Source: Microbulbifer celer (GTDB lineage: Bacteria > Pseudomonadota > Gammaproteobacteria > Pseudomonadales > Cellvibrionaceae). From it: a stretch of 64,000 nt of DNA. This document shows positions 1 through 64,000 of the stretch, one piece after another; the stretch's first letter is position 1, and each line of letters starts with the position of its first letter. The notes under the pieces are model-generated. The model saw only the letters and a program-made list of their open reading frames with translations, was not told the origin of the DNA and made no database searches. Position numbers and translations under genes: made by a program. The stretch lies in NCBI RefSeq assembly GCF_020991125.1, contig NZ_CP087715.1, positions 3,134,501-3,198,500 on the forward strand. Direction: 5' to 3'.

Positions 1-579
1 CTGGCCTGGGGGGTCTTCATCTCCTGGGGATGGACCATGGTGGTGCACGTAGTAGCAAAGTTCTCCAGTGATATTGTCGCTGACTATATGGGCATCGCTG
101 ACAATTACCTGGCCTTTATCCTGATCAACGCCTTCTTTGCGTACAGTCTGACCTACGCCCATCAACTTCTGGATACCAAGCCAGAAGAGGAGACCCACGA
201 GACTGTCAGCGAAGAGGCGCCCTCGGAGCCGGCCATCACCAAGGTGCGCCACGCGATGGACGTGGACAAGATCTATCTGAAGAAGAACCTGAACCTGGAG
301 CAGTTCTCCGAGCGCATCGACCTGCCGCCGAAAGAAGTCTCCGGGGTGATCAACAAACACTTCGGTACCAACTTTTTCGAGTTCGTGAACAGCTATCGGG
401 TGGAGGCCGCCAAGACCCTGCTGGCAGATCCGGAGAAAGCGGATATGACGGTACTCGACGTGCTGCTGGAATCCGGCTTCAACAGTAAATCCGCCTTCCA
501 CCGTTTCTTCAGCCGTCTGGTCGGCATGTCGCCCACGGAATACCGCAAGCAGGCGCTGGCAGCCGAAGCCTCCAGCTGA
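1..579 (+). CDS. AraC-family transcriptional regulator with membrane segments (5' partial)
   Basis: The frame is open from the first base of the window, so the N-terminus is missing; 192 residues are visible. The visible part begins with two hydrophobic stretches (about residues 1-20 and 35-52), then an acidic linker, then a C-terminal AraC-type double helix-turn-helix domain of about 100 residues. The second helix-turn-helix carries the family pattern LLESGFNSKSAFHRFF followed by GMSPTEYRK. This architecture matches regulators in which a multi-pass membrane sensor is fused directly to an AraC DNA-binding domain. The signal and target genes cannot be read from the sequence. It could act on the adjacent chaperone/hydrolase pair or on the glucan locus downstream, but that is only proximity. 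The domain call is firm; the role is not. Confidence 0.85.
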   Translation: MAWGVFISWGWTMVVHVVAKFSSDIVADYMGIADNYLAFILINAFFAYSLTYAHQLLDTKPEEETHETVSEEAPSEPAITKVRHAMDVDKIYLKKNLNLEQFSERIDLPPKEVSGVINKHFGTNFFEFVNSYRVEAAKTLLADPEKADMTVLDVLLESGFNSKSAFHRFFSRLVGMSPTEYRKQALAAEASS

Positions 580-602
580 CATTCAACCTGGATGGGTGCC
601 CT

Positions 603-1526
603 CTAGGGCGCCCGGTCGAGATCGGCCAGGCGCTGCGCCTCGGCACTCCCCAACACCTCGCTGCGTGCGTCGAAGATCGCAGCTTCCGTGGCGCCCGACG
701 CACGCATCCGCGCAACTTTCGCCTCCAGCACCTTGCCTGCCAGCGGCGAGTCCATTCTGCTTGTCACGTGATTGAACTCTTCCCGTAGTACCGCCAGCTG
801 TTGCGCCCGCTGTTCCGCTGTCAGCTCACGATTTTGCGCTACCGCCAACGCAGTTGCCATGTACGGCAGCTGGGCTTCCTCTTCAGCAAACAGCTTGTTC
901 ACCACTTCCGGCGCAAAGTAACTGCGACGTATTTTTTTTATCTCGGCGTACTGTTCGGACTGAAACGCCACCCCATTTACCTCCTCGGCACCCGCTGTCA
1001 TCGCCAGCTGAAAGTCCTGCTCTGCCCGACGGAAATCAAAGTAATTCCGGGCCAACGCCATCAGCTGGTTGGCTACAGTTTCCGGTAGTGACGCTTCCAG
1101 CACCGTTCGCAATGTGACCATGGTGTCCGCGCTGGCAGAACCCTCCAGCTGAGTATGGAATTCTTTTAATGCGGCCAGCGTATTCCGATCCATCAACAAG
1201 TTACCATCGTGATCGAAGCTGAGCAGGAGCAAAGCATCAATAATGGCGACCGCCTCAACCGGGGGTACCGCGATATTTTCGGGTGATGATTCAACGCCAT
1301 CGACTGGTTCGGAGGCCACCTTCTGCTCCGGCAGGGCATGAGGCACTGAACGCATAGTTTTTCCTGATGCAGCGATTACATCTGGCGGTATTTCTGTATG
1401 CGGAGTTTTTACTTCCAGCGCAGGGTTTTCGTAGGGAAGAGCCGTCAACCAGACGGCAATCGCCACTGCCACCGCAACGATACCACCGAGAAAAAATCTG
1501 AAAATTTTTTCAATCGACTTTTTCAT
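603..1526 (-). CDS. Lipase secretion chaperone (LifO/Lif family) homologue
   Basis: A 307-residue protein anchored by one N-terminal membrane segment (about residues 11-28) with a helical periplasmic domain. In known systems such steric foldases help a secreted family I lipase fold before type II secretion. Family-like features are the run YFDFRRAEQDF, the segment YFAPEVVNKLFAEEEAQ, and the later LTAEQRAQQLAVLREEF. The frame stays open 20 codons further upstream, but the ATG at 1526 has a strong GGGAGG ribosome site and starts directly before the basic and hydrophobic anchor, so I use it. It is divergent from the PETase-like hydrolase at 1821. No classical family I lipase is adjacent, which is odd. 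The family assignment is fairly sure; the client is inference. Confidence 0.75.
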   Translation of the reverse strand: MKKSIEKIFRFFLGGIVAVAVAIAVWLTALPYENPALEVKTPHTEIPPDVIAASGKTMRSVPHALPEQKVASEPVDGVESSPENIAVPPVEAVAIIDALLLLSFDHDGNLLMDRNTLAALKEFHTQLEGSASADTMVTLRTVLEASLPETVANQLMALARNYFDFRRAEQDFQLAMTAGAEEVNGVAFQSEQYAEIKKIRRSYFAPEVVNKLFAEEEAQLPYMATALAVAQNRELTAEQRAQQLAVLREEFNHVTSRMDSPLAGKVLEAKVARMRASGATEAAIFDARSEVLGSAEAQRLADLDRAP

Positions 1527-1820
1527 TTTCCTCCCTCTCAGGTAATCAACCCGCGATATCCACCCATCACAACCGACTTGAGACAAATTACCGGATTCAA
1601 CAGTCAGCGCGCCAGTTGCAAATGAATGGATACAACGCCAGAAATACAGCAGAAGACAGAAACAGGATTTTTTGGTGGGTTATGTACTATTGGGACTATC
1701 GACGAGCCGCCTATGATTTTCTCGCTCGCGGAGAAAATCTATACAAACTCAAATCCGGGAGCCCCGATAACCGAAAAATTCGGTTCAAGAATAATTGTAA
1801 TAAAAGAGGCTACGACGATA
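1527..1820. promoter_or_regulatory. Divergent intergenic region with a 9-bp dyad
   Basis: This stretch of 294 bases separates the chaperone from the hydrolase and must hold both promoters. It contains a perfect dyad, GATTTTCTC at 1715-1723 and GAGAAAATC at 1731-1739, about 80-105 bases upstream of the hydrolase ATG. A shorter hairpin (CCGAA, three bases, TTCGG) lies near 1770-1782. Either could be an operator or a structure in the 5' leader. I could not assign a convincing -10/-35 pair. An ORF that extends upstream through this region is open but has no ribosome site. Confidence 0.35.
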
Positions 1821-2717
1821 ATGAAGAGAAAACTGGTACAGAATTTACTCCCCACACTCGGGGTTTTACTGGGTGGGCTACTGGCTGCGACTGCGGTACA
1901 GGCACAAGGCTGCCCTTCTGATGCCATCTGTCGCGATGAATACTCCCCGGGCAACTACAGCGATAACGGCCCGTATGATTACGACAGTTACACCATGCCC
2001 TACTTGTCCACTCCCGGTGGCGCAACCGTTTACTATCCCACCGATGCGGCGCCGCCCTACTCCCTGCTTGTATTTACTCCGCCTTACACCGGCACCCAGC
2101 CCTGGTACCGGGACTGGGGTCCGTTCTTTGCGTCACACGGTATTGTAATGGTAACAATGGACACCCGTACCACCCTAGACAGCGTAGATTCCCGGGCTCG
2201 CCAGCAACAGGATGTGCTGGATGCAATGAAAGGGGAAAACACACGTTTCGGCAGCCCGCTACGCGGGCAACTGGACACGAGCCGTTTCGGTGCCACCGGC
2301 TGGTCCATGGGCGGCGGTGCCACCTGGATTTCATCAGCGGAGTATAGCGGCCTGAAAACCGCAATGTCTTTTGCAGGGCACAATCTTACCGCCGTCGACA
2401 GCGATTCCAGTGGCCGCAATACCCGTATCCCCACCATTCTGTTCAATGGTGCACTGGATACGACTTACCTCGGTGGCCTCGGACAGAGTGATGGGGTATA
2501 TCGCAATATTCCCTGGGGCGTACCCAAGCTGTTCTACGAAGTTTCCAATGTGGGGCACTTTGACTGGGGTGGTCCGGAAGATGCCAACCGCTATGTAGGG
2601 CAGCTGGCACTGGCGTTCCAGAAGACCTTTCTCGACGGGGATACGCGCTGGGCGCAGTACCTGGATCGCCCACCGTTCTACGTCGCCACCTTTGAAAGCG
2701 CCAACATCCCCGACTGA
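1821..2717 (+). CDS. Secreted PETase-like polyester hydrolase (alpha/beta hydrolase)
   Basis: A 298-residue exported serine hydrolase. Residues 1-28 form a signal peptide ending AVQA. The mature part follows the PET hydrolase/cutinase-like family closely: an oxyanion tyrosine in PPYTGTQ, WGPFFASHGI, the nucleophile elbow GWSMGG with Ser162, Asp213 in GALDTTY, His246 in VGHFDW, and the family-typical DGDTRW near the end. The likely reaction is hydrolysis of polyester or ester substrates outside the cell. It differs from IsPETase: the segment equivalent to the subsite tryptophan (APWD in IsPETase) reads AGHN, and the catalytic domain has no cysteines, so the conserved C-terminal disulfide is absent. 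I chose ATG 1821 because it has an AAGAGG site and begins the signal peptide. Substrate is unproven; it could be a natural polyester or a PHA-type substrate. Confidence 0.85.
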   Translation: MKRKLVQNLLPTLGVLLGGLLAATAVQAQGCPSDAICRDEYSPGNYSDNGPYDYDSYTMPYLSTPGGATVYYPTDAAPPYSLLVFTPPYTGTQPWYRDWGPFFASHGIVMVTMDTRTTLDSVDSRARQQQDVLDAMKGENTRFGSPLRGQLDTSRFGATGWSMGGGATWISSAEYSGLKTAMSFAGHNLTAVDSDSSGRNTRIPTILFNGALDTTYLGGLGQSDGVYRNIPWGVPKLFYEVSNVGHFDWGGPEDANRYVGQLALAFQKTFLDGDTRWAQYLDRPPFYVATFESANIPD

Positions 2718-2747
2718 TTACAGGGTTTCCGGTTGGTATTTATTACC

Positions 2748-2782
2748 GGGCGAGTACGACACTTTCGTTGTTGCACTCGCCC
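2748..2782. terminator. Hairpin between convergent genes
   Basis: An inverted repeat (GGGCGAGT at 2748-2755 and ACTCGCCC at 2775-2782) lies between the stop codons of the plus-strand hydrolase and the minus-strand GH16 gene. It has no clear T-run on either side. Its position suits a bidirectional terminator. Confidence 0.45.
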
Positions 2783-2814
2783 TGGTGTTGCACTCGTCCT
2801 CTTTCATCCATTAC

Positions 2815-4065
2815 TCAAAGAGGACGATACATCCGCACGTAATCCACCTCCATCCTTCTCGGCCAGATTTCCGGGTCCACGCCTTCCACGCCGCCCCAGT
2901 TTCCGCCGATGGCGAGATTGAGTATCACGTAAAAAGGCTTGTTGAACGGCCAGGATTCCCAGCCGTTGCCGTCGTTGATGTAGGTGAAGTAGTGCACGTC
3001 GTCGATAAAGAAGTCCATGCGATCCCGATCCCACTCCACTGCGTACTCATGGAATGCCGAACTCACATCCTCCATCATCACCGAGCCCTTGCGCTGCATA
3101 CCGTTGACCCAGTAATACGCCTTGTTGTGAACCGTCGCATGTACCTGGCCCTGGTCGTAGCCCACGTGTTCCATGATGTCGATCTCGCCGCTGTCTGGCC
3201 AACCTTTGCCGTAACCGAGAAAATCCGTAGGCATCATCCAGATAGCAGGCCAGGTGCCACGGCCGGCTGGCAGCTTCGCACGTACTTCCACACGGCCGTA
3301 GAGCAGATCCCCTTTGTTCCGTGAATGGATGCGCCCGGAAGTGTAGTCCGCCCCTTTATAATCTTCCCTGTGTCCTTCCACTACCAGGACGCCATCCTGC
3401 ACACGAATATTTTCCGGCCGGCCCGTGTAGTACTGCAACTCGTCGTTGACCCAGCCCGGGGGCTGCACTTCGACGTTCCACTTCTCCTGGTCAGGCGCGC
3501 CCTTGTAATCGAACTCGTCGGACCAATAGAGCTGCCACTCCCGATCGTGGCTGTGGGGCTCTGTCACCAGCAGAGCGCTTAGTGACGCGGGCCCTTGATC
3601 GCCGCGAAAGTCGATATTCAGCTCACCGTCCCCCACCACAATATTGGGAATGGTTACGCTGTAGGCGGTGTTGATTGCACCACTGATATCCCGCACATCC
3701 AGCGCTGCGATACGCTCGCGTCCTTCCACGTCAATAGAAAAGGTACGCTCGCCGGGCTTGTCCGCATCACTTTCCGCAAAGCGTAAGGTCAGATTATAAC
3801 GGCCATCGGGCAGCGCTTTCCCGTAGGAAAAATCCACCCCACGGCGCTCACTCCGATACAGCTCCGGGTTGTGGCTGGCTTTAATTTTTCCACTGAGCGT
3901 TTCCACCGAGCCACCATTGAAACCCTCGTCCGCACCGTAAGTAATGCCGTCTGTGGATTCGAAAACGCCACCGCCCACGTTGACGGCCCAGACCGGCGGA
4001 TTTTCGGCGCCGGCAGCCAGCGCGGGAATACCCAACAAAGCGAGGGATAAAAACTTCTTCTTCAC
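2815..4065 (-). CDS. Secreted GH16 beta-glucanase with N-terminal malectin-like domain
   Basis: A 416-residue exported endo-beta-glucanase, probably beta-1,3-glucanase (laminarinase). A signal peptide (KKKFLSLALLGIPALAAGA) is followed by a malectin-like beta-sandwich at about residues 26-168 and a GH16 catalytic domain at about 179-416. The active-site pattern is WPDSGEIDIMEHVG, with Glu294 as nucleophile, Asp296 as helper and Glu299 as acid/base. I use the GTG at 4065 because GGAGG lies five bases upstream and the signal peptide begins there; ATG starts at 4077 and 4092 are alternatives but would overlap that ribosome site. It is the last gene of the GH3-GH16-GH16 run. The malectin-like domain probably binds glucan. 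Fine substrate specificity is inferred from locus context. Confidence 0.9.
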   Translation of the reverse strand: MKKKFLSLALLGIPALAAGAENPPVWAVNVGGGVFESTDGITYGADEGFNGGSVETLSGKIKASHNPELYRSERRGVDFSYGKALPDGRYNLTLRFAESDADKPGERTFSIDVEGRERIAALDVRDISGAINTAYSVTIPNIVVGDGELNIDFRGDQGPASLSALLVTEPHSHDREWQLYWSDEFDYKGAPDQEKWNVEVQPPGWVNDELQYYTGRPENIRVQDGVLVVEGHREDYKGADYTSGRIHSRNKGDLLYGRVEVRAKLPAGRGTWPAIWMMPTDFLGYGKGWPDSGEIDIMEHVGYDQGQVHATVHNKAYYWVNGMQRKGSVMMEDVSSAFHEYAVEWDRDRMDFFIDDVHYFTYINDGNGWESWPFNKPFYVILNLAIGGNWGGVEGVDPEIWPRRMEVDYVRMYRPL

Positions 4066-4128
4066 GGACACCTCCATGCCACCATTTTGCACCCGGCGAT
4101 ACCTATCGCCAGGTGCATACTACTTATT

Positions 4129-6183
4129 TCACTGATTTTTCGGCGGCTTTCCGCAGCGTTTCGCCTCACCGAATACTGGGTGCGGCAAGCCGTCCCGACC
4201 GCAGCCGCGAGGCCCTTTGCCTTCACCATTGCCACGGTTTGGTTTGGATCTCGCGTCATTGCCATCGTCTCTGGAAGCTCCGCCCGACAGATAGACATTA
4301 TCGATGGAAAGATCGACCACCTCACCAAAACCCAACACCTGGAACAGCTGACGCACATCGGTGATTTCCAGATCGGCCGCCAGATCGGACAACGGAATCA
4401 CTACATCGTGCCACTGGCCGTCGCGGGCAAATCCGTAGGGATCATTTCCCGGGGCAAAGGTTGCCCAGGTCTGGCCGATGTCCTGCACATTGCCGCTCTT
4501 CATGCCGATACGGAATTCAGTCTGGTCGGTGGTACGCATGGAGAAGTGCAGTGCCGCTTCTTCATTATCAAACGCACTCAGATCGAAGCCCTCACGAGCG
4601 GCAAAGCCCATGCCGAACCACCCCAGGCCGTTGGAAGCGAGGTTCAGGGCGCTGTTCCCTTCCAGCGGGTTGCCGTGAGACAGAGACAGCGTGCCTTCCC
4701 ATACGAACAGATCGCTGTTGTTTCCTTCAACCAGGGCGCCGGCAGAAGTATTGGCTTCGGTTTCGGTATAAATGCCAAAGCTTCCACCTTCCGGCGCCGG
4801 CAGCGCGGTGCTTTCGGTGAGATAGATATTGTCTATGGCAATATCGAAGGCTTCCCCCGGTGCCGGGCCGGAAATGGCAAACAGGGTCTGCACGGTTTCC
4901 ATATCCACACCGCCGAACTTCGACAGCGGAATACTCACGTGATGCCAGGCACCGTCGCGCACCAGGCCATACTGTTCACCACCTTCTGCCAGCACAACTG
5001 TGCCCTGGCCGCCGGCTGTACTCATCATGTGTACTTCAATATTCACATCACTCTGCACCTGCATGTCGAACTCAAGAGTGCCGTGCTTGTAGTTGTGCAG
5101 GTTGTAGTCCGGGTGCAGTAATCCCATGCCCCACCAGTTGCCGGGCTGCACGCTGAACGCCAGTGACTCGGAACCTTCGAAAGGAACAGCGCTGGCCTCT
5201 ACCATGTTGTTCCACACATACAGGTTGGTATTGTCTTCCCAGTCCAGCGCACTTTCCACCGGGTGGGTTTCGGTGAGGATACCGAAATCACCGGAGACGT
5301 AGTGTTCACTCGCCACTTCCAGCTCGGTGTGCTCGTTGGCATACAGGCGCACGTAATCCACATACATTTTTGCCGGGAAGTCTGCGGTGATCTGTGCGGG
5401 GTCGGTGATCTCGACGAAGTTCCAACCGCCTACGGCAAGGTTCAGCAGGATGTGCATGGGATTGTCGCGAAATTCCGACAGTTCCGGGGCGCTGGTGTCC
5501 ATAGTGAGGACAGTGGTGTCGTCCACAGAGATCACCACCTCTTCCGGCGTCCAGTCCAGGCGGTAGATGTGATAATCCGTATAGAGCGGATCAGCCAGTA
5601 CAGCGTGCCGGGAATGGGAGGCCTGCAGCCAGTCGCTCCAGGTACCGGTTTCATGCCACCAGTGCACCGCACCGGATACCGCATGGTTGACGGTGCCATC
5701 TTCCATGGCGGATTTGAATCCGGCTTCGAGGATGTCAATTTCACCGGACTTGGGCCAGCCGTCGACACCGTAGTTGTCGCCCAGCATCCAGAAGGCCGGC
5801 CACAGGCCGTTGTCCAGTTTCGGCAGTTTAATCCGTGCTTCCAGGGTGCCGAACTTGAATCCCACCCGGCCATTGGTGTGCAGGCGGGCGGAGGTGAACG
5901 GCTTGCCTTCGTAGTCTTCACGGCGCGCTTCGATCACCAGATTGCCGTCTTCGATATAGGCATTGTTCTGGGATGCGGTGTAGAACTGCATTTCACCGTT
6001 ACCAAAACCGCTGCCGCCGGTGTTGTAGGTCCATACGCTGCGATCGATCTGCTCACCGTCGAACTCATCCGACCACACCGGGTCAGCTTGCGCGTGCGCA
6101 GTGATAGAGGCCAGCGGCTGAACCGCCAGGCACAGTGCGCCAATCAAGACACGTTGATTGGACAATAGCTTGGTTATTTTCAT
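4129..6183 (-). CDS. Secreted GH16 beta-glucanase with two C-terminal carbohydrate-binding-like repeats
   Basis: A 684-residue exported enzyme: signal peptide ending TAHA, GH16 domain at about residues 34-285 with WPKSGEIDILEAGF (Glu148, Asp150, Glu153), then two tandem modules of about 165 residues (roughly 295-460 and 465-630). The tail is basic, glycine-rich and contains two cysteines. The two modules share FGI[LY]TET, LYVW/LFVW, a WWGMGLL or WFGMGF stretch and IDN[IV]YL, so they are an internal duplication. They resemble the galactose-binding-like domain at the C-terminus of ExoP-type GH3 enzymes. The likely role is extracellular laminarin cleavage with added glucan affinity. ATG 6183 has GGGAG six bases upstream, which decides the start. 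Confidence 0.9.
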   Translation of the reverse strand: MKITKLLSNQRVLIGALCLAVQPLASITAHAQADPVWSDEFDGEQIDRSVWTYNTGGSGFGNGEMQFYTASQNNAYIEDGNLVIEARREDYEGKPFTSARLHTNGRVGFKFGTLEARIKLPKLDNGLWPAFWMLGDNYGVDGWPKSGEIDILEAGFKSAMEDGTVNHAVSGAVHWWHETGTWSDWLQASHSRHAVLADPLYTDYHIYRLDWTPEEVVISVDDTTVLTMDTSAPELSEFRDNPMHILLNLAVGGWNFVEITDPAQITADFPAKMYVDYVRLYANEHTELEVASEHYVSGDFGILTETHPVESALDWEDNTNLYVWNNMVEASAVPFEGSESLAFSVQPGNWWGMGLLHPDYNLHNYKHGTLEFDMQVQSDVNIEVHMMSTAGGQGTVVLAEGGEQYGLVRDGAWHHVSIPLSKFGGVDMETVQTLFAISGPAPGEAFDIAIDNIYLTESTALPAPEGGSFGIYTETEANTSAGALVEGNNSDLFVWEGTLSLSHGNPLEGNSALNLASNGLGWFGMGFAAREGFDLSAFDNEEAALHFSMRTTDQTEFRIGMKSGNVQDIGQTWATFAPGNDPYGFARDGQWHDVVIPLSDLAADLEITDVRQLFQVLGFGEVVDLSIDNVYLSGGASRDDGNDARSKPNRGNGEGKGPRGCGRDGLPHPVFGEAKRCGKPPKNQ

Positions 6184-6507
6184 TATGTCTCCCATCGAAC
6201 TTCTTTGTATTTATTGTCGGATCGGGATGTAAAACTCGGCTCATACCATCCGAATGAAAATTCAGCGCGCAGGAAGCCTTTGCGGATAACCAGAGAAACT
6301 TATCCACAAAGCCTGATCAGATCAGGGTTTTACTGCTTGCTGTTCGGGGTACTGCTTTCTGAAGCCGCGAACGGCGATATTATTGTTGTTATCCATATTT
6401 TGTAATCAGTTTCCGGCCACCACCTTGTGGGTGGATCGCGGAGCCCGGCTGCCGGAAAGATGGATGTGGCAGCCGGGCTTGCGGTCAGTCAAATTAACTC
6501 AACTTCA
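6184..6507. promoter_or_regulatory. Intergenic region between GH3 and GH16 genes, with a 15-bp perfect dyad
   Basis: This stretch of 324 bases holds the terminator-like hairpin of the GH3 gene at its upstream end. A perfect palindrome lies at 6312-6326 (CCTGATC, A, GATCAGG), about 130-143 bases before the GH16 start codon, at a distance like that of the shared operator found elsewhere in the locus but with a different sequence. I see no gene here and no clear promoter boxes. Confidence 0.3.
6442..6479 (-). terminator. Strong hairpin after the GH3 gene
   Basis: AGCCCGGCTGCC at 6442-6453 pairs perfectly with GGCAGCCGGGCT at 6468-6479, leaving a 14-base loop, about 30 bases past the GH3 stop codon. 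No T-run follows, so it may attenuate or stabilise the transcript rather than terminate cleanly. Confidence 0.5.
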
Positions 6508-9054
6508 TTAACCGCAGTTGATATCCGCCTCGGACTTGGCGGCGATACGAATATCGTGAATCGTGAGATCCAGTTTGCCAGCGGTGCGCACATAGAATGG
6601 AGAAAGCACCATATCCATTTTCGCCCCGCCTTTTGCCAGGCACTGCAGATCCACGGCAACGGTTTTCCATTCACCTGCGGTTGTGCCACTCAACAGTTCA
6701 GTGATGGACTGCTCGGCACCACAATCCTGGCCACAGTACATACCCAGGTTTACTGCATCGCTTGGCGCGCCATCGACTTTTACATCAAATACCAGCGCGC
6801 CCTGATTGCTCAGGTAAGCGGAGAGATCGGTACGGCTATTGGCAAAGAAACCGGCTACCGCATTGCCTTCACCGGTCCACTGCACACGACGGCTGTCTTC
6901 CTGCACGTTGCGGTCGACGGATTGCACGCTGATGCCCTGTAGCTTGGCGACACTGCTGGTAATTTCAGACTGGTTGTTGCCGGCATCGGTTACCTGGAAG
7001 CTCCACGGATCCAGTGCGCGACCGTTGAATACCGCCAGCGTTTCGTTGCCTTTGGAGGCTTTCAGGCCGCTCTCTTCAGACAACGCGGCAATCTGCACCT
7101 GGCTCTGGTAATCCAGACCGTAGCCGTAGTTGAACTGCGCCAGCGCTTCGTTTTCGCCGGGGTTACGCAGGGTGGGCTGGGCATCGTTCGGCCAGGAGAA
7201 GGTCAGCTGACCTTTGAAGTTATAATTCACTTCACCATTGGCCTTGCGGAAGATCACGTCGGCAACACCACCGCCCTCGGTACCCGGCTGCCAGATGACA
7301 GCAAAGGCATCAGACGCGTTGATTTCAGGGTTGGTCCACAATGGGCGGCCGGTAATGAACAGGGAAACCACCGGAATGCCCTGCTCTTTCAGGCTTTGCA
7401 GCAGCGCCAGGTCGCGCTCGCCCGGGTAATCCAGGTTGGAAATATCGCCCTGCATTTCCGCATAGGGGTCCTCACCGAACACAACAATGGCCACATCCGG
7501 CTTCTGCTCGAAGCTGCCATCTTCCGACAGCTCTGCGGTGCCACCGGCAGACTCAACCGCCTCGGCAATACCACCGTACACAGAGGTACCACCGGGGAAG
7601 TCGCTGTTCTGGTTGCCGGTACCCTGCCAAGTGATGCTCCAGCCACCAGCCTGCTTGCCGATATTGTCGGCGCCGTCACCGGCGACCAGCACGCGCTGAT
7701 CACGGGCCAGCGGCAGCAGGTTGTCGTTGTTTTTCAGCAGCACCAGGGATTCGCGCACCGCCTGACGGGCGATGGCGCGGTGCTCGGCGGCACCGATCAG
7801 GGATTCATCACCGGCGTTAGCGCGCTCGGACGGCAGCCCCGCCTCGAACAGACCAGAGCGCATTTTCACTCGCAGGATGCGGCGCACCGCATCGTCGAGA
7901 CGCTCTGCAGAAATTTCGCCGCTCTTCGCCTGTGCCACGGTATTCGCGTAGAGTTCCTTCCAGCTCGGGTCCGGCGCCATAAACATATCAAGGCCGGCGT
8001 TGATTGCCTGCGGGCAGCTTTCATTGGTACAGCCATTGACGAACTGGTGGCCGGCCCAGTCGCCAACCACAAAACCGTCAAATCCCAGACGGTCTTTGAG
8101 CACATCGGTCATCAGGTACTTGTGGCCGTGCATCTTCTCGCCGTTCCAGCTGCTGAAGGAGGCCATCACCGACTGCACGCCGGCTTCGATGGCAGAGAAG
8201 TAACCCTGCGCATGGATCTCAACCAGCTCTTTTTCGCTCATCACTGCGTCACCGCGGTCGATGCCGTTCTCGGTGCCGCCATCGGCCAGGAAGTGCTTGG
8301 CGGTGCCGATCACATGCTTGCCGTGCAGCAGCTCTTCACTGTCGTGGGCGCCCTGTAGGCCTTCCACCAGTTTGCCGGCGTAGTCATACACCACCTGAGG
8401 ATCTTCGGAATAGGATTCGTAGGTGCGACCCCAGCGGTCGTCACGCACTACTGCGAGGGTGGGCGCGAAGATCCAGTCGATGCCGGTCGCGCGCACTTCG
8501 GCCGCAGTGGCGGCACCGATCTGGCGCATCAGTTCGGGATTCTGGGTGGCGCCGAGAGCGATGTTATGGGGGAATAGGGTCGCGCCGATCACGTTGTTGT
8601 GGCCGTGTACGGCGTCGGTGCCCCAGATCATGGGGATGCCGACTCCACCGTCACTGGTGTCGATGGAGGCTTTGTAGTACTCGTCCGCCAGTGCGACCCA
8701 ATCGTCCACGGTTGCGTGTTTGTTGTCGCCGGGGAAGGCGCCGCCGCCGTTCAGGATGGAGCCGATATTGTATTGCTTCACTTCTTCCGGGGTGGCCGCA
8801 CGGATTTCCACCTGCACCATCTGGCCGACTTTTTCTTCCACGGTCATTTTGGCGAGCAGCTCGTCGATGCGCGCTTCGATGGCCGGATCTTTCTCAATGG
8901 GACTGGTCAATTGCGGCCAGGCATCATTGACGCTGACACCTTCCGTTTTCGGCTTGGCGGCCGCTTTCTGTTCGACCTGTTCACCGCAGCCGGCGAGCCC
9001 ACCGCCGGCTATCAGACCGGAGATGACCCCCAGCAGAATTCGCTTCTTCATCAC
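6508..9054 (-). CDS. GH3 beta-glucosidase / exo-beta-glucan glucohydrolase, lipoprotein (ExoP type)
   Basis: An 848-residue enzyme expected to release glucose from the non-reducing ends of beta-1,3/1,4-gluco-oligosaccharides. The N-terminus is a lipoprotein signal with lipobox LAGC (Cys23), so it is membrane-anchored. The GH3 (alpha/beta)8 domain carries the nucleophile Asp332 in FVVGDWAGH; the second domain has GEDPYAEMQGD, supplying the acid/base glutamate. A C-terminal galactose-binding-like module (about residues 685-848) matches the ExoP-type extension. A GTG at 9054 and an ATG at 9051 both fit; GTG has better spacing from GGGAG. The shared operator-like site lies about 115-150 bases upstream. 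It probably trims oligosaccharides made by the neighbouring GH16 enzymes. Confidence 0.92.
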   Translation of the reverse strand: MMKKRILLGVISGLIAGGGLAGCGEQVEQKAAAKPKTEGVSVNDAWPQLTSPIEKDPAIEARIDELLAKMTVEEKVGQMVQVEIRAATPEEVKQYNIGSILNGGGAFPGDNKHATVDDWVALADEYYKASIDTSDGGVGIPMIWGTDAVHGHNNVIGATLFPHNIALGATQNPELMRQIGAATAAEVRATGIDWIFAPTLAVVRDDRWGRTYESYSEDPQVVYDYAGKLVEGLQGAHDSEELLHGKHVIGTAKHFLADGGTENGIDRGDAVMSEKELVEIHAQGYFSAIEAGVQSVMASFSSWNGEKMHGHKYLMTDVLKDRLGFDGFVVGDWAGHQFVNGCTNESCPQAINAGLDMFMAPDPSWKELYANTVAQAKSGEISAERLDDAVRRILRVKMRSGLFEAGLPSERANAGDESLIGAAEHRAIARQAVRESLVLLKNNDNLLPLARDQRVLVAGDGADNIGKQAGGWSITWQGTGNQNSDFPGGTSVYGGIAEAVESAGGTAELSEDGSFEQKPDVAIVVFGEDPYAEMQGDISNLDYPGERDLALLQSLKEQGIPVVSLFITGRPLWTNPEINASDAFAVIWQPGTEGGGVADVIFRKANGEVNYNFKGQLTFSWPNDAQPTLRNPGENEALAQFNYGYGLDYQSQVQIAALSEESGLKASKGNETLAVFNGRALDPWSFQVTDAGNNQSEITSSVAKLQGISVQSVDRNVQEDSRRVQWTGEGNAVAGFFANSRTDLSAYLSNQGALVFDVKVDGAPSDAVNLGMYCGQDCGAEQSITELLSGTTAGEWKTVAVDLQCLAKGGAKMDMVLSPFYVRTAGKLDLTIHDIRIAAKSEADINCG

Positions 9055-9166
9055 CGCTACACTCCCATCAATTTCCTGGCTGGTTATTCTTGTGACTCAA
9101 TGTCTATTACCGGTTCTGTTGAACACGGCTCTGTCAGTATTCGTTGTACCCACTGCACGAAAAAGG

Positions 9167-9201
9167 GTCGTCCCACTTTGAAATCCGCCAACAAAATGGT
9201 G
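9167..9201 (-). promoter_or_regulatory. Shared palindromic operator-like site A (GH3 promoter)
   Basis: GTCG precedes CCCACTTTG (9172-9180), then 11 bases, then CAAAATGGTG (9192-9201). The same bipartite arrangement occurs upstream of three other minus-strand genes of the glucan locus. A second, looser pair follows here: CCACCTTG at about 9206-9213 and CAAAATGGGAC at 9231-9241. The binding regulator is unknown. Confidence 0.6.
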
Positions 9202-9272
9202 CACACCACCTTGCCACCCGCGGAAAACCACAAAATGGGACTCACCCAGGACCTCGGTTAATCTGCTGTGGC

Positions 9273-9386
9273 GGTGGCGCTACCGGGTGCGGTCTTGTGA
9301 GACACGCCGTGAACCCATCCGTGGGGGCTCTTCTGCGAGGTCCCTCTCGCAGAAGGTCTCACAAGACCGCCCCCGGCATCGCCACC
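9273..9386. repeat. 114-bp palindromic element, copy 1
   Basis: The left arm at 9273-9303 and right arm at 9356-9386 are inverted copies over 31 bases with three mismatches. Between them is a core with the motif GTGAACCCATCCGTGGGGGC and an inner perfect hairpin (CTTCTGCGAG / CTCGCAGAAG). It lies directly after the stop of the GH16 lipoprotein gene and may end its transcript. The size and layout match the element at 43780-43891, although the arm sequences differ completely. Confidence 0.7.
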
Positions 9387-9409
9387 TTCGCCCGCAGTTC
9401 ACGTCGCGA

Positions 9410-10957
9410 CTACTTGACCACGCGCACGTTATCCACCTGCAATACCGCCCCCATCTGGTTACCCCAGGTGGGTGAGATCACAAAGGGGGTATCCACGCTC
9501 TCCGCGTTGAGGCCCTGATTGACTAGTTCCATCAGCGGGATCTGAAAATGTGTCCACTGGTCCAGTGCAGGCATATCCAGGGGGTAGTCCCCGGAGGTAC
9601 AGCCGTTGTTGAAGATACAGTCAGCGCGGAAAGTGAGCCCGGCAGAGCCGGCATCCGCGGGCTCTTCCAGAACCCGCAGGTCAAATTCGATATAGGTGTA
9701 ATCACTCAGATCGTAAGTGGCCTCGGACTGGAAAAAGCCGATACCCTCGTCGGTGTTGTAGGTGATTTGGCCTACATCCCCATAATCACCACCGGCATCG
9801 ACCACTTCGAAATCCACACTTCCGAAACTGCTCCAGGAGTACCACTGGTAGGGTGCGTTGACTTCGCCATCGAATATCGCGATCTCATCCCCTTCCGGTG
9901 CCTGCGGTGGTTGGGTGCCTTCGTTGTAGACGAAATCGCCATCGGTACTGGCACAACCCTTGCCGGTTTCAAAGTCTTCGGTGCACTGATAGACCCGCAC
10001 ATAGTCGATGATGAATTCCTGCGGGAAGGCGCTTTCATCAATGCCGGTGTCGTTGACATTGGATGGCCAGTCGCCGCCCACTGCCAGGTTCAGAATCAGG
10101 TGGAAGGTCTGATCAAAAGGTGCATTGGGGTTATCCAGTGCGGCGGTGGTGTACCAGCCGTCCGCTTTCTGGATGGCGTAGTGGTCGCCGTCTACGTACC
10201 AGCGGATTTCCCCCTCTTCCCATTCCACCGCGTAGGTGTGGAAATCGTCCGCGGGGTTCAGGTCACCAGGGATGCGGTAGGCTTCACCGGAATAGACGTT
10301 GCCCGGCCAGTTATCGCCGTAGTGCAAAGTGCCGTGGATATGGTCCTCACCACCCACCTTCAGGTTGACCGCTTCCAGAATGTCGATTTCCCCGGAGAGC
10401 GGCCAGCCGCCGTAGTTCCATTCGGTGGGCAACATCCAGAACGCGGGCCAGCTGCCCTGGCCGAAGGGCAGTTTTGCGCGCATCTCAAAACGGCCGTATT
10501 TCCAGTCACCCAGGTTCTTGGTGCGCAGGCGCGCGGAGGTGTAGGTGCCGCTGCCGGAGGTATCTTCCGGATCGTAGTTGGGATCGTCGTCAACCATACC
10601 GGGGCCGGTGGCGTCTTCGCGGACAGCCTTGATGTGCAGCATATCGTCGGCAACCCAGGAGTTGTCTGCGGAATCGTTATAACACTGGGCCTCGTTATTG
10701 CCGCCGCCGGTGCAGTTTTTCTCGTGGGACCATTTTTCGCTGTCGATGGCATCCCCGGAGAACTCATCCGCCCACACCAGGCAGTAACCGGAGTTCATCG
10801 GATCTTCCAGGCAACGCTCGGGGCGCTCGTCCACCGGTGGCTCGACCACGCCGATATCGTCATCATTGTTGTTGTTATTGGAACCACCACCGCCACCGCA
10901 GGCAGTTGCTGCTATTGCCAAGGCGAGCGTAGTAGTACGGAAAAGGAATCTGGACAT
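9410..10957 (-). CDS. GH16 beta-glucanase lipoprotein with C-terminal carbohydrate-binding-like domain
   Basis: A 515-residue surface or periplasmic lipoprotein: a short signal ends ATAC with the lipidated cysteine at 20, followed by a Gly/Asn/Asp-rich tether. The GH16 domain covers about residues 58-345 with WPLSGEIDILEAVN (Glu190, Asp192, Glu195). A C-terminal module (about 365-515) has the same fold pattern as the extra domain of the GH3 enzyme and the duplicated modules of the GH16 at 4129-6183. The frame stays open 65 codons further upstream, but ATG 10957 has AAGGAG six bases before it and begins the signal. It probably attacks beta-1,3-glucan at the cell surface. The shared operator-like site D lies about 82-116 bases upstream of its start. 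Confidence 0.9.
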   Translation of the reverse strand: MSRFLFRTTTLALAIAATACGGGGGSNNNNNDDDIGVVEPPVDERPERCLEDPMNSGYCLVWADEFSGDAIDSEKWSHEKNCTGGGNNEAQCYNDSADNSWVADDMLHIKAVREDATGPGMVDDDPNYDPEDTSGSGTYTSARLRTKNLGDWKYGRFEMRAKLPFGQGSWPAFWMLPTEWNYGGWPLSGEIDILEAVNLKVGGEDHIHGTLHYGDNWPGNVYSGEAYRIPGDLNPADDFHTYAVEWEEGEIRWYVDGDHYAIQKADGWYTTAALDNPNAPFDQTFHLILNLAVGGDWPSNVNDTGIDESAFPQEFIIDYVRVYQCTEDFETGKGCASTDGDFVYNEGTQPPQAPEGDEIAIFDGEVNAPYQWYSWSSFGSVDFEVVDAGGDYGDVGQITYNTDEGIGFFQSEATYDLSDYTYIEFDLRVLEEPADAGSAGLTFRADCIFNNGCTSGDYPLDMPALDQWTHFQIPLMELVNQGLNAESVDTPFVISPTWGNQMGAVLQVDNVRVVK

Positions 10958-11038
10958 CGCTGTCTCCTTATCATTGTTTATTGTTTTATGTTTCTCTCCG
11001 CTGAGAGACCACTGATCTAATGTCGAAAAGCAACCATC

Positions 11039-11073
11039 GTCGCCCCACATTGCTGAAACGGGCAAGGTGGGTC
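11039..11073 (-). promoter_or_regulatory. Shared palindromic operator-like site D (GH16 lipoprotein promoter)
   Basis: GTCG, then CCCACATTG (11044-11052), ten bases, then CAAGGTGGG (11063-11071). It is the most symmetric of the four copies. It sits between the terminator of the oxidoreductase gene and the GH16 start, showing that the GH16 gene has its own promoter. Confidence 0.6.
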
Positions 11074-11112
11074 TGATGATTTCTGCGGGGAAGGCTCTGA
11101 TCGCTCGTACAC

Positions 11113-11140
11113 AAAAAAGGGCGAGGTAGAAACCCCGCCC
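11113..11140 (-). terminator. Rho-independent terminator after the di-haem oxidoreductase gene
   Basis: Read on the minus strand, a GGGCGGGG / CCTCGCCC stem with a short loop is followed by six Ts. It lies about 55 bases beyond the stop codon of the gene ending at 11195. It has the classical form. Confidence 0.8.
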
Positions 11141-11194
11141 AACAACACTCAACGACCAATTTTTGTGATTTACCTGGAAGCTTTTTGTAAAGAT

Positions 11195-14008
11195 TTACAG
11201 GGAGTTCAGGAAGTTCAATAGATCCTGCTTGCCAGAGGCCGACAGTCCCTGATAGCCATTTTTTGATGCTTCACCTTCACCGCCGTGCCACAGAATGGCC
11301 TCTTCGATGGAGCGCGCGCGGCCGTCGTGCAGGTAGCTGTGCTCGGGAGTGCAGACTTCGTTCCCCTGGCCACCGACCGGGTTTTCCACCCCACCGGTGA
11401 CACAAGCGGAAAGTCCCAGCCCCCACAGCGGCGCGGTGCGCCATTCTGCACCACTGGCTTCACCTTCACCCAGATTGTCGGCAAGGCCCGGTCCCATATC
11501 GTGCAGCAGCAGATCGGTGTACGGGTGGATGGTCTGATCACGCAGTTCCGCAAACGGATGATTTGCGCTGGTCTGCTGCGTTGGTGTATGACAGTCGGCA
11601 CAGCCGATACTGCTGAACAGCTGCTGGCCGTTTTGTACCGAGGGGTCGTCGTGATTGCGCTGCGGGCGTACGCCCAGCAGGGCAATATATTTGGTGAGAT
11701 CCTGCAGGTGCTGGTCGTCCAGTTCGGCACCGCCACTACCACAATCGTTCTGGCTACTACCGCAGTCCGGCTCGGGAAAGACGGAAGTCATCACGCCCAT
11801 ATCGGTATTGAAGGCACGCGCCAACTGGTGACGGATACTCGGTGCACCGGCTTTCCAGCCAAAGCGACCAAGACGGGTATCGCCGGTTTCCGGATCCACC
11901 ACACGGTTAACACGCCCGGAAATGCCATCGCCATTGCTGTCGTTCGGATCAGCCTGGGCAACGATTGCGCTTTCCTCGATTGCCTCCAGCAGGCCCATAC
12001 CCACCAGATTCGGCGCGATGCGCGCGGAAAAACGCTCCGGGGTGACACCGGTAAACGCATAGTTGGGAGAACGCAGACCGTTCTGCTCACTCCAGAATGC
12101 AATGGAAACATTGCCTTCACTGGAAGCACCGCCGCGCGCTTTGGGTTGTAATGCGGAACCGAGATAGGGGTCCGGGTTGCCGTTGGCATCCGCCACTTTA
12201 AAGGTCCACTTCTCCAGCGGCTCCCCAACCGGTGCCGGCGCGGCACGGCCGTTGCGCTCGTGGCAGCTCGCGCAACTGTCGGCAATATAGTGCGGTCCCG
12301 CGAGGCCGATCATATCCTGCAGCGGAGGGTTTTCGATCGGCTTCTCATCGTGCACGCCATCTACCGCGGAGGAATGTAGAACACGGCGGCCACGCATAAA
12401 CGGCTGCGCATTTTCATAGCCGATGTTGGTGGCCATTTGCATGAAGTGGTTATCCGTCTCGCCGGACGTCAGCGCATGGATGGTAGTATCGCCACCCAGC
12501 CATGCGGCCTCTGGAATTTTGTAGGAATCCTTCACGCCACCGAATGGCGTGGTGCCGCCCACATCCCAGGGCACCAATCCCTCACCGACAATGTACAGGA
12601 AAGTAGTGCCGTAATAATTCGCACGACCGTTGGGCACACTGGCATCCAGGAACTGGCTGAGTTCAAATTCCAGCTTGTCGCCTACCTGGATATTGCGGCC
12701 TTCGCGACAGTTGTAGGTGCGCTCCTTATGGTAGTTGTACTGGTCTTCCACCACCATGGTGCCGTTGTCGCAGTACTCGGCTACCGTGCCCACGCCGCGA
12801 TAGAACCAGCGATTTTCCGCTTCGGTATCACTCAATTTGAATTCGGTGCGCACATTCATACGGACACTGTCGCCGCCCTTGGCCACCTCATCGATAATCT
12901 CGATCGCCGCGGTGCGGTCTTCCCAGTAAAAGCTCAGGTAATGGTCGTACGCCTGGAAATGATCTTCCTTGGCGTGGCGATCCCGCGCGCGATCGGAGAA
13001 GCGCGTGACCAGCGCAGTAGCGGTTTCGTACTGGATGACCGGCTCCAGAGGTGTGCTGCCATCATACAACGGCACTATGCTGCCGAGATCTGCGCCACCG
13101 GAAGAAGAACTACTGGAACCGCCGCCGGACGAGCCTCCGGATGAGCTGCTCGAAGAGCCGCCGCCAGACGAACTGCTGGAACTGCTGGAGGAACCGCCGG
13201 AGCCGGAACCACCACCAGAGGAAGAAGAGGAAGAGCCGCCCTGCCCGCCAAAAGTAAACTGCGCGGCGTCAGTGGTCTCGCCCACACCATTGGTAATCTT
13301 GGTAAAGAAATAGGAAACGGTATCGCCGCTGGACAGATTGGGAACATCGTACGTCCACTCGCTGCCACTCTGATTCATGCGCACATTCTGCTGGGCGCCG
13401 CCATTGATCGAATAATGCAAGTCGACAATATCGCCACCGTCCATTTGCGCCCGGGCAGTGGATCCATTCACTTCCAGCATACAACCGTTATCACAGGTGG
13501 CCGGCGAGCCGAACACGCCCAACTCCCAAATCGAATAGCCCCACTGGTTGCCCGCGCTGCGGGACAGACCGTTAATGCGAACATAGCGGTATGTCCCATT
13601 TACGGAGACGGAATCGGTACGGTGGCCGAACTGGCCGCCGGTCTGGGTCGACAAGGTGGTCCACTGACTGCCGTTACTGGAGCCCAGGATCTCATAGGTA
13701 TCGGCATTAGCCGCTTCCCAGAAAATTTCCACCTGGTTCAGATTGTACAGTTGGCCGAGATCAATACTCAGCCAGGAAGGATCGGTCTGTGCCGCTGACG
13801 CCCATCGTGTACCGTTGTCGCCATCTACCGCATACGCAGCGGCAAGGTCCGCGGTACTGGCAGTGACGGAAGCGCCCGTGGCGAGATTGGTCGATGGATT
13901 CTGGATTTGGGCCTGGGCAGTAATACTCATGGCGTACAATGCCGAAGCCGTCATCAGAGAAAAAACGGGCGCCAGAAAGGCTCCCCGCTGATGAGGGGGT
14001 AAACGCAT
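11195..14008 (-). CDS. Secreted di-haem oxidoreductase (DHOR family) with discoidin and glucan-binding-like modules
   Basis: A 937-residue exported c-type cytochrome. After the signal peptide come an F5/8-type discoidin (CBM32-like) domain at about residues 38-168, a small beta domain at about 172-255 (HYSINGGAQQNVRM, SSGDTVSYFF) resembling CBM56 beta-1,3-glucan-binding modules, a serine/glycine linker at 257-306, and the catalytic region at about 310-937. Two haem sites are visible, C579-A-S-C-H583 and C803-A-D-C-H807, and the end HSYLHDGRARSIEEAILWHGG is typical of DHOR proteins. The family resembles di-haem peroxidases, but reactions are poorly known. Carbohydrate modules on such a redox enzyme suggest it acts on or near polysaccharide. 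The operator-like site B lies about 105-137 bases upstream. Confidence 0.85.
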   Translation of the reverse strand: MRLPPHQRGAFLAPVFSLMTASALYAMSITAQAQIQNPSTNLATGASVTASTADLAAAYAVDGDNGTRWASAAQTDPSWLSIDLGQLYNLNQVEIFWEAANADTYEILGSSNGSQWTTLSTQTGGQFGHRTDSVSVNGTYRYVRINGLSRSAGNQWGYSIWELGVFGSPATCDNGCMLEVNGSTARAQMDGGDIVDLHYSINGGAQQNVRMNQSGSEWTYDVPNLSSGDTVSYFFTKITNGVGETTDAAQFTFGGQGGSSSSSSGGGSGSGGSSSSSSSSSGGGSSSSSSGGSSGGGSSSSSSGGADLGSIVPLYDGSTPLEPVIQYETATALVTRFSDRARDRHAKEDHFQAYDHYLSFYWEDRTAAIEIIDEVAKGGDSVRMNVRTEFKLSDTEAENRWFYRGVGTVAEYCDNGTMVVEDQYNYHKERTYNCREGRNIQVGDKLEFELSQFLDASVPNGRANYYGTTFLYIVGEGLVPWDVGGTTPFGGVKDSYKIPEAAWLGGDTTIHALTSGETDNHFMQMATNIGYENAQPFMRGRRVLHSSAVDGVHDEKPIENPPLQDMIGLAGPHYIADSCASCHERNGRAAPAPVGEPLEKWTFKVADANGNPDPYLGSALQPKARGGASSEGNVSIAFWSEQNGLRSPNYAFTGVTPERFSARIAPNLVGMGLLEAIEESAIVAQADPNDSNGDGISGRVNRVVDPETGDTRLGRFGWKAGAPSIRHQLARAFNTDMGVMTSVFPEPDCGSSQNDCGSGGAELDDQHLQDLTKYIALLGVRPQRNHDDPSVQNGQQLFSSIGCADCHTPTQQTSANHPFAELRDQTIHPYTDLLLHDMGPGLADNLGEGEASGAEWRTAPLWGLGLSACVTGGVENPVGGQGNEVCTPEHSYLHDGRARSIEEAILWHGGEGEASKNGYQGLSASGKQDLLNFLNSL

Positions 14009-14111
14009 GGGTCGAACCTCGCTTTATTTATTGTTGATTATTGGATTGTGAGCACTGTCGCTCTTATCTCAGTTCATCGCGAGATTAAACGTAGTTTTTT
14101 AGTGTCTTGAC

Positions 14112-14145
14112 GTCGTCCCACTTTGCGATTTTCACCAAGATGGTG
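14112..14145 (-). promoter_or_regulatory. Shared palindromic operator-like site B (oxidoreductase promoter)
   Basis: GTCG, then CCCACTTTG (14117-14125), ten bases, then CAAGATGGTG (14136-14145). It lies in the 224-base gap between the halogenase operon and the oxidoreductase gene, upstream of the latter. Confidence 0.6.
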
Positions 14146-14232
14146 CGAGATAAAAGCGCGGTTGCGGGCCCAGCAACGGAAAACCTTGAACTGCGTCTCA
14201 GTCCGCCCCTCGGTATCTGCCTCGACGATCAA

Positions 14233-14940
14233 TTATGCGAACTCAAAGAAAAGGTTCGCAGTCAGCCTACCTGTCTTAGGATCGGCACTGATATCGGCCT
14301 GTTCATCAACCAGAATGGAATGCAGCACATTTCCCGGATAAACCGTAAGGCGATGTTGCTGATATTCTATTTCGTGGAACAATTCATAGTCGTCGCGGCT
14401 TTCTTTCACGTAGCCGGCAGAAGGGCCACCCTGCTGCTGCAAGAACTGATCGGCCACAGAGAAATAGGTTTCGGCGCGCTCTTCGCTCACCCGTTCATAG
14501 CCGGTGCTTTTATGCCGGAAAAAACCAGTGCCACCGTGAGGACCGGGATTTAGATAAAGTAACAGGGCAAAAAAATACGGGTTGGATGTATCGAAGTGTG
14601 GAATACGCTGCAAGTCCCCCAATGCAGACGGTGCACGGGTAATCAGCGAGAAGTTGGCATCGCGCGGCTTCAACCGCAGGTGCCTCGGGATATCAAAAAC
14701 CGGATACAACTGACGGAAGAGCCCGCGTAATACTGCCACGACGGCTTCTTTCGGGATGGGGGCTCGCACGCCAGGATAGTAAGTCTTCACATCCGGTGCA
14801 AAAGTGGCCTGATAAGCCGCGTTCTGCAACGGCGCGGTGAACATGTCAAAACTATCAAGCGTCAGAATCGGCGTCTTGTCATTACCGATATGTTCGATTT
14901 TCCGTTGAACTTTCTCGCCCCCCGCTCCGTTCACAGTCAA
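14233..14940 (-). CDS. DUF6445-type protein, putative Fe(II)/2-oxoglutarate oxygenase fold
   Basis: A 235-residue cytoplasmic protein of the DUF6445 type. It shows the residues expected for a double-stranded beta-helix iron site: H115-x-D117 in RIPHFDTSN, then H207 in YPGNVLHS, then R225 in KTGRLTANLFFE. A Gly-rich turn (NPGPHGGTGFF) follows the first motif, as in prolyl-hydroxylase-like oxygenases. The first codon is TTG at 14940, overlapping the halogenase stop; GTG at 14934 is an alternative, and neither has a good ribosome site, which suggests translational coupling. It is the last gene of the sapC/cupin/halogenase operon. The oxygenase activity is inferred from the motif only. Confidence 0.65.
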   Translation of the reverse strand: MTVNGAGGEKVQRKIEHIGNDKTPILTLDSFDMFTAPLQNAAYQATFAPDVKTYYPGVRAPIPKEAVVAVLRGLFRQLYPVFDIPRHLRLKPRDANFSLITRAPSALGDLQRIPHFDTSNPYFFALLLYLNPGPHGGTGFFRHKSTGYERVSEERAETYFSVADQFLQQQGGPSAGYVKESRDDYELFHEIEYQQHRLTVYPGNVLHSILVDEQADISADPKTGRLTANLFFEFA

Positions 14941-16445
14941 TCCATCCGGGCTTTACAATAGTGGTTGATAAACTCCATATGGTTTGGCCAGCCATCCACG
15001 ACACCGCGCACCTGGCTGCGGATGCTGCCGAGGAAGCGGCTTAGCTCGTCATCGCTCATCATATCCACTATCGGGTGGTAAGTTTGCGGCATCAACCCCT
15101 GGCCGAGCAGTACCTGCAGCCAGGAGCTCTCGCCAAAAAGCTCGGTGCCGTTCTGGTAAACGCGACCGCTTTCTTCAAATACTTGCATGCGACGAGCGAG
15201 AGATTCAGGAACGTCCATATTGCGACAGTGGCGCCAGAACTCGGAATCCCGCCGGTCGGTCAGTTTGTAGTGCAAGACGACAAAATCTCGCACATTTTCT
15301 GTTTCTTCCCGGATCAGCTGGTTGAATTCATCGACATCCACCTGCTTGATACCATCGGAGGGGAACAGGGTCATCAAGCGAACAATACTGCGCTGGATAA
15401 GATGAATACTGGTGGATTCCAGTGGTTCGATAAAGCCACTGGAAAGACCGATTGCCACGCAGTTTTTGTTCCAGTGCTGGCGGCGCGTACCGGTGCGGAA
15501 CGGGATCACCCGCGGATCGTTCAGCGGCTCCCCCTCGATATTATCCAGCAACTGCTGCAGCGCCTGCTCTTCGTTCATGTAATGACTGCAGAACACCAGA
15601 CCATTGCCGGTACGCGACTGCAGGGGAATACGCCACTGCCATCCGGATTCCCGCGCAATAGAGCGGGTATAGGGAACCGGGTTTTCCCCTTTACCGGTTT
15701 GCACCGCAACCGCCCGATCACAGGGCAACCAGTGCCCCCAATCGTCAAAACCGGTATGCAACGCCTTGTCGATCAGCAGGCCGCGGAAGCCGGTACAGTC
15801 GATGAATAGATCACCTTCCAGCAGCTCACCGCTTTCCAGCTTGAGCGCCTTGATAAAACCGTTGTCGTGATCCAGCTGCACATCATCAATCTTGCCTTCG
15901 ATGCGCACTGCGCCATTTTTTTCCGCCAGCATCCGCAGGTATTTTGCGTACAGGCTGGCATCAAAATGATAGGCATGGGTGCGCTCGCTGCGTGGAGATA
16001 CCGCGTATTTTCCCAGACGCGCCCCCAGGTGTTCTTTGGTGTAATCACCGATATCGTAGTCAATCCCCTGCTGTTTTCCCTTCACCCAGAAGTGACTGAA
16101 ATTGCACGCCCAGCAGTCTTTACCTGCCGCACCAAAGGAGTGAATATAGTCTTCACCGACGTCTTTCCAGTTCTCAAACTCGATACCCAATTTGAAAGTG
16201 GCATTGGTGAACGCCATCATTTCCCGCTCGTCGATACCGAGCAGCTGGTGAAATAAGTGCAGTGTGGGAATAGTGGCTTCACCGACACCCACGGTGCCGA
16301 TGGCTTCGGACTCCACCAGTTTAATATCGAGGTTTTTTCCCAGCAATTTGGCCAGTGCCGCGGCGGTCATCCAGCCTGCGGTTCCACCACCAGCAATAAT
16401 CACCCGGCGAATAAGTTTGTCAGTTTTCACAGTGTCATCTCTCAC
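14937..16445 (-). CDS. Flavin-dependent tryptophan-halogenase-family protein
   Basis: A 502-residue FAD-dependent enzyme of the PrnA/RebH superfamily. Visible family marks are the dinucleotide-binding GGGTAGW (residues 19-25), the catalytic lysine equivalent K85 in ATFKLGIEF, the halogenase motif W269-x-W-x-I-P in WQWRIP, and the glutamate equivalent E343 in PLESTS. All key residues for hypohalous-acid chemistry are therefore present. The substrate is unknown; members next to TonB receptors and SapC are common in marine and plant-associated Proteobacteria and are not linked to known halogenated metabolites. Starts GTG 16445 and GTG 16430 are both possible. It is third in the operon and overlaps the DUF6445 gene. 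Confidence 0.88.
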   Translation of the reverse strand: MRDDTVKTDKLIRRVIIAGGGTAGWMTAAALAKLLGKNLDIKLVESEAIGTVGVGEATIPTLHLFHQLLGIDEREMMAFTNATFKLGIEFENWKDVGEDYIHSFGAAGKDCWACNFSHFWVKGKQQGIDYDIGDYTKEHLGARLGKYAVSPRSERTHAYHFDASLYAKYLRMLAEKNGAVRIEGKIDDVQLDHDNGFIKALKLESGELLEGDLFIDCTGFRGLLIDKALHTGFDDWGHWLPCDRAVAVQTGKGENPVPYTRSIARESGWQWRIPLQSRTGNGLVFCSHYMNEEQALQQLLDNIEGEPLNDPRVIPFRTGTRRQHWNKNCVAIGLSSGFIEPLESTSIHLIQRSIVRLMTLFPSDGIKQVDVDEFNQLIREETENVRDFVVLHYKLTDRRDSEFWRHCRNMDVPESLARRMQVFEESGRVYQNGTELFGESSWLQVLLGQGLMPQTYHPIVDMMSDDELSRFLGSIRSQVRGVVDGWPNHMEFINHYCKARMD

Positions 16446-16467
16446 TTATTGATTCCGTCAAGCGTTA

Positions 16468-17502
16468 TCAGCGCTTCAGGTCATTCTGTAGCTTCGCACG
16501 CAATTGCATCGCCTTTTCCAGCGACAGCGGCTGTTCCAATATCCCTTGGGCGGCGGGCGCTATATGCTCAGCGGCGCCTTCATCAGCGTCAAAGATGTAG
16601 TAATCAAACAATGCCTTCCAGGCCTTGCGCTGATGGGCCGGCAGGTTGCGCAAACCGAGAACTGCGTGCAGCAGCGCATTGGTGGGGCGCCCCATAAAGG
16701 CTTCAGAATCCCGCCACCAATGGGTATACAGAACGTTCAGCGTATCCAGGCTTTCCACGTGATGCCACCACATGCCGGGAATGTATAGCGCATCACCGGG
16801 GTTCAGTTCTGCAATCTGTGCATTTGCCAACGCGTCGCGAAATTTGGGGAAACGTTCAAAATCCGGATCGTAAAAGTCCACCAGACTGATTTCCTGTCCG
16901 CCGGGCGCAAACTCAAGCGGGCCGGGGTAGAGGTTCGCTATCTGCTCCGGGGGCAACAGGGTAAAACGCCGCTTGCCGGCAATATTGCAGGCGAGATTGT
17001 TCGGAAAATCGTAGTGCGCGGCCACACGCACCTTGTTGCCCAGCCACAAAGAGCCGACAGGAGAAACACTGTTCACCCCGGCATCGTTGGCGGCGGCAAA
17101 CCCCGGAAACCAGTAGCCGACTTCTGAGGAAGGCATATACCGCATGGGCGTACTTTCGACATCGGCGCTGGCCAGAATTTCATCCAGCAGCACTCCCAGT
17201 GGTACACGACGGGTCTCGAAATTGAAGCCACTCAGGTCTTCATTGTAGAAAACCCGACCGCCCGCTTCCGCCGAACCGAAACAACCATTGACGGCATGCC
17301 CGCTGTATTGCTGCAGCAGGTATTCGGCCATTGCCTGTGGAGACTGCTTCGCCGCCTGTACCGCAGGAAAGTGATCGCAGTAGCCGCGCAATACCAGCGG
17401 ACGGGCTACGCCCGCAACAGACTCCAGCACATTTTCCGGCGTTGTACCCTGTACTTCATCCGCAACAGGCAGGCCGGCAGATTCGATAAACGGCTTGCTC
17501 AT
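16468..17502 (-). CDS. Cupin-like (JmjC/FIH-type) domain protein
   Basis: A 344-residue cytoplasmic protein of the cupin_8 family, related to factor-inhibiting-HIF-type hydroxylases. The iron-site pattern is H163-x-D165 in AAHYDFPNN and a distal histidine (H247 or H248) in GMWWHHVES. The lysine/arginine-rich strand AGKRRFTLLPPEQ matches the part of the family that holds 2-oxoglutarate. It would hydroxylate a protein or small-molecule target, so far unknown. It lies 20 bases after sapC and 22 bases before the halogenase, so it is in the same operon. The family call is strong and the activity is inferred. Confidence 0.82.
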   Translation of the reverse strand: MSKPFIESAGLPVADEVQGTTPENVLESVAGVARPLVLRGYCDHFPAVQAAKQSPQAMAEYLLQQYSGHAVNGCFGSAEAGGRVFYNEDLSGFNFETRRVPLGVLLDEILASADVESTPMRYMPSSEVGYWFPGFAAANDAGVNSVSPVGSLWLGNKVRVAAHYDFPNNLACNIAGKRRFTLLPPEQIANLYPGPLEFAPGGQEISLVDFYDPDFERFPKFRDALANAQIAELNPGDALYIPGMWWHHVESLDTLNVLYTHWWRDSEAFMGRPTNALLHAVLGLRNLPAHQRKAWKALFDYYIFDADEGAAEHIAPAAQGILEQPLSLEKAMQLRAKLQNDLKR

Positions 17503-17522
17503 GTCGTCCTCACTCTGGCAAT

Positions 17523-18254
17523 TTATCTGACTGCGGCACGACGGTTTTTTTCATCTACCAGCCGACGAACCTGAGCCTGGGACGCCAACACCATATAGAT
17601 GGCCTCAAGGAATCCTGCCCGATGGAGTTTGCTCAGATCTTCCGCGCTCAATGTACGCAGCCGCTCTTCATCAATAGTGTAAAAGCCTTTGAGCTGGTTG
17701 GTTTCGCCATTATCCAACGTAACATCCAGAGTAAAGGACTCCAGCAGCCCGTGAATCTGTAGTGCAGGAATAAACTGCGCATTCTGCTCGACACCCTGGT
17801 GAATTGCTTCAAGCATATCTGACACGCCGTCCAGGTATGGTGAGTTTCCGCCATATTCCAGAAACAACGGTTCACCATGCTCATGATTGACACGCGGGTT
17901 ATCGAGATCAATATGAATCACACGGCGGGTTTTCCGTACACCGTCTTCGACCACATTCTGGCGGCCGATCAGAAACGGTTCGCGACGGATCGTGAGCGGG
18001 ATGTAGGAAGCCGCCCAGCCGCTATCGCTCAGATACAGGTTTTCTCCGGGCTGAAAACCGAGCAGTACCAGCGGAAAGAAGTCGCCGGTTTTAGCGTCCT
18101 TCTGAAAAAAGATCGGGTAGTGGCCCTGAAGGGCGCGAAATTCCAGCGGGAAGGTCAATGCATACCAGCTGTCATCGCCAAAGGCGGCTGAGCGCGTCGT
18201 ATCAATTCGCAGGTCGCGATGCTCGACGTTGTTCAGCAATACTGCATTTGCCAT
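17523..18254 (-). CDS. SapC family protein
   Basis: A 243-residue protein of the SapC family, named after a Campylobacter S-layer-associated gene; its biochemical function is not established. It begins MANAVLLNNVEHRDLRID and contains PIFFQKDAKTGDFFPLVLLGF and NLYLSDSGWAASYIPLTIRR, both typical of the family. The start has GAGAG eight bases upstream. It opens the four-gene operon sapC, cupin-like, halogenase, DUF6445 and follows the TonB receptor gene, separated by a terminator. This neighbourhood recurs beside TonB receptors in polysaccharide loci, so a role in glucan sensing, uptake or receptor modification is a reasonable guess, not more. Confidence 0.85.
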   Translation of the reverse strand: MANAVLLNNVEHRDLRIDTTRSAAFGDDSWYALTFPLEFRALQGHYPIFFQKDAKTGDFFPLVLLGFQPGENLYLSDSGWAASYIPLTIRREPFLIGRQNVVEDGVRKTRRVIHIDLDNPRVNHEHGEPLFLEYGGNSPYLDGVSDMLEAIHQGVEQNAQFIPALQIHGLLESFTLDVTLDNGETNQLKGFYTIDEERLRTLSAEDLSKLHRAGFLEAIYMVLASQAQVRRLVDEKNRRAAVR

Positions 18255-18312
18255 CGTATTTCTCTCGTAGTGGTTAATTATTGTTGTAGTAGGGTTGCAT
18301 AAATAACCGGAT

Positions 18313-18345
18313 CAAAAAAGCCGCTGACCCGAAGGGCCAGCGGCT
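18313..18345 (-). terminator. Rho-independent terminator after the TonB receptor gene
   Basis: On the minus strand the stem GCCGCTGGCCC / GGGTCAGCGGC (18320-18344) has a short TTC-containing loop and is followed by six Ts (18314-18319). It lies about 35 bases past the receptor stop codon and before sapC. Confidence 0.85.
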
Positions 18346-18380
18346 TTCCGTTGCCTTAATAAACCATCCTGTGAAATGAC

Positions 18381-21300
18381 TTAGAAGGCGTAACGGGCGC
18401 CCACTTGCCAGCGCTCACCACCCTGGTAGAGACCCATGATCTGACGCACGTCTCGCCCATGAACACGCTGGTACTCGTCGGTAACATTAATACCTTCCAG
18501 GAATACCTGCATACCTTCCACTTGCGGCAGTTCGTAGCTCACATTCACGTCGATCTGGCTGTACTCCTCCACGTACTGCGGGTTGGCGCCGGTATCCTGA
18601 CCTCGAGAGCTCAGGAATTTGTCACGCCAGTTATACGCAATACGCGCCTGGAATCCGTTCATGTCGTAGAAACCGATCAGGTTTGCAGAATCGCTCAGGC
18701 CGATCATCGCTTCCTGATCCACCAGCAGGAACGGGTCATACTCCAGCTCGGAATCAACGATGGTGTAGTTCGCCTGCATACCGAAACCGGTCTCGCCGAA
18801 CATGTGCTGAACTGCCAGCTCCAGACCGTCGATGGTGTTTTCCACATCGCTGTTGGTCGGGGTATCCACCCGGAAAACCATGTCGCGGTCAGTTTCAGGG
18901 TTGCCCTGAATAAAGATCTGATCGATCACAGTCTCGCCAGCATCATTCTCCGTGTAGGTGACATTGACGAACTCGCTATCGGCGTAGTTTTCGGCAATGT
19001 AAGTACGGATCCCGGCGGCATCATTAGCGCCGTTCGCACGAGCCTCATCCACCAGCGCGCCATCCCAGGGGTTGGGGATATTGAACAGATTGGTATCGGT
19101 CTTGACCGAGCTGATGAAGTTGGAAACTTCCTTGCGGAACAGGCCAGCAGAAGCGTAGCTGGTTTCGCCGTAGTACCACTCAACCGACAGGTCATAGTTG
19201 ATGGACTCGTATGGCTTCAGACTCGGGTTACCGGTAGAGCCCCCCCCAATACCACCGTTGGCAATCGTGCCTACCGTAGTACCACCTTTGATAGAGTTGT
19301 AGTCCGGACGGGTAATCGACTGGCTGACCGCTGCGCGGGCCACAACATCCTCGGTTACATCGAGCTTGAATGCGAGGCTCGGCAGCCAGTAGTCATAATC
19401 TCCCTGCTCGCGCTGGTATTCCTGATCGCCGTTGCCACTAACAACCGCTTCGTTGTTGGAGTTCCAGTCCACCCGGTTATAGACCGGCACAACCGAGACG
19501 GAATCGACTTCGGTCTGCTCGTAACGCAGGCCGGCGTTAACCTGGTAGGGCATTCCACTCACTTCGGAGAAGAAATTGTACTGGGCAAATGCTGCCGTCG
19601 AAGTCTCGGTAGTCTCGCGGTCTGTATCAGAAGCCCAATCGGTGGAAGCACAGAACGCTGTGCCGCAGTCGCCCAGACGGTTGGCCGTGGCCCGGTCTGC
19701 CGCGTTGTCGGCATACAGGCTTTCTGCCAGTGAGACCATGGCGCCGAAGTCATAGGCGAAATAGGTGTCCATCGGCTCGAGGCCACCCAGCTCGGAGAAA
19801 TCCCCCCAGGACATATCGAACTGATCGGAGATACTCTCTTCGGTGAACAACTCATCCGGCAGGTCGGAGGCCGGACCGGCACCACCCCAGTTGTTACGCT
19901 GTACAAATACGGAGCGCGAACGGTTAGTTACTTCCTGGCGAGAAATACCGAAATCGATATTGCTGGAGTCGTTGACTTCGAAATTACCGGCGAAGCGGAA
20001 CTGATCCACTTCAGACTCATCGAGGGTGTTGTAGAACGCGGAACCGGTCACCTGGATATCGGATGCATTGATGCCATTGTCGGTGTAGACATGGATCGCC
20101 GGCAGTTCGTTGGTGTAGTCGACACTGCTGCCGTTACGTACCATGGCAGCCAGAGTAAAGGTATTGTCGGTACCGTAAGGACTATCCGGACGACGCTCGG
20201 CTTCGGAGTGCTGCGCATCGAACTCCAGACTCAGGCGGTCACTGACCTGCCAGTCCAGGTTGATACCGAACATATCGCCTTCGTTGACTTCGGCCATGCT
20301 GCCGCCGCCGATTGCCACATCGCTCGGCTCACCTTTGAACTCGCTATAGATCAGCGGAGAGGAGATCGGGCCGTCGCTCCAGACACCGCGCTGATCGCCA
20401 TCCCAGGAGTGGTACACGGAGATATCGCTGAACTGCTTGGCGATCTTGTTCTGGTAGTAGTTGTAATCCATGGTCGCCGTGAAATCGTCGGTCGGCGCCC
20501 ACTGCAGCACCAGCTGACCGTTGGTCCGCTTACGCTGCTGCTCTTCAAACTTGTAGGCGGTGTTCTGGGGAACAGAATAAATATCGCCCTCGCCCGGACG
20601 GTTCACCTGGTTCTCGGTAGGCACCGCACCCCACTGGTCATTCACGCCATCCCAGTTGTTGTCCATCTGGCCTTCAACACTGATCCAACCACCCGGTACG
20701 GTGGACTGGGCACTGCCACTTTCACGCTCCTGAAAAGAGCCGGAGATGGCGACACCGAATTTGCCGTCGGCAAAGGTGTCGGAGTAGAAACCGCTGTATT
20801 CCGGTGTGATATCGGCATCTTCGGAAGACTCATCCATCACACCTTTCACGGAAAAACGCACGGTGCGCTCAGGCGTTTCCAGCGGGCGTGCGGTGGTCAT
20901 GTTGATGGTGGCGCCCATGCCGCCGGACGGCAGGGTGGCATCGCTGGTTTTGGCAACCTCTACACCGGTCACCATATCGGAGGCAATATTCTGGAAATCG
21001 AAGGAGCGGCCGCCGGTGGTACGCGCCAGCTGACGTCCGTTCAGGGTTACCAGGTTGAAGTCGGGGCCCAGGCCGCGCACGGTGACTTTGCTGCCTTCAC
21101 CATTGACCCGGTCAATAGACACACCGGAGATACGCTGCATGGATTCCGCCAGGTTGGTATCGGGAAACTTACCGATATCTTCTGCGGAGATGGCATCGAC
21201 AACGCCGTTGGCATCGCGCTTCGCATCCATGGCCTTATCGAGACTGCCGCGAATACCCAGTACGACCACCTCTTCCAGTGATACGTTCTGTTCGCTCTGG

Positions 21301-21383
21301 GCCAGGGCCTGGCTGCTGACACCCGCGAGGGTAGCAATCGCTACCGCAATAGAGTTCTTCTTGAATCCGGTCATTCTGTTCAT
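18381..21383 (-). CDS. TonB-dependent receptor of the glucan locus
   Basis: A 1000-residue outer-membrane receptor. A signal peptide ends SQALA; the TonB-box region with the EEVVVLGIRGS signature follows at about residues 37-48, then a plug domain (KFPDTNLAESMQRISGVSIDR, GSKVTVRGLGPDFNLVTLNGRQ) and a beta barrel ending in an aromatic residue (RWQVGARYAF). Its size and plug type match receptors for oligosaccharides in Alteromonadales and Cellvibrionales rather than siderophore receptors. Together with the GH16/GH3 genes it probably takes up laminari-oligosaccharides. ATG 21383 has GGGGGAG eight bases upstream. The operator-like site C lies about 123-156 bases upstream, and a strong terminator follows. 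Confidence 0.92.
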   Translation of the reverse strand: MNRMTGFKKNSIAVAIATLAGVSSQALAQSEQNVSLEEVVVLGIRGSLDKAMDAKRDANGVVDAISAEDIGKFPDTNLAESMQRISGVSIDRVNGEGSKVTVRGLGPDFNLVTLNGRQLARTTGGRSFDFQNIASDMVTGVEVAKTSDATLPSGGMGATINMTTARPLETPERTVRFSVKGVMDESSEDADITPEYSGFYSDTFADGKFGVAISGSFQERESGSAQSTVPGGWISVEGQMDNNWDGVNDQWGAVPTENQVNRPGEGDIYSVPQNTAYKFEEQQRKRTNGQLVLQWAPTDDFTATMDYNYYQNKIAKQFSDISVYHSWDGDQRGVWSDGPISSPLIYSEFKGEPSDVAIGGGSMAEVNEGDMFGINLDWQVSDRLSLEFDAQHSEAERRPDSPYGTDNTFTLAAMVRNGSSVDYTNELPAIHVYTDNGINASDIQVTGSAFYNTLDESEVDQFRFAGNFEVNDSSNIDFGISRQEVTNRSRSVFVQRNNWGGAGPASDLPDELFTEESISDQFDMSWGDFSELGGLEPMDTYFAYDFGAMVSLAESLYADNAADRATANRLGDCGTAFCASTDWASDTDRETTETSTAAFAQYNFFSEVSGMPYQVNAGLRYEQTEVDSVSVVPVYNRVDWNSNNEAVVSGNGDQEYQREQGDYDYWLPSLAFKLDVTEDVVARAAVSQSITRPDYNSIKGGTTVGTIANGGIGGGSTGNPSLKPYESINYDLSVEWYYGETSYASAGLFRKEVSNFISSVKTDTNLFNIPNPWDGALVDEARANGANDAAGIRTYIAENYADSEFVNVTYTENDAGETVIDQIFIQGNPETDRDMVFRVDTPTNSDVENTIDGLELAVQHMFGETGFGMQANYTIVDSELEYDPFLLVDQEAMIGLSDSANLIGFYDMNGFQARIAYNWRDKFLSSRGQDTGANPQYVEEYSQIDVNVSYELPQVEGMQVFLEGINVTDEYQRVHGRDVRQIMGLYQGGERWQVGARYAF

Positions 21384-21894
21384 GGAGTTGTCTCCCCCAT
21401 CGTCACGTCATTTTCGTTATTTGGGTTCGCCAGGGGGTAACTCGAAACCGCAAACGGGGTACCCGCTCTGACGCAAGCCTATACTCCGCCGGCGCGCCAA
21501 AGTGAGTCGTCCCACCTTGAGAATTTACCGAAAAATGAACTATCCCACCTTGGTTCCCGCAAAGCGGGAACGGAAAATTCTTTTATTTTCAACCACTTAC
21601 AAAGACAACCATGATCCGCACCATAACTGTGCAGATTACCTGGGACGAAAGTACCAACCTTACCGGAAGGATAAAATTTAGCCAATCAGAATGTATGACC
21701 CGATGACCACGAAGAAGGAGGAGAGAAGGGAGAGCGGTGATACCGGCCCCTGCCAGAAGAGTTGAGGATCTGCCAAATCACCGAGCAGAAATCCTCTGCC
21801 ACCTACTGTACCGGAAAGTAGGTAGCCGGCGCATTGCCGATCCGCAGCCATTGTTATTTAATCCGGCGAACTATCGAAAGCCTGATCGCGCGGC
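21384..21894. promoter_or_regulatory. 511-bp intergenic region upstream of the TonB receptor
   Basis: It holds the promoter of the receptor gene and the 3' end of the ABC operon transcript. Features seen are the operator-like site C, a hairpin TTCCCGC/GCGGGAA at about 21553-21570 overlapping the second CCCACCTTG copy, and a weak CCTACT/AGTAGG stem near 21802-21823 that might end the ABC operon. I find no convincing gene in this stretch. Confidence 0.45.
21506..21552 (-). promoter_or_regulatory. Shared operator-like site C (TonB receptor promoter)
   Basis: GTCGT, then CCCACCTTG (21511-21519), ten bases, then a degenerate second half GAAAAATGAA (21530-21539). A further CCCACCTTG occurs at 21544-21552 in the same orientation. 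The copy is less symmetric than sites A, B and D but lies at the same distance from the start codon. Confidence 0.55.
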
Positions 21895-22845
21895 CTATCC
21901 CTTCACCGCCCCGCCGGAAAGCCCGGACACCAGGAACCGCTGCAACGCGAGGAACAAGAGCATAACCGGTAGCGATACCAGGATGGAGCCCGCGGCAAAG
22001 TACCCCCATTCAGAGGCGTAATCACTGACAAAGAAGCGCAGCCCGACCGGTACGGTGTAGCGGGAGTCGTCGTCCATAAAAATGGCGGCGAGAATAAATT
22101 CGTTCCATGCGGTCATGAATGCAAACAGTCCGGTTACGGCGATGGCCGGGCGCGCCTGGGGCAGCACGATGCGGATAAAGATGGTCAGGCGCGAAGCGCC
22201 CTCCAGCAGTGCGGCTTCTTCAATTTCATACGGCAGGGTGTCGAAATAGCCCTTCAGCATCCACACACAGAACGGCAATGCGGTGATGGAATACACCAGA
22301 ATCAGCCCCAGCCATGAATTCCCCAAACCCAGCCACTGCACCACGATCACATACAGTGGAATCAACATCAGCACCGACGGGAACATCTGCGACACCAGAA
22401 ACAGCATCAGCCCCCGCTCGCGACCGGCAAAGCGGAAGCGGGAAAAGGCGTAAGCCGCACTGCAGCTGAGCGACAGGCCGACAAGGGTGGTGGACAGTGC
22501 AATCACCAGGCTGTTACCCAGCCAGCGTAGAAACGGCTGCTCGGTAAGCACCGCGGAAAAGTTGGACAGGCTCCACTGCGTCGGCAGCGGCATCAGGGCC
22601 AGCAGCTGGTCCAGAATGCCGGCGTCCTCCGGTAACTGCACCAGTATCAACGCCTGCTGTCCGGAAAAGGCCAGGCCCACCACCCACAACAGGGGATAAA
22701 TAACGACCGCTGAAGCGAACAGCAGCAAGGCAAAGCGCCAGCTGAATACATCCCGCAGGACCGCCGTACCCCGCGCAATAGCGCGCTCGCGGTAAGGCGT
22801 TACGGCTCCGGCCAGCGCATTGTGGTTCATCGCACGGTCACTCAT
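21895..22845 (-). CDS. ABC sugar transporter permease (MalG-like)
   Basis: A 316-residue inner-membrane permease of the carbohydrate-uptake CUT1 class with six predicted membrane spans. The cytoplasmic coupling loop EIEEAALLEGASRLTIFIRI matches the EAA motif that docks on the ATPase. The frame is open 181 codons further upstream inside the previous gene, but that is a shadow; the true start is ATG 22845, whose ATGA overlaps the stop of the fused binding protein/permease gene. It is the last gene of the importer operon and pairs with the MalF-like half to form the channel. Confidence 0.9.
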   Translation of the reverse strand: MSDRAMNHNALAGAVTPYRERAIARGTAVLRDVFSWRFALLLFASAVVIYPLLWVVGLAFSGQQALILVQLPEDAGILDQLLALMPLPTQWSLSNFSAVLTEQPFLRWLGNSLVIALSTTLVGLSLSCSAAYAFSRFRFAGRERGLMLFLVSQMFPSVLMLIPLYVIVVQWLGLGNSWLGLILVYSITALPFCVWMLKGYFDTLPYEIEEAALLEGASRLTIFIRIVLPQARPAIAVTGLFAFMTAWNEFILAAIFMDDDSRYTVPVGLRFFVSDYASEWGYFAAGSILVSLPVMLLFLALQRFLVSGLSGGAVKG

Positions 22846-25105
22846 CGCACTGCCTCCACAGTCCGGCCCACCCGCGTCTGCCACAGAGCATACCCAAACA
22901 GCAGCATCAGGATGACCATCGAATAGGCCGCGGAATAGGCGTACTGGTATTTCTCGAAGCCGATACGGAACGCCTTGGTGATCAGGATATCGTTGGCCCC
23001 CGCCGGCGCGCCGTCGCTGACCAGATAGATGACATTGAACATATTGAAGGTCCACACCACCGACAGGATCACCGCCGGTACCAGTACCGGTTTCAGCAGC
23101 GGCAGGGTGATGGAGCGGAACTGTCGCCAGCGCCCGGCCCCTTCCAATCGTGCGGCCTCGTAAAGCTCCTTCGGGATCGACTGCAGGCCACCAAGGATGA
23201 CCACCATCATAAACGGGATACTGAGCCACACGTTGGTAACCAGGCCGGTGACAAAGCTGGTGCCGACGGCATCGAACCAGGCGATTGGGGAAAACCCGAG
23301 GATCTGCAACCCCTGATTGATCACCCCGAATTGCGGGTGGAACATGCCCTTCCACACCAACGCGGTAATGTAATTGGGAATCGCCCACGGCAGGATCAGG
23401 ATCAGCCGGAACAGCCCGCGACCGAAAATGGGTTTATCCAGCGCCAGAGCCAGCACCAGCGCCAACCCCACCGACAGCACTACGTTGGACAGCGTCCAGC
23501 AGACGGTGATAAACAGCGTCCAGTAAAAGTTGTCGAAGTTCAGGTTGCGCGTCTCGCCACCCCACAGGTCGAAATCCCCCAGAATGGCGAGGTAGTTATC
23601 GAAGCCCACCCAACGCGACCACAGCGGGGTGTATTCATTGAACACGGTGGTATCGGTAAACGACAGCAGCAGACCGTAGAGCAGCGGGAAGAACACCAGC
23701 AGGGTCATCCCCAGCACAGCCGGCAGCAGGTACAGGTAGGCAGTCCGGTTGGCCCGCCAGCCTGCCGTAAATGGAATACGGTGACGGTGCCACAGCGCCA
23801 GGGCAATGGCCACCAGCAGGATCGGCACAATCCACAACCCCAGGCGCCAGGCCACCGGCAAGCTGGCCTGTCCGATATTGTTGCGCACCCGGGCCTGCTC
23901 AAGCCGCGCCAGCTCCCCGCTCACCTGTTGCTGGAGGCGGTGCAGCTCCGGCGCAGGTAGCGCCGCGCCGGTGACAATTTTCTGCAAAGTGGTTTCCAGC
24001 GGCTGCCATACCAGGGTCATGGCCAGCTGGTTGGGAATTGGCAGCGCATTGTCCAGCTGTGCGCGAAACGCCATGGCGATGGCATCGCTGGCGACCTGCG
24101 GGTGATCGAAGGCAGCCAGGTTGGCGGGCAGCTGACCACCGCGGATGGCCATGATCTCCGCAGACTGGCGGCTGGTGAGAAAATCCATCAGGTCGAGTAC
24201 TGACCGGCGGTGTTCGGTCCACGGCGAAACGAACAGTCCCTCCACCGCCACCCAGGGAGCCAGCGGCTGACCACTCTCACTATTCAATGGCAGTGGCTCT
24301 ACCGCAAATGGCAGTTGCGGGTCGATCTCTCCCAGCATCCAGGGCCCGCTGATCACCATCGCCGCACGGCCCTGATTGAACAGGTTGGTGACCAGAGTAC
24401 TGCTGGGCTCCTCCGGCAGAATTTTCTCACCCTTTGCATCTCCCCGCGCCCAGTGCAACAGCAACTCCATGGAGCGGATATTGGCGGGACTATCCAGATC
24501 CAGCTCGCCGCCCCGACCGAAGGGGCCGGCGCCGAAGCTGTTCATCAGCGCGCCGTGAAAAAACGGCTCGGTGTAGCTGTAGGCGAGGCCGAAACGCCCG
24601 GCATTGCGATCGGTGTGGCGGCGGGCCACGGCCTCCAGCTCGTCGGTGCTGCGGGGGGCGCGGGGAACCAGATCGGTATTCCGGTACAGAGCCGGACTTT
24701 TGAAGTTGAATGGCAGGCCATAAAGGCGCCCCCCGTGCACCATGGATTGGCGCAAATTGTCGGGAAAGCGGGATAGCAAGCGCTCACTGACAATGTCATC
24801 AATGGGTGCCACGGTGCGCCCGGCACTGGCCCAGGCGCCGAGGCGGTCATGGGCGAAGATAAACAGATCCGGCCCCCGCCCCCGGGGTAAGGCCGCGGAG
24901 AGCTTGTCGGCGTAGCCACCAAACGGCACCGCCAGCGCCTTGACCTGAAGCTGCGGATGGCGGCGATTGTAGTCAGCGATCAACTGTTCCAGTGCGGCGC
25001 GTTCTGCACCGCGGTAGCTGTGCCACAGCTCGAGGGGTTCCGCAGCAGCGGCTCGGTTGCACAGCAGGAAAACCGCTCCAAGCACCGCGATGGAAAACAG
25101 ACGCT

Positions 25106-25112
<7 letters not shown>
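22842..25112 (-). CDS. Fused sugar-binding protein and MalF-like ABC permease
   Basis: A 756-residue fusion. Residues 1-23 are a signal sequence, and about 24-410 form an extracellular solute-binding domain (ELWHSYRGAERAALEQLI, YGLPFNFKSPALYRN, WMLGEI). A hydrophobic segment at about 430-450 then precedes a MalF-type permease (about 470-756) with the EAA loop YEAARLEGAGRWRQFRSI. Normally these are separate proteins; here the binding protein is tethered to the channel at one-to-one stoichiometry. It starts at GTG 25112, overlapping the ATPase stop by seven bases, and overlaps malG at its end, so all three are co-translated. The likely cargo is glucose or short gluco-oligosaccharide released by the locus enzymes. 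No separate binding-protein gene is present nearby, which supports a real fusion. Confidence 0.9.
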
Positions 25113-26215
<1,103 letters not shown>

Positions 26216-26500
26216 GGATCTATCTTCTCATGAGTTCGGAGGGTGCACTTGGGTACGACATTGAAGCACGAACAGCGGCGCGAAATACCCCGCGAAGATT
26301 GAACAATAAATGAACAACACCATTTTTGCAAAAGCCCACGCCAGATGTCGCAAGCTCCAACTACCACGCCGTAATACCCGCGCGGATTTCAACCTCAGTA
26401 GAGGAAACAGGGGCGAGCAGTCGGCCGGCTGTACTAGATTTTACGGGCGCAGCCGTTTTGCGCCTCAAGAAGTCTATAACGCCGATAAGGACAAAGAGAT
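26216..26500. promoter_or_regulatory. Divergent region between the ABC importer and the TolC-like gene
   Basis: A 285-base gap that must hold promoters for both directions. On the importer side, CACCATTTTTG at about 26319-26329 resembles one half of the shared glucan-locus operator and lies about 105 bases from the ATPase start, but the second half is poor. No other structure was recognised. Confidence 0.3.
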
Positions 26501-28081
26501 ATGCGCCTGGCCCCTTTTGCGGCATTCAGCCTCACACTGGTCTCCCTGTCTGTATTGCACGGATGCTCCGTACAGCCGGAAGCCATGGACGACGCCACTA
26601 TCGATCAACGCGCCAGCGGTGACTGGCAAACCGCCTTTGGCAATCAGCAACCGGTGACAGGCCCCATCGACCTCAATGAAGCCATCGCCCGCGCTATCGC
26701 CTACAACATGGACAACCGCCTGAAACTGATGGAAGCGGTGGTTGCCGACCGCAACCTGCGTCTGTCGCGCTGGGATATGCTGCCGGAGATTGCCGCCAGC
26801 GCCGGCTATAACCACCGCAACAAGCAACATTTCTCCAGCAGCGAAGATGTAAATGGCAATGAATCCCTCGCACAATCCACCTCCCTGGACAAAACCTACA
26901 GCACCTCCGGGCTGGAACTGTCCTGGAATGTGCTCGACTTTGGCATCAATTACCTGTCTGCCAAACAGGCTGCCGATGGGGTGATGATTGCCATTGAGCG
27001 CCAGCGCAAGCTGATGCACAACGTCATCACCGACGTGGAATATGCCTTCTGGATGGCCGCCGCCGCCCAGCGCGCCCAGAACCAGTTACCTGCTCTGATC
27101 GAACAGACCCGAAGCGCACTGGAAAAATCCCGCCAGAGCGCCGAGCGGGGTCTGCGCCAGACCGAGGCCAGCCTCTCATACCGTCGCGACCTGTTGGATC
27201 TGATGCAGCAATTACTGGCGCTGGAAGGCGATATGCACAACGCCAAGATGGAACTCGCCTCACTGATGGGCTTGCCGCCGGGCAGCCAGTTCACCGTCCG
27301 CGCCAGCCAGAGCGATGTACTGCGCAGCCCGTTCAATGAGATGAGCGTACTGGAACTGGAGCAGTACAGCCTGCGCAACCGCCCGGAACTGCTTGAAGAG
27401 GATTACCGCCAGCGCATCGCCGCCACGGAAATCCGCAAGGCCTGCCTGCAGCTCCTCCCGGGCCTGGAACTGCGCACCGGTTATTTCTACGACGACAACA
27501 GCTACCTGCTCTACAACGACTGGGCCGAAAGCAGCCTGCGGCTGACCTGGGACCTGCTCGGCACGGTAGTCGCCGGCCGCGATCTGGTGGGTTATGCCGA
27601 AGATACCGAGCGCCTGGGCGATGTGCGCCGTGCGGCATTGACCGTCGCTGTGCTCACCCAGGTGGACCTGGCCTACAGCCACCTGCAGCGGGCACAACTG
27701 AACCACGGTTATGCGGCGGAAATGGCGGAGCTCGACCGGGCAATGGCGAGCCAGTCCCGCGCCCGCTGGCAATCCAGCCAGGGCACCGAGCTGGAAAGTA
27801 TCCACGCTGCCACCCAGGCGCTGGTATCCAGTGTGCAGCGGGATGTGAGTTATGCCGACTGGCGCAGCGCCAATGGCCGCCTCAGCAATGCAGTGGGTTT
27901 CCAGCCCGAGTTCTATATCGACTATCGACAACCGCTGGAAGTGATTGAGCAACAGGTGGCCGACCTGCGCACCCAGAGCGCCAGCATGGAGCTGCTGCCC
28001 ACCGGCGGCTACAACCCACAGGGCGTTGAAAAACGCGAGGCGGAAATCCGTGAGGACGGCCAGGCCGCCGCGCACTGGTGA
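26501..28081 (+). CDS. TolC-family outer-membrane channel lipoprotein
   Basis: A 526-residue outer-membrane factor. The N-terminal lipobox LHGC (Cys22) marks a lipoprotein, and the rest is the duplicated helical hairpin/beta-strand pattern of TolC-type channels, for example LNEAIARAIAYNMDNRLKL and LELEQYSLRNRPELLEEDYRQRI. It would form the exit duct of a trans-envelope complex. It begins five co-directional genes that end with the giant surface protein, so its cargo is probably that protein. ATG 26501 has an AAAGAG site. An unusual point is that no ABC exporter or RND pump accompanies it. Family assignment is firm; the cargo is inferred from gene order. Confidence 0.88.
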   Translation: MRLAPFAAFSLTLVSLSVLHGCSVQPEAMDDATIDQRASGDWQTAFGNQQPVTGPIDLNEAIARAIAYNMDNRLKLMEAVVADRNLRLSRWDMLPEIAASAGYNHRNKQHFSSSEDVNGNESLAQSTSLDKTYSTSGLELSWNVLDFGINYLSAKQAADGVMIAIERQRKLMHNVITDVEYAFWMAAAAQRAQNQLPALIEQTRSALEKSRQSAERGLRQTEASLSYRRDLLDLMQQLLALEGDMHNAKMELASLMGLPPGSQFTVRASQSDVLRSPFNEMSVLELEQYSLRNRPELLEEDYRQRIAATEIRKACLQLLPGLELRTGYFYDDNSYLLYNDWAESSLRLTWDLLGTVVAGRDLVGYAEDTERLGDVRRAALTVAVLTQVDLAYSHLQRAQLNHGYAAEMAELDRAMASQSRARWQSSQGTELESIHAATQALVSSVQRDVSYADWRSANGRLSNAVGFQPEFYIDYRQPLEVIEQQVADLRTQSASMELLPTGGYNPQGVEKREAEIREDGQAAAHW

Positions 28082-28119
28082 CCGCTGTGGCCGATAAGGC
28101 CGAGGAACGCTCCGAAGCA

Positions 28120-28137
28120 GCCCGGGTGGCCCCGGGC
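28120..28137 (+). terminator. GC-rich hairpin between the TolC-like and adaptor genes
   Basis: GCCCGGG, a TGGC loop and CCCGGGC form a perfect seven-pair stem about 40 bases after the TolC-like stop codon, with an A-rich and then short T-run after it. It may attenuate transcription and lower expression of the following genes relative to the channel. Confidence 0.4.
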
Positions 28138-28177
28138 GCAATAAAACTTTGTGGTAGATGGTTTCGTGGTACCCCAT

Positions 28178-29020
28178 ATGCAAGTCCGAATGCACCCCCA
28201 ATTGCGCCCTCGCCTGCTGGTAACCCTGATACTGGGACTGCTCCCGCTGTGTAGCCAGGTGCTGGCAGAAACCTCGCAAAGCGCGCCCGCCAAACTCAAT
28301 GCGCTCAGCCGCGTACAGCTCTCCAGTGAACTGGCCGCCCGACTTACACAGGTCCGCGTAAGAGCCGGCGACCGTTTTGAAAAAGGCGAACTGCTCGCGC
28401 GCTTTGATTGCACCGAACTCGAGGCAGAACTCGAAGGCGCCGCATCCCAACAGGCGCTGGCCCGCCGACAACTGGAAGCCAATATTTCCCTGCGTCAGCT
28501 CGGTGGCAATATCAGTGAACTGGAAATGGTGCAGAGCGAAGCACAGCTGGCAGAGGCCACCGCCAAGGCCAAGGTGCTCACCCATCGCAATGGCTATTGT
28601 GCCGTGCGCGCGCCGTTTGATGGCTTTGTGGTGAGCCGCAGCGTCGAGCCACACCAACGGGTGGATGTAGGCGCGCCGCTGCTCGAATTGGTGGACAACC
28701 GCGGCCTGGAAGTGGAAGCGATTATTCCCTCGGGCTGGCTGGAGAAAATATCCATTGGCGATCAATTCTCCGTAGCCATCAACGAAACCGGTCATCAGTA
28801 CACGGCCACGTTGAAACGCATTGTTCCGGTAGTGGATCCGGTGACCCGCACGGTACGGGTGATCGGGCATATCGAAAAAGAAACCGCAAGTATCTCCGCA
28901 CCGGATCTGCTGATCTCCGGCATGAGCGGGGAAGCGCGTTTTACCATGCGCGATAAAGCCAAAGACCTTCTCGCCGACGGCACCGCCAAACCGGCCCCAA
29001 AAACCCAGGGGGCCAATTGA
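28178..29020 (+). CDS. HlyD/RND-type periplasmic adaptor protein
   Basis: A 280-residue exported membrane-fusion protein. After a signal sequence ending VLAE there is a split lipoyl-like domain (VRVRAGDRFEKGELLARFDC and GYCAVRAPFDGFVVSR) around a short coiled-coil hairpin, followed by the beta-barrel and membrane-proximal parts (IVPVVDPVTRTVRVIGHI, ISGMSGEARFTM). It would bridge an inner-membrane component to the TolC-like channel. I start it at ATG 28178; GTG 28151 and ATG 28190 are also in frame and no site has a strong ribosome-binding sequence. It is the second gene of the putative export locus, ending one base before the next gene. Confidence 0.82.
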   Translation: MQVRMHPQLRPRLLVTLILGLLPLCSQVLAETSQSAPAKLNALSRVQLSSELAARLTQVRVRAGDRFEKGELLARFDCTELEAELEGAASQQALARRQLEANISLRQLGGNISELEMVQSEAQLAEATAKAKVLTHRNGYCAVRAPFDGFVVSRSVEPHQRVDVGAPLLELVDNRGLEVEAIIPSGWLEKISIGDQFSVAINETGHQYTATLKRIVPVVDPVTRTVRVIGHIEKETASISAPDLLISGMSGEARFTMRDKAKDLLADGTAKPAPKTQGAN

Positions 29021-29021
29021 T

Positions 29022-30335
29022 ATGGATGCGAGGCTCCTGGAAAAACTCAACAGCTTTCTCGCGATCGAGAAAAGTTTGCGTACTGCAACCAGTGCGCAAC
29101 AGATCGCGCGCATAACCTGTAGTGACAGTCAGCAACTGTTGAAGTTTGACAGCTGCCTGTTTTTTTCTGGCGCCAACTTAAAACTCATTGCAGCATCCAA
29201 TGTCACCACCATTGATGCGACCAGTAGCGAAGCGGTCCGCTGGCGTCGGCAGGTGCAAAAACACTTTGCAGCCGCCAAAAAACAGCGGCTGCTGCAAGTC
29301 CAGTTCTCCACTGCAGCACCAAAAGACGGCGATCAAAAGGCACAGGAAGCACACCACTTAATATTGATACCACTGGGACGGAATGGGGAAGAGGGATGCC
29401 TTGCTTTATTGAGGGCCAAAGCTTTTTCCCAACAGGAGCAGGAAATAGTGCGCGAGCTGGCGGACTCGGTTCAGCAGGCATTACTGGCACTGCGCGGCGC
29501 GCGCCGATTTTCCCTGCGTCGTCTGTGCGCACGTCGACCTCTGATTCTGGCCGCAGTGTTTGCCGGAATCTGCCTGATCCCGGTACGCCAGAGCGTACTC
29601 GCGCCAGCCACACTGGCGGCGATCGAGCCACGTATTGTTTCCGCACGCACCGATGGCGTGATCCGCGAGATCAATATCCCTCCCAATGCGAAGGTACAAA
29701 ACGGGCAACTGCTTTTCACCCTGGAAGACGCTGAAGTCACCGCAGAGATTGATCGCGTACAGCAGGAGATTGCGCTGTATCGGGAGCGCCTGCGCATGAC
29801 CCGTCAGTACAACTTCCAGCAGGCCGCGGCTGGCCACAAACTGGCACAAGCAGAAACCGATCTTTCCATCCGCAATCTTGACCTGAGCTATCAGCAAACC
29901 TTATTGGACAAAACCCGGGTGAAAGCACCGGCAACGGGCGTGGCCATCTATACGGACCCTTCCGATTGGATCGGCCGCCGTATCTACGCCGGCGAAAAAG
30001 TGATGGAGATCGTTCAGCCCCACGCACGACAGATCCAGATTGATCTGCCCACAGCAGACGCCATTCCGTTACCAAAAAATGCCCAAACGGTATTTTACGC
30101 CGAGTCAGATCCACTCTCGCCGATCAGGGGGCAATTGCGCTACCACAGCCTGCTTACTGCCGAGGGCGAGAACCTCCCCGCCAGCTATCGCCTGCTGGCC
30201 AGTATTCAGCAAGACCGGGCACAGATCCGGATCAATACTCGCGGTCACGCCCGCATCTACGGTACGCGCGTTCCCCTTGTCTATTACCTGTTGCGCCGAC
30301 CACTGGCCAGCGCCCGCCGCTGGGTTGGTATCTAG
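29022..30335 (+). CDS. Inner-membrane HlyD-type adaptor with N-terminal GAF-like cytosolic domain
   Basis: A 437-residue protein with an unusual layout. Residues 1-165 look like a GAF-type sensor domain (FDSCLFFSGANLKLIAAS, HHLILIPLGRNGEEGCLALL, then a helix SQQEQEIVRELADSVQQAL). One membrane span follows at about 173-189, then a HlyD-like periplasmic part with a lipoyl half (PRIVSARTDGVIREINIP), a coiled coil at about 245-295 and the second lipoyl half (TRVKAPATGVAIYTDP). It could therefore sense a cytosolic state and pass it to the envelope complex. It is separated by one base from the previous adaptor gene. The adaptor part is clear; the GAF assignment is by pattern and less certain. Confidence 0.75.
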   Translation: MDARLLEKLNSFLAIEKSLRTATSAQQIARITCSDSQQLLKFDSCLFFSGANLKLIAASNVTTIDATSSEAVRWRRQVQKHFAAAKKQRLLQVQFSTAAPKDGDQKAQEAHHLILIPLGRNGEEGCLALLRAKAFSQQEQEIVRELADSVQQALLALRGARRFSLRRLCARRPLILAAVFAGICLIPVRQSVLAPATLAAIEPRIVSARTDGVIREINIPPNAKVQNGQLLFTLEDAEVTAEIDRVQQEIALYRERLRMTRQYNFQQAAAGHKLAQAETDLSIRNLDLSYQQTLLDKTRVKAPATGVAIYTDPSDWIGRRIYAGEKVMEIVQPHARQIQIDLPTADAIPLPKNAQTVFYAESDPLSPIRGQLRYHSLLTAEGENLPASYRLLASIQQDRAQIRINTRGHARIYGTRVPLVYYLLRRPLASARRWVGI

Positions 30336-30382
30336 GCGTGCATGCAAGGCAAGCAAAGAGGTAGAGGTAAAAAGAGGTAACC

Positions 30383-32641
30383 GTGCAACCCCAGTGTTCC
30401 GCCACTACCACAGAGCCACCGGACACTCGCACTTCTGATATCGAGGAGCGAGCGCTACCGCCATTGCGCAGTGACCTGCAGTTCCACCCGGTGCGCGAAA
30501 GCGAGGGCAATACCACCTGGATGCTGTACGATCCCCTGCGTGGTCAGTATCTCGAGCTCGGAGAGCTGGAATTACTGGTACTGCACTACTGGCACTTCAG
30601 AAGCCCGCAAGCCATTGCCAATCGTATCGCGCGCGATCACGGCTGTGCCATCAGCGCCGAAGAAGTGGAGGCCGTGGCCCGCTTCGTCAAGGACAATGAA
30701 CTACTGCAGAGCAGTAGTAAGGAAATTGAACGGAAACTCGCGAGCATCAATCTACAACAGCAACGTCTGCAAACACTGCAGAAAACCGTATTCTGGCGCA
30801 GGCCACTTTTTATTCCCAACCTGAGCAGCTACCTGTTACGTCCCCTGGCCCGCTGCACCGCTTATCCGGCCTTTTACGCTTTTCTGGGGCTGGTTGCAAT
30901 TGCCTCTGCACTCTCAATCGGGCAGCACTGGCCAGAGTTTCTCGCCTACTTCAGTGCCAGTTGGAACGCCGCAGGTGCGGTGACATTTTTCCTTTGCTAC
31001 CTGCTACTGAGTCTGTTCCACGAACTGGGCCACGCCAGTGTCGCGCGCCTGTACGGCGTGCGCGCCAACAGCATCGGCGTTGGATTGATCGCACTGTTCC
31101 CGATCATGTTCAGTGAAATCACCGATGCCTGGCGCTTGCCACGACGCGCACGTCTGCATATTTCCGCCGGTGGCGTGTTGTTTGAGGCAACACTCGGAGT
31201 GGCCGCGGCGGCAACCTGGTGCCTGCTGGACGACGGCTCTATGCGATCCCTGGCATTTTACCTTTTCACCACCTCTCTGATCACCACGCTGCTGATCAAT
31301 GCCAACCCATTGATGAAGTTCGACGGCTATTACCTGCTGAGCGATTTCACAGGAGAAAAAAACCTGCAACAGACCGCTACTTCGACCTTACGCCAGTGGG
31401 CCTGGGGGGTGCTGGTGCGTCAGCCAACGCCGCCGACCAATCGTCGACAGAAACTATTGATCCTGTTTGGCATTGCCGGCCTGCTCTATCGTATATCGGT
31501 CTTCATGCTGATCAGCTATGCCGCCTACCAGCTGTTGTTCAAGGCCGCCGGAGTGTTGATCCTTCTGATCTGTGTGGGGCTGCTGCTAGTAGTTCCCAGT
31601 GTTCGGGAAACCCTTGCCTTTATCAATTTCCTCAAGGAGCAGGATAAGCGGCCAATCATGCGTAAAAATTCGAATCAGAGACCATCACCAGGCAGCGAAA
31701 ATGAGACGGTAGAAAGTAACGGAATGTCTCCACTGCAGAAAGTGACAAACTACCTTCGCCTGCTCAACCCGAAGTTTCTCGGTGCACTGACAGTGCTCAC
31801 AGCGCTGCTGCTGATCCCTCTGCCGTGGCCGGTGCAACTCCCCGCCAGCACCTTCTTTGCAGATAGCCAGAAAGTGATGGCGCCGGCAGGGGCTGTACTG
31901 GAATCCCTGGACCTGAAACCGGACAGTGAAATCCGAACTGGCGCCGTGATCGCACGCCTGCAAGACCCGGAGCTGGACTATCGCATTGCCCGTACCGAAG
32001 AGGAGCTGCAACTTCTGCAACGGCGCCAGGATAGCGACGGCTTTGCAGAAAGCCTGGACGCCCTGGATGGTGTGTACCTGCAGGATCTGCTCAGTAAACA
32101 GCAGCTATTGCGAACCTTGCATACAGAAAAACAACAGCTGGAAATCATCGCCAAGGTATCCGGTCATGTGGACTGGATTCTTCCCGGCTTGCATAGCGGC
32201 CAGTACCTGGATCTCAATCAACCGTTTATTACTATCGTCGATCGCACCACATTGCGCGGGCGTGCCTACGGCCGCTCTCAGCAAATCACACGCTTGACGC
32301 CACGCGAAAATAACCCGATGTACGGCCGCCTGTTTCTGGACGGAGGCTGGCAACCGGTTGCTGTCACCGTCAGTAGCGTAGACCAGATCGCCTCACGCAA
32401 GATTCAGGACCCCGCACTGGCATCCGATTACGGTGGCCCACTGCAGACGCTGCCGGACGACCCTGAGCGCAGTGCAGAAGCGCTGCACCTGGTGAATTTC
32501 TCCATCGCTAACGACGGAGAAAAAATGCTCTCTACCGCACAACGCACCGGACACCTGGTGCTGTTTGGTGAACCAGTGAGTTTACTGAAACTACTGACGG
32601 ACCGGATTGCGGGTGTCGTGATCCGGGAAAGCGGCGTTTGA
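30383..32641 (+). CDS. M50 site-2-protease-type membrane protein fused to an HlyD-like adaptor
   Basis: A 752-residue protein. About residues 30-115 resemble a PqqD-like winged-helix domain (TTWMLYDPLRGQYLELGELE). A multi-span membrane region carries the zinc-protease motif HELGH (213-217) and the distal NPLMKFDGYYLL with metal ligand Asp314. After further spans, residues about 480-750 form a periplasmic HlyD-like adaptor (MAPAGAVLESLDLKPDSEIRTG split in two halves around a coil). All catalytic residues of a site-2-type protease are intact. The probable role is processing or handing over of the exported protein encoded next. GTG 30383 has an AGAGG site. Such M50-adaptor fusions occur beside large repeat proteins, but I know of no experimental description. 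Confidence 0.85.
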   Translation: MQPQCSATTTEPPDTRTSDIEERALPPLRSDLQFHPVRESEGNTTWMLYDPLRGQYLELGELELLVLHYWHFRSPQAIANRIARDHGCAISAEEVEAVARFVKDNELLQSSSKEIERKLASINLQQQRLQTLQKTVFWRRPLFIPNLSSYLLRPLARCTAYPAFYAFLGLVAIASALSIGQHWPEFLAYFSASWNAAGAVTFFLCYLLLSLFHELGHASVARLYGVRANSIGVGLIALFPIMFSEITDAWRLPRRARLHISAGGVLFEATLGVAAAATWCLLDDGSMRSLAFYLFTTSLITTLLINANPLMKFDGYYLLSDFTGEKNLQQTATSTLRQWAWGVLVRQPTPPTNRRQKLLILFGIAGLLYRISVFMLISYAAYQLLFKAAGVLILLICVGLLLVVPSVRETLAFINFLKEQDKRPIMRKNSNQRPSPGSENETVESNGMSPLQKVTNYLRLLNPKFLGALTVLTALLLIPLPWPVQLPASTFFADSQKVMAPAGAVLESLDLKPDSEIRTGAVIARLQDPELDYRIARTEEELQLLQRRQDSDGFAESLDALDGVYLQDLLSKQQLLRTLHTEKQQLEIIAKVSGHVDWILPGLHSGQYLDLNQPFITIVDRTTLRGRAYGRSQQITRLTPRENNPMYGRLFLDGGWQPVAVTVSSVDQIASRKIQDPALASDYGGPLQTLPDDPERSAEALHLVNFSIANDGEKMLSTAQRTGHLVLFGEPVSLLKLLTDRIAGVVIRESGV

Positions 32642-32713
32642 CCGTCGCGCACAGTTAATTTTTCCGAGCGGCCAGGAATGCCGCCGAGAAAGCCACAAGG
32701 AACGAGGTACCCC

Positions 32714-35700
32714 ATGGAACTCAACGAGTTTTCCAGATCATCCCTGGCTCAGGCCATCAACCTGCACGGCCGCCAACTCACCAGCCTGCGTCGCTCACTG
32801 GAAAAGCGGGTATTGCTGGATGCCTCGGTGGCGGCAGATGTGAGCCAGCACAACGGGGATTCCGGGCCGGGTTCCGCGGGATTCAATACTGACGACGGAG
32901 ATACTGCGGTAACGATAGAAACTGCAGACAAGAAAAAGCAGAACGAGAACAGCGAACCCTCGGCCATCAACAGCGATCAGGATTCCGATCCCCCCCGTCA
33001 GGAACTGGTGGTGATCGATTTACAACTGGATGACGCCCAGTCACTGGTGGATGATCTGTTGCAGCAGGCAGATTCGGTCACCCACCATGAAGACAGCACA
33101 CAGATCACCATCGGCGAGCGCAGCATTACCCTACTGACACTGGACGGGGATGACAGCCTGCAAACAGTCACCAGCCTGCTGCAGAAAATCAGCACAGCGT
33201 CCGGCACTGCATTCGATGCGGTTCACATTATTTCTCACGGTGGCGCTGGCGGTATTGATGTCGGTGGTGAAGAACTATCCCTGACTTCCCTCACCGCGTC
33301 CGATGCAGACAGCCACCGCGCTCAGCTGCAAAGCTGGTCAGCCGGACTGAGCGAAAATGCCGATATCCTGCTGTACGGCTGCAGTACGGGTTATAGCCAG
33401 ACCGGCGAAAACTTTATCGATCAGTTGGCGCAACTGACCAATGCCGATGTGGCCGCCTCCGACGATGCGACCGGCAGCGCCCTGCGCGGCGGCGACTGGG
33501 AGCTGGAGCAACAGAAAGGCGAAGTGGAAACCGATATCGTGTTTTCCAAGCTGCTGCAGGGCAGCTGGGAAGCACTGATGGTGGCGAACCCTACCGCAAC
33601 GGTGGATGCCCCATCGGAAGACTTCATCAACGAAACCACCGAGGTGAATTTCGTATTTGAAAACAACAGTTCTGATACCGGCTACGGGCCGTTTATGGAT
33701 GTGGTTGTGGGTCCGGGGATCGAAGTCCAAAGCGTGGATGGGCTGCTGGGCGCCAGCTTTGAAACCTATACCGTAGAGAACGGACAGTGGGTGGACAGCA
33801 ACGGCAACCCGCTAGAGTACCATCCCTACGATCTCAACCAGACCGGTGCCATTCCGCTGCCACCAGTGGGCCCGGAAGGCTCCACCTGGTACGCCGTCGA
33901 ACTGCCATTCGGTTCCTTCACTGAGGACCAGCCGGCCTACGAATTCACCGTCTCGATACTGCTCGACGAAGCCGCCGGCGCCGAGGTGGGCGTACCCATT
34001 CCGGTCTATGCGCGCCCAGGGTTTATGTACGGCAACGATCCGCTGAACAACCCGGATATTGATCCACCCATCACTGGTAGTGAGATAGAAACCAGCATCA
34101 CCCCCACGGTAATGAAGGTGGACAAGGAAGCGCGGGACGGCGACGGCGACAACGATTCCATCGGCGATGACGGCGAAACTGTCACCGGCCCCAGTGAACC
34201 GGTGACCTGGGCCGTGACCGTGGATATCGCCAATATGTCCACCATCGAAAACCTGGTGGTAACCGAGCAGGTGCCCAACAACTTCTACTATATGCCGGGC
34301 ACTGTGGTGGTCAGCGACTCCGCCGGTAATGTGTTACAGGAAGGCGTTGACTACACGGTTACCGAACCACCGGAAGGCGCCAACAACGACGCGGAACTGG
34401 TGGTCGAATTCCTCAACCCGGTAGAAGGCACACTCGCCGACAACGATATCGTTATTACCTACACCGGCTATGTGCCGGACGTAGATGCCAATGGCGATCC
34501 TATCGTGATCAACGATGGTGCCAACGACGCGGTAACAAACACCGCCTCCATCACCGGCACATATCAGGAACAGGAAATCAGCGACGACGACACCGATACC
34601 ATCACCGCCACCGCCACCGCGGTGCAGAAAGACGTGGTCCTGGTCAACGATACCGGCGCGGAAGGCTTCACCCCCGGCGACGGGCTGGAATATACCCTGA
34701 CCGTCGAAGTCTCCGACTATATGCAGCTGGAGGACCTGGTGCTGTCGGACATACTCGGCGACGGCCTGCAGATAGACGAAGGCTCGATCACCATCGAGCT
34801 GTTCTACAACGGCACCACCTACGGCCCCTCCAGTACCGACAACGCCACCGTCAGCGAGGACGGTGGTAGCGGCGAGACCACCATCAACATCGATATATCC
34901 CAGGAGCTGATCGACCTGGGCATCAGCGACGGCAGCCTCAACGGAGACCTGTTCGCCGACAGCATCGTGGACGGCACCACGACCATTGTGGTCACCTACG
35001 AGGCCACCATCCGCGAGCAATACCTCGCCACCGGTCAAGCAGTGAACTCACTGGATGTCATCGGCAACCAGGCCACCATCGATGCCAATGCCGCCTCCGC
35101 TAACGGCGAAGCGGTGGACAACAGCAGCTCAGAACAGATCACTATCGAGGGGGCCGATTCGGACAAAAGCGTCTATGCCGTCAACGGCAGTACCGACCCC
35201 AATGACCTTGACGAGATCCGCGTCGGCGATGCCGTAACCTTTGCCCTGACGCTTGAGCTGGCGACACTCGATACCCTGGGAATGTCGATTACGGACTACC
35301 TGCCGCAGCCGGTGTTCGAGGCGATAGCGCCCATTTTTGTCGATACCGGCAACGGCGCCACCACCCCCGGCGTCAACCAGTGGGGCTTCGGCCCGGGCAC
35401 CGACTTCGGCAACTGGCCCGACGGTTACCTGGACGGCGACAATGTCACCACCAGCGCGGACACCGCCAACAACGCCATTACCTGGACCTTCGATCCTGTC
35501 GAACAGCTCAATTCCGCAGGCGGCACCGTGCAGTTGTTGTTTACCGTGGAGGTGCAGGATGTGCCGTTTACCGACGGCCTTTTCCTGACCAATATGGCCT
35601 CGGTCAGTATCGACAGCACCAATTCCACCACCGTATTGGACCCCGACGGTACTCTGGTGCAGGTACTGTCGCCGTCGATCGACGTCACCAAGGGCGTGAT

Positions 35701-38700
35701 TTCCACCGATGATCCGAATGGCCAACTCGATCCGACGCCCCCCGGACCGGTGGCCTTTGATCCCGCCGGCAGTCCCGACAATGGCAGTGCGCCCTGGAGC
35801 GGCGACATCACCAGCCAGAACCTCGACACCACACCGATCGACTCCGACCTCAGCAACGTGGACGCCGGCGACACGGTTCGCTTTGCCATCGTGGTGGAAA
35901 ACTCCGGCAGCTCCGATGCCTTCAATATTGCCATCAGCGACACGCTACCCGACGGCTTCGAAATTCCCAGCGGTGGCCTCAACCTGCAGGTGTTCACCGG
36001 CAACGGCACACCGGTGAGTTACAGCGGCGACCTGTTCAGCGGCGGCATCACCCTGGACGACCCATCCGCCGACGAGGGCGCCCTCAACGAGGGCCGCGAT
36101 CCCGATACCGGTCCCACCACCGATGGCAGCAACGTCATTGTCATCACCTACGACCTGGTGGCCACCGACGATGTGCAGCCCAATCAGCAAATAGAAAATA
36201 CCGCGCAGCTGGAAGCCTACGGCGCCCTCGACGGCGGCAACGACTACACAGAAGGCAATTCCAATATCAACTGGCAGGACGATGCGCTGGTCTCGATCCG
36301 CGAAAATACCGTGGAGAAAACCCTGGTCGGCACCAGTATCAACTCCGATACCAATGCCAATAACGAGGCGGTGATCGGCGAGGTAATCACCTACTCGGTA
36401 ACGCTGACCATCGCCGAGGGCGAAACCCCGAGCGCCAGCCTGGTGGACACCCTGGATACCGGGCTGCAATTTATCGGGGTTACCAGTGTCGATTTTTCCG
36501 GTGACATCGACTCCACGGTGGACCTGAACACCCTGGACGGTACGGTCAGTGGCCAGAAGGTGACTTTCGATCTCGGCGACCTGACCAACAGCAACCGCGA
36601 CAACACCACCGACGAGACCATTACCATCACCTACCAGGTGCTGGTGCAGAATGTCGCCGATAACCAGAGCGGCGACAAACTCAACAATCGCGCACAGTTT
36701 TTCTGGGACGATACCGCCGACGGCGTGGACAACCCCACTGGCCACGGCAAGGCATCCGCAAGCCATGTCACCGTGATCGAACCGGATCTGCAGGTGCAGA
36801 AATCGCTGACCGAGAGCCTCGGCCGCATCGACGCGAACGACCTGGTGGAATACACCATCGTCGTCTCGCATACCGGCTTCTCCGATACCGACGCCTTCGA
36901 TGCCACCTTCAGCGATACGTTGCCGCCGGAGCTGACCAATGTGGCACTGGAAAGCGCCATACTGACGGTCGACGGAATGGACACCGACCTTACCGGTATC
37001 TTCCAGGTCACCGGCAACACCGTGGAAACCATTCCCGGCGCGACCTTCGACCTGCCACAGGGCGCGACGCTGACCATCGTGGTCGATGCACAGGTGATCA
37101 GCACCGTGGTCGCCGGTACCGAAGTTTCCAATACCGCCACCGTCGACTGGCAGAGCATCGACGGCGATGACCCCAACGAGCGCACCGGCGCCGACGGTCC
37201 CGGCGGTCTCAACGACTACGAAACCAGCGGCACCACCAATTTCACGGTGGATCCGGTGGAGGCCGGCAAAGTCGTGGTCAGCAGTTCCATCGACGACGAT
37301 TACAACGGCAACGAAGAGGCAGTGATCGGTGAGCTGGTGACCTATTTCGCCTCCTTCCTGGTGCCCGAGGGCAGTGCGCCCATGGCGGAGATCCTCGACA
37401 CCCTGCCCGAAGGAGTGGAGTTCGTCAGCCTCGACGAAATCTATATCGGCGAAGATATCGATCCCAGCAGTGTGGTCTTCACTCCGCCGGCAGCGGGCGC
37501 CACCGGCGAGATCAGTTTCGGCACCGCCGACCTGATCAATATCGGCGGCAATAACGGCCTCAACGAAGCGGATCTGGTGGGGCTTGTCTACACCGTGCGC
37601 GTCCTGAATGTGGACAGCAACCAGTCTGGTGTGGAACTGACCAACGAGGCGGAATTCCGTTGGGATCTGAACGGCAACGGCACCAATACCGACCCCGACG
37701 ACGGTCAGGTGACCGAAAGCACCACCATCACTGTGATCGAACCACAGTTGCAGATCGACAAATCCGTCAACGTCACCGAAGCCGACAACGGCGACCCGGT
37801 CGAATACACCATTACCGTCACCAATCCCGACGACGGCAGCAGCACCACCGCTTACGACATCAGCTTCAACGATCCGCTGCCCGACGGGTTGGTGAATGCC
37901 ACATTTATCGCAATCCTGCAGACCGACGCGGAAACGACGGACATCTCGGGATACTTTGAAATCGTCGGCAACGAACTGGTGCTGAATCCGCAGGCGGAAC
38001 TGGACCTGGTACCGGGCAGTACCGTCACCATTACTGTCAGCGGCTCGCTCACCAATGCGCTCGCCGGCAGCACCGTCGACAACACCGCCAGCGTCGACTG
38101 GACCAGTCTCGATGGTGAGGACGACAACGAGCGCACCGGCGCCGACGGTGAGGGCGGCGCCCTCAACGACTACGCAAACAGCGACAACGCGTTGCTGTCG
38201 GTGCCGGACCCGCTGATCGAAAAGAACCTGGTTTCCACCAGCCAGAACGACAGTCTCAACGATGACACCGAAGCCACCATTGGCGAAATCGTCACCTTCG
38301 AAACGGTGCTGACCCTGCCCGAGGCCACACTGATCGGCGAGATCCTCGACAATTATGGCCCCGGCTTCGAGTTCGTGGACCTGGTCAGCGTTACCGCCAA
38401 CAACCCGGACGCGATTAATATCGACTTCGATCAGATCACAGTCATTAACGACCCGGGTAGCAATACCGTCGCTTTCGATTTCGGTACCCTGGTGAATACC
38501 GATACCGACAACAGCACCACCGAAACCGTCACCTTCACCTACCGGCTGCGTGTTACCAATGTCGTCGACAATCAACAAGGCACCACCCTGACCAACGAGG
38601 CCACCCTCAACTACGACACCGACGCCGACACGCCCGGGTTCGAAGGCCAGATCAGCGACGATGCTACCGTCGATCTGGTGGAACCCGAAGTAGTCGTCGA

Positions 38701-41700
38701 CAAAGAACTGCTCAGCCCCACACCGCTGACACTCGGCGGAACCGCCCAATATCAGATCACCGTGCAACTGGACCCGAGCAGCGGTGCCGATGCCTACAAC
38801 GTGCATATTGCGGACGCATTGCCTCCCTACCTGTCCGGCGTGAACGACGTACAGATAGACGTTACCGGCGGCTCGCCGGAGGTGATCGACAGCTCCACCG
38901 ACAACCTGTTGCTGTTGGATATCAGCGTGATCGACAGCACTACCGTAATCACCATTACCATCGACGCTCAGGTGACCTCTGACCCCGCCGCCGTCGGCCA
39001 GAGTACGACCAACAACACCACCGTCGACTGGACCAGCATCGACGGTGACGACCCCGCCGAGCGCACCGGTGCCGACGGTGAAGGCGGTGACCTGGACGAC
39101 TACGAAACCAGCGACGAAGTCACCGCCGAAATCGAAGCCTTCGATCTGTTTATCAACAAGGATGACGGCGGTATCGATGAGGCCAACCCGGCCGTGCCCG
39201 GCCAAGAAGTCACCTACACCTTCGACTACGGCAACACCGGCACGGTCGATGCCACCAACGTGGTGATTACCGAAACCCTGCCGGACTTCGTCACCTTCGA
39301 CCCCGCCGACAACCCCGGCTGGACTCTCAATGGCGACACCCTGACATTTGACGTCGGCACCGTTGCAGCCGGCGCCACTGGCAGTACCACGCTCGTTGTC
39401 ACCATCGTCGATCCGGTGCCGGCCGGCGTAGAACAGACGACCAATACCGTCTCTATCGACACAGACGATGGCGCTGACCCAACGCCCGAAAACAACACCG
39501 ACACCGATGTCACTCCCATCATCGCCACGCCGGATTATGTCATCGACAAGATCGAGGAATTCAACGATCCAGCCAATCCCGGCGACACCATCAGCTGGAC
39601 CATCGAAGTATCCAACGAGGGCAACCAGGACGGTACCGGTGTGGTGGTCACCGACACCCTGCCAGACACCAGTTTGCTCCACGACTTTGTCGCCAGCGAT
39701 GGCGGCGTGATCGATCTGGCCGCCGGCACCGTCACCTGGGAAATCGGCGACCTGGCCGCCGGTGACTCCATCACCCTGACACTGTCGGCAGTCGTCAACG
39801 AATCCGTGCCCGAGACCATCCCCACCCAGACCAACTCGGTCACCGTGGAAGATGACGGCGAAAACGGCGAAGACCCGACGCCGGAAAACAATACCGACGA
39901 AGAGGACTTCGATATCGAATATATCGACCTCGCCATCGTCAAGGATGACGGCGGTATCACCGCCGAACCCGGCGATGCCGTGGTCTATACCCTCAACTAC
40001 GCCAACAACGGCACCGCCGATGCCACCGGTGTGGTGATCACCGAAACCCTGCCGGAATATGCCAGCTTCGATGCGGCCGCATCCACCGCCGGCTGGGTGG
40101 ACAACGGCGATGGCACCTTCAGCTTCGACGTTGGCGACCTCGCCGCCGGCGAAACCGGCACTGTCGAGTTCGCCGTCACCATCGTCGATCCACTGCCCGC
40201 GGGTGTGGAGGAGACCAATAATTTCACCAGTATCGAAGACGATGGTGAACACGGCCCGGAACAGGATCCCGACGATAACGACAACGATGACAACACGCCC
40301 ATCGATGGTCGTCCGGATTACGTCATCACCAAGGAAGAAAACTTCGACGATCCCGCCCACCCCGGCGATCCCATCGAGTGGACCATCACCGTCTCCAACG
40401 AGGGCAACCAGGACGGCACCGGGGTAGTCGTTACCGACACCCTGCCGGACACCAGCCTGTTCCACGACTTTGTCGCCAGCGACGGTGGTGTGATTGATCT
40501 GGAAGCCGGCACCGTCACCTGGGAAATTGGCGATATGGCCGTGGGCGATTCGTTCACCTTCACTATTTCCGCGGTGATCAACGATTCCGTGCCCGAAACC
40601 ATCCCCACCCAGACCAACTCGGTGACCGTCGACGACGATGGAAACAACGGGGAAGACCCGACACCGGACAACAACAGCGATGGTAAAGACTTCGATATCA
40701 CCTACGTGGATTACGTAGTCGACAAAATCGAGAACTTCGATGATCCCACTCACCCCGGTGATCCCATCAGCTGGACCATTGAAGTCAGCAATGAGGGCAC
40801 TCAGGACGGCACCGGGGTGGTGGTGACGGATACTTTGCCTGACACTGCGCTGTTTACGGATTTCACAGCCAGCAATGGCGGGGTGATCGACCTGGAAGCA
40901 GGCACAGTCACCTGGAATATCGGCGATCTCGCCGCCGGTGAGAGTGCTTCGCTCACCCTGTCTGCCGTAGTGGCGGAATCCGTACCCGCGGACATAGCGC
41001 CCCAGATCAACACGGTGGTGGTGGACGACGACGGGGAAAATGGCAAGGACCGTGTGCCGGAGAATAACCAGGACAGTGAAGAATTCTTCGTCGAATTCGT
41101 GGATCTGTATATCGACAAGGACGACAAGGGTGTGGAACCGCGCCCCACCGAATCCGTTGTCTACACCCTGGAATACGGCAACCGCGGCAACGCCACCTCT
41201 ACCGGTGTCGTGATCACCGAAACCCTGCCCCCCAACACCAGCTTCGATGCCGCCAACTCCACGCCTGGATGGGTGCAGAACGGTGATACATTCACCTTCG
41301 ATGTGGGATCACTTGCGCCGGGTGAACAAGGCAGCATTACCTTTGCGGTTATCGTGGACTATCCGTTGGATGTCGAAATCCAGCAGACCAGTAATACCGC
41401 CACCATTACCGATGATGACAATAACGGCCCGGACCAGAACCCCGAAGACAATATCGATACTGACGAAACCAAGATCAACAACGATGTGCTTGTGGACAAC
41501 ATCACCCTGTCGCAACTCCATCAGGATTACATTTACCCGCCCCGGGAATGGGAGCGACAGGCACCGGAACTGCACGGCCGGCTGATTTCCAAAGAGACCG
41601 AGGACATCGCAGCCAACCTGCAGGGTGGCCGCAATGGCGGCAATTACGATCCCGCCTTCGGCCCGGTGGATGGCGCTTACTACCCCAACGATTGGTCGCG

Positions 41701-42103
41701 GGTATTCGGAAACGACTTGAGTATCGATACCAGCGACCGGGGCGATGGCGCAAAATCCAGCCCGCTGGAAATGGATGACGACACCGGGCGCTACCGCGCC
41801 AACTCCCTGTTTGGCGAGTTTGAGCGCCCGGCGGCCAGCCCGGAACTACCGGCCGGGGCACCCGGATTCGCACCGGGCGTAGAGCCTCTTCCAGCGCCAT
41901 TCCAGTCCACACCCAGTGGTAATGAGCCCCTGAACCTGGAAGTGGAACGCAGCCAGCTGCAACTGCAGCTGGATGACATCACCCGGGAATTGCATGAATC
42001 CCGGGTATCTCCTCTGCTATTGGCCCTGGCGGAACTCAGCCAGAAAGAAGTGGAAGGTCAGGAAGAGGTCCATGACCAGAAGGTAGCGTCAAACGCAAAA
42101 TGA
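32714..42103 (+). CDS. Giant surface protein: LEPR-XLL-like N-terminus, DUF4347 domain, DUF11 repeats
   Basis: A 3129-residue acidic protein. There is no hydrophobic signal peptide; instead the N-terminus has a basic segment and the motif LEKRVLLDA (residues 29-37), matching the LEPR-XLL family of large exported proteins. DUF4347 follows (about 97-290) with His175 in HIISHGG and Cys223 in LLYGCSTG, a spacing and context like clan CD cysteine peptidases. From about 460 to 2925 there are many DUF11-type beta-sandwich repeats, rich in Asp, Thr and Gly, ending in pairs of near-identical units. The last 200 residues are unrelated and lack RTX or PEP-CTERM signals. It is probably an adhesin or matrix protein exported by the four genes before it. 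ATG 32714 has GAGG seven bases upstream; the 12 extra upstream codons are not needed. Confidence 0.85.
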   Translation: MELNEFSRSSLAQAINLHGRQLTSLRRSLEKRVLLDASVAADVSQHNGDSGPGSAGFNTDDGDTAVTIETADKKKQNENSEPSAINSDQDSDPPRQELVVIDLQLDDAQSLVDDLLQQADSVTHHEDSTQITIGERSITLLTLDGDDSLQTVTSLLQKISTASGTAFDAVHIISHGGAGGIDVGGEELSLTSLTASDADSHRAQLQSWSAGLSENADILLYGCSTGYSQTGENFIDQLAQLTNADVAASDDATGSALRGGDWELEQQKGEVETDIVFSKLLQGSWEALMVANPTATVDAPSEDFINETTEVNFVFENNSSDTGYGPFMDVVVGPGIEVQSVDGLLGASFETYTVENGQWVDSNGNPLEYHPYDLNQTGAIPLPPVGPEGSTWYAVELPFGSFTEDQPAYEFTVSILLDEAAGAEVGVPIPVYARPGFMYGNDPLNNPDIDPPITGSEIETSITPTVMKVDKEARDGDGDNDSIGDDGETVTGPSEPVTWAVTVDIANMSTIENLVVTEQVPNNFYYMPGTVVVSDSAGNVLQEGVDYTVTEPPEGANNDAELVVEFLNPVEGTLADNDIVITYTGYVPDVDANGDPIVINDGANDAVTNTASITGTYQEQEISDDDTDTITATATAVQKDVVLVNDTGAEGFTPGDGLEYTLTVEVSDYMQLEDLVLSDILGDGLQIDEGSITIELFYNGTTYGPSSTDNATVSEDGGSGETTINIDISQELIDLGISDGSLNGDLFADSIVDGTTTIVVTYEATIREQYLATGQAVNSLDVIGNQATIDANAASANGEAVDNSSSEQITIEGADSDKSVYAVNGSTDPNDLDEIRVGDAVTFALTLELATLDTLGMSITDYLPQPVFEAIAPIFVDTGNGATTPGVNQWGFGPGTDFGNWPDGYLDGDNVTTSADTANNAITWTFDPVEQLNSAGGTVQLLFTVEVQDVPFTDGLFLTNMASVSIDSTNSTTVLDPDGTLVQVLSPSIDVTKGVISTDDPNGQLDPTPPGPVAFDPAGSPDNGSAPWSGDITSQNLDTTPIDSDLSNVDAGDTVRFAIVVENSGSSDAFNIAISDTLPDGFEIPSGGLNLQVFTGNGTPVSYSGDLFSGGITLDDPSADEGALNEGRDPDTGPTTDGSNVIVITYDLVATDDVQPNQQIENTAQLEAYGALDGGNDYTEGNSNINWQDDALVSIRENTVEKTLVGTSINSDTNANNEAVIGEVITYSVTLTIAEGETPSASLVDTLDTGLQFIGVTSVDFSGDIDSTVDLNTLDGTVSGQKVTFDLGDLTNSNRDNTTDETITITYQVLVQNVADNQSGDKLNNRAQFFWDDTADGVDNPTGHGKASASHVTVIEPDLQVQKSLTESLGRIDANDLVEYTIVVSHTGFSDTDAFDATFSDTLPPELTNVALESAILTVDGMDTDLTGIFQVTGNTVETIPGATFDLPQGATLTIVVDAQVISTVVAGTEVSNTATVDWQSIDGDDPNERTGADGPGGLNDYETSGTTNFTVDPVEAGKVVVSSSIDDDYNGNEEAVIGELVTYFASFLVPEGSAPMAEILDTLPEGVEFVSLDEIYIGEDIDPSSVVFTPPAAGATGEISFGTADLINIGGNNGLNEADLVGLVYTVRVLNVDSNQSGVELTNEAEFRWDLNGNGTNTDPDDGQVTESTTITVIEPQLQIDKSVNVTEADNGDPVEYTITVTNPDDGSSTTAYDISFNDPLPDGLVNATFIAILQTDAETTDISGYFEIVGNELVLNPQAELDLVPGSTVTITVSGSLTNALAGSTVDNTASVDWTSLDGEDDNERTGADGEGGALNDYANSDNALLSVPDPLIEKNLVSTSQNDSLNDDTEATIGEIVTFETVLTLPEATLIGEILDNYGPGFEFVDLVSVTANNPDAINIDFDQITVINDPGSNTVAFDFGTLVNTDTDNSTTETVTFTYRLRVTNVVDNQQGTTLTNEATLNYDTDADTPGFEGQISDDATVDLVEPEVVVDKELLSPTPLTLGGTAQYQITVQLDPSSGADAYNVHIADALPPYLSGVNDVQIDVTGGSPEVIDSSTDNLLLLDISVIDSTTVITITIDAQVTSDPAAVGQSTTNNTTVDWTSIDGDDPAERTGADGEGGDLDDYETSDEVTAEIEAFDLFINKDDGGIDEANPAVPGQEVTYTFDYGNTGTVDATNVVITETLPDFVTFDPADNPGWTLNGDTLTFDVGTVAAGATGSTTLVVTIVDPVPAGVEQTTNTVSIDTDDGADPTPENNTDTDVTPIIATPDYVIDKIEEFNDPANPGDTISWTIEVSNEGNQDGTGVVVTDTLPDTSLLHDFVASDGGVIDLAAGTVTWEIGDLAAGDSITLTLSAVVNESVPETIPTQTNSVTVEDDGENGEDPTPENNTDEEDFDIEYIDLAIVKDDGGITAEPGDAVVYTLNYANNGTADATGVVITETLPEYASFDAAASTAGWVDNGDGTFSFDVGDLAAGETGTVEFAVTIVDPLPAGVEETNNFTSIEDDGEHGPEQDPDDNDNDDNTPIDGRPDYVITKEENFDDPAHPGDPIEWTITVSNEGNQDGTGVVVTDTLPDTSLFHDFVASDGGVIDLEAGTVTWEIGDMAVGDSFTFTISAVINDSVPETIPTQTNSVTVDDDGNNGEDPTPDNNSDGKDFDITYVDYVVDKIENFDDPTHPGDPISWTIEVSNEGTQDGTGVVVTDTLPDTALFTDFTASNGGVIDLEAGTVTWNIGDLAAGESASLTLSAVVAESVPADIAPQINTVVVDDDGENGKDRVPENNQDSEEFFVEFVDLYIDKDDKGVEPRPTESVVYTLEYGNRGNATSTGVVITETLPPNTSFDAANSTPGWVQNGDTFTFDVGSLAPGEQGSITFAVIVDYPLDVEIQQTSNTATITDDDNNGPDQNPEDNIDTDETKINNDVLVDNITLSQLHQDYIYPPREWERQAPELHGRLISKETEDIAANLQGGRNGGNYDPAFGPVDGAYYPNDWSRVFGNDLSIDTSDRGDGAKSSPLEMDDDTGRYRANSLFGEFERPAASPELPAGAPGFAPGVEPLPAPFQSTPSGNEPLNLEVERSQLQLQLDDITRELHESRVSPLLLALAELSQKEVEGQEEVHDQKVASNAK
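39152..41450 (+). repeat. Alternating DUF11 repeat units in the giant protein gene
   Basis: Six units of about 125-132 codons occur in two types. Type A begins with patterns such as FDLFINKDDGG, IDLAIVKDDGG and VDLYIDKDDKG; type B begins PDYVIDKIEEF, PDYVITKEENF and VDYVVDKIENF and contains NEGNQDGTGVVVTDTLPDT or close variants. Order is A, B, A, B, B, A. Type B units are nearly identical in DNA as well, so they arose by recent duplication and may vary in number between strains. Confidence 0.75.
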
Positions 42104-42255
42104 ACTGAAGCAGGCTCTCCTGCACAAAAGGTCAACACCTTGAAACCATCGGTCAACAAATACGGCTGAAATTGCATTATGCTGCCGTGTCTGTTGACCG
42201 TTTTTTTATTTACGCCTTTATCCATGCCTCTGAATTGAAACCAAGGTAATCCCTG

Positions 42256-43743
42256 ATGAGCACCGGAACAATAAATGATAAAGATCAAACCGTGACGCAG
42301 GAAGTGACCATCCAGTCCGAACAACCCGGCGATCAGATAGCACTTTCCTCCCTGCTGGCGCAACAGCGCAAGGCATACCTGGCCGCTCCAAACCCGACCT
42401 ATGACGAACGGGTCAAAGATCTCAAGTCCCTCGCGCAAATGATCCGCGACCATCAAGACGAGATCGTGCGCGCCGTCAGCGCCGACTACGGCAACCGCTC
42501 TCACCACGAGACCCTGTTTGCAGAAATCTTCCCCGCGCTGGACGGTATCAAAGACACCATCAAGCGCCTTAAAAAATGGATGAAGCCACAGCGTCGCCAT
42601 ACCGATTTCACCGCATTCCCTACCTCGTCCAGCAGGGTGATTCCACAACCCTTAGGGGTGATCGGCGTGATCGTCCCATGGAACTTTCCGGTCAATCTAT
42701 CCTTTGGCCCCCTGATCAATATCTTTGCCGCCGGTAATCGGGCGATGGTGAAAATGTCGGAAAACTCCCGCAACCTCACCGCATTACTGCAACGCATCAG
42801 TGGGGACTACTTCCCGCAAGACAAACTGGTATTTATCGAAGAAACCGGCGGTGTGGGGATCGAATTTTCCAAACTGAAATTCGACCATCTGATCTTCACC
42901 GGCTCGGGTAACACCGGGCGCAAAGTCATGGCTTCTGCCGCCGCCAATTTGACACCGGTCACACTGGAACTGGGAGGCAAGTCTCCTGCGATTATCGGCC
43001 CCGACTTTGATATTGATACCGCCTGCGAGCGTGTACTGTTCTGGAAACTGTTCAATGCCGGACAGATCTGTACCACGGTGGACTACCTGCTGCTGCCAGA
43101 AAACAAGGTGGATGCCTTCGTGGAAAAGGCCAGGAAAGTGTTCAAGAAACGCTACCCGGATATCCAGAGCCCGGACTATACGGCAGTGATCGATGAAACT
43201 TCCTTTCACCGCTTGTGGAAAACCCTCGATGACGCAATCGCGAAAGGTGCCAATGCCATCGATCTCACCGATGGCCAGGGCAGCCGCGACGACAGCATCC
43301 AGAAATTCCCCGCCCACCTGTTGATCAATGTCAGCGAAGAGATGGAAGTCATGCAGCGGGAAGTTTTCGGTCCGTTACTGCCGATCAAGACCTACAAAAA
43401 CCGTGAAGAAGTGGCCGAGTACATCAACCGCGGCGACCGCCCGCTGGCGATTTATCCGTTTACCAACGATAAAGCGTTGCGCGATTACTATATTGACCAT
43501 GTGATGTCAGGTGGCGTCAGTGTCAACAATGCCGTGCTGCACGTCGGCCAACACGATATCCCGTTTGGTGGTGTGGGAGAGAGTGGCATGGGCCATTATC
43601 ACGGTTACGAGGGGTTTATCACTTTTTCCAAGCTGCGCCCGGTGTTCTATCAGGGCCCGCTGGATCCCTTGAAACTGTTGATGCCGCCCTATGGAAAGGT
43701 CGCAGACAAAATGATGAAGCTGATGTTGCGTTTGACCAAGTAA
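42256..43743 (+). CDS. Coniferyl-aldehyde-dehydrogenase-type ALDH
   Basis: A 495-residue NAD(P)-dependent aldehyde dehydrogenase of the class 3/coniferyl aldehyde dehydrogenase group, oxidising an aromatic or fatty aldehyde to the acid. Visible marks are the cofactor-site VPWNFPVNL, the FTGSGNTGRKVM loop, the general-base glutamate in TLELGGKSP, the nucleophilic cysteine in NAGQICTT, and the C-terminal PFGGVGESGMGHYHG. It is a single gene with a weak AAGGT ribosome site before ATG 42256. No lignin or aromatic pathway genes are nearby, so the natural aldehyde is not known; long-chain aldehydes are an alternative substrate class for the family. Confidence 0.88.
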   Translation: MSTGTINDKDQTVTQEVTIQSEQPGDQIALSSLLAQQRKAYLAAPNPTYDERVKDLKSLAQMIRDHQDEIVRAVSADYGNRSHHETLFAEIFPALDGIKDTIKRLKKWMKPQRRHTDFTAFPTSSSRVIPQPLGVIGVIVPWNFPVNLSFGPLINIFAAGNRAMVKMSENSRNLTALLQRISGDYFPQDKLVFIEETGGVGIEFSKLKFDHLIFTGSGNTGRKVMASAAANLTPVTLELGGKSPAIIGPDFDIDTACERVLFWKLFNAGQICTTVDYLLLPENKVDAFVEKARKVFKKRYPDIQSPDYTAVIDETSFHRLWKTLDDAIAKGANAIDLTDGQGSRDDSIQKFPAHLLINVSEEMEVMQREVFGPLLPIKTYKNREEVAEYINRGDRPLAIYPFTNDKALRDYYIDHVMSGGVSVNNAVLHVGQHDIPFGGVGESGMGHYHGYEGFITFSKLRPVFYQGPLDPLKLLMPPYGKVADKMMKLMLRLTK

Positions 43744-44157
43744 TTCACTTTTTAACAGAGTCAAATACCCTGATGTTAAGGGCAAGTACTGGGTATGAGT
43801 TTTCAGAAGCGTCGGCGACAGGGACGTCGCCGCCGCAGCGTACAGGGATGTATCAACAGCGGTTCTGAAAACTCATACCCAGTACTTGCCCGCCCAGAAG
43901 GGTGAAAGAATCGATACCACCGCCCCTCCTCTTCCCTCCCATTAGAAACAAAATTGCGATCAAGCCGTAATATTTGATAGGGTTTTCCCAGAGCCCTGTC
44001 ATTCTGGCGCTCTTTTTTCTGGACGCCTTACTAAACGCATCCAGTCAAATCGCGGCAATGCAACATTGTCGTGCATCCCGGGCAAAGACGCCCGCTTTCA
44101 TATCGTGCAATCCAGCTCGGATATATACGGAACACGCGCGATCACAAGGAGAAAAAA
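43744..44157. other. 414-bp intergenic region with palindromic element and receptor promoter
   Basis: The first third contains the 112-base palindrome listed separately. The rest has no coding signal and should carry the promoter of the TonB receptor; an AT-rich part around 43945-43985 is the likeliest place. No riboswitch was recognised. Confidence 0.5.
43780..43891. repeat. 112-bp palindromic element, copy 2
   Basis: Perfect 29-base inverted arms (43780-43808 and 43863-43891) enclose a core containing GGCGACAGGGACGTCGCC, which itself folds, and TACAGGGATGTATCAACAGC. Core motifs of this kind are dispersed intergenic repeats in related marine gammaproteobacteria as far as I recall. It follows the aldehyde dehydrogenase gene by about 37 bases and may act as its terminator. 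Confidence 0.75.
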
Positions 44158-46440
44158 ATGACTGCACCAAATCGCAGCAGCCTTCACCATTCTGACGCAG
44201 AGCAAAAAACAACATACCCGTCGGGCCGCAAACTGTTGGCCAGCGCCATCGCACTGACCGCTACACTCGGTACCGTACCCGCCCTCTCCCAACAATCCGT
44301 TCTCGAAGAAGTCACCGTCACCGCACAGAAACGCGAACAGTCCATGCAGGATGTGTCCGTTGCCGTGAGCGCTTTTTCCGGCGACGCCATCGATAAAATG
44401 GGATTTGAAGAAGGGCTGGATATCACCCAGCAAGTACCGAATATGAACTTCTTCGCCATCTTCGGCGAAGCCTCCAGCCCCTCCGTCAGCCTGCGCGGCA
44501 TCAGCCTGGTGAATTTCTCCGACTCCTGGGAATCGCCGGTCTCCATCTATGTAGACGACGTCTACCGCGGCAACCCCGCAGGTTCCGCAATCCAGCTGTT
44601 CGACCTGGAGCGGGTGGAAGTCCTGCGCGGCCCACAGGGCACGCTCTACGGCCGCAACACCACCGGTGGCCTGGTGCACTACGTATCCCGCAAACCCACC
44701 GATGATTTTGAAGCTTCCGCCAGCGCCAGTTACGGCAGTTATTCCGAGCGGATTATCGAAGGCACCGTCAGTGGCCCGGTGAGCGACGGTATCCGTGGTC
44801 GGGTAGCAGTCAAGAGTACCCATAACGATGGCTGGCAAACCAACACCGTTACCGGCGAAAAGCTCAACGATACCGACAGCTTTGGTTACCGCACCCAGCT
44901 CGAGTTTGATCTCGCCGACAGCGGCAGCCTGTTGTTGAATGTACACGGTGCCTCTGCCGATCAGAGCTCGGTCGGTTTTGCGCATATGGGTTACCTGGAA
45001 TACGCCGACCCGGACCCGAATGTCGACGCCGGCGCTCCGACCTGCGGCATTGGCGCGATTCAGTCCGGTCAATGTACCAGTGAAACTTTTAACATGACCG
45101 GTGCCGAAGCGGTAAACGGGAAATTCGATCCCGAGCATGTCGCCACCGGTGCCGCCAACGGACTCGGCACCGAAATCGATACCTTCGGCACATCGGCCAC
45201 TCTGAACTGGGATTTCGACAACTTCAGCCTGACCTCGATCACCGCCTACGAAGAGCTGGACAAGTTCCTGCAGGATGACGGTGATGGCACGGCGGTAATA
45301 TTTTTTGACGAGCAGTACGGTGTAGATGCCGAGCAATATACGCAGGAGATTCGACTTAACGGTAACACCGAGAAGTCCAACTGGGTAACGGGTTTCTACT
45401 ACTATAAGGATGACCGCGGACTGACTACGGAAGCACCCACCACCGCAGACTGGGCGGAACAGGGTTTGTGGCACCGGGAAATCGTCACTCTGGACAGCAC
45501 CTCCTGGGCGCTTTTCGGTCAACTGGAATACGATCTCTCGCAAACCCTCACCCTGGTCAGCGGCCTGCGCTACACCGAGGAAGAGCGCGACTTTTCCCAG
45601 GATGCCGGCCCGAGCTTTTACGATGAGATTGACGCCACCGGCGACCTGAGCGATAGCGCTACGACCGGCCGTATCGGCCTCGACTGGCGCCCGGCCCCAG
45701 ACACCCTCGCCTACGCCAGTTACTCTACCGGCTTCAAAAGTGGCGGCTTCTCCGGTAGCTACAACTCAACGCCGGAAGCAACACTGCCAGTTGGCTCCGA
45801 GAGTATCGAAAACTTCGAACTCGGCCTGAAAACCACCCTGGCCGAGGTCTACCGCCTGAACGCCGCCGCCTTCCATTACACCGTGGAAGACTATCAGGCA
45901 CAGGTGTTCCTCACCGTGGCCGACGGCAGTGTGATCACCAACGCCGGTGACGTCACCGGTACCGGTGCCGAAGTGGAACTGACCGCACCGATCACGGATA
46001 ATTTCGAAGTGATCGCCGGTGCCGGCTGGCTCGACACCAACTTTGATTCCGAGCAACTGTTCTACGTCGCCGGGGATGCCTACACCCTGAACGGTAACGA
46101 ACTACCCTCCGCGCCCGGTTTCACCTACAACCTGGTGGCCCGCTATTACCAGAGTCTGGGCGACAGCGGCGAACTGGTATTCCAGGGCGACTACGCCTGG
46201 CAGGACGATCACTACCTGCAGGTGGAAAACGATCCCTACTCCAGACAGAGCGCCTACGGCTTGGCAAATGCCAAAGTCGCCTGGCACTCGCCAACCGACA
46301 CCTACAGCGTAGAAGCCTTCGCCAGAAACCTGGCCAACGAAGAGTACTTCACATACCAGAATACCCTGGGCGCCGACTGGGGCTACGGCGTATGGGGCCA
46401 ACCCCGCACCGCCGGCCTGCGCTTCAACTACAAAATGTAA
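44158..46440 (+). CDS. TonB-dependent receptor (siderophore/small-ligand type)
   Basis: A 760-residue outer-membrane receptor with a signal peptide ending PALS, a TonB-box region LEEVTVTAQKREQSMQDV, a plug (VPNMNFFAIFGEASSPSVSLRGI, VEVLRGPQGTLYGRNTTGG) and a barrel ending in aromatic-rich strands. The type resembles receptors of the iron-siderophore or B12/unknown small-ligand class widespread in Sphingomonas and marine gammas. AAGGAG lies seven bases before ATG 44158; an open extension of 29 codons upstream is not used. It stands alone with a strong terminator behind it. The ligand cannot be told from the sequence. Confidence 0.9.
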   Translation: MTAPNRSSLHHSDAEQKTTYPSGRKLLASAIALTATLGTVPALSQQSVLEEVTVTAQKREQSMQDVSVAVSAFSGDAIDKMGFEEGLDITQQVPNMNFFAIFGEASSPSVSLRGISLVNFSDSWESPVSIYVDDVYRGNPAGSAIQLFDLERVEVLRGPQGTLYGRNTTGGLVHYVSRKPTDDFEASASASYGSYSERIIEGTVSGPVSDGIRGRVAVKSTHNDGWQTNTVTGEKLNDTDSFGYRTQLEFDLADSGSLLLNVHGASADQSSVGFAHMGYLEYADPDPNVDAGAPTCGIGAIQSGQCTSETFNMTGAEAVNGKFDPEHVATGAANGLGTEIDTFGTSATLNWDFDNFSLTSITAYEELDKFLQDDGDGTAVIFFDEQYGVDAEQYTQEIRLNGNTEKSNWVTGFYYYKDDRGLTTEAPTTADWAEQGLWHREIVTLDSTSWALFGQLEYDLSQTLTLVSGLRYTEEERDFSQDAGPSFYDEIDATGDLSDSATTGRIGLDWRPAPDTLAYASYSTGFKSGGFSGSYNSTPEATLPVGSESIENFELGLKTTLAEVYRLNAAAFHYTVEDYQAQVFLTVADGSVITNAGDVTGTGAEVELTAPITDNFEVIAGAGWLDTNFDSEQLFYVAGDAYTLNGNELPSAPGFTYNLVARYYQSLGDSGELVFQGDYAWQDDHYLQVENDPYSRQSAYGLANAKVAWHSPTDTYSVEAFARNLANEEYFTYQNTLGADWGYGVWGQPRTAGLRFNYKM

Positions 46441-46444
46441 CCCC

Positions 46445-46485
46445 GGGACCGCGGAGCTCCAGCTCCGCAATGCGGCGCCAGCCGC
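46445..46485 (+). repeat. Palindromic repeat, copy 1
   Basis: Begins GGGACCGCGGAGC and continues with CCAGCTCCGC, forming a GCGGAGC/GCTCCGC hairpin and a second GC-rich stem. A matching copy in the opposite orientation lies at 47305-47350, on the other side of cobO. It is immediately past the TonB receptor stop codon. Confidence 0.6.
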
Positions 46486-46490
46486 CCCCC

Positions 46491-46521
46491 CAAAAAAACG
46501 CCTCAACCGAGGCGTTTTTTC
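46491..46521. terminator. Bidirectional rho-independent terminator
   Basis: AACGCCTC, loop AACC, GAGGCGTT is preceded by a run of As and followed by a run of Ts, so it can end both the plus-strand TonB receptor transcript and the minus-strand cobO transcript. Confidence 0.9.
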
Positions 46522-46590
46522 TTCCCATCTCTCACCCTCATAGCTGGTACCTTGCCGCCAGTACACTTGGCTACTGGGTAATGTAAGTGG

Positions 46591-47214
46591 TCACCACTCC
46601 ACCCCCTTCCGCGCAGAAACCCCATTCTCAAACGCATGTTTGTGCGACTTCATTTCCGTCACCGTATCTGCGATATCCATCAAATACTGCTTAGCACCGC
46701 GTCCGGTAATAATCACGCTCTGCTCTGACGGGCGGTTTTCAATTGCTTGCACCACTTCCATTTTATCCAGCCATTTGTAATTGAGCGCGTAGGTCAGTTC
46801 ATCCATCACCACCAGATACACGCTCTCATCTGCCAGCGCTGCTTTCAGCTTTTCCCACAATGCTTCCGCCGCAGCCTTGTCCGCTGCAAAATCCTGAGTC
46901 TCCCAGGTGAAGTCGGTGCCCATTTCATGCCACTGCAGGGGATATTGATCAGACGGTAACTGGCCGAGCAGGTTTTTCTCCCCGCACTCCCACACACCCT
47001 TGATAAATTGGCCCACTACAACTTTGTAGCCATAGCCCAGTGCGCGGGTGACGGTGCCCACGGCGGCGGTGGTTTTCCCCTTGCCGTCACCGGTGTAGAC
47101 GATGACGATGCCGCGTTCTTCGAGGGCTTTTGCCACACCGGAGTCAACGATTTCCTTGCGGGCCTGCATGCGCTTTTTGTGGCGCTGTTGTTTGCTGTTT
47201 TCTGGATTGGTCAT
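46591..47214 (-). CDS. cobO: Cob(I)yrinic acid a,c-diamide adenosyltransferase
   Basis: A 207-residue cytoplasmic enzyme (CobO/BtuR/CobA type) that transfers the adenosyl group of ATP to cob(I)alamin or its precursors. The P-loop VYTGDGKGKTTAA lies at about residues 40-52, and LVVMDELTYALNYKW and GRGAKQYLMDIADTVTEM are characteristic. Length is normal. It lies 147 bases downstream of btuB on the same strand and presumably works on B12 imported by the Btu system. The GC-rich repeat between the two genes may separate their transcripts. ATG 47214 begins a basic N-terminal tail typical of the family. Confidence 0.95.
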   Translation of the reverse strand: MTNPENSKQQRHKKRMQARKEIVDSGVAKALEERGIVIVYTGDGKGKTTAAVGTVTRALGYGYKVVVGQFIKGVWECGEKNLLGQLPSDQYPLQWHEMGTDFTWETQDFAADKAAAEALWEKLKAALADESVYLVVMDELTYALNYKWLDKMEVVQAIENRPSEQSVIITGRGAKQYLMDIADTVTEMKSHKHAFENGVSARKGVEW

Positions 47215-47304
47215 GAGTTTTTCTGGCCAGTATCGGGTATGGATGAAATGAGGTGGAAAGGATAACAGAGGGGGTGATGGAAGTAGGAGGAGTGGCAGAA
47301 AGTG

Positions 47305-47350
47305 GGCGGGCCTTGCGGCCCGCTGTGCGGAGCTGGCGCTCCGCGGTCCC
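47305..47350 (-). repeat. Palindromic repeat, copy 2
   Basis: On the minus strand it begins GGGACCGCGGAGCGCCAGC and continues with GCTCCGC and a GCGGGCC/GGCCCGC hairpin. It shares its first part with the copy at 46445-46485 and lies about 12 bases past the btuB stop codon, where it can act as a terminator or an mRNA stabiliser. Confidence 0.6.
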
Positions 47351-47361
47351 AGGGACGGGAA

Positions 47362-49215
47362 TTAGCGCAGGGTGTACTGGATGCCGGCGTAGACGGCGGC
47401 GCCGGTGGTGTGGAAGCCGGCGACCTCCTGGTAGTCTTCATCCAACAGGTTTTCACCGCGCAGGGTAAACGCCAGGCGCTCGCTGAAGGCGTATTTGGCA
47501 TTCAGGTCCAGGCGGTTGTAACTCTGCAGTGCCACTGCTGGCTCCAGATACACGGTGCTGGGGCTGTTGCGGTCTGCCAGGTGGCGCCAGTTACCGGAGA
47601 TGCTCAGGCGCTCCTCCAGCAGGGTGTAACTGGCGCCCAGGTTGTAGGTGGTTTGCGGCACATTGAGACGTTGCTCACCGGCACTGTCCTCACTGTCGAG
47701 CCAGGTACCATTGGCATACCAGCGACCGCGCTCGCCCAGTTTGCCGCTGAGAGAAAGCTCGAGGCCGTCGGAATCACTTTCGCCATCATCCTGTGCATAG
47801 GCGCCCCAACCGGTGCCGATACCACTGACATACACGATGGCGTCGGTTACGGTTTGCTGAAAGGCCACCACTTCCAGTTGCAGCAGATCGGCGTAGCGGT
47901 ATTCCACCCCCAGCTCGTAGCCGCGGCTGGTTTCCGGTCCCAGGGGCGCCACTTCGCTGACCAGGTTGGTGGACACCTCATAGGGGCTGGGGGCACGGAA
48001 GCCGGTGCTGGCGCTGGCGCGGTATTTGATCTGCTGGTTGTCGCCGATCAATTGCGGTACCGCAGCGGAGACCCGCCAGCTATCGTGATTTTCATCTTCC
48101 AGGCTGTCGTGACGGTAGCCGACGGTGTAGTACACCTTGCTGGCAACATCGCCACGCCATTCACCGTAGACACCGAGGATATCCAGTGACTGGCTATCGC
48201 TGACGGACTCAATTTCCTGCTGATCCAGGTCCATGCCCCAGGAAATAGCGCCGGCGTCGAGGTCCAGATTGCCCGCGTAATTCAGTTCATCGATACGGCC
48301 TTCCACCGCGTAGCTGCTGACACCCTCGGTGAGGCTGTCCCGTTCCAGTTCCTGGCTGGAGACCGATACGTTGTGCGCGGCGTATGCACCCTTGATGTCC
48401 GCTCCCAGCTGGTAGCTGGTCTGTGTGTACAGATCCAGACAATCGTTGGGGTCAACGAGGGCAAAGCAGCTATCGTATTCGGTTTCTGCGTCGATCTGGC
48501 GGATCTGGCCATCCACAGAAAAGTTTTCGCTGAACGCGTAACCCAGGCGGGCACTCACGGATCGGTTGTCGTAACCATCGCGCTCACCGGTGGTGTCGGA
48601 CTCGCGGGTATTGAAACCATCGCTGTCGAGCTGGCTCAGGTTCAATGCGTAGTTCCACCCGGCCTGCTGACCGCGCAGGGCGGCCTGGGCGCGCTGGGTA
48701 TTGTAACGGCCGGTTTCACCGCTCAACTGTAGCTCCAGCGGCTGTTCGGCGCGCTTGGTGATGATATTGATCACACCGCCGGCACCGGCGCCGTACATCA
48801 TGCCCTGGGGGCCGCGCAGCACTTCGATGCGCTCCACGTCACTGGCCAGCAGGTGCTGGAACTGGGTAGTGACCTGGGTATTGGTGGGGTCGGCTACGTT
48901 GACCCCATCCAGCAGCACCAGGGTGCGCGAACCGGATTCGCCGCGCACATACACGTTACTGACTTTGCCCAGGCCGCCGTTGTTGCTGACGGCGATCCCC
49001 GGCAGGGTTTTCACCACGTCCAACAGGGTGCTGTAGCCAAGCTGCTCGATTTCCACGGCGGTGAGCACGGAGACCGATACGCCGCTCTCGGCGCTGGGAA
49101 TTTCTACCCGGCTGCCGGTCACATTGACCTGTTCGAGCGGATTTTCCGCGGCATAAACGGATTGCGCGGCCAGCGCGATGGCGCCGGCGAGACTGCTGAA
49201 TAAGAACTTGTGCAT
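47362..49215 (-). CDS. btuB: TonB-dependent vitamin B12 receptor
   Basis: A 617-residue outer-membrane receptor for cobalamin. It has a signal peptide ending SVYA, a TonB box in EQVNVTGSRVEIP, a plug with TLLDVVKTLPGIAVSNNGG and VEVLRGPQGMMYGAG, and a barrel ending VYAGIQYTLR. BtuB identity is supported by the cobalamin riboswitch in its leader and by btuF, btuC, btuD and cobO on both sides. The open frame runs 31 codons further upstream, but ATG 49215 begins the signal peptide. Regulation is most likely by B12-dependent repression of translation or transcription through the riboswitch. Confidence 0.95.
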   Translation of the reverse strand: MHKFLFSSLAGAIALAAQSVYAAENPLEQVNVTGSRVEIPSAESGVSVSVLTAVEIEQLGYSTLLDVVKTLPGIAVSNNGGLGKVSNVYVRGESGSRTLVLLDGVNVADPTNTQVTTQFQHLLASDVERIEVLRGPQGMMYGAGAGGVINIITKRAEQPLELQLSGETGRYNTQRAQAALRGQQAGWNYALNLSQLDSDGFNTRESDTTGERDGYDNRSVSARLGYAFSENFSVDGQIRQIDAETEYDSCFALVDPNDCLDLYTQTSYQLGADIKGAYAAHNVSVSSQELERDSLTEGVSSYAVEGRIDELNYAGNLDLDAGAISWGMDLDQQEIESVSDSQSLDILGVYGEWRGDVASKVYYTVGYRHDSLEDENHDSWRVSAAVPQLIGDNQQIKYRASASTGFRAPSPYEVSTNLVSEVAPLGPETSRGYELGVEYRYADLLQLEVVAFQQTVTDAIVYVSGIGTGWGAYAQDDGESDSDGLELSLSGKLGERGRWYANGTWLDSEDSAGEQRLNVPQTTYNLGASYTLLEERLSISGNWRHLADRNSPSTVYLEPAVALQSYNRLDLNAKYAFSERLAFTLRGENLLDEDYQEVAGFHTTGAAVYAGIQYTLR

Positions 49216-49377
49216 GTGAGCCCCAATCTGAAATAAGGATCGATTGAGGGAGGGAAATACAAGGGCGAGAGAAGGATCGACGGGCACAGGTGCCGGCGCC
49301 GCAAACAAGCCCAGACAAAGCCCTCCGCTTTATCGTTATTGGTCCAAGCGGAACGTTAGGTAACAGTTCGCATAAAC

Positions 49378-49565
49378 CACTACTGGTCTGCTTGAGGCCG
49401 GTATCGGGCTTATCGTTCTCTCAAAGGCGCAGAGGGCGAATCACCGTTGCGGGGGCAGCGCCGGATTCAGACTGTTGTTGTGAACAGCCGTACACCGGAC
49501 TTCCCGTTTAACCCAGCCAAGCGGGCCGCTTGTGGCGGCGTGTGCTGCTGGGCACCTGAAGCGGG
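49378..49565 (-). ncRNA. Cobalamin riboswitch
   Basis: Read on the minus strand, the leader has, in order, GGTGCC (near 49556), TTAAACGGGAAGTCCGGTG (49493-49511), the highly conserved CGCTGCCCCCGCAACGGTGA (49441-49460) and GCCCGATACCGGCC near the 3' end. These match the conserved core of cobalamin-class aptamers. About 160 bases separate it from the btuB ATG and can house the expression platform. It lies only about 30 bases beyond the btuD stop. Edges are approximate. Confidence 0.95.
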
Positions 49566-49593
49566 CGCGAGTATAGCGCAATGCGCGGCGGGG

Positions 49594-50373
49594 CTACAGC
49601 AGGTCGCCGGTGACAAACTCCGGGCGGCCATCGCGCCAGCGGAATTCGCTGTGAATGCCGTACACCTCGCCCACACGCTCGCGGGTCAACACATCCGCGG
49701 GCGATCCATCGGCACGCAGTCGTCCCGCCTGTAACAGCAGGATACGATCGCAATAGCGGGCGGCGAGTCCGAGGTCATGCAGGGCGAGAATAACGCTCTT
49801 GCCGCTGTCCGCCTGTGCACGGAAGGTCTGCATCAACTGCAGCTGGTGACGGATATCCAGTGCTGCGCCGGGCTCATCGGCGATTATCAGTGGTGCGCTT
49901 CCCACCAGTAAACGCGCGAGCTGTACCCGGCGCAATTCACCGCCGGATAACTGGGTGACCGGACGTTGCGCCAGTGTATGCGCATCCACTTGCGCCAATG
50001 TATCAGCCACCCGCTGCGCTTTTTCAGTTGCGGGAATGGCTCGCCCCCACGGCAACAACCCCAGCGCTACCAGGTCCCGTGCCGCCATCGCCCAGGCGGG
50101 CGCTTCCTGCTGTGGCAGATAGGCGAACAGACGGGCGCGTTCGGCAGCGGAAATCGCAGACAATAGATGTTCGCCCAGTTGCACATGGCCGCCCGATGGC
50201 GACAGAACGCCGGCAAGACAACTCAACAGGCTGCTCTTGCCGGCACCGTTGGGACCGATCACCGCGGTCAACTCGCCGGGGCTGAATGCACATTCGATAT
50301 TTTCCAGTACCGCACGCCGGTGGCGCTGCAGTGAGAGGTTGTCGCAGCACAATGTCAGATCGGTGGTATTCAC
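49594..50373 (-). CDS. btuD: Cobalamin ABC transporter ATP-binding protein
   Basis: A 259-residue FecE/BtuD-type ATPase. Walker A is GPNGAGKSS, signature LSGGELRRVQLAR, Walker B LIIADEPGAALD, and the switch histidine is in LALHDLG. It powers BtuC-mediated import of cobalamin across the inner membrane. The frame is open 54 codons further upstream inside btuC but those residues are a shadow; GTG 50373 overlaps the btuC stop (GTGA), which fixes the start by coupling. It is the last gene of the radA-btuF-btuC-btuD run. Confidence 0.92.
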   Translation of the reverse strand: MNTTDLTLCCDNLSLQRHRRAVLENIECAFSPGELTAVIGPNGAGKSSLLSCLAGVLSPSGGHVQLGEHLLSAISAAERARLFAYLPQQEAPAWAMAARDLVALGLLPWGRAIPATEKAQRVADTLAQVDAHTLAQRPVTQLSGGELRRVQLARLLVGSAPLIIADEPGAALDIRHQLQLMQTFRAQADSGKSVILALHDLGLAARYCDRILLLQAGRLRADGSPADVLTRERVGEVYGIHSEFRWRDGRPEFVTGDLL

Positions 50374-51362
50374 AGTGTCATCCCCCGTCGCGCGCTGACA
50401 ATCAGCCAGAAAAAGAACGGTGCACCGATAAAAGCGGTAACCGCGCCGATCCGCAATTCCTGTGCACCCACGGTATTGAGTACCAGCACGTCCGCCAACA
50501 ACAACAACAGCGCCCCGGCGAGTCCACTGGCCCACAGCAACCTGCCCGGATCCTGCCCCACCAGCGGGCGCATCAGGTGCGGTACCACAAGGCCGATAAA
50601 TCCGATGGTGCCCGCCACCGCCACCGATGCCCCCACGGCAAAGGCGATACCGAACAGTACCAGTAAGGGGTAACGACGGCCGGCGAATCCGAGAGATGCG
50701 GCGCTGGCTTCACCGAGAGAAAGTGCCCGCAAGTAATTGCGGGAAAAGAATAGAAACATACCGCCTAGCAGAATAAACGGCAGTGCCAGCAGTACCTGAT
50801 CCCAGCCGCGGTTGGCCAGAGATCCCAACAGCCAGAACACGATCTCCTGCATCGCAAACATACTCGGCGCATAGTTGAGTGCCAGCGCCATCAGCGCCGA
50901 CAGAAACGCATTGATCGCCACCCCCGCCAGCACCAGGCGGCTGGCACTGGCGCCGCGCCCGGCCAGCAGCCAGACGCTGCCCACCGCTAACAGCGCGCCG
51001 GTAATCGCCATCACCGGCAACACCAGTCCACTGGAAAAAGCACCGTAGTAAAGCACCAGTATCGCCGCCAGCGCCGCGCCGCTGCTCACCCCGAGCAGTG
51101 CCGGTTCTGCCAGTGGATTGCGCAACATGCCCTGCATCGCGGCACCGCCGATCCCCAGCGCAGCACCCACCAAAATCGCCAGCGCCGCCCGCGGCAGACG
51201 CAATTGCCACAGGATCACCGCATCGCTGCTGTCTCCACGCCAGCCGCTAGTAAAAGCGGCTACAAGATCGATGGCGACCGGGCCACTGGAGAGCGCCGCC
51301 AGCAGTGCCAGTGGCAGCGCGACGATCATCAGCCCGAAAATCCATCTATGGTTGCTCGACAA
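50370..51362 (-). CDS. btuC: Cobalamin ABC transporter permease (FecCD family)
   Basis: A 330-residue inner-membrane permease with about ten hydrophobic spans and family motifs such as RLPRAALAILVGAALGIGGAAMQG, NPLAEPALLGVSSGAALAA and GTIGFIGLVVPHLMRPLVG. It forms the channel for cobalamin with BtuD and receives substrate from BtuF. The start is uncertain: TTG 51362 just before the btuF stop has an AGAG-like site, ATG 51329 lies further in, and an ATG at 51398 would overlap btuF by about 50 bases. B12 rather than haem or siderophore specificity rests on the locus (riboswitch, btuB, cobO). Confidence 0.9.
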   Translation of the reverse strand: MSSNHRWIFGLMIVALPLALLAALSSGPVAIDLVAAFTSGWRGDSSDAVILWQLRLPRAALAILVGAALGIGGAAMQGMLRNPLAEPALLGVSSGAALAAILVLYYGAFSSGLVLPVMAITGALLAVGSVWLLAGRGASASRLVLAGVAINAFLSALMALALNYAPSMFAMQEIVFWLLGSLANRGWDQVLLALPFILLGGMFLFFSRNYLRALSLGEASAASLGFAGRRYPLLVLFGIAFAVGASVAVAGTIGFIGLVVPHLMRPLVGQDPGRLLWASGLAGALLLLLADVLVLNTVGAQELRIGAVTAFIGAPFFFWLIVSARRGMTL

Positions 51363-52188
51363 GATCCATTCTCTTCTGTTGCAGTTGTTGCAGGACATCC
51401 GCCGCCGCCAGCGCGGGGCAATACCCCAGCTGTGCCGGCAGGCGATACGTGCGTCCGCTTTCGATATAAGTTTTCAGCACCGGGTGCTGTTCCGCCAGAT
51501 GGGCAATGGCAAAATCCTGCGCCCCGCCGTAGAACACCAGCAGGTCCGGCGCCGCATCGATCACCTGTTCCAGGCTGACACGCCCCAGTTGATTGATGCC
51601 CTGCTCGGCGGCGAGATTGGAAAATCCCGCGCGAGTCAGCAGCTGATGCTCCAGCATACCGGAGCCGTAGGTGATGTTGTTGGCGGACAGGATCAGTGCG
51701 GTGGGCTTTGTATCCCCCGTACTTTCCGGTTTATTGACCAGCAGTTTTTGCAGGCGGGACTTCTGTTGTTGCAGCGCCGGCAATTGCCCCAGCGCTTTCT
51801 CCAGTGCATCCAGCTGTAATTGCAGCTGCTCCAGACTGTAGGCATCGGGAATGCGTACCAGATTAAATCCCAGATCCTCCAACCGCGCCGCCGCGCGCTG
51901 CGCGCCGAATTGTCCGGTGAGGATAAGGTCCGGTTTTAACGGCAAAAGTTCTTCCGCCTGTGCGCGGTTGCGGTAGATATGCTCGGGTATCGCGCCATTG
52001 CGGTACTGGGGCTGATCGGAAAGCCAGGTGACCGAGACGATATTTTGCGGTGGCAGCCAGGCGAGGAGGATCTGGTCGAGGCACAGGTTGAGAGAGGCAA
52101 CCCGCTCCGCACCGACAACCGGCCCCGAAAATATCAGGGCCCAAAATGCCATCAACCACAACGGAGATATCCTTCCCTGGCGCGGCAT
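51346..52188 (-). CDS. btuF: Periplasmic cobalamin-binding protein
   Basis: A 280-residue exported binding protein of the BtuF/FepB class: signal peptide ending VVGA, then RVASLNLCLDQILLAWLPP, a long bridging helix (LEQLQLQLDALEKALGQL) and a second lobe (LEQVIDAAPDLLVFYGG). It captures cobalamin in the periplasm and docks on BtuC. ATG 52188 begins four bases after the radA stop codon region, so it is probably transcribed with radA. It has no riboswitch of its own in that three-base gap. Length is normal for the family. Confidence 0.9.
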   Translation of the reverse strand: MPRQGRISPLWLMAFWALIFSGPVVGAERVASLNLCLDQILLAWLPPQNIVSVTWLSDQPQYRNGAIPEHIYRNRAQAEELLPLKPDLILTGQFGAQRAAARLEDLGFNLVRIPDAYSLEQLQLQLDALEKALGQLPALQQQKSRLQKLLVNKPESTGDTKPTALILSANNITYGSGMLEHQLLTRAGFSNLAAEQGINQLGRVSLEQVIDAAPDLLVFYGGAQDFAIAHLAEQHPVLKTYIESGRTYRLPAQLGYCPALAAADVLQQLQQKRMDLVEQP

Positions 52189-52191
52189 GGT

Positions 52192-53589
52192 TCAGCTCAT
52201 ATCCAACGCATTCAAGGCTTCGGAAAGGGTTTTCACCGGAATCACCTCCATGCCTTCAATATCCGTTTTCAGGCGATTGGCGGCGGGAACGATGGCTTTG
52301 CGGAAGCCGTGTTTGGCGGCCTCTCTGAGGCGTTCCTGGCCGGAGGGGACCGGGCGGATTTCGCCGGCCAAGCCGACTTCACCGAAGATCATCATGTCCC
52401 GGTCCAGGGGGCGGTTGCGGAAACTGGACACCACCGCCATCAACAGGGTGAGGTCGGCGCTGGTTTCCATCACTTTTACTCCACCGACCACGTTGATAAA
52501 CACATCCTGATCGCCAACCAGCACACCGCCGTGGCGGTGCAATACCGCCAGCAGCATATTGAGACGATTCTGATCCAGGCCCACCGCGACCCGGCGCGGA
52601 TTGCCGAGACTGCTGTCGTCTACCAGGGCCTGCAGCTCCACCAGCAATGGGCGTGTGCCTTCCCAGATGGTGGTGACCACGGAGCCCGCAGCGATCTCGT
52701 CGGCGCGCTGCAGGAAAATGGCGGAGGGGTTGGAGACTTCCTTCAGACCCTGCTCGGTCATGGCAAATACCCCCAGCTCGTTGACAGCACCAAAGCGGTT
52801 TTTGTGCGCACGCAAGGTGCGGAAGCGGGAGTCGTGGGTGCCTTCGAGCATGATGGAGCAGTCGATAATATGCTCCAGCACTTTGGGGCCGGCGAGGCTG
52901 CCGTCTTTGGTGACGTGGCCCACCAGGATCAGCGCGGTACCGGTCTGTTTGGCAAAGCGGGTGAGATACGCGGCGCTCTCGCGCACCTGGGCCACGGAAC
53001 CCGGTGCGGACTGCACTTCCGCCATGTGCATCACCTGGATGGAGTCCACCACCATCACCCGCGGTTTGACTTCGCCGGCGGTGAGGCAGATCTGCTCGAC
53101 GTTGGTTTCCGACAGCATCTGCAGGTGGTCGGCCGGCAGACCCAGGCGCTTGGCGCGCATGGCCACCTGTTGCAGGGATTCTTCCCCGGTGATGTACAAC
53201 GCCGGTTGCGAGCGCGACAGTTCACACAGGGTCTGCAACAGGATGGTGGATTTGCCAGCACCGGGATGCCCGCCGATCAACACCACCGATCCCGGCACCA
53301 GCCCGCCACCGAGTACCCGGTCCAGTTCACTGGCATTGGTGGCGATCCGGGGCAGCTCGCTGAGGTCGATCTCGGAGAGCTTCTGCACCTTGCTGGCACC
53401 ACCGGCAGCGCCGGCGTAACCGGACTGGGCGGCGGTAAAGTTGGCCGCACGGCTATCCGTGTGCGCGGGCCCCAGGCGCACCTCACTGAGGCTGTTCCAG
53501 GCCCCACAGGCACCACACTGCCCCGCCCACTTGCTGTAGTCGGCACCACACTCGTTACAGACAAACGCGGTTTTGGATTTCTTGGCCAA
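52192..53589 (-). CDS. radA: DNA repair protein RadA
   Basis: A 465-residue RecA-like ATPase (also called Sms) that helps branch migration in homologous recombination. The N-terminal zinc finger uses C11, C14, C25 and C28 (CNECG, CGACG). Walker A is GGHPGAGKST, the RadA-specific KNRFG occurs in RAHKNRFGAVNELG, and the C-terminal Lon-like domain includes RNRPLDRDMMIFGEVGLAGEIRP. Length and order are standard. It lies 41 bases after the RND pump gene on the same strand and runs directly into btuF. The role of RadA in that operon is probably accidental. Confidence 0.97.
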   Translation of the reverse strand: MAKKSKTAFVCNECGADYSKWAGQCGACGAWNSLSEVRLGPAHTDSRAANFTAAQSGYAGAAGGASKVQKLSEIDLSELPRIATNASELDRVLGGGLVPGSVVLIGGHPGAGKSTILLQTLCELSRSQPALYITGEESLQQVAMRAKRLGLPADHLQMLSETNVEQICLTAGEVKPRVMVVDSIQVMHMAEVQSAPGSVAQVRESAAYLTRFAKQTGTALILVGHVTKDGSLAGPKVLEHIIDCSIMLEGTHDSRFRTLRAHKNRFGAVNELGVFAMTEQGLKEVSNPSAIFLQRADEIAAGSVVTTIWEGTRPLLVELQALVDDSSLGNPRRVAVGLDQNRLNMLLAVLHRHGGVLVGDQDVFINVVGGVKVMETSADLTLLMAVVSSFRNRPLDRDMMIFGEVGLAGEIRPVPSGQERLREAAKHGFRKAIVPAANRLKTDIEGMEVIPVKTLSEALNALDMS

Positions 53590-53630
53590 GTGATTCCCCG
53601 GTATCGGTGCTGAAAATTGAGGTGAAGATT

Positions 53631-57747
<4,117 letters not shown>

Positions 57748-57751
<4 letters not shown>

Positions 57752-59049
57752 TTTTCCACCACCATGACATCCAGCGATGCCGCGGTCAGTTGTTCTATTT
57801 CGGCGCGGGCCAACAGCGCATTTTCTGCTTCGCGAATCAACGCACTGCGCGCATCGAGTAACTCTTCACGCGCGGCCACCCACTCCTGATAGCCGTAGCG
57901 TCCATTGCGATAAGCCTGTTCGGTTTGCTGCAGTGCGCGCATCAGCGCGGGAATGATTTCTGAGCGCAGACGTCGTACGGCACCGATCGCCTGGGCACGG
58001 GTGGAGAAGGCCCGATAAAGCTGGGTACGCAGTTGCAGGTGGGCCGATTGTCGTTCTACGGAAACTCCGTCGAGCTGCGCTTCCGCGGCGCTGATCGCAC
58101 CGCGGGCCCGCTCGGCGCTGAACAGCGGCAGGCTGACGCCCGCCACCAGAGAGGTGCTATCCACCTCCTGATTTCGGCGCACCCCCAGCGACCAACCGAG
58201 ATCCGCGCGACTGGCGGTGCGCGCCAGCCGCAGTTGTGCCGCGCGCAGCCGCTCTTCACTGGCGAACCGATTGACTAGTGGCCCGGCGAGCACGCGCTGG
58301 AAAAAAGCCTCGAAGTCCCCCTTCGCGCCCACCCGATACAGTGCGCCGCCGTTAACGGAAAAATCTGTGGAAGTGTCTGCCCACATCGCGGCCAGGGCGA
58401 CGCGATCGGCACGTAACTGCTGTTGCAGCCGCTGCAACCGGATCTGAGCCCGTGCCAGTGCGGCCTCGGCACGCAGTTTTTCCGCCACTGGTGCGCCGCC
58501 GGCGGAGACTCGCATGTCGACCGCATTCAATGTATCCATGGCCAGACGCACCGCGTCTTGTGCCATCACCTGCTGCTCGGTGCCAGCGAGTACGCGTACA
58601 TAGCGTCGCGTCACTTCTCCCAGCAGATCCAGCGCCTGTATCCGACGAGATACCTCCAACAACGCGCGCTCACTGTTGACCGACGCCGTGCGCGCCTCCC
58701 GCTTGTCTCCGAACTCAATCACGGAGGAAAGGCCAACGGTCAGCTCGGCATTATCAAAGCCATCACTGCCAGCGAAGTTTTCAAGCTCAGCGTTCAGATT
58801 GACAGCCGGATTCAGCGCAGCGGTCTGCGCTCGCCCGTCCAGGACACGCTGCCGGAATTCGAACATACGGAGAGACGGATTGCGCTCCAGAGTACGGCTG
58901 AAGGCCTGCTGCAGGGTTAGCACCGGTGCGGGGGGCTCAGCCGCAGCGCTGGACGCGCTGTGGAAAAGTAGTAGCGCCAGGGCACAAAACAGTATTTGGC
59001 GCAGCCGGACATACGGGCGCCGCAATACGGGCGCCAAAAGCAATTGCAT
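57748..59049 (-). CDS. Metal-efflux outer-membrane factor (CzcC-like, TolC family)
   Basis: A 433-residue outer-membrane channel. The signal peptide ends SSAAA, and the two-fold TolC repeat is visible as VLTLQQAFSRTLERNPSLRMFEFRQR and later LRRLRSEIIPALMRALQQTEQAYRNGRYGYQEW. NPAVNLNAELENFAGS is typical of CzcC-type factors. It opens the operon with a good AGGAG site six bases before ATG 59049. It completes the tripartite pump with the two genes that follow. It differs clearly from the TolC-like lipoprotein at 26501, which serves another complex. Confidence 0.88.
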
Positions 59050-59129
59050 GGAAAGCTCCTGAATATTCCTGAAGGCGCGGCCGGCTACTCGCGTTTATCA
59101 AACAGGCCGCGTGGTGCAGTCAGAAAAAT

Positions 59130-59588
59130 TCAGGCGATGGGAGGGCGAAACAATGCGGAAATATAGCCGTGGGGAAAACCGGAATCTGCCGCTGCGGACC
59201 AGTGGTTGCCGGCAAATTTCACCATGGTGAGATGCGCGGACGGCAGACACAAGGATGCACTGTTATGGCAATGACAACAGTGATTACAGTCCTGTGCGAT
59301 ATCTGGATTGGTGTGCTCGCTGGGGGCCAACAGATCGAGCACCACCCGGTCCGGGTGTTCATCGGTTTGGCTGATGCCAGCGGTCTGACGGAGGGATGCA
59401 GAATGATTATCGGATACGGATCGATCCAGATGCGGCGTACCGTCGGCAGCATCCTGATGATGGGGTGGTAAATGCTGGGAGGCAACGTCCAGTTCACCGT
59501 GTCCGTCATAGCAGGCAGTGACCGATTGCATTGTCAGTAATGCAATCAGCAGATAGCCAAACAGTTTCACGGAACGGGAAGTCAACAT
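59130..59588 (-). CDS. Small exported His/Cys-rich protein, unknown function
   Basis: A 152-residue protein that I do not recognise as a named family. It has a hydrophobic N-terminal signal (about residues 8-26), many histidines (HLPPHHQD, HLD, DNHS) and a compact cluster CNHCCHCHNSASLC at about residues 101-114 that looks made to bind soft metal ions such as copper, zinc or cadmium. It lies 80 bases upstream of the CzcC-like gene on the same strand. Small Cys/His-rich proteins at the head of metal-efflux operons often act as metal-responsive or scavenging partners, so a metal role is likely but unproven. Confidence 0.7.
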   Translation of the reverse strand: MLTSRSVKLFGYLLIALLTMQSVTACYDGHGELDVASQHLPPHHQDAADGTPHLDRSVSDNHSASLRQTAGISQTDEHPDRVVLDLLAPSEHTNPDIAQDCNHCCHCHNSASLCLPSAHLTMVKFAGNHWSAAADSGFPHGYISALFRPPIA

Positions 59589-59770
59589 GGTATTTCAGAC
59601 CCGCCATCGGTCGATGAGTTCTTTTTCATTAAAGCAAATCACGACTCGCGATACAAAATTCTAACACCACGTCACCCCCGGGTCTGGCATCCTGACGAAC
59701 ACAAGACACTGGCGGCCCGGCACCGCAGCGTTTAGCATGAGACACAGGCCAGCCATTTTTGAAGTGCTCC

Positions 59771-60490
59771 ATGACATTACCTGCAGTCTGGTTACTCCGC
59801 ACCGACGATATCCCCCAAGGCACTAGCGCCGCACAGGCGTTGGAATCGATACTCTCCCGTGAAGAACGCGAGCGTCAGGCGCGCTATGCCTCCGACGAAT
59901 TGCGCCATCAGTTCCTACTGAGCCGGGCGCTATTGCGACGGGTGCTGGGGACAATCAGCAACCGGACGCCGGAGTCACTGACCTTCTCCCGCAACGATGC
60001 CGGCAAGCCCCATCTTGCCTCCACTCCCGACCTGCACTTCAGCCTCAGTCACAGCGGCCAGTGGATCGGGCTGGCGGTATCCTGCGAATCCGACATCGGC
60101 ATCGATATCGAACAACCGCAGAAACCGCGGGACTTTATGCGCATTGCCCGACACTATTTTCACCCCGACGAATGCGCGCTGCTGGAATCCCCGCCGCAGG
60201 AGCTGATGCCAGTGCACTTCTATCGTCTGTGGACCATGAAGGAGGCTTTCTTCAAGGCCCGCGGCACCGGTATTTCCGAAGGGTTGTCGCGCATCAACCT
60301 GGCAGGGTTTCATCTCGGACGCGGCATCCAGTTCGACAATGACCTCGCGATCCCCGGCAGGCCGTGGCAATTCCACTACGGCATGCTCCGGCTCCCGGAT
60401 ACCACCCAACTGCATCTGGCCGTGGCCGGTACGGATTCCGGTATTGCGGAGATTCGTAAAGAGAACATCCATCGCGGGCTGGACGCCTGA
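59771..60490 (+). CDS. 4'-phosphopantetheinyl transferase (Sfp type)
   Basis: A 239-residue enzyme that moves the phosphopantetheine arm of coenzyme A to a serine on carrier proteins. The family motifs are FSLSHSGQWIGLAVS, the Mg-binding GIDIEQ and the FYRLWTMKEAFFKARG helix with the conserved WxxKEA form. Length is normal for the Sfp group. A TTG 12 bases upstream is open in frame, but ATG 59771 is the better start. No polyketide, non-ribosomal peptide or fatty-acid carrier gene is in the window, so its substrate lies elsewhere. It runs opposite to the metal-efflux operon. Confidence 0.93.
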   Translation: MTLPAVWLLRTDDIPQGTSAAQALESILSREERERQARYASDELRHQFLLSRALLRRVLGTISNRTPESLTFSRNDAGKPHLASTPDLHFSLSHSGQWIGLAVSCESDIGIDIEQPQKPRDFMRIARHYFHPDECALLESPPQELMPVHFYRLWTMKEAFFKARGTGISEGLSRINLAGFHLGRGIQFDNDLAIPGRPWQFHYGMLRLPDTTQLHLAVAGTDSGIAEIRKENIHRGLDA

Positions 60491-60518
60491 AACCACCACC
60501 TAACAGGCGAAGGCTGCC

Positions 60519-60553
60519 CCGGGGCCGGTTTGCGCGGTGCCGCGTTGGCCCCA
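60519..60553 (+). terminator. GC-rich hairpin after the phosphopantetheinyl transferase gene
   Basis: GGGGCC pairs with GGCCCC around an inner CGCGG/CCGCG stem about 30 bases past the stop codon. There is no T-run. It separates the transferase from copA and may end or pause the transcript. Confidence 0.4.
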
Positions 60554-60638
60554 TCAGGTCTGGTAACTGAACACCGACGGCAGCCGCGCGCTTTACGCAC
60601 AAGTGCACAGTGCCGCCGAACAGTTCTGAGGAAAAAAG

Positions 60639-62594
60639 ATGAAGCGCCCCAACCTTTGTCACCAAAACATTTCCCGCAGAACATTTGTGACCGGTGCAGC
60701 TGCCGGCGCGGCACTCGCGGGGATTTCCGGCGGGGCCGGTGCCCGTGAGCGGCAATCGGTATTGAACGGCGAGGCCGTGCACACCCTGCGTGGGAACCGC
60801 TTTGATCTGAATATCGGTTACACGCCGGTGAACTTTACCGGTCGCGACCGCACCGCAGTGACCGTCAACGGCGGGCTGCCCGGGCCGATTCTGCGCTGGA
60901 AAGAAGGGGAAACCGTTACCCTGAATGTGGCCAACCACCTGGCCCACGACAGCTCCATACACTGGCACGGCATTATCCTGCCATCGGATATGGACGGCGT
61001 ACCGGGGCTCAGCTTTGCTGGCATCCAACCGGGGGGCAGCTACCGCTACCAGTTCGAGCTCAATCAGAGCGGCACCTACTGGTACCACAGTCACTCGGAT
61101 TTCCAGGAGCAACAGGGGCTCTACGGTGCCATCGTTATCGACCCGGCAGAGCCGGACCCGGTGGCGTACGACCGGGATTACGTGGTGCTGCTGTCCGACT
61201 GGAGTGACGAGTCGCCCCATGACATCTACGCCAACCTCAAGGCCGAGGGGCACTTCTACAATCGGCGGCGGCGCACCGCCGGCGACCTGTGGGATGAGAT
61301 CCGCGCAAAGGGCGTGGCACAGACCTGGCGCGACCGCAAAATGTGGAATGAAATGCGCATGTCCGATCGCGATATTTCCGATGTCACCGGGTACACCTAC
61401 ACCTTCCTGATGAATGGCCAGACGCCGGACGCCAACTGGACGGCGCTATTCCAACGCGGAGAAAAAGTCCGCCTGCGCTTTATCAACGCCTCCGCCATGT
61501 CCATCTTCGATCTCCGTATTCCTGGATTGAAAATGACCGTGGTCGCCAGCGATGGACAGAATATCGAGCCGGTCAGCGTCGACGAGTTCCGTATCGGCGT
61601 GGCGGAAACCTACGATGTCATCGTCGAGCCGGACGGGGACAGTGCCTATACCCTGTTTGCCCAGACCATCGATCGCAGCGGTTTCGCTCGCGGTACCCTG
61701 ACCCCGGATCCCGCCCTGCAGGCAGCGGTTCCCGCCATGGACTATGCACCGGTACTGACCCATCGAGATATGGGCATGGGACACGGCGCCCATGGGGATG
61801 GCGGCAGCCACAAAATGGACGGCATGGATAGCGCTGGCAGCACAGATGGAAGGAAGGATCATAGCCGGCATGCGGGCCACAACATGGAACCCATGGGCGG
61901 CATGGATGAGACGGACCACTCCCAGCATAGCGGTATGACCGATAGTGCCCTGCACAACCGCGCATCCGAGCAATACAGCCTCCACGGTGGCCGCCCCGGG
62001 CTTGGCGGCATGCAAGGGGTCTGGTTTACCGATGCACTCGGGCGCGCCGGGCACGGCAGCAACAGCTCTATCGTGCACCTGCCGAGCGAGTTCGGATACG
62101 GTGTGGACATGCGCTCATCAATGCCGGGCGACGGACTGCACGATCCCGGCATCGGGCTGCGCGATCACGCCAACCGCTACGGACGCCGCGTGCTCACCTA
62201 TGCAGATATCCGCAACCTCACCCCCACCCGCGATCAGCGCGAGCCCAGCCGAGAGCTGCAACTGCACCTCACCGGCAATATGGAGCGCTATATGTGGTCC
62301 ATGGACGGCATCAAGTTCGACGATGCGCAGCCGCTGATGCTGAAATTCGGCGAACGCATCCGAATCACCCTGGTGAACGACACCATGATGACGCACCCGA
62401 TCCACCTGCACGGCATGTGGAGCGAACTGGAAACCGGCGATGGGGATTTTATCCCGCGCAAGCATACGGTCATTGTGCAGCCGGGTTCCAAAATTAGTTA
62501 TCTGGTTACCGCTGACGCTTACGGCCGCTGGGCCTATCACTGTCACCTGCTGTATCACATGCCGGGTATGTTCAGGGAGGTGCGGGTCGTATGA
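60639..62594 (+). CDS. copA: Copper resistance multicopper oxidase CopA
   Basis: A 651-residue periplasmic multicopper oxidase (PcoA/CopA type), which probably oxidises Cu(I). A twin-arginine signal (SRRTFVTG at residues 12-19) sends it through the Tat route after folding. The copper ligands are visible as HWHG, YWYHSHSDFQ, HPIHLHG and the C-terminal YHCHLLYHMPGM. A Met/His-rich insertion at about residues 376-440 (MGMGHGAHGDGG, HAGHNMEPMGGMDE) is typical for copper loading. It overlaps copB by four bases (ATGA), forming an operon. ATG 60639 has AGGAA eight bases upstream. Confidence 0.96.
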   Translation: MKRPNLCHQNISRRTFVTGAAAGAALAGISGGAGARERQSVLNGEAVHTLRGNRFDLNIGYTPVNFTGRDRTAVTVNGGLPGPILRWKEGETVTLNVANHLAHDSSIHWHGIILPSDMDGVPGLSFAGIQPGGSYRYQFELNQSGTYWYHSHSDFQEQQGLYGAIVIDPAEPDPVAYDRDYVVLLSDWSDESPHDIYANLKAEGHFYNRRRRTAGDLWDEIRAKGVAQTWRDRKMWNEMRMSDRDISDVTGYTYTFLMNGQTPDANWTALFQRGEKVRLRFINASAMSIFDLRIPGLKMTVVASDGQNIEPVSVDEFRIGVAETYDVIVEPDGDSAYTLFAQTIDRSGFARGTLTPDPALQAAVPAMDYAPVLTHRDMGMGHGAHGDGGSHKMDGMDSAGSTDGRKDHSRHAGHNMEPMGGMDETDHSQHSGMTDSALHNRASEQYSLHGGRPGLGGMQGVWFTDALGRAGHGSNSSIVHLPSEFGYGVDMRSSMPGDGLHDPGIGLRDHANRYGRRVLTYADIRNLTPTRDQREPSRELQLHLTGNMERYMWSMDGIKFDDAQPLMLKFGERIRITLVNDTMMTHPIHLHGMWSELETGDGDFIPRKHTVIVQPGSKISYLVTADAYGRWAYHCHLLYHMPGMFREVRVV

Positions 62595-63406
62595 AAGCGT
62601 TGATTCACTGGCAAATGGTGCTTCTGGGCACTGCCCTGCAGGCACAGGCTGCCGTCGCACAACAGGCCACAGTATCGGGTCACCACCATCACGGCCAGGC
62701 CGGTACCGCCGCAACCTACGCACCGCCCGCTTCGCCCAACCTGCGACACGCAGCGGACGCGCCAGATCATGTGATGGACCACCAGGTACTGTTCAGCAAA
62801 GTAACCATCGACCAGCTGGAGCGACGCCAGCACAACAGCGGTGCCCTGGAAGGTAGCGCGTGGTTCGGCGGCGACAGGGACCGGGTGTGGTTAAAAACGG
62901 AAGTGGAACAGGAAGAAGGCGAAACCGAAAAAGCGGAATTACAAGCGCTCTATAGTCGAGCAATCAGTCCGTACTGGAACCTGCAGGCAGGCGTGCGCCA
63001 CGACTTCGAACGGGAGAGTGACAGCCGCAACTGGGGCATCATTGCCCTCAATGGCCTTGCGCCCTACTTTTTCGAAGTGGACTCGTCCCTGTTTGTGGGA
63101 GAGAACGGCGATAGCGCCCTGCGCGTGGAAGCGGAGTACGAGCTGCTACTGACCCAGCGATGGATCCTGACCCCGGAAATGGAAGTGAACTTTTACGGAC
63201 AGAATCACCGCAACAGCACAACCGGCTCGGGCCTTTCCGACCTGGAAGCGGGGTTGCGGCTGCGCTATGAATTCACGCCCAAATTTGCACCGTATCTTGG
63301 TGTGCACTACGAGAAAAAGTTTGGCAACGCGGCGGATTTTGCACGTGAAGAGGGAGATTCTCCCAGCGAGACCACCTGGGTGATCGGACTCCGCACCTGG
63401 TTTTAA
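62591..63406 (+). CDS. copB: Copper resistance protein CopB
   Basis: A 271-residue outer-membrane beta-barrel protein of the CopB/PcoB family. The signal peptide ends AAVA, followed by a His-rich stretch (SGHHHHGQ), then the family core DHVMDHQVLFSKVTIDQLE, NLQAGVRHDFERESDSRNWG and ALRVEAEYELLLTQRWIL, with a C-terminal aromatic residue. It works with CopA, probably binding or releasing copper at the outer membrane. Its start overlaps the copA stop, so the two are coupled. Confidence 0.93.
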   Translation: MKALIHWQMVLLGTALQAQAAVAQQATVSGHHHHGQAGTAATYAPPASPNLRHAADAPDHVMDHQVLFSKVTIDQLERRQHNSGALEGSAWFGGDRDRVWLKTEVEQEEGETEKAELQALYSRAISPYWNLQAGVRHDFERESDSRNWGIIALNGLAPYFFEVDSSLFVGENGDSALRVEAEYELLLTQRWILTPEMEVNFYGQNHRNSTTGSGLSDLEAGLRLRYEFTPKFAPYLGVHYEKKFGNAADFAREEGDSPSETTWVIGLRTWF

Positions 63407-63473
63407 AATCAGGGCTTTCAAAGGAAACCGGGGCCTGAGCAAAAGAAAGCGCAGCGCCCCGACAATTTGCGAC

Positions 63474-63833
63474 TCATCCGACGACGAGTACACCGCGATA
63501 CATCTGCATCTGACAGGTAAACGGATATTCGCCCTTTTCCAGTGCGGGTAAACGCAGGTCGGTCACGGCATCTACCGTCAATTGCTGACTGATATCCAGA
63601 TCCGCAAATACCACATACTCGGCGCAGGGGCTCGGGTCCTCGCGCCGAAAATGCAGGGTGATCGCCTGCCCCGCCGGCACCTCGATACGGTCCGGTTCAT
63701 AGACACCGTCCCGCACCAGAATCTCCAGGGAGTCCGAATAGTGTTCGCCTTTGCTGCGTCGCCCCGCCAGCCAGAACCACCAAACGATGGCAACAATCAA
63801 AACCAGCCCTGCAATATTGATCAGAAGACTCAT
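63474..63833 (-). CDS. Membrane-anchored cupredoxin-like protein
   Basis: A 119-residue protein with one N-terminal membrane span (about residues 3-23) and a periplasmic cupredoxin-like beta-sandwich: VYEPDRIEVPAGQAITLHFRREDPSPCAEYVVF and EKGEYPFTCQMQMYRGVLVV, given here in parts. The cysteine of the final FTCQMQM stretch and the nearby methionines could form a copper site. Its ATG at 63833 overlaps the stop of the copper P-type ATPase gene (TGATG), so it is co-translated and probably helps move copper in the periplasm. A GTG one codon earlier is also open. Confidence 0.8.
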   Translation of the reverse strand: MSLLINIAGLVLIVAIVWWFWLAGRRSKGEHYSDSLEILVRDGVYEPDRIEVPAGQAITLHFRREDPSPCAEYVVFADLDISQQLTVDAVTDLRLPALEKGEYPFTCQMQMYRGVLVVG

Positions 63834-64000
63834 CACGACTGCCCCTCCCCGATTTTTTTCGGCTGAAAGAAACGCAACCGGTTGGCATTACTCACCACCG
63901 TCACCGAGGAAAATGCCATCGCCGCACCGGCGATTACCGGACTCAACAGGGCGCCGGTAAACGGATACAGCACACCCGCGGCAATGGGAATACCCAGAGT
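63833..64000 (-). CDS. Copper-translocating P-type ATPase, C-terminal end (partial)
   Basis: The minus strand is open from the window edge to a TGA at 63833-63835, giving 55 residues. They read [20 protein letters not shown] followed by [21 protein letters not shown], the last two membrane spans typical of CopA-type (P1B) copper ATPases, with the methionine/serine pair in the final span. The rest of the gene lies beyond the window. It is coupled to the cupredoxin gene by TGATG and fits the copper-resistance cluster. Confidence 0.88.

Follow-up and report, generated by a model that had tools for sequence, protein, structure and literature searches.

We found that five co-directional genes at 26501-42103 of a 64,000-nucleotide stretch of the Microbulbifer celer genome (hereafter the window) are best explained as a machine dedicated to exporting a single giant repeat protein and handling its leader, a reading that we consider reasonably probable. 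An RRE would bind the leader of the giant protein, a protease would cut or gate it, and adaptors and a TolC-like channel would conduct the protein. This explanation rests on gene order, domain content, co-inheritance, an RRE-like structural model, matching leader and exporter types and the finding of no secondary SecA. The window belongs to a clade without SecA within a type of locus that was reported in 2015. New here are the assignment of LEPR-type proteins as the probable substrate class of the exporter, the LEPR leader as its probable signal, and a model-based, probable leader-reading domain in the M50 protein.

The five-gene cluster and its M50 fusion

The cluster encodes a TolC/OEP protein, a HlyD-like protein, a GAF-HlyD protein, an M50-HlyD protein and a giant protein, with the following features.

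26501..28081, plus strand: TolC/OEP-family outer-membrane channel with a lipoprotein-like N-terminus (LHGC); PF02321 at 1.7e-28 over two stretches
28178..29020, plus strand: HlyD-like periplasmic adaptor with a signal-peptide-like N-terminus; PF13437 at 8.2e-19, TIGR01730 at 1e-32
29022..30335, plus strand: GAF-HlyD protein; PF01590 at 5.9e-5, PF13437 at 1e-9
30383..32641, plus strand: RRE-M50-HlyD fusion, 752 aa, with an RRE/PqqD-like domain, an M50 core and a C-terminal HlyD-like part
30425..30736, plus strand: RRE-like domain, residues 15-118 of the M50 protein (the modelled part)
32714..42103, plus strand: giant putative cargo, 3129 aa, with a LEPR-like leader, DUF4347 and DUF11/isopeptide-type repeats
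32714..32860, plus strand: conserved N-terminal segment with LEKRVLLDAS, followed by a variable linker
32990..33577, plus strand: DUF4347 domain with a predicted caspase-like fold and conserved His175 and Cys223

The ORF coordinates and domain matches bore out the earlier note, which had described five such genes, co-directional and with gaps of 96, 1, 47 and 72 bases; the gaps hold given a HlyD start at Met 28178 and a giant-gene start at 32714. The longest ORF of the HlyD-like adaptor begins at 28151, and residues 13-31 were hydrophobic by simple hydropathy. The GAF-HlyD protein contained a GAF domain (residues 26-154) and a single membrane segment (168-186), followed by the HlyD part. No ATPase, ABC or RND engine was found within the five-gene locus, as had been claimed for ABC and RND engines from the first reading of the DNA. 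The cluster appears to be bounded, because genes that by appearance encode a sugar importer lie upstream on the opposite strand, and genes for an aldehyde dehydrogenase and a TonB receptor lie downstream. The minus strand at 21895-26215 carries genes resembling a maltose-type ABC importer, including a binding protein-permease fusion (756 aa). The window genome is a single contig of 4,346,001 bases, and all named M50 homologues at >50% identity belonged to Microbulbifer.

The M50 protein retained both elements that had been reported intact, the HELGH motif (H213, E214 and H217) and the distal Asp (D314). These four active-site residues were conserved in 126 of 130 aligned M50-matching sequences, the four exceptions being outlying proteins. 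The protein matched the site-2 protease family PF02163 at 28.0 bits (cut-off 27.2) and had six hydrophobic segments by simple hydropathy; the features of an M50 site-2 protease, HExxH and a distal Asp in a membrane protein, were thus all found in the M50-HlyD fusion. Ahead of this core, the N-terminus is confidently predicted to adopt an RRE (PqqD-like) fold. In particular, the model revealed the three strands and three helices of the winged PqqD-like fold, albeit with weak profile support, and its best structural matches were RREs solved with leader peptides. The region matched the profiles of PqqD 3g2b (E 0.0018) and TfuB1 6jx3 (E 0.0041), and the Pfam PqqD family matched 8 of 41 M50 homologues at E <= 1 (best 1.2e-7). 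The earlier description of the locus did not include this RRE-like domain.

The M50 part was also similar to M50 peptidases that remove leaders. It matched the daptide protease model NF041824 at 9.2e-41, with 140 of the 300 bits required, and NF058609 at 3.4e-10, likewise under the cut-off. According to a passage of PMC10036551, the RRE-fused site-2 protease MpaP, in which the RRE precedes the protease as in the window protein, removes daptide leaders, and a passage of PMC10885120 states that EpeP (EpeP/YydH) is thought to cleave and export. In contrast to MpaP and EpeP, the window protein is fused to a HlyD adaptor and clustered with TolC, and its partner is a 3129-residue protein instead of a short peptide. 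We did not find PqqD, HlyD and M50 together in the open-licence PMC literature.

The giant protein and its leader

The longest version of the giant ORF starts at 32678 (3141 aa), and a start at 32714 gives 3129 residues. In favour of the latter, a Shine-Dalgarno-like stretch (ACGAGGT) lies just ahead of it, and in 11 of 15 genus relatives the frame offers no start codon before the aligned Met. Simple hydropathy revealed no signal-peptide-like segment at the N-terminus, in agreement with the previous description of a 3129-residue protein without a signal peptide. The protein showed a DUF4347 match well above the gathering cut-off (PF14252, 1.6e-38; 132.5 bits, cut-off 24.6) and many repeats of the DUF11/isopeptide type (PF01345, 3.5e-108; TIGR04226, 4.3e-68), and it is probably surface-bound. 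The DUF4347 domain was absent from the earlier account.

The sequence LEKRVLLDA, which had been noted near the N-terminus, was present. In 16 genus proteins (the window and 15 relatives), LEKRVLLDAS was 97% conserved on average, and the linker residues 20-59 after the motif start showed 26-34% conservation. The leader consensus was LE-x-R-x-(L/M/F)-(L/F)-D-(G/A), with D (the D flavour, as in the window) or S/A at the position after the two hydrophobic residues. Its designation as LEPR-XLL-type stood in part: the motif is there, but the LEPR-XLL model NF012209 gave the window N-terminus 11.7 bits where its cut-off is 17, so the name rests on relatives. Among ten N-termini tested, seven passed this model, comprising six of six of the S flavour (27.9-31.7 bits) and one of four of the D flavour. 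The window protein therefore resembles the LEPR-XLL domain (NF012209, LEPR-8K) in having a short N-terminal motif in a very long protein, while its D-flavour motif, unlike those of the S-flavour relatives, falls under the cut-off. In the open-licence PMC literature (titles, abstract starts and passages), we found no paper that ascribes an export-signal role, or any other function, to LEPR-XLL.

Distribution of exporter, leader and SecA

Exporter and cargo were compared in a class sample of 321 gammaproteobacterial genomes and a genus sample of 48 genomes of the window's genus. A first M50 profile (A1) was rejected because generic HlyD proteins matched it in 296 of the 321 genomes, with up to three candidates scored in each. 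An M50-region profile (A2; up to five candidates scored per genome) was used instead, and 53 genomes matched at 1e-15. The count left out G004, G025, G088 and G233 as other proteins (60-116 bits) and kept the fragments G123, G153, G185 and G216. M50-HlyD was found in 49 of the 321 genomes, DUF4347 over the cut-off in 39 and both in 30 (Fisher 1.5e-21; without the four fragments, p 4e-24 for LEPR-type cargo), although these and the following p values overstate the case because genomes are not independent.

The N-termini of 38 of the 39 DUF4347 genomes could be read, and 30 were LEPR-type and eight motif-less. M50-HlyD was present in 28 of the 30 LEPR-type genomes versus one of the eight motif-less genomes (p 2e-5). 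This count left out G068 (DUF4347 under the cut-off) and G193 (N-terminus cut), and the motifs of G206, G258 and G264, which deviate from the search pattern, were read by eye. The two genomes with LEPR and without M50 were G245 (~120 contigs) and G286 (~620 contigs, 85% complete). By eye, signal-peptide-like N-termini were seen in six of the eight motif-less genomes (G034, G077, G128, G165, G186 and G305), and G218 and G249 had neither such an N-terminus nor LEPR. DUF4347 alone was rejected as a cargo marker, since it was motif-less in eight genomes, seven of them without M50. Additionally, some LEPR proteins beside M50-HlyD (L118, L120, L121 and L122; ~840-1370 aa) lacked DUF4347, which indicated that the exporter is not tied to this domain.

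In the genus sample, the same 16 of 48 genomes had both a full-length M50 protein and DUF4347 over the cut-off; G386 (partial M50, no DUF4347) was scored as lacking the system and sub-cut-off DUF4347 matches (G356 and G395) as absent. The earlier note had tied the LEPR-type protein to the M50-HlyD fusion, and in both samples the two indeed went together. The five genes were contiguous in the window and in all 15 relatives fetched. In each of G384 and G365 (L238/L239), an additional DUF4347 protein that lacks LEPR and begins with a signal-peptide-like segment is encoded outside the locus, which provides a natural control inside one genome. At L106 (G185), a short M50 remnant (9306-9746, a 147-aa frame) suggests decay of the system there. 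L041 had two tandem LEPR-motif DUF4347 ORFs (13364-15664 and 16188-20546) behind one M50-HlyD gene, which suggests that a single exporter serves several cargos.

A profile built from 41 homologues gave 80 loci, the best 80 of 560 confirmed stretches, largely from Proteobacteria and Nitrospirota. Among these best 80 of 560, M50-HlyD was present in 80 by construction, GAF-HlyD in 77, HlyD in 74, DUF4347 in 46 and OEP in 41. A DUF4347 or motif protein was in view at 52 of the 80 M50-HlyD loci (best 80 of 560); for the other 28, DUF4347 was found elsewhere in 21 of the genomes. When 20 DUF4347 proteins of these off-locus genomes were read, one per genome, the motif was present in 19, the exception being L216. 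Across the ORFs of the best 80 of 560, the strict motif occurred 52 times in 1.36 million residues and not once in the reversed or the shuffled sequence, and LExR lay near the N-terminus in 47 of 47 DUF4347 ORFs. The linkage reached distant groups, including Pseudomonas, Nitrospira and alphaproteobacteria. No SecA match was found in these 80 loci (best 80 of 560) within flanks of at most 10 kb, often shorter, and neighbour clustering of the same best 80 of 560 brought up no ATPase that recurs with them. An ABC-importer family recurred in 19 of the best 80 of 560 and comprised, by appearance, unrelated neighbours. Other recurrent neighbours, named by eye in the best 80 of 560 (L011-L090), were sulfotransferase-like (23), microcystin-dependent/tail-collar-like (20) and GNAT-like (19), and these appeared to lie mainly in the Pseudomonas loci.

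In a tree of 130 M50-matching proteins, the window and the 80 loci fell within a clade of 99 (support 0.97), and 22 others formed clade B (support 0.64). L114, L120, L123 and L169 appear to join clade B, in a group of 26 (support 0.92). A SecA-like gene, of 646-728 residues where whole, lay beside 16 of the 22 clade-B members. Giant ORFs beside several SecA-linked loci overran the fetched sequence, with N-termini unread in G240, G107, G053, G077, G090 and G071. A secondary SecA was found in six of 13 clade-B or near-B genomes and in none of the remaining seven, so SecA is not universal in clade B either. G081 and G310 carry clade-B exporters without SecA in the fetched locus and a SecA-like frame of ~670-680 aa elsewhere in the genome, in G310 on the same contig ~16 kb from the exporter. 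Among 20 window-clade genomes, window included, with G056, G123 and G153 assigned to the clade by neighbouring genes, 18 had a single SecA_DEAD match, one had none detected and one showed two fragments, each on its own contig. Two matches were found in G303, where exporters of both clades occur. The window genome had one SecA_DEAD over the cut-off; a second, weak match sits in a RecG-like frame and was rejected as a secondary SecA.

The leader flavour followed the exporter clade. The position after LE-x-R-x-hydrophobic-hydrophobic was D in 14 of 14 classified window-clade genomes and S (16) or A (1) in 17 of 17 clade-B or near-B genomes, an agreement in 31 of 31 (unweighted chance 3.8e-9). This count excluded G009 and G094, for which the tree held no M50 protein; G056 and G123, likewise missing from the tree, were placed in the window's clade by neighbour genes, and G303 was scored by the exporter adjoining its cargo. 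One S-flavour protein (L205) lies in a genome that was reached via the window-clade locus L063 and has DUF4347 at four places.

Passages of Kamneva, Poudel and Ward (2015; PMC4452313) describe HlyD-domain, GAF-HlyD and M50-HlyD proteins, sometimes with OEP, beside a secondary SecA_DEAD in several phyla; they propose SecA as the substitute ATPase and the M50 protein as a possible pore, and call the broader role of the locus completely unknown. The core locus had therefore been reported, contrary to the earlier statement that no such system was described. The window shares with it the HlyD, GAF-HlyD, M50-HlyD and OEP genes without an ABC transporter. In contrast, the 2015 locus is defined by a secondary SecA_DEAD, and the window is a related clade and not a member of that locus as defined, because no secondary SecA_DEAD was found in its genome. 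The words LEPR, DUF4347, giant, cargo, adhesin and PqqD are all absent from the main text of PMC4452313, and the passages considered here propose no particular substrate or leader recognition. We met neither a substrate for this kind of locus nor a SecA-less form in the open-licence PMC literature.

Proposed mechanism, alternatives and implications

We infer leader binding, cleavage, export, surface location and topology as follows. The cytoplasmic-side RRE-like domain of the RRE-M50-HlyD protein would bind the N-terminal LEPR leader, as RRE domains bind RiPP leaders. Cutting or gating this leader at the inner membrane would then fall to the fused site-2 protease. The conduit through periplasm and outer membrane would consist of the TolC-like lipoprotein together with three adaptor parts, namely the HlyD protein, the GAF-HlyD protein and the C-terminal region of the M50 protein, and the repeats of the giant protein would end on the surface. 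The earlier suggestion that the M50 fusion recognises the LEPR region gained indirect support from the predicted RRE fold and from the matching leader and exporter types.

It is conceivable, though rather unlikely, that the locus exports while the DUF4347 domain of the cargo itself removes the leader, the M50 protein only gating or anchoring. Such self-processing is a real rival because DUF4347 is predicted to be caspase-like with a conserved His and Cys. The model matched caspase-like folds, some of them weakly, and this candidate assignment comes from the predicted fold and the alignment; the His count is biased, as 10 sequences not fitting the His search pattern were dropped, and the Cys count less so. 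The closest solved match of the model was the DUF4347 chain of the Hcp3-Tce1 type VI complex (9qpe), and a passage of PMC8262886 lists the DUF4347 protein PA0256 of P. aeruginosa as a putative T6SS toxin.

It appears distinctly unlikely that an LssB- or HlyB-type ABC transporter encoded elsewhere powers export, with the locus as its adaptor set. The locus resembles type I secretion (HlyB-HlyD-TolC; LapB-type) in its HlyD adaptors, its TolC-like OEP channel and its presumed substrate, a giant repeat protein. T1SS signals usually lie at the C-terminus, whereas the conserved leader of the window protein is N-terminal, and the window locus has no ABC transporter. Both types of transporter are present in the window genome, HlyB-type and LssB-type, at ~2.1 and ~1.0 Mb from the locus, and LssB exceeded its cut-off in 14 of the 16 genus genomes with the system and in 16 of the 32 without it (p 0.013). 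According to a passage of PMC10868602, a Vibrio LEPR-XLL protein carries RTX domains, which suggests type I secretion for that protein. However, G384 (one contig) and G365 hold the whole system and yielded no T1SS-type match at E <= 1e-100 when 18 out of 54 and 18 out of 53 candidates, respectively, were scored, and in the related clade a SecA-like ATPase is often found instead. ABC help in trans is thus weakened for the window locus, and the energy may come from the housekeeping Sec machinery, from a T1SS ABC transporter acting in trans or from the proton motive force.

A periplasmic or membrane quality-control or retention complex, past which the giant protein leaves by another route, would agree with the best 80 of 560 loci, in which neither a SecA match (flanks of at most 10 kb) nor a recurrent ATPase was seen. 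We regard it as quite improbable, given that a single cluster encodes an outer-membrane channel along with three adaptor parts, and that the cargo lacks the signal peptide that, by eye, six of eight motif-less DUF4347 relatives have. An explanation of the gene proximity by mere chance or common descent is hardly credible even though the tests carry no correction for relatedness, in view of joint presence and absence across 321 and 48 genomes, a leader type that tracks exporter type, and linkage in distant groups that include Pseudomonas, Nitrospira and alphaproteobacteria; the gene neighbourhood is not chance.

The dedicated export and leader-handling machine would have consequences beyond the window. 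The 2015 locus has no named substrate in the passages of its description, and no function was found in the literature for LEPR-XLL; linking them gives both a testable role. It is possible, and we propose it tentatively, that didermal bacteria have an ABC-free route for giant proteins in which an RRE-protease-adaptor serves as receptor, leader peptidase and inner-membrane gate, and that the SecA-linked and SecA-less clades are two forms of one type of secretion system using the LEPR-XLL signal. If true, RiPP-type leader recognition would also direct proteins of several thousand residues, and a secretion route would work without an ABC transporter in its locus. Its scope would include Pseudomonas, Halomonas, Nitrospira and many other groups, as well as Microbulbifer.
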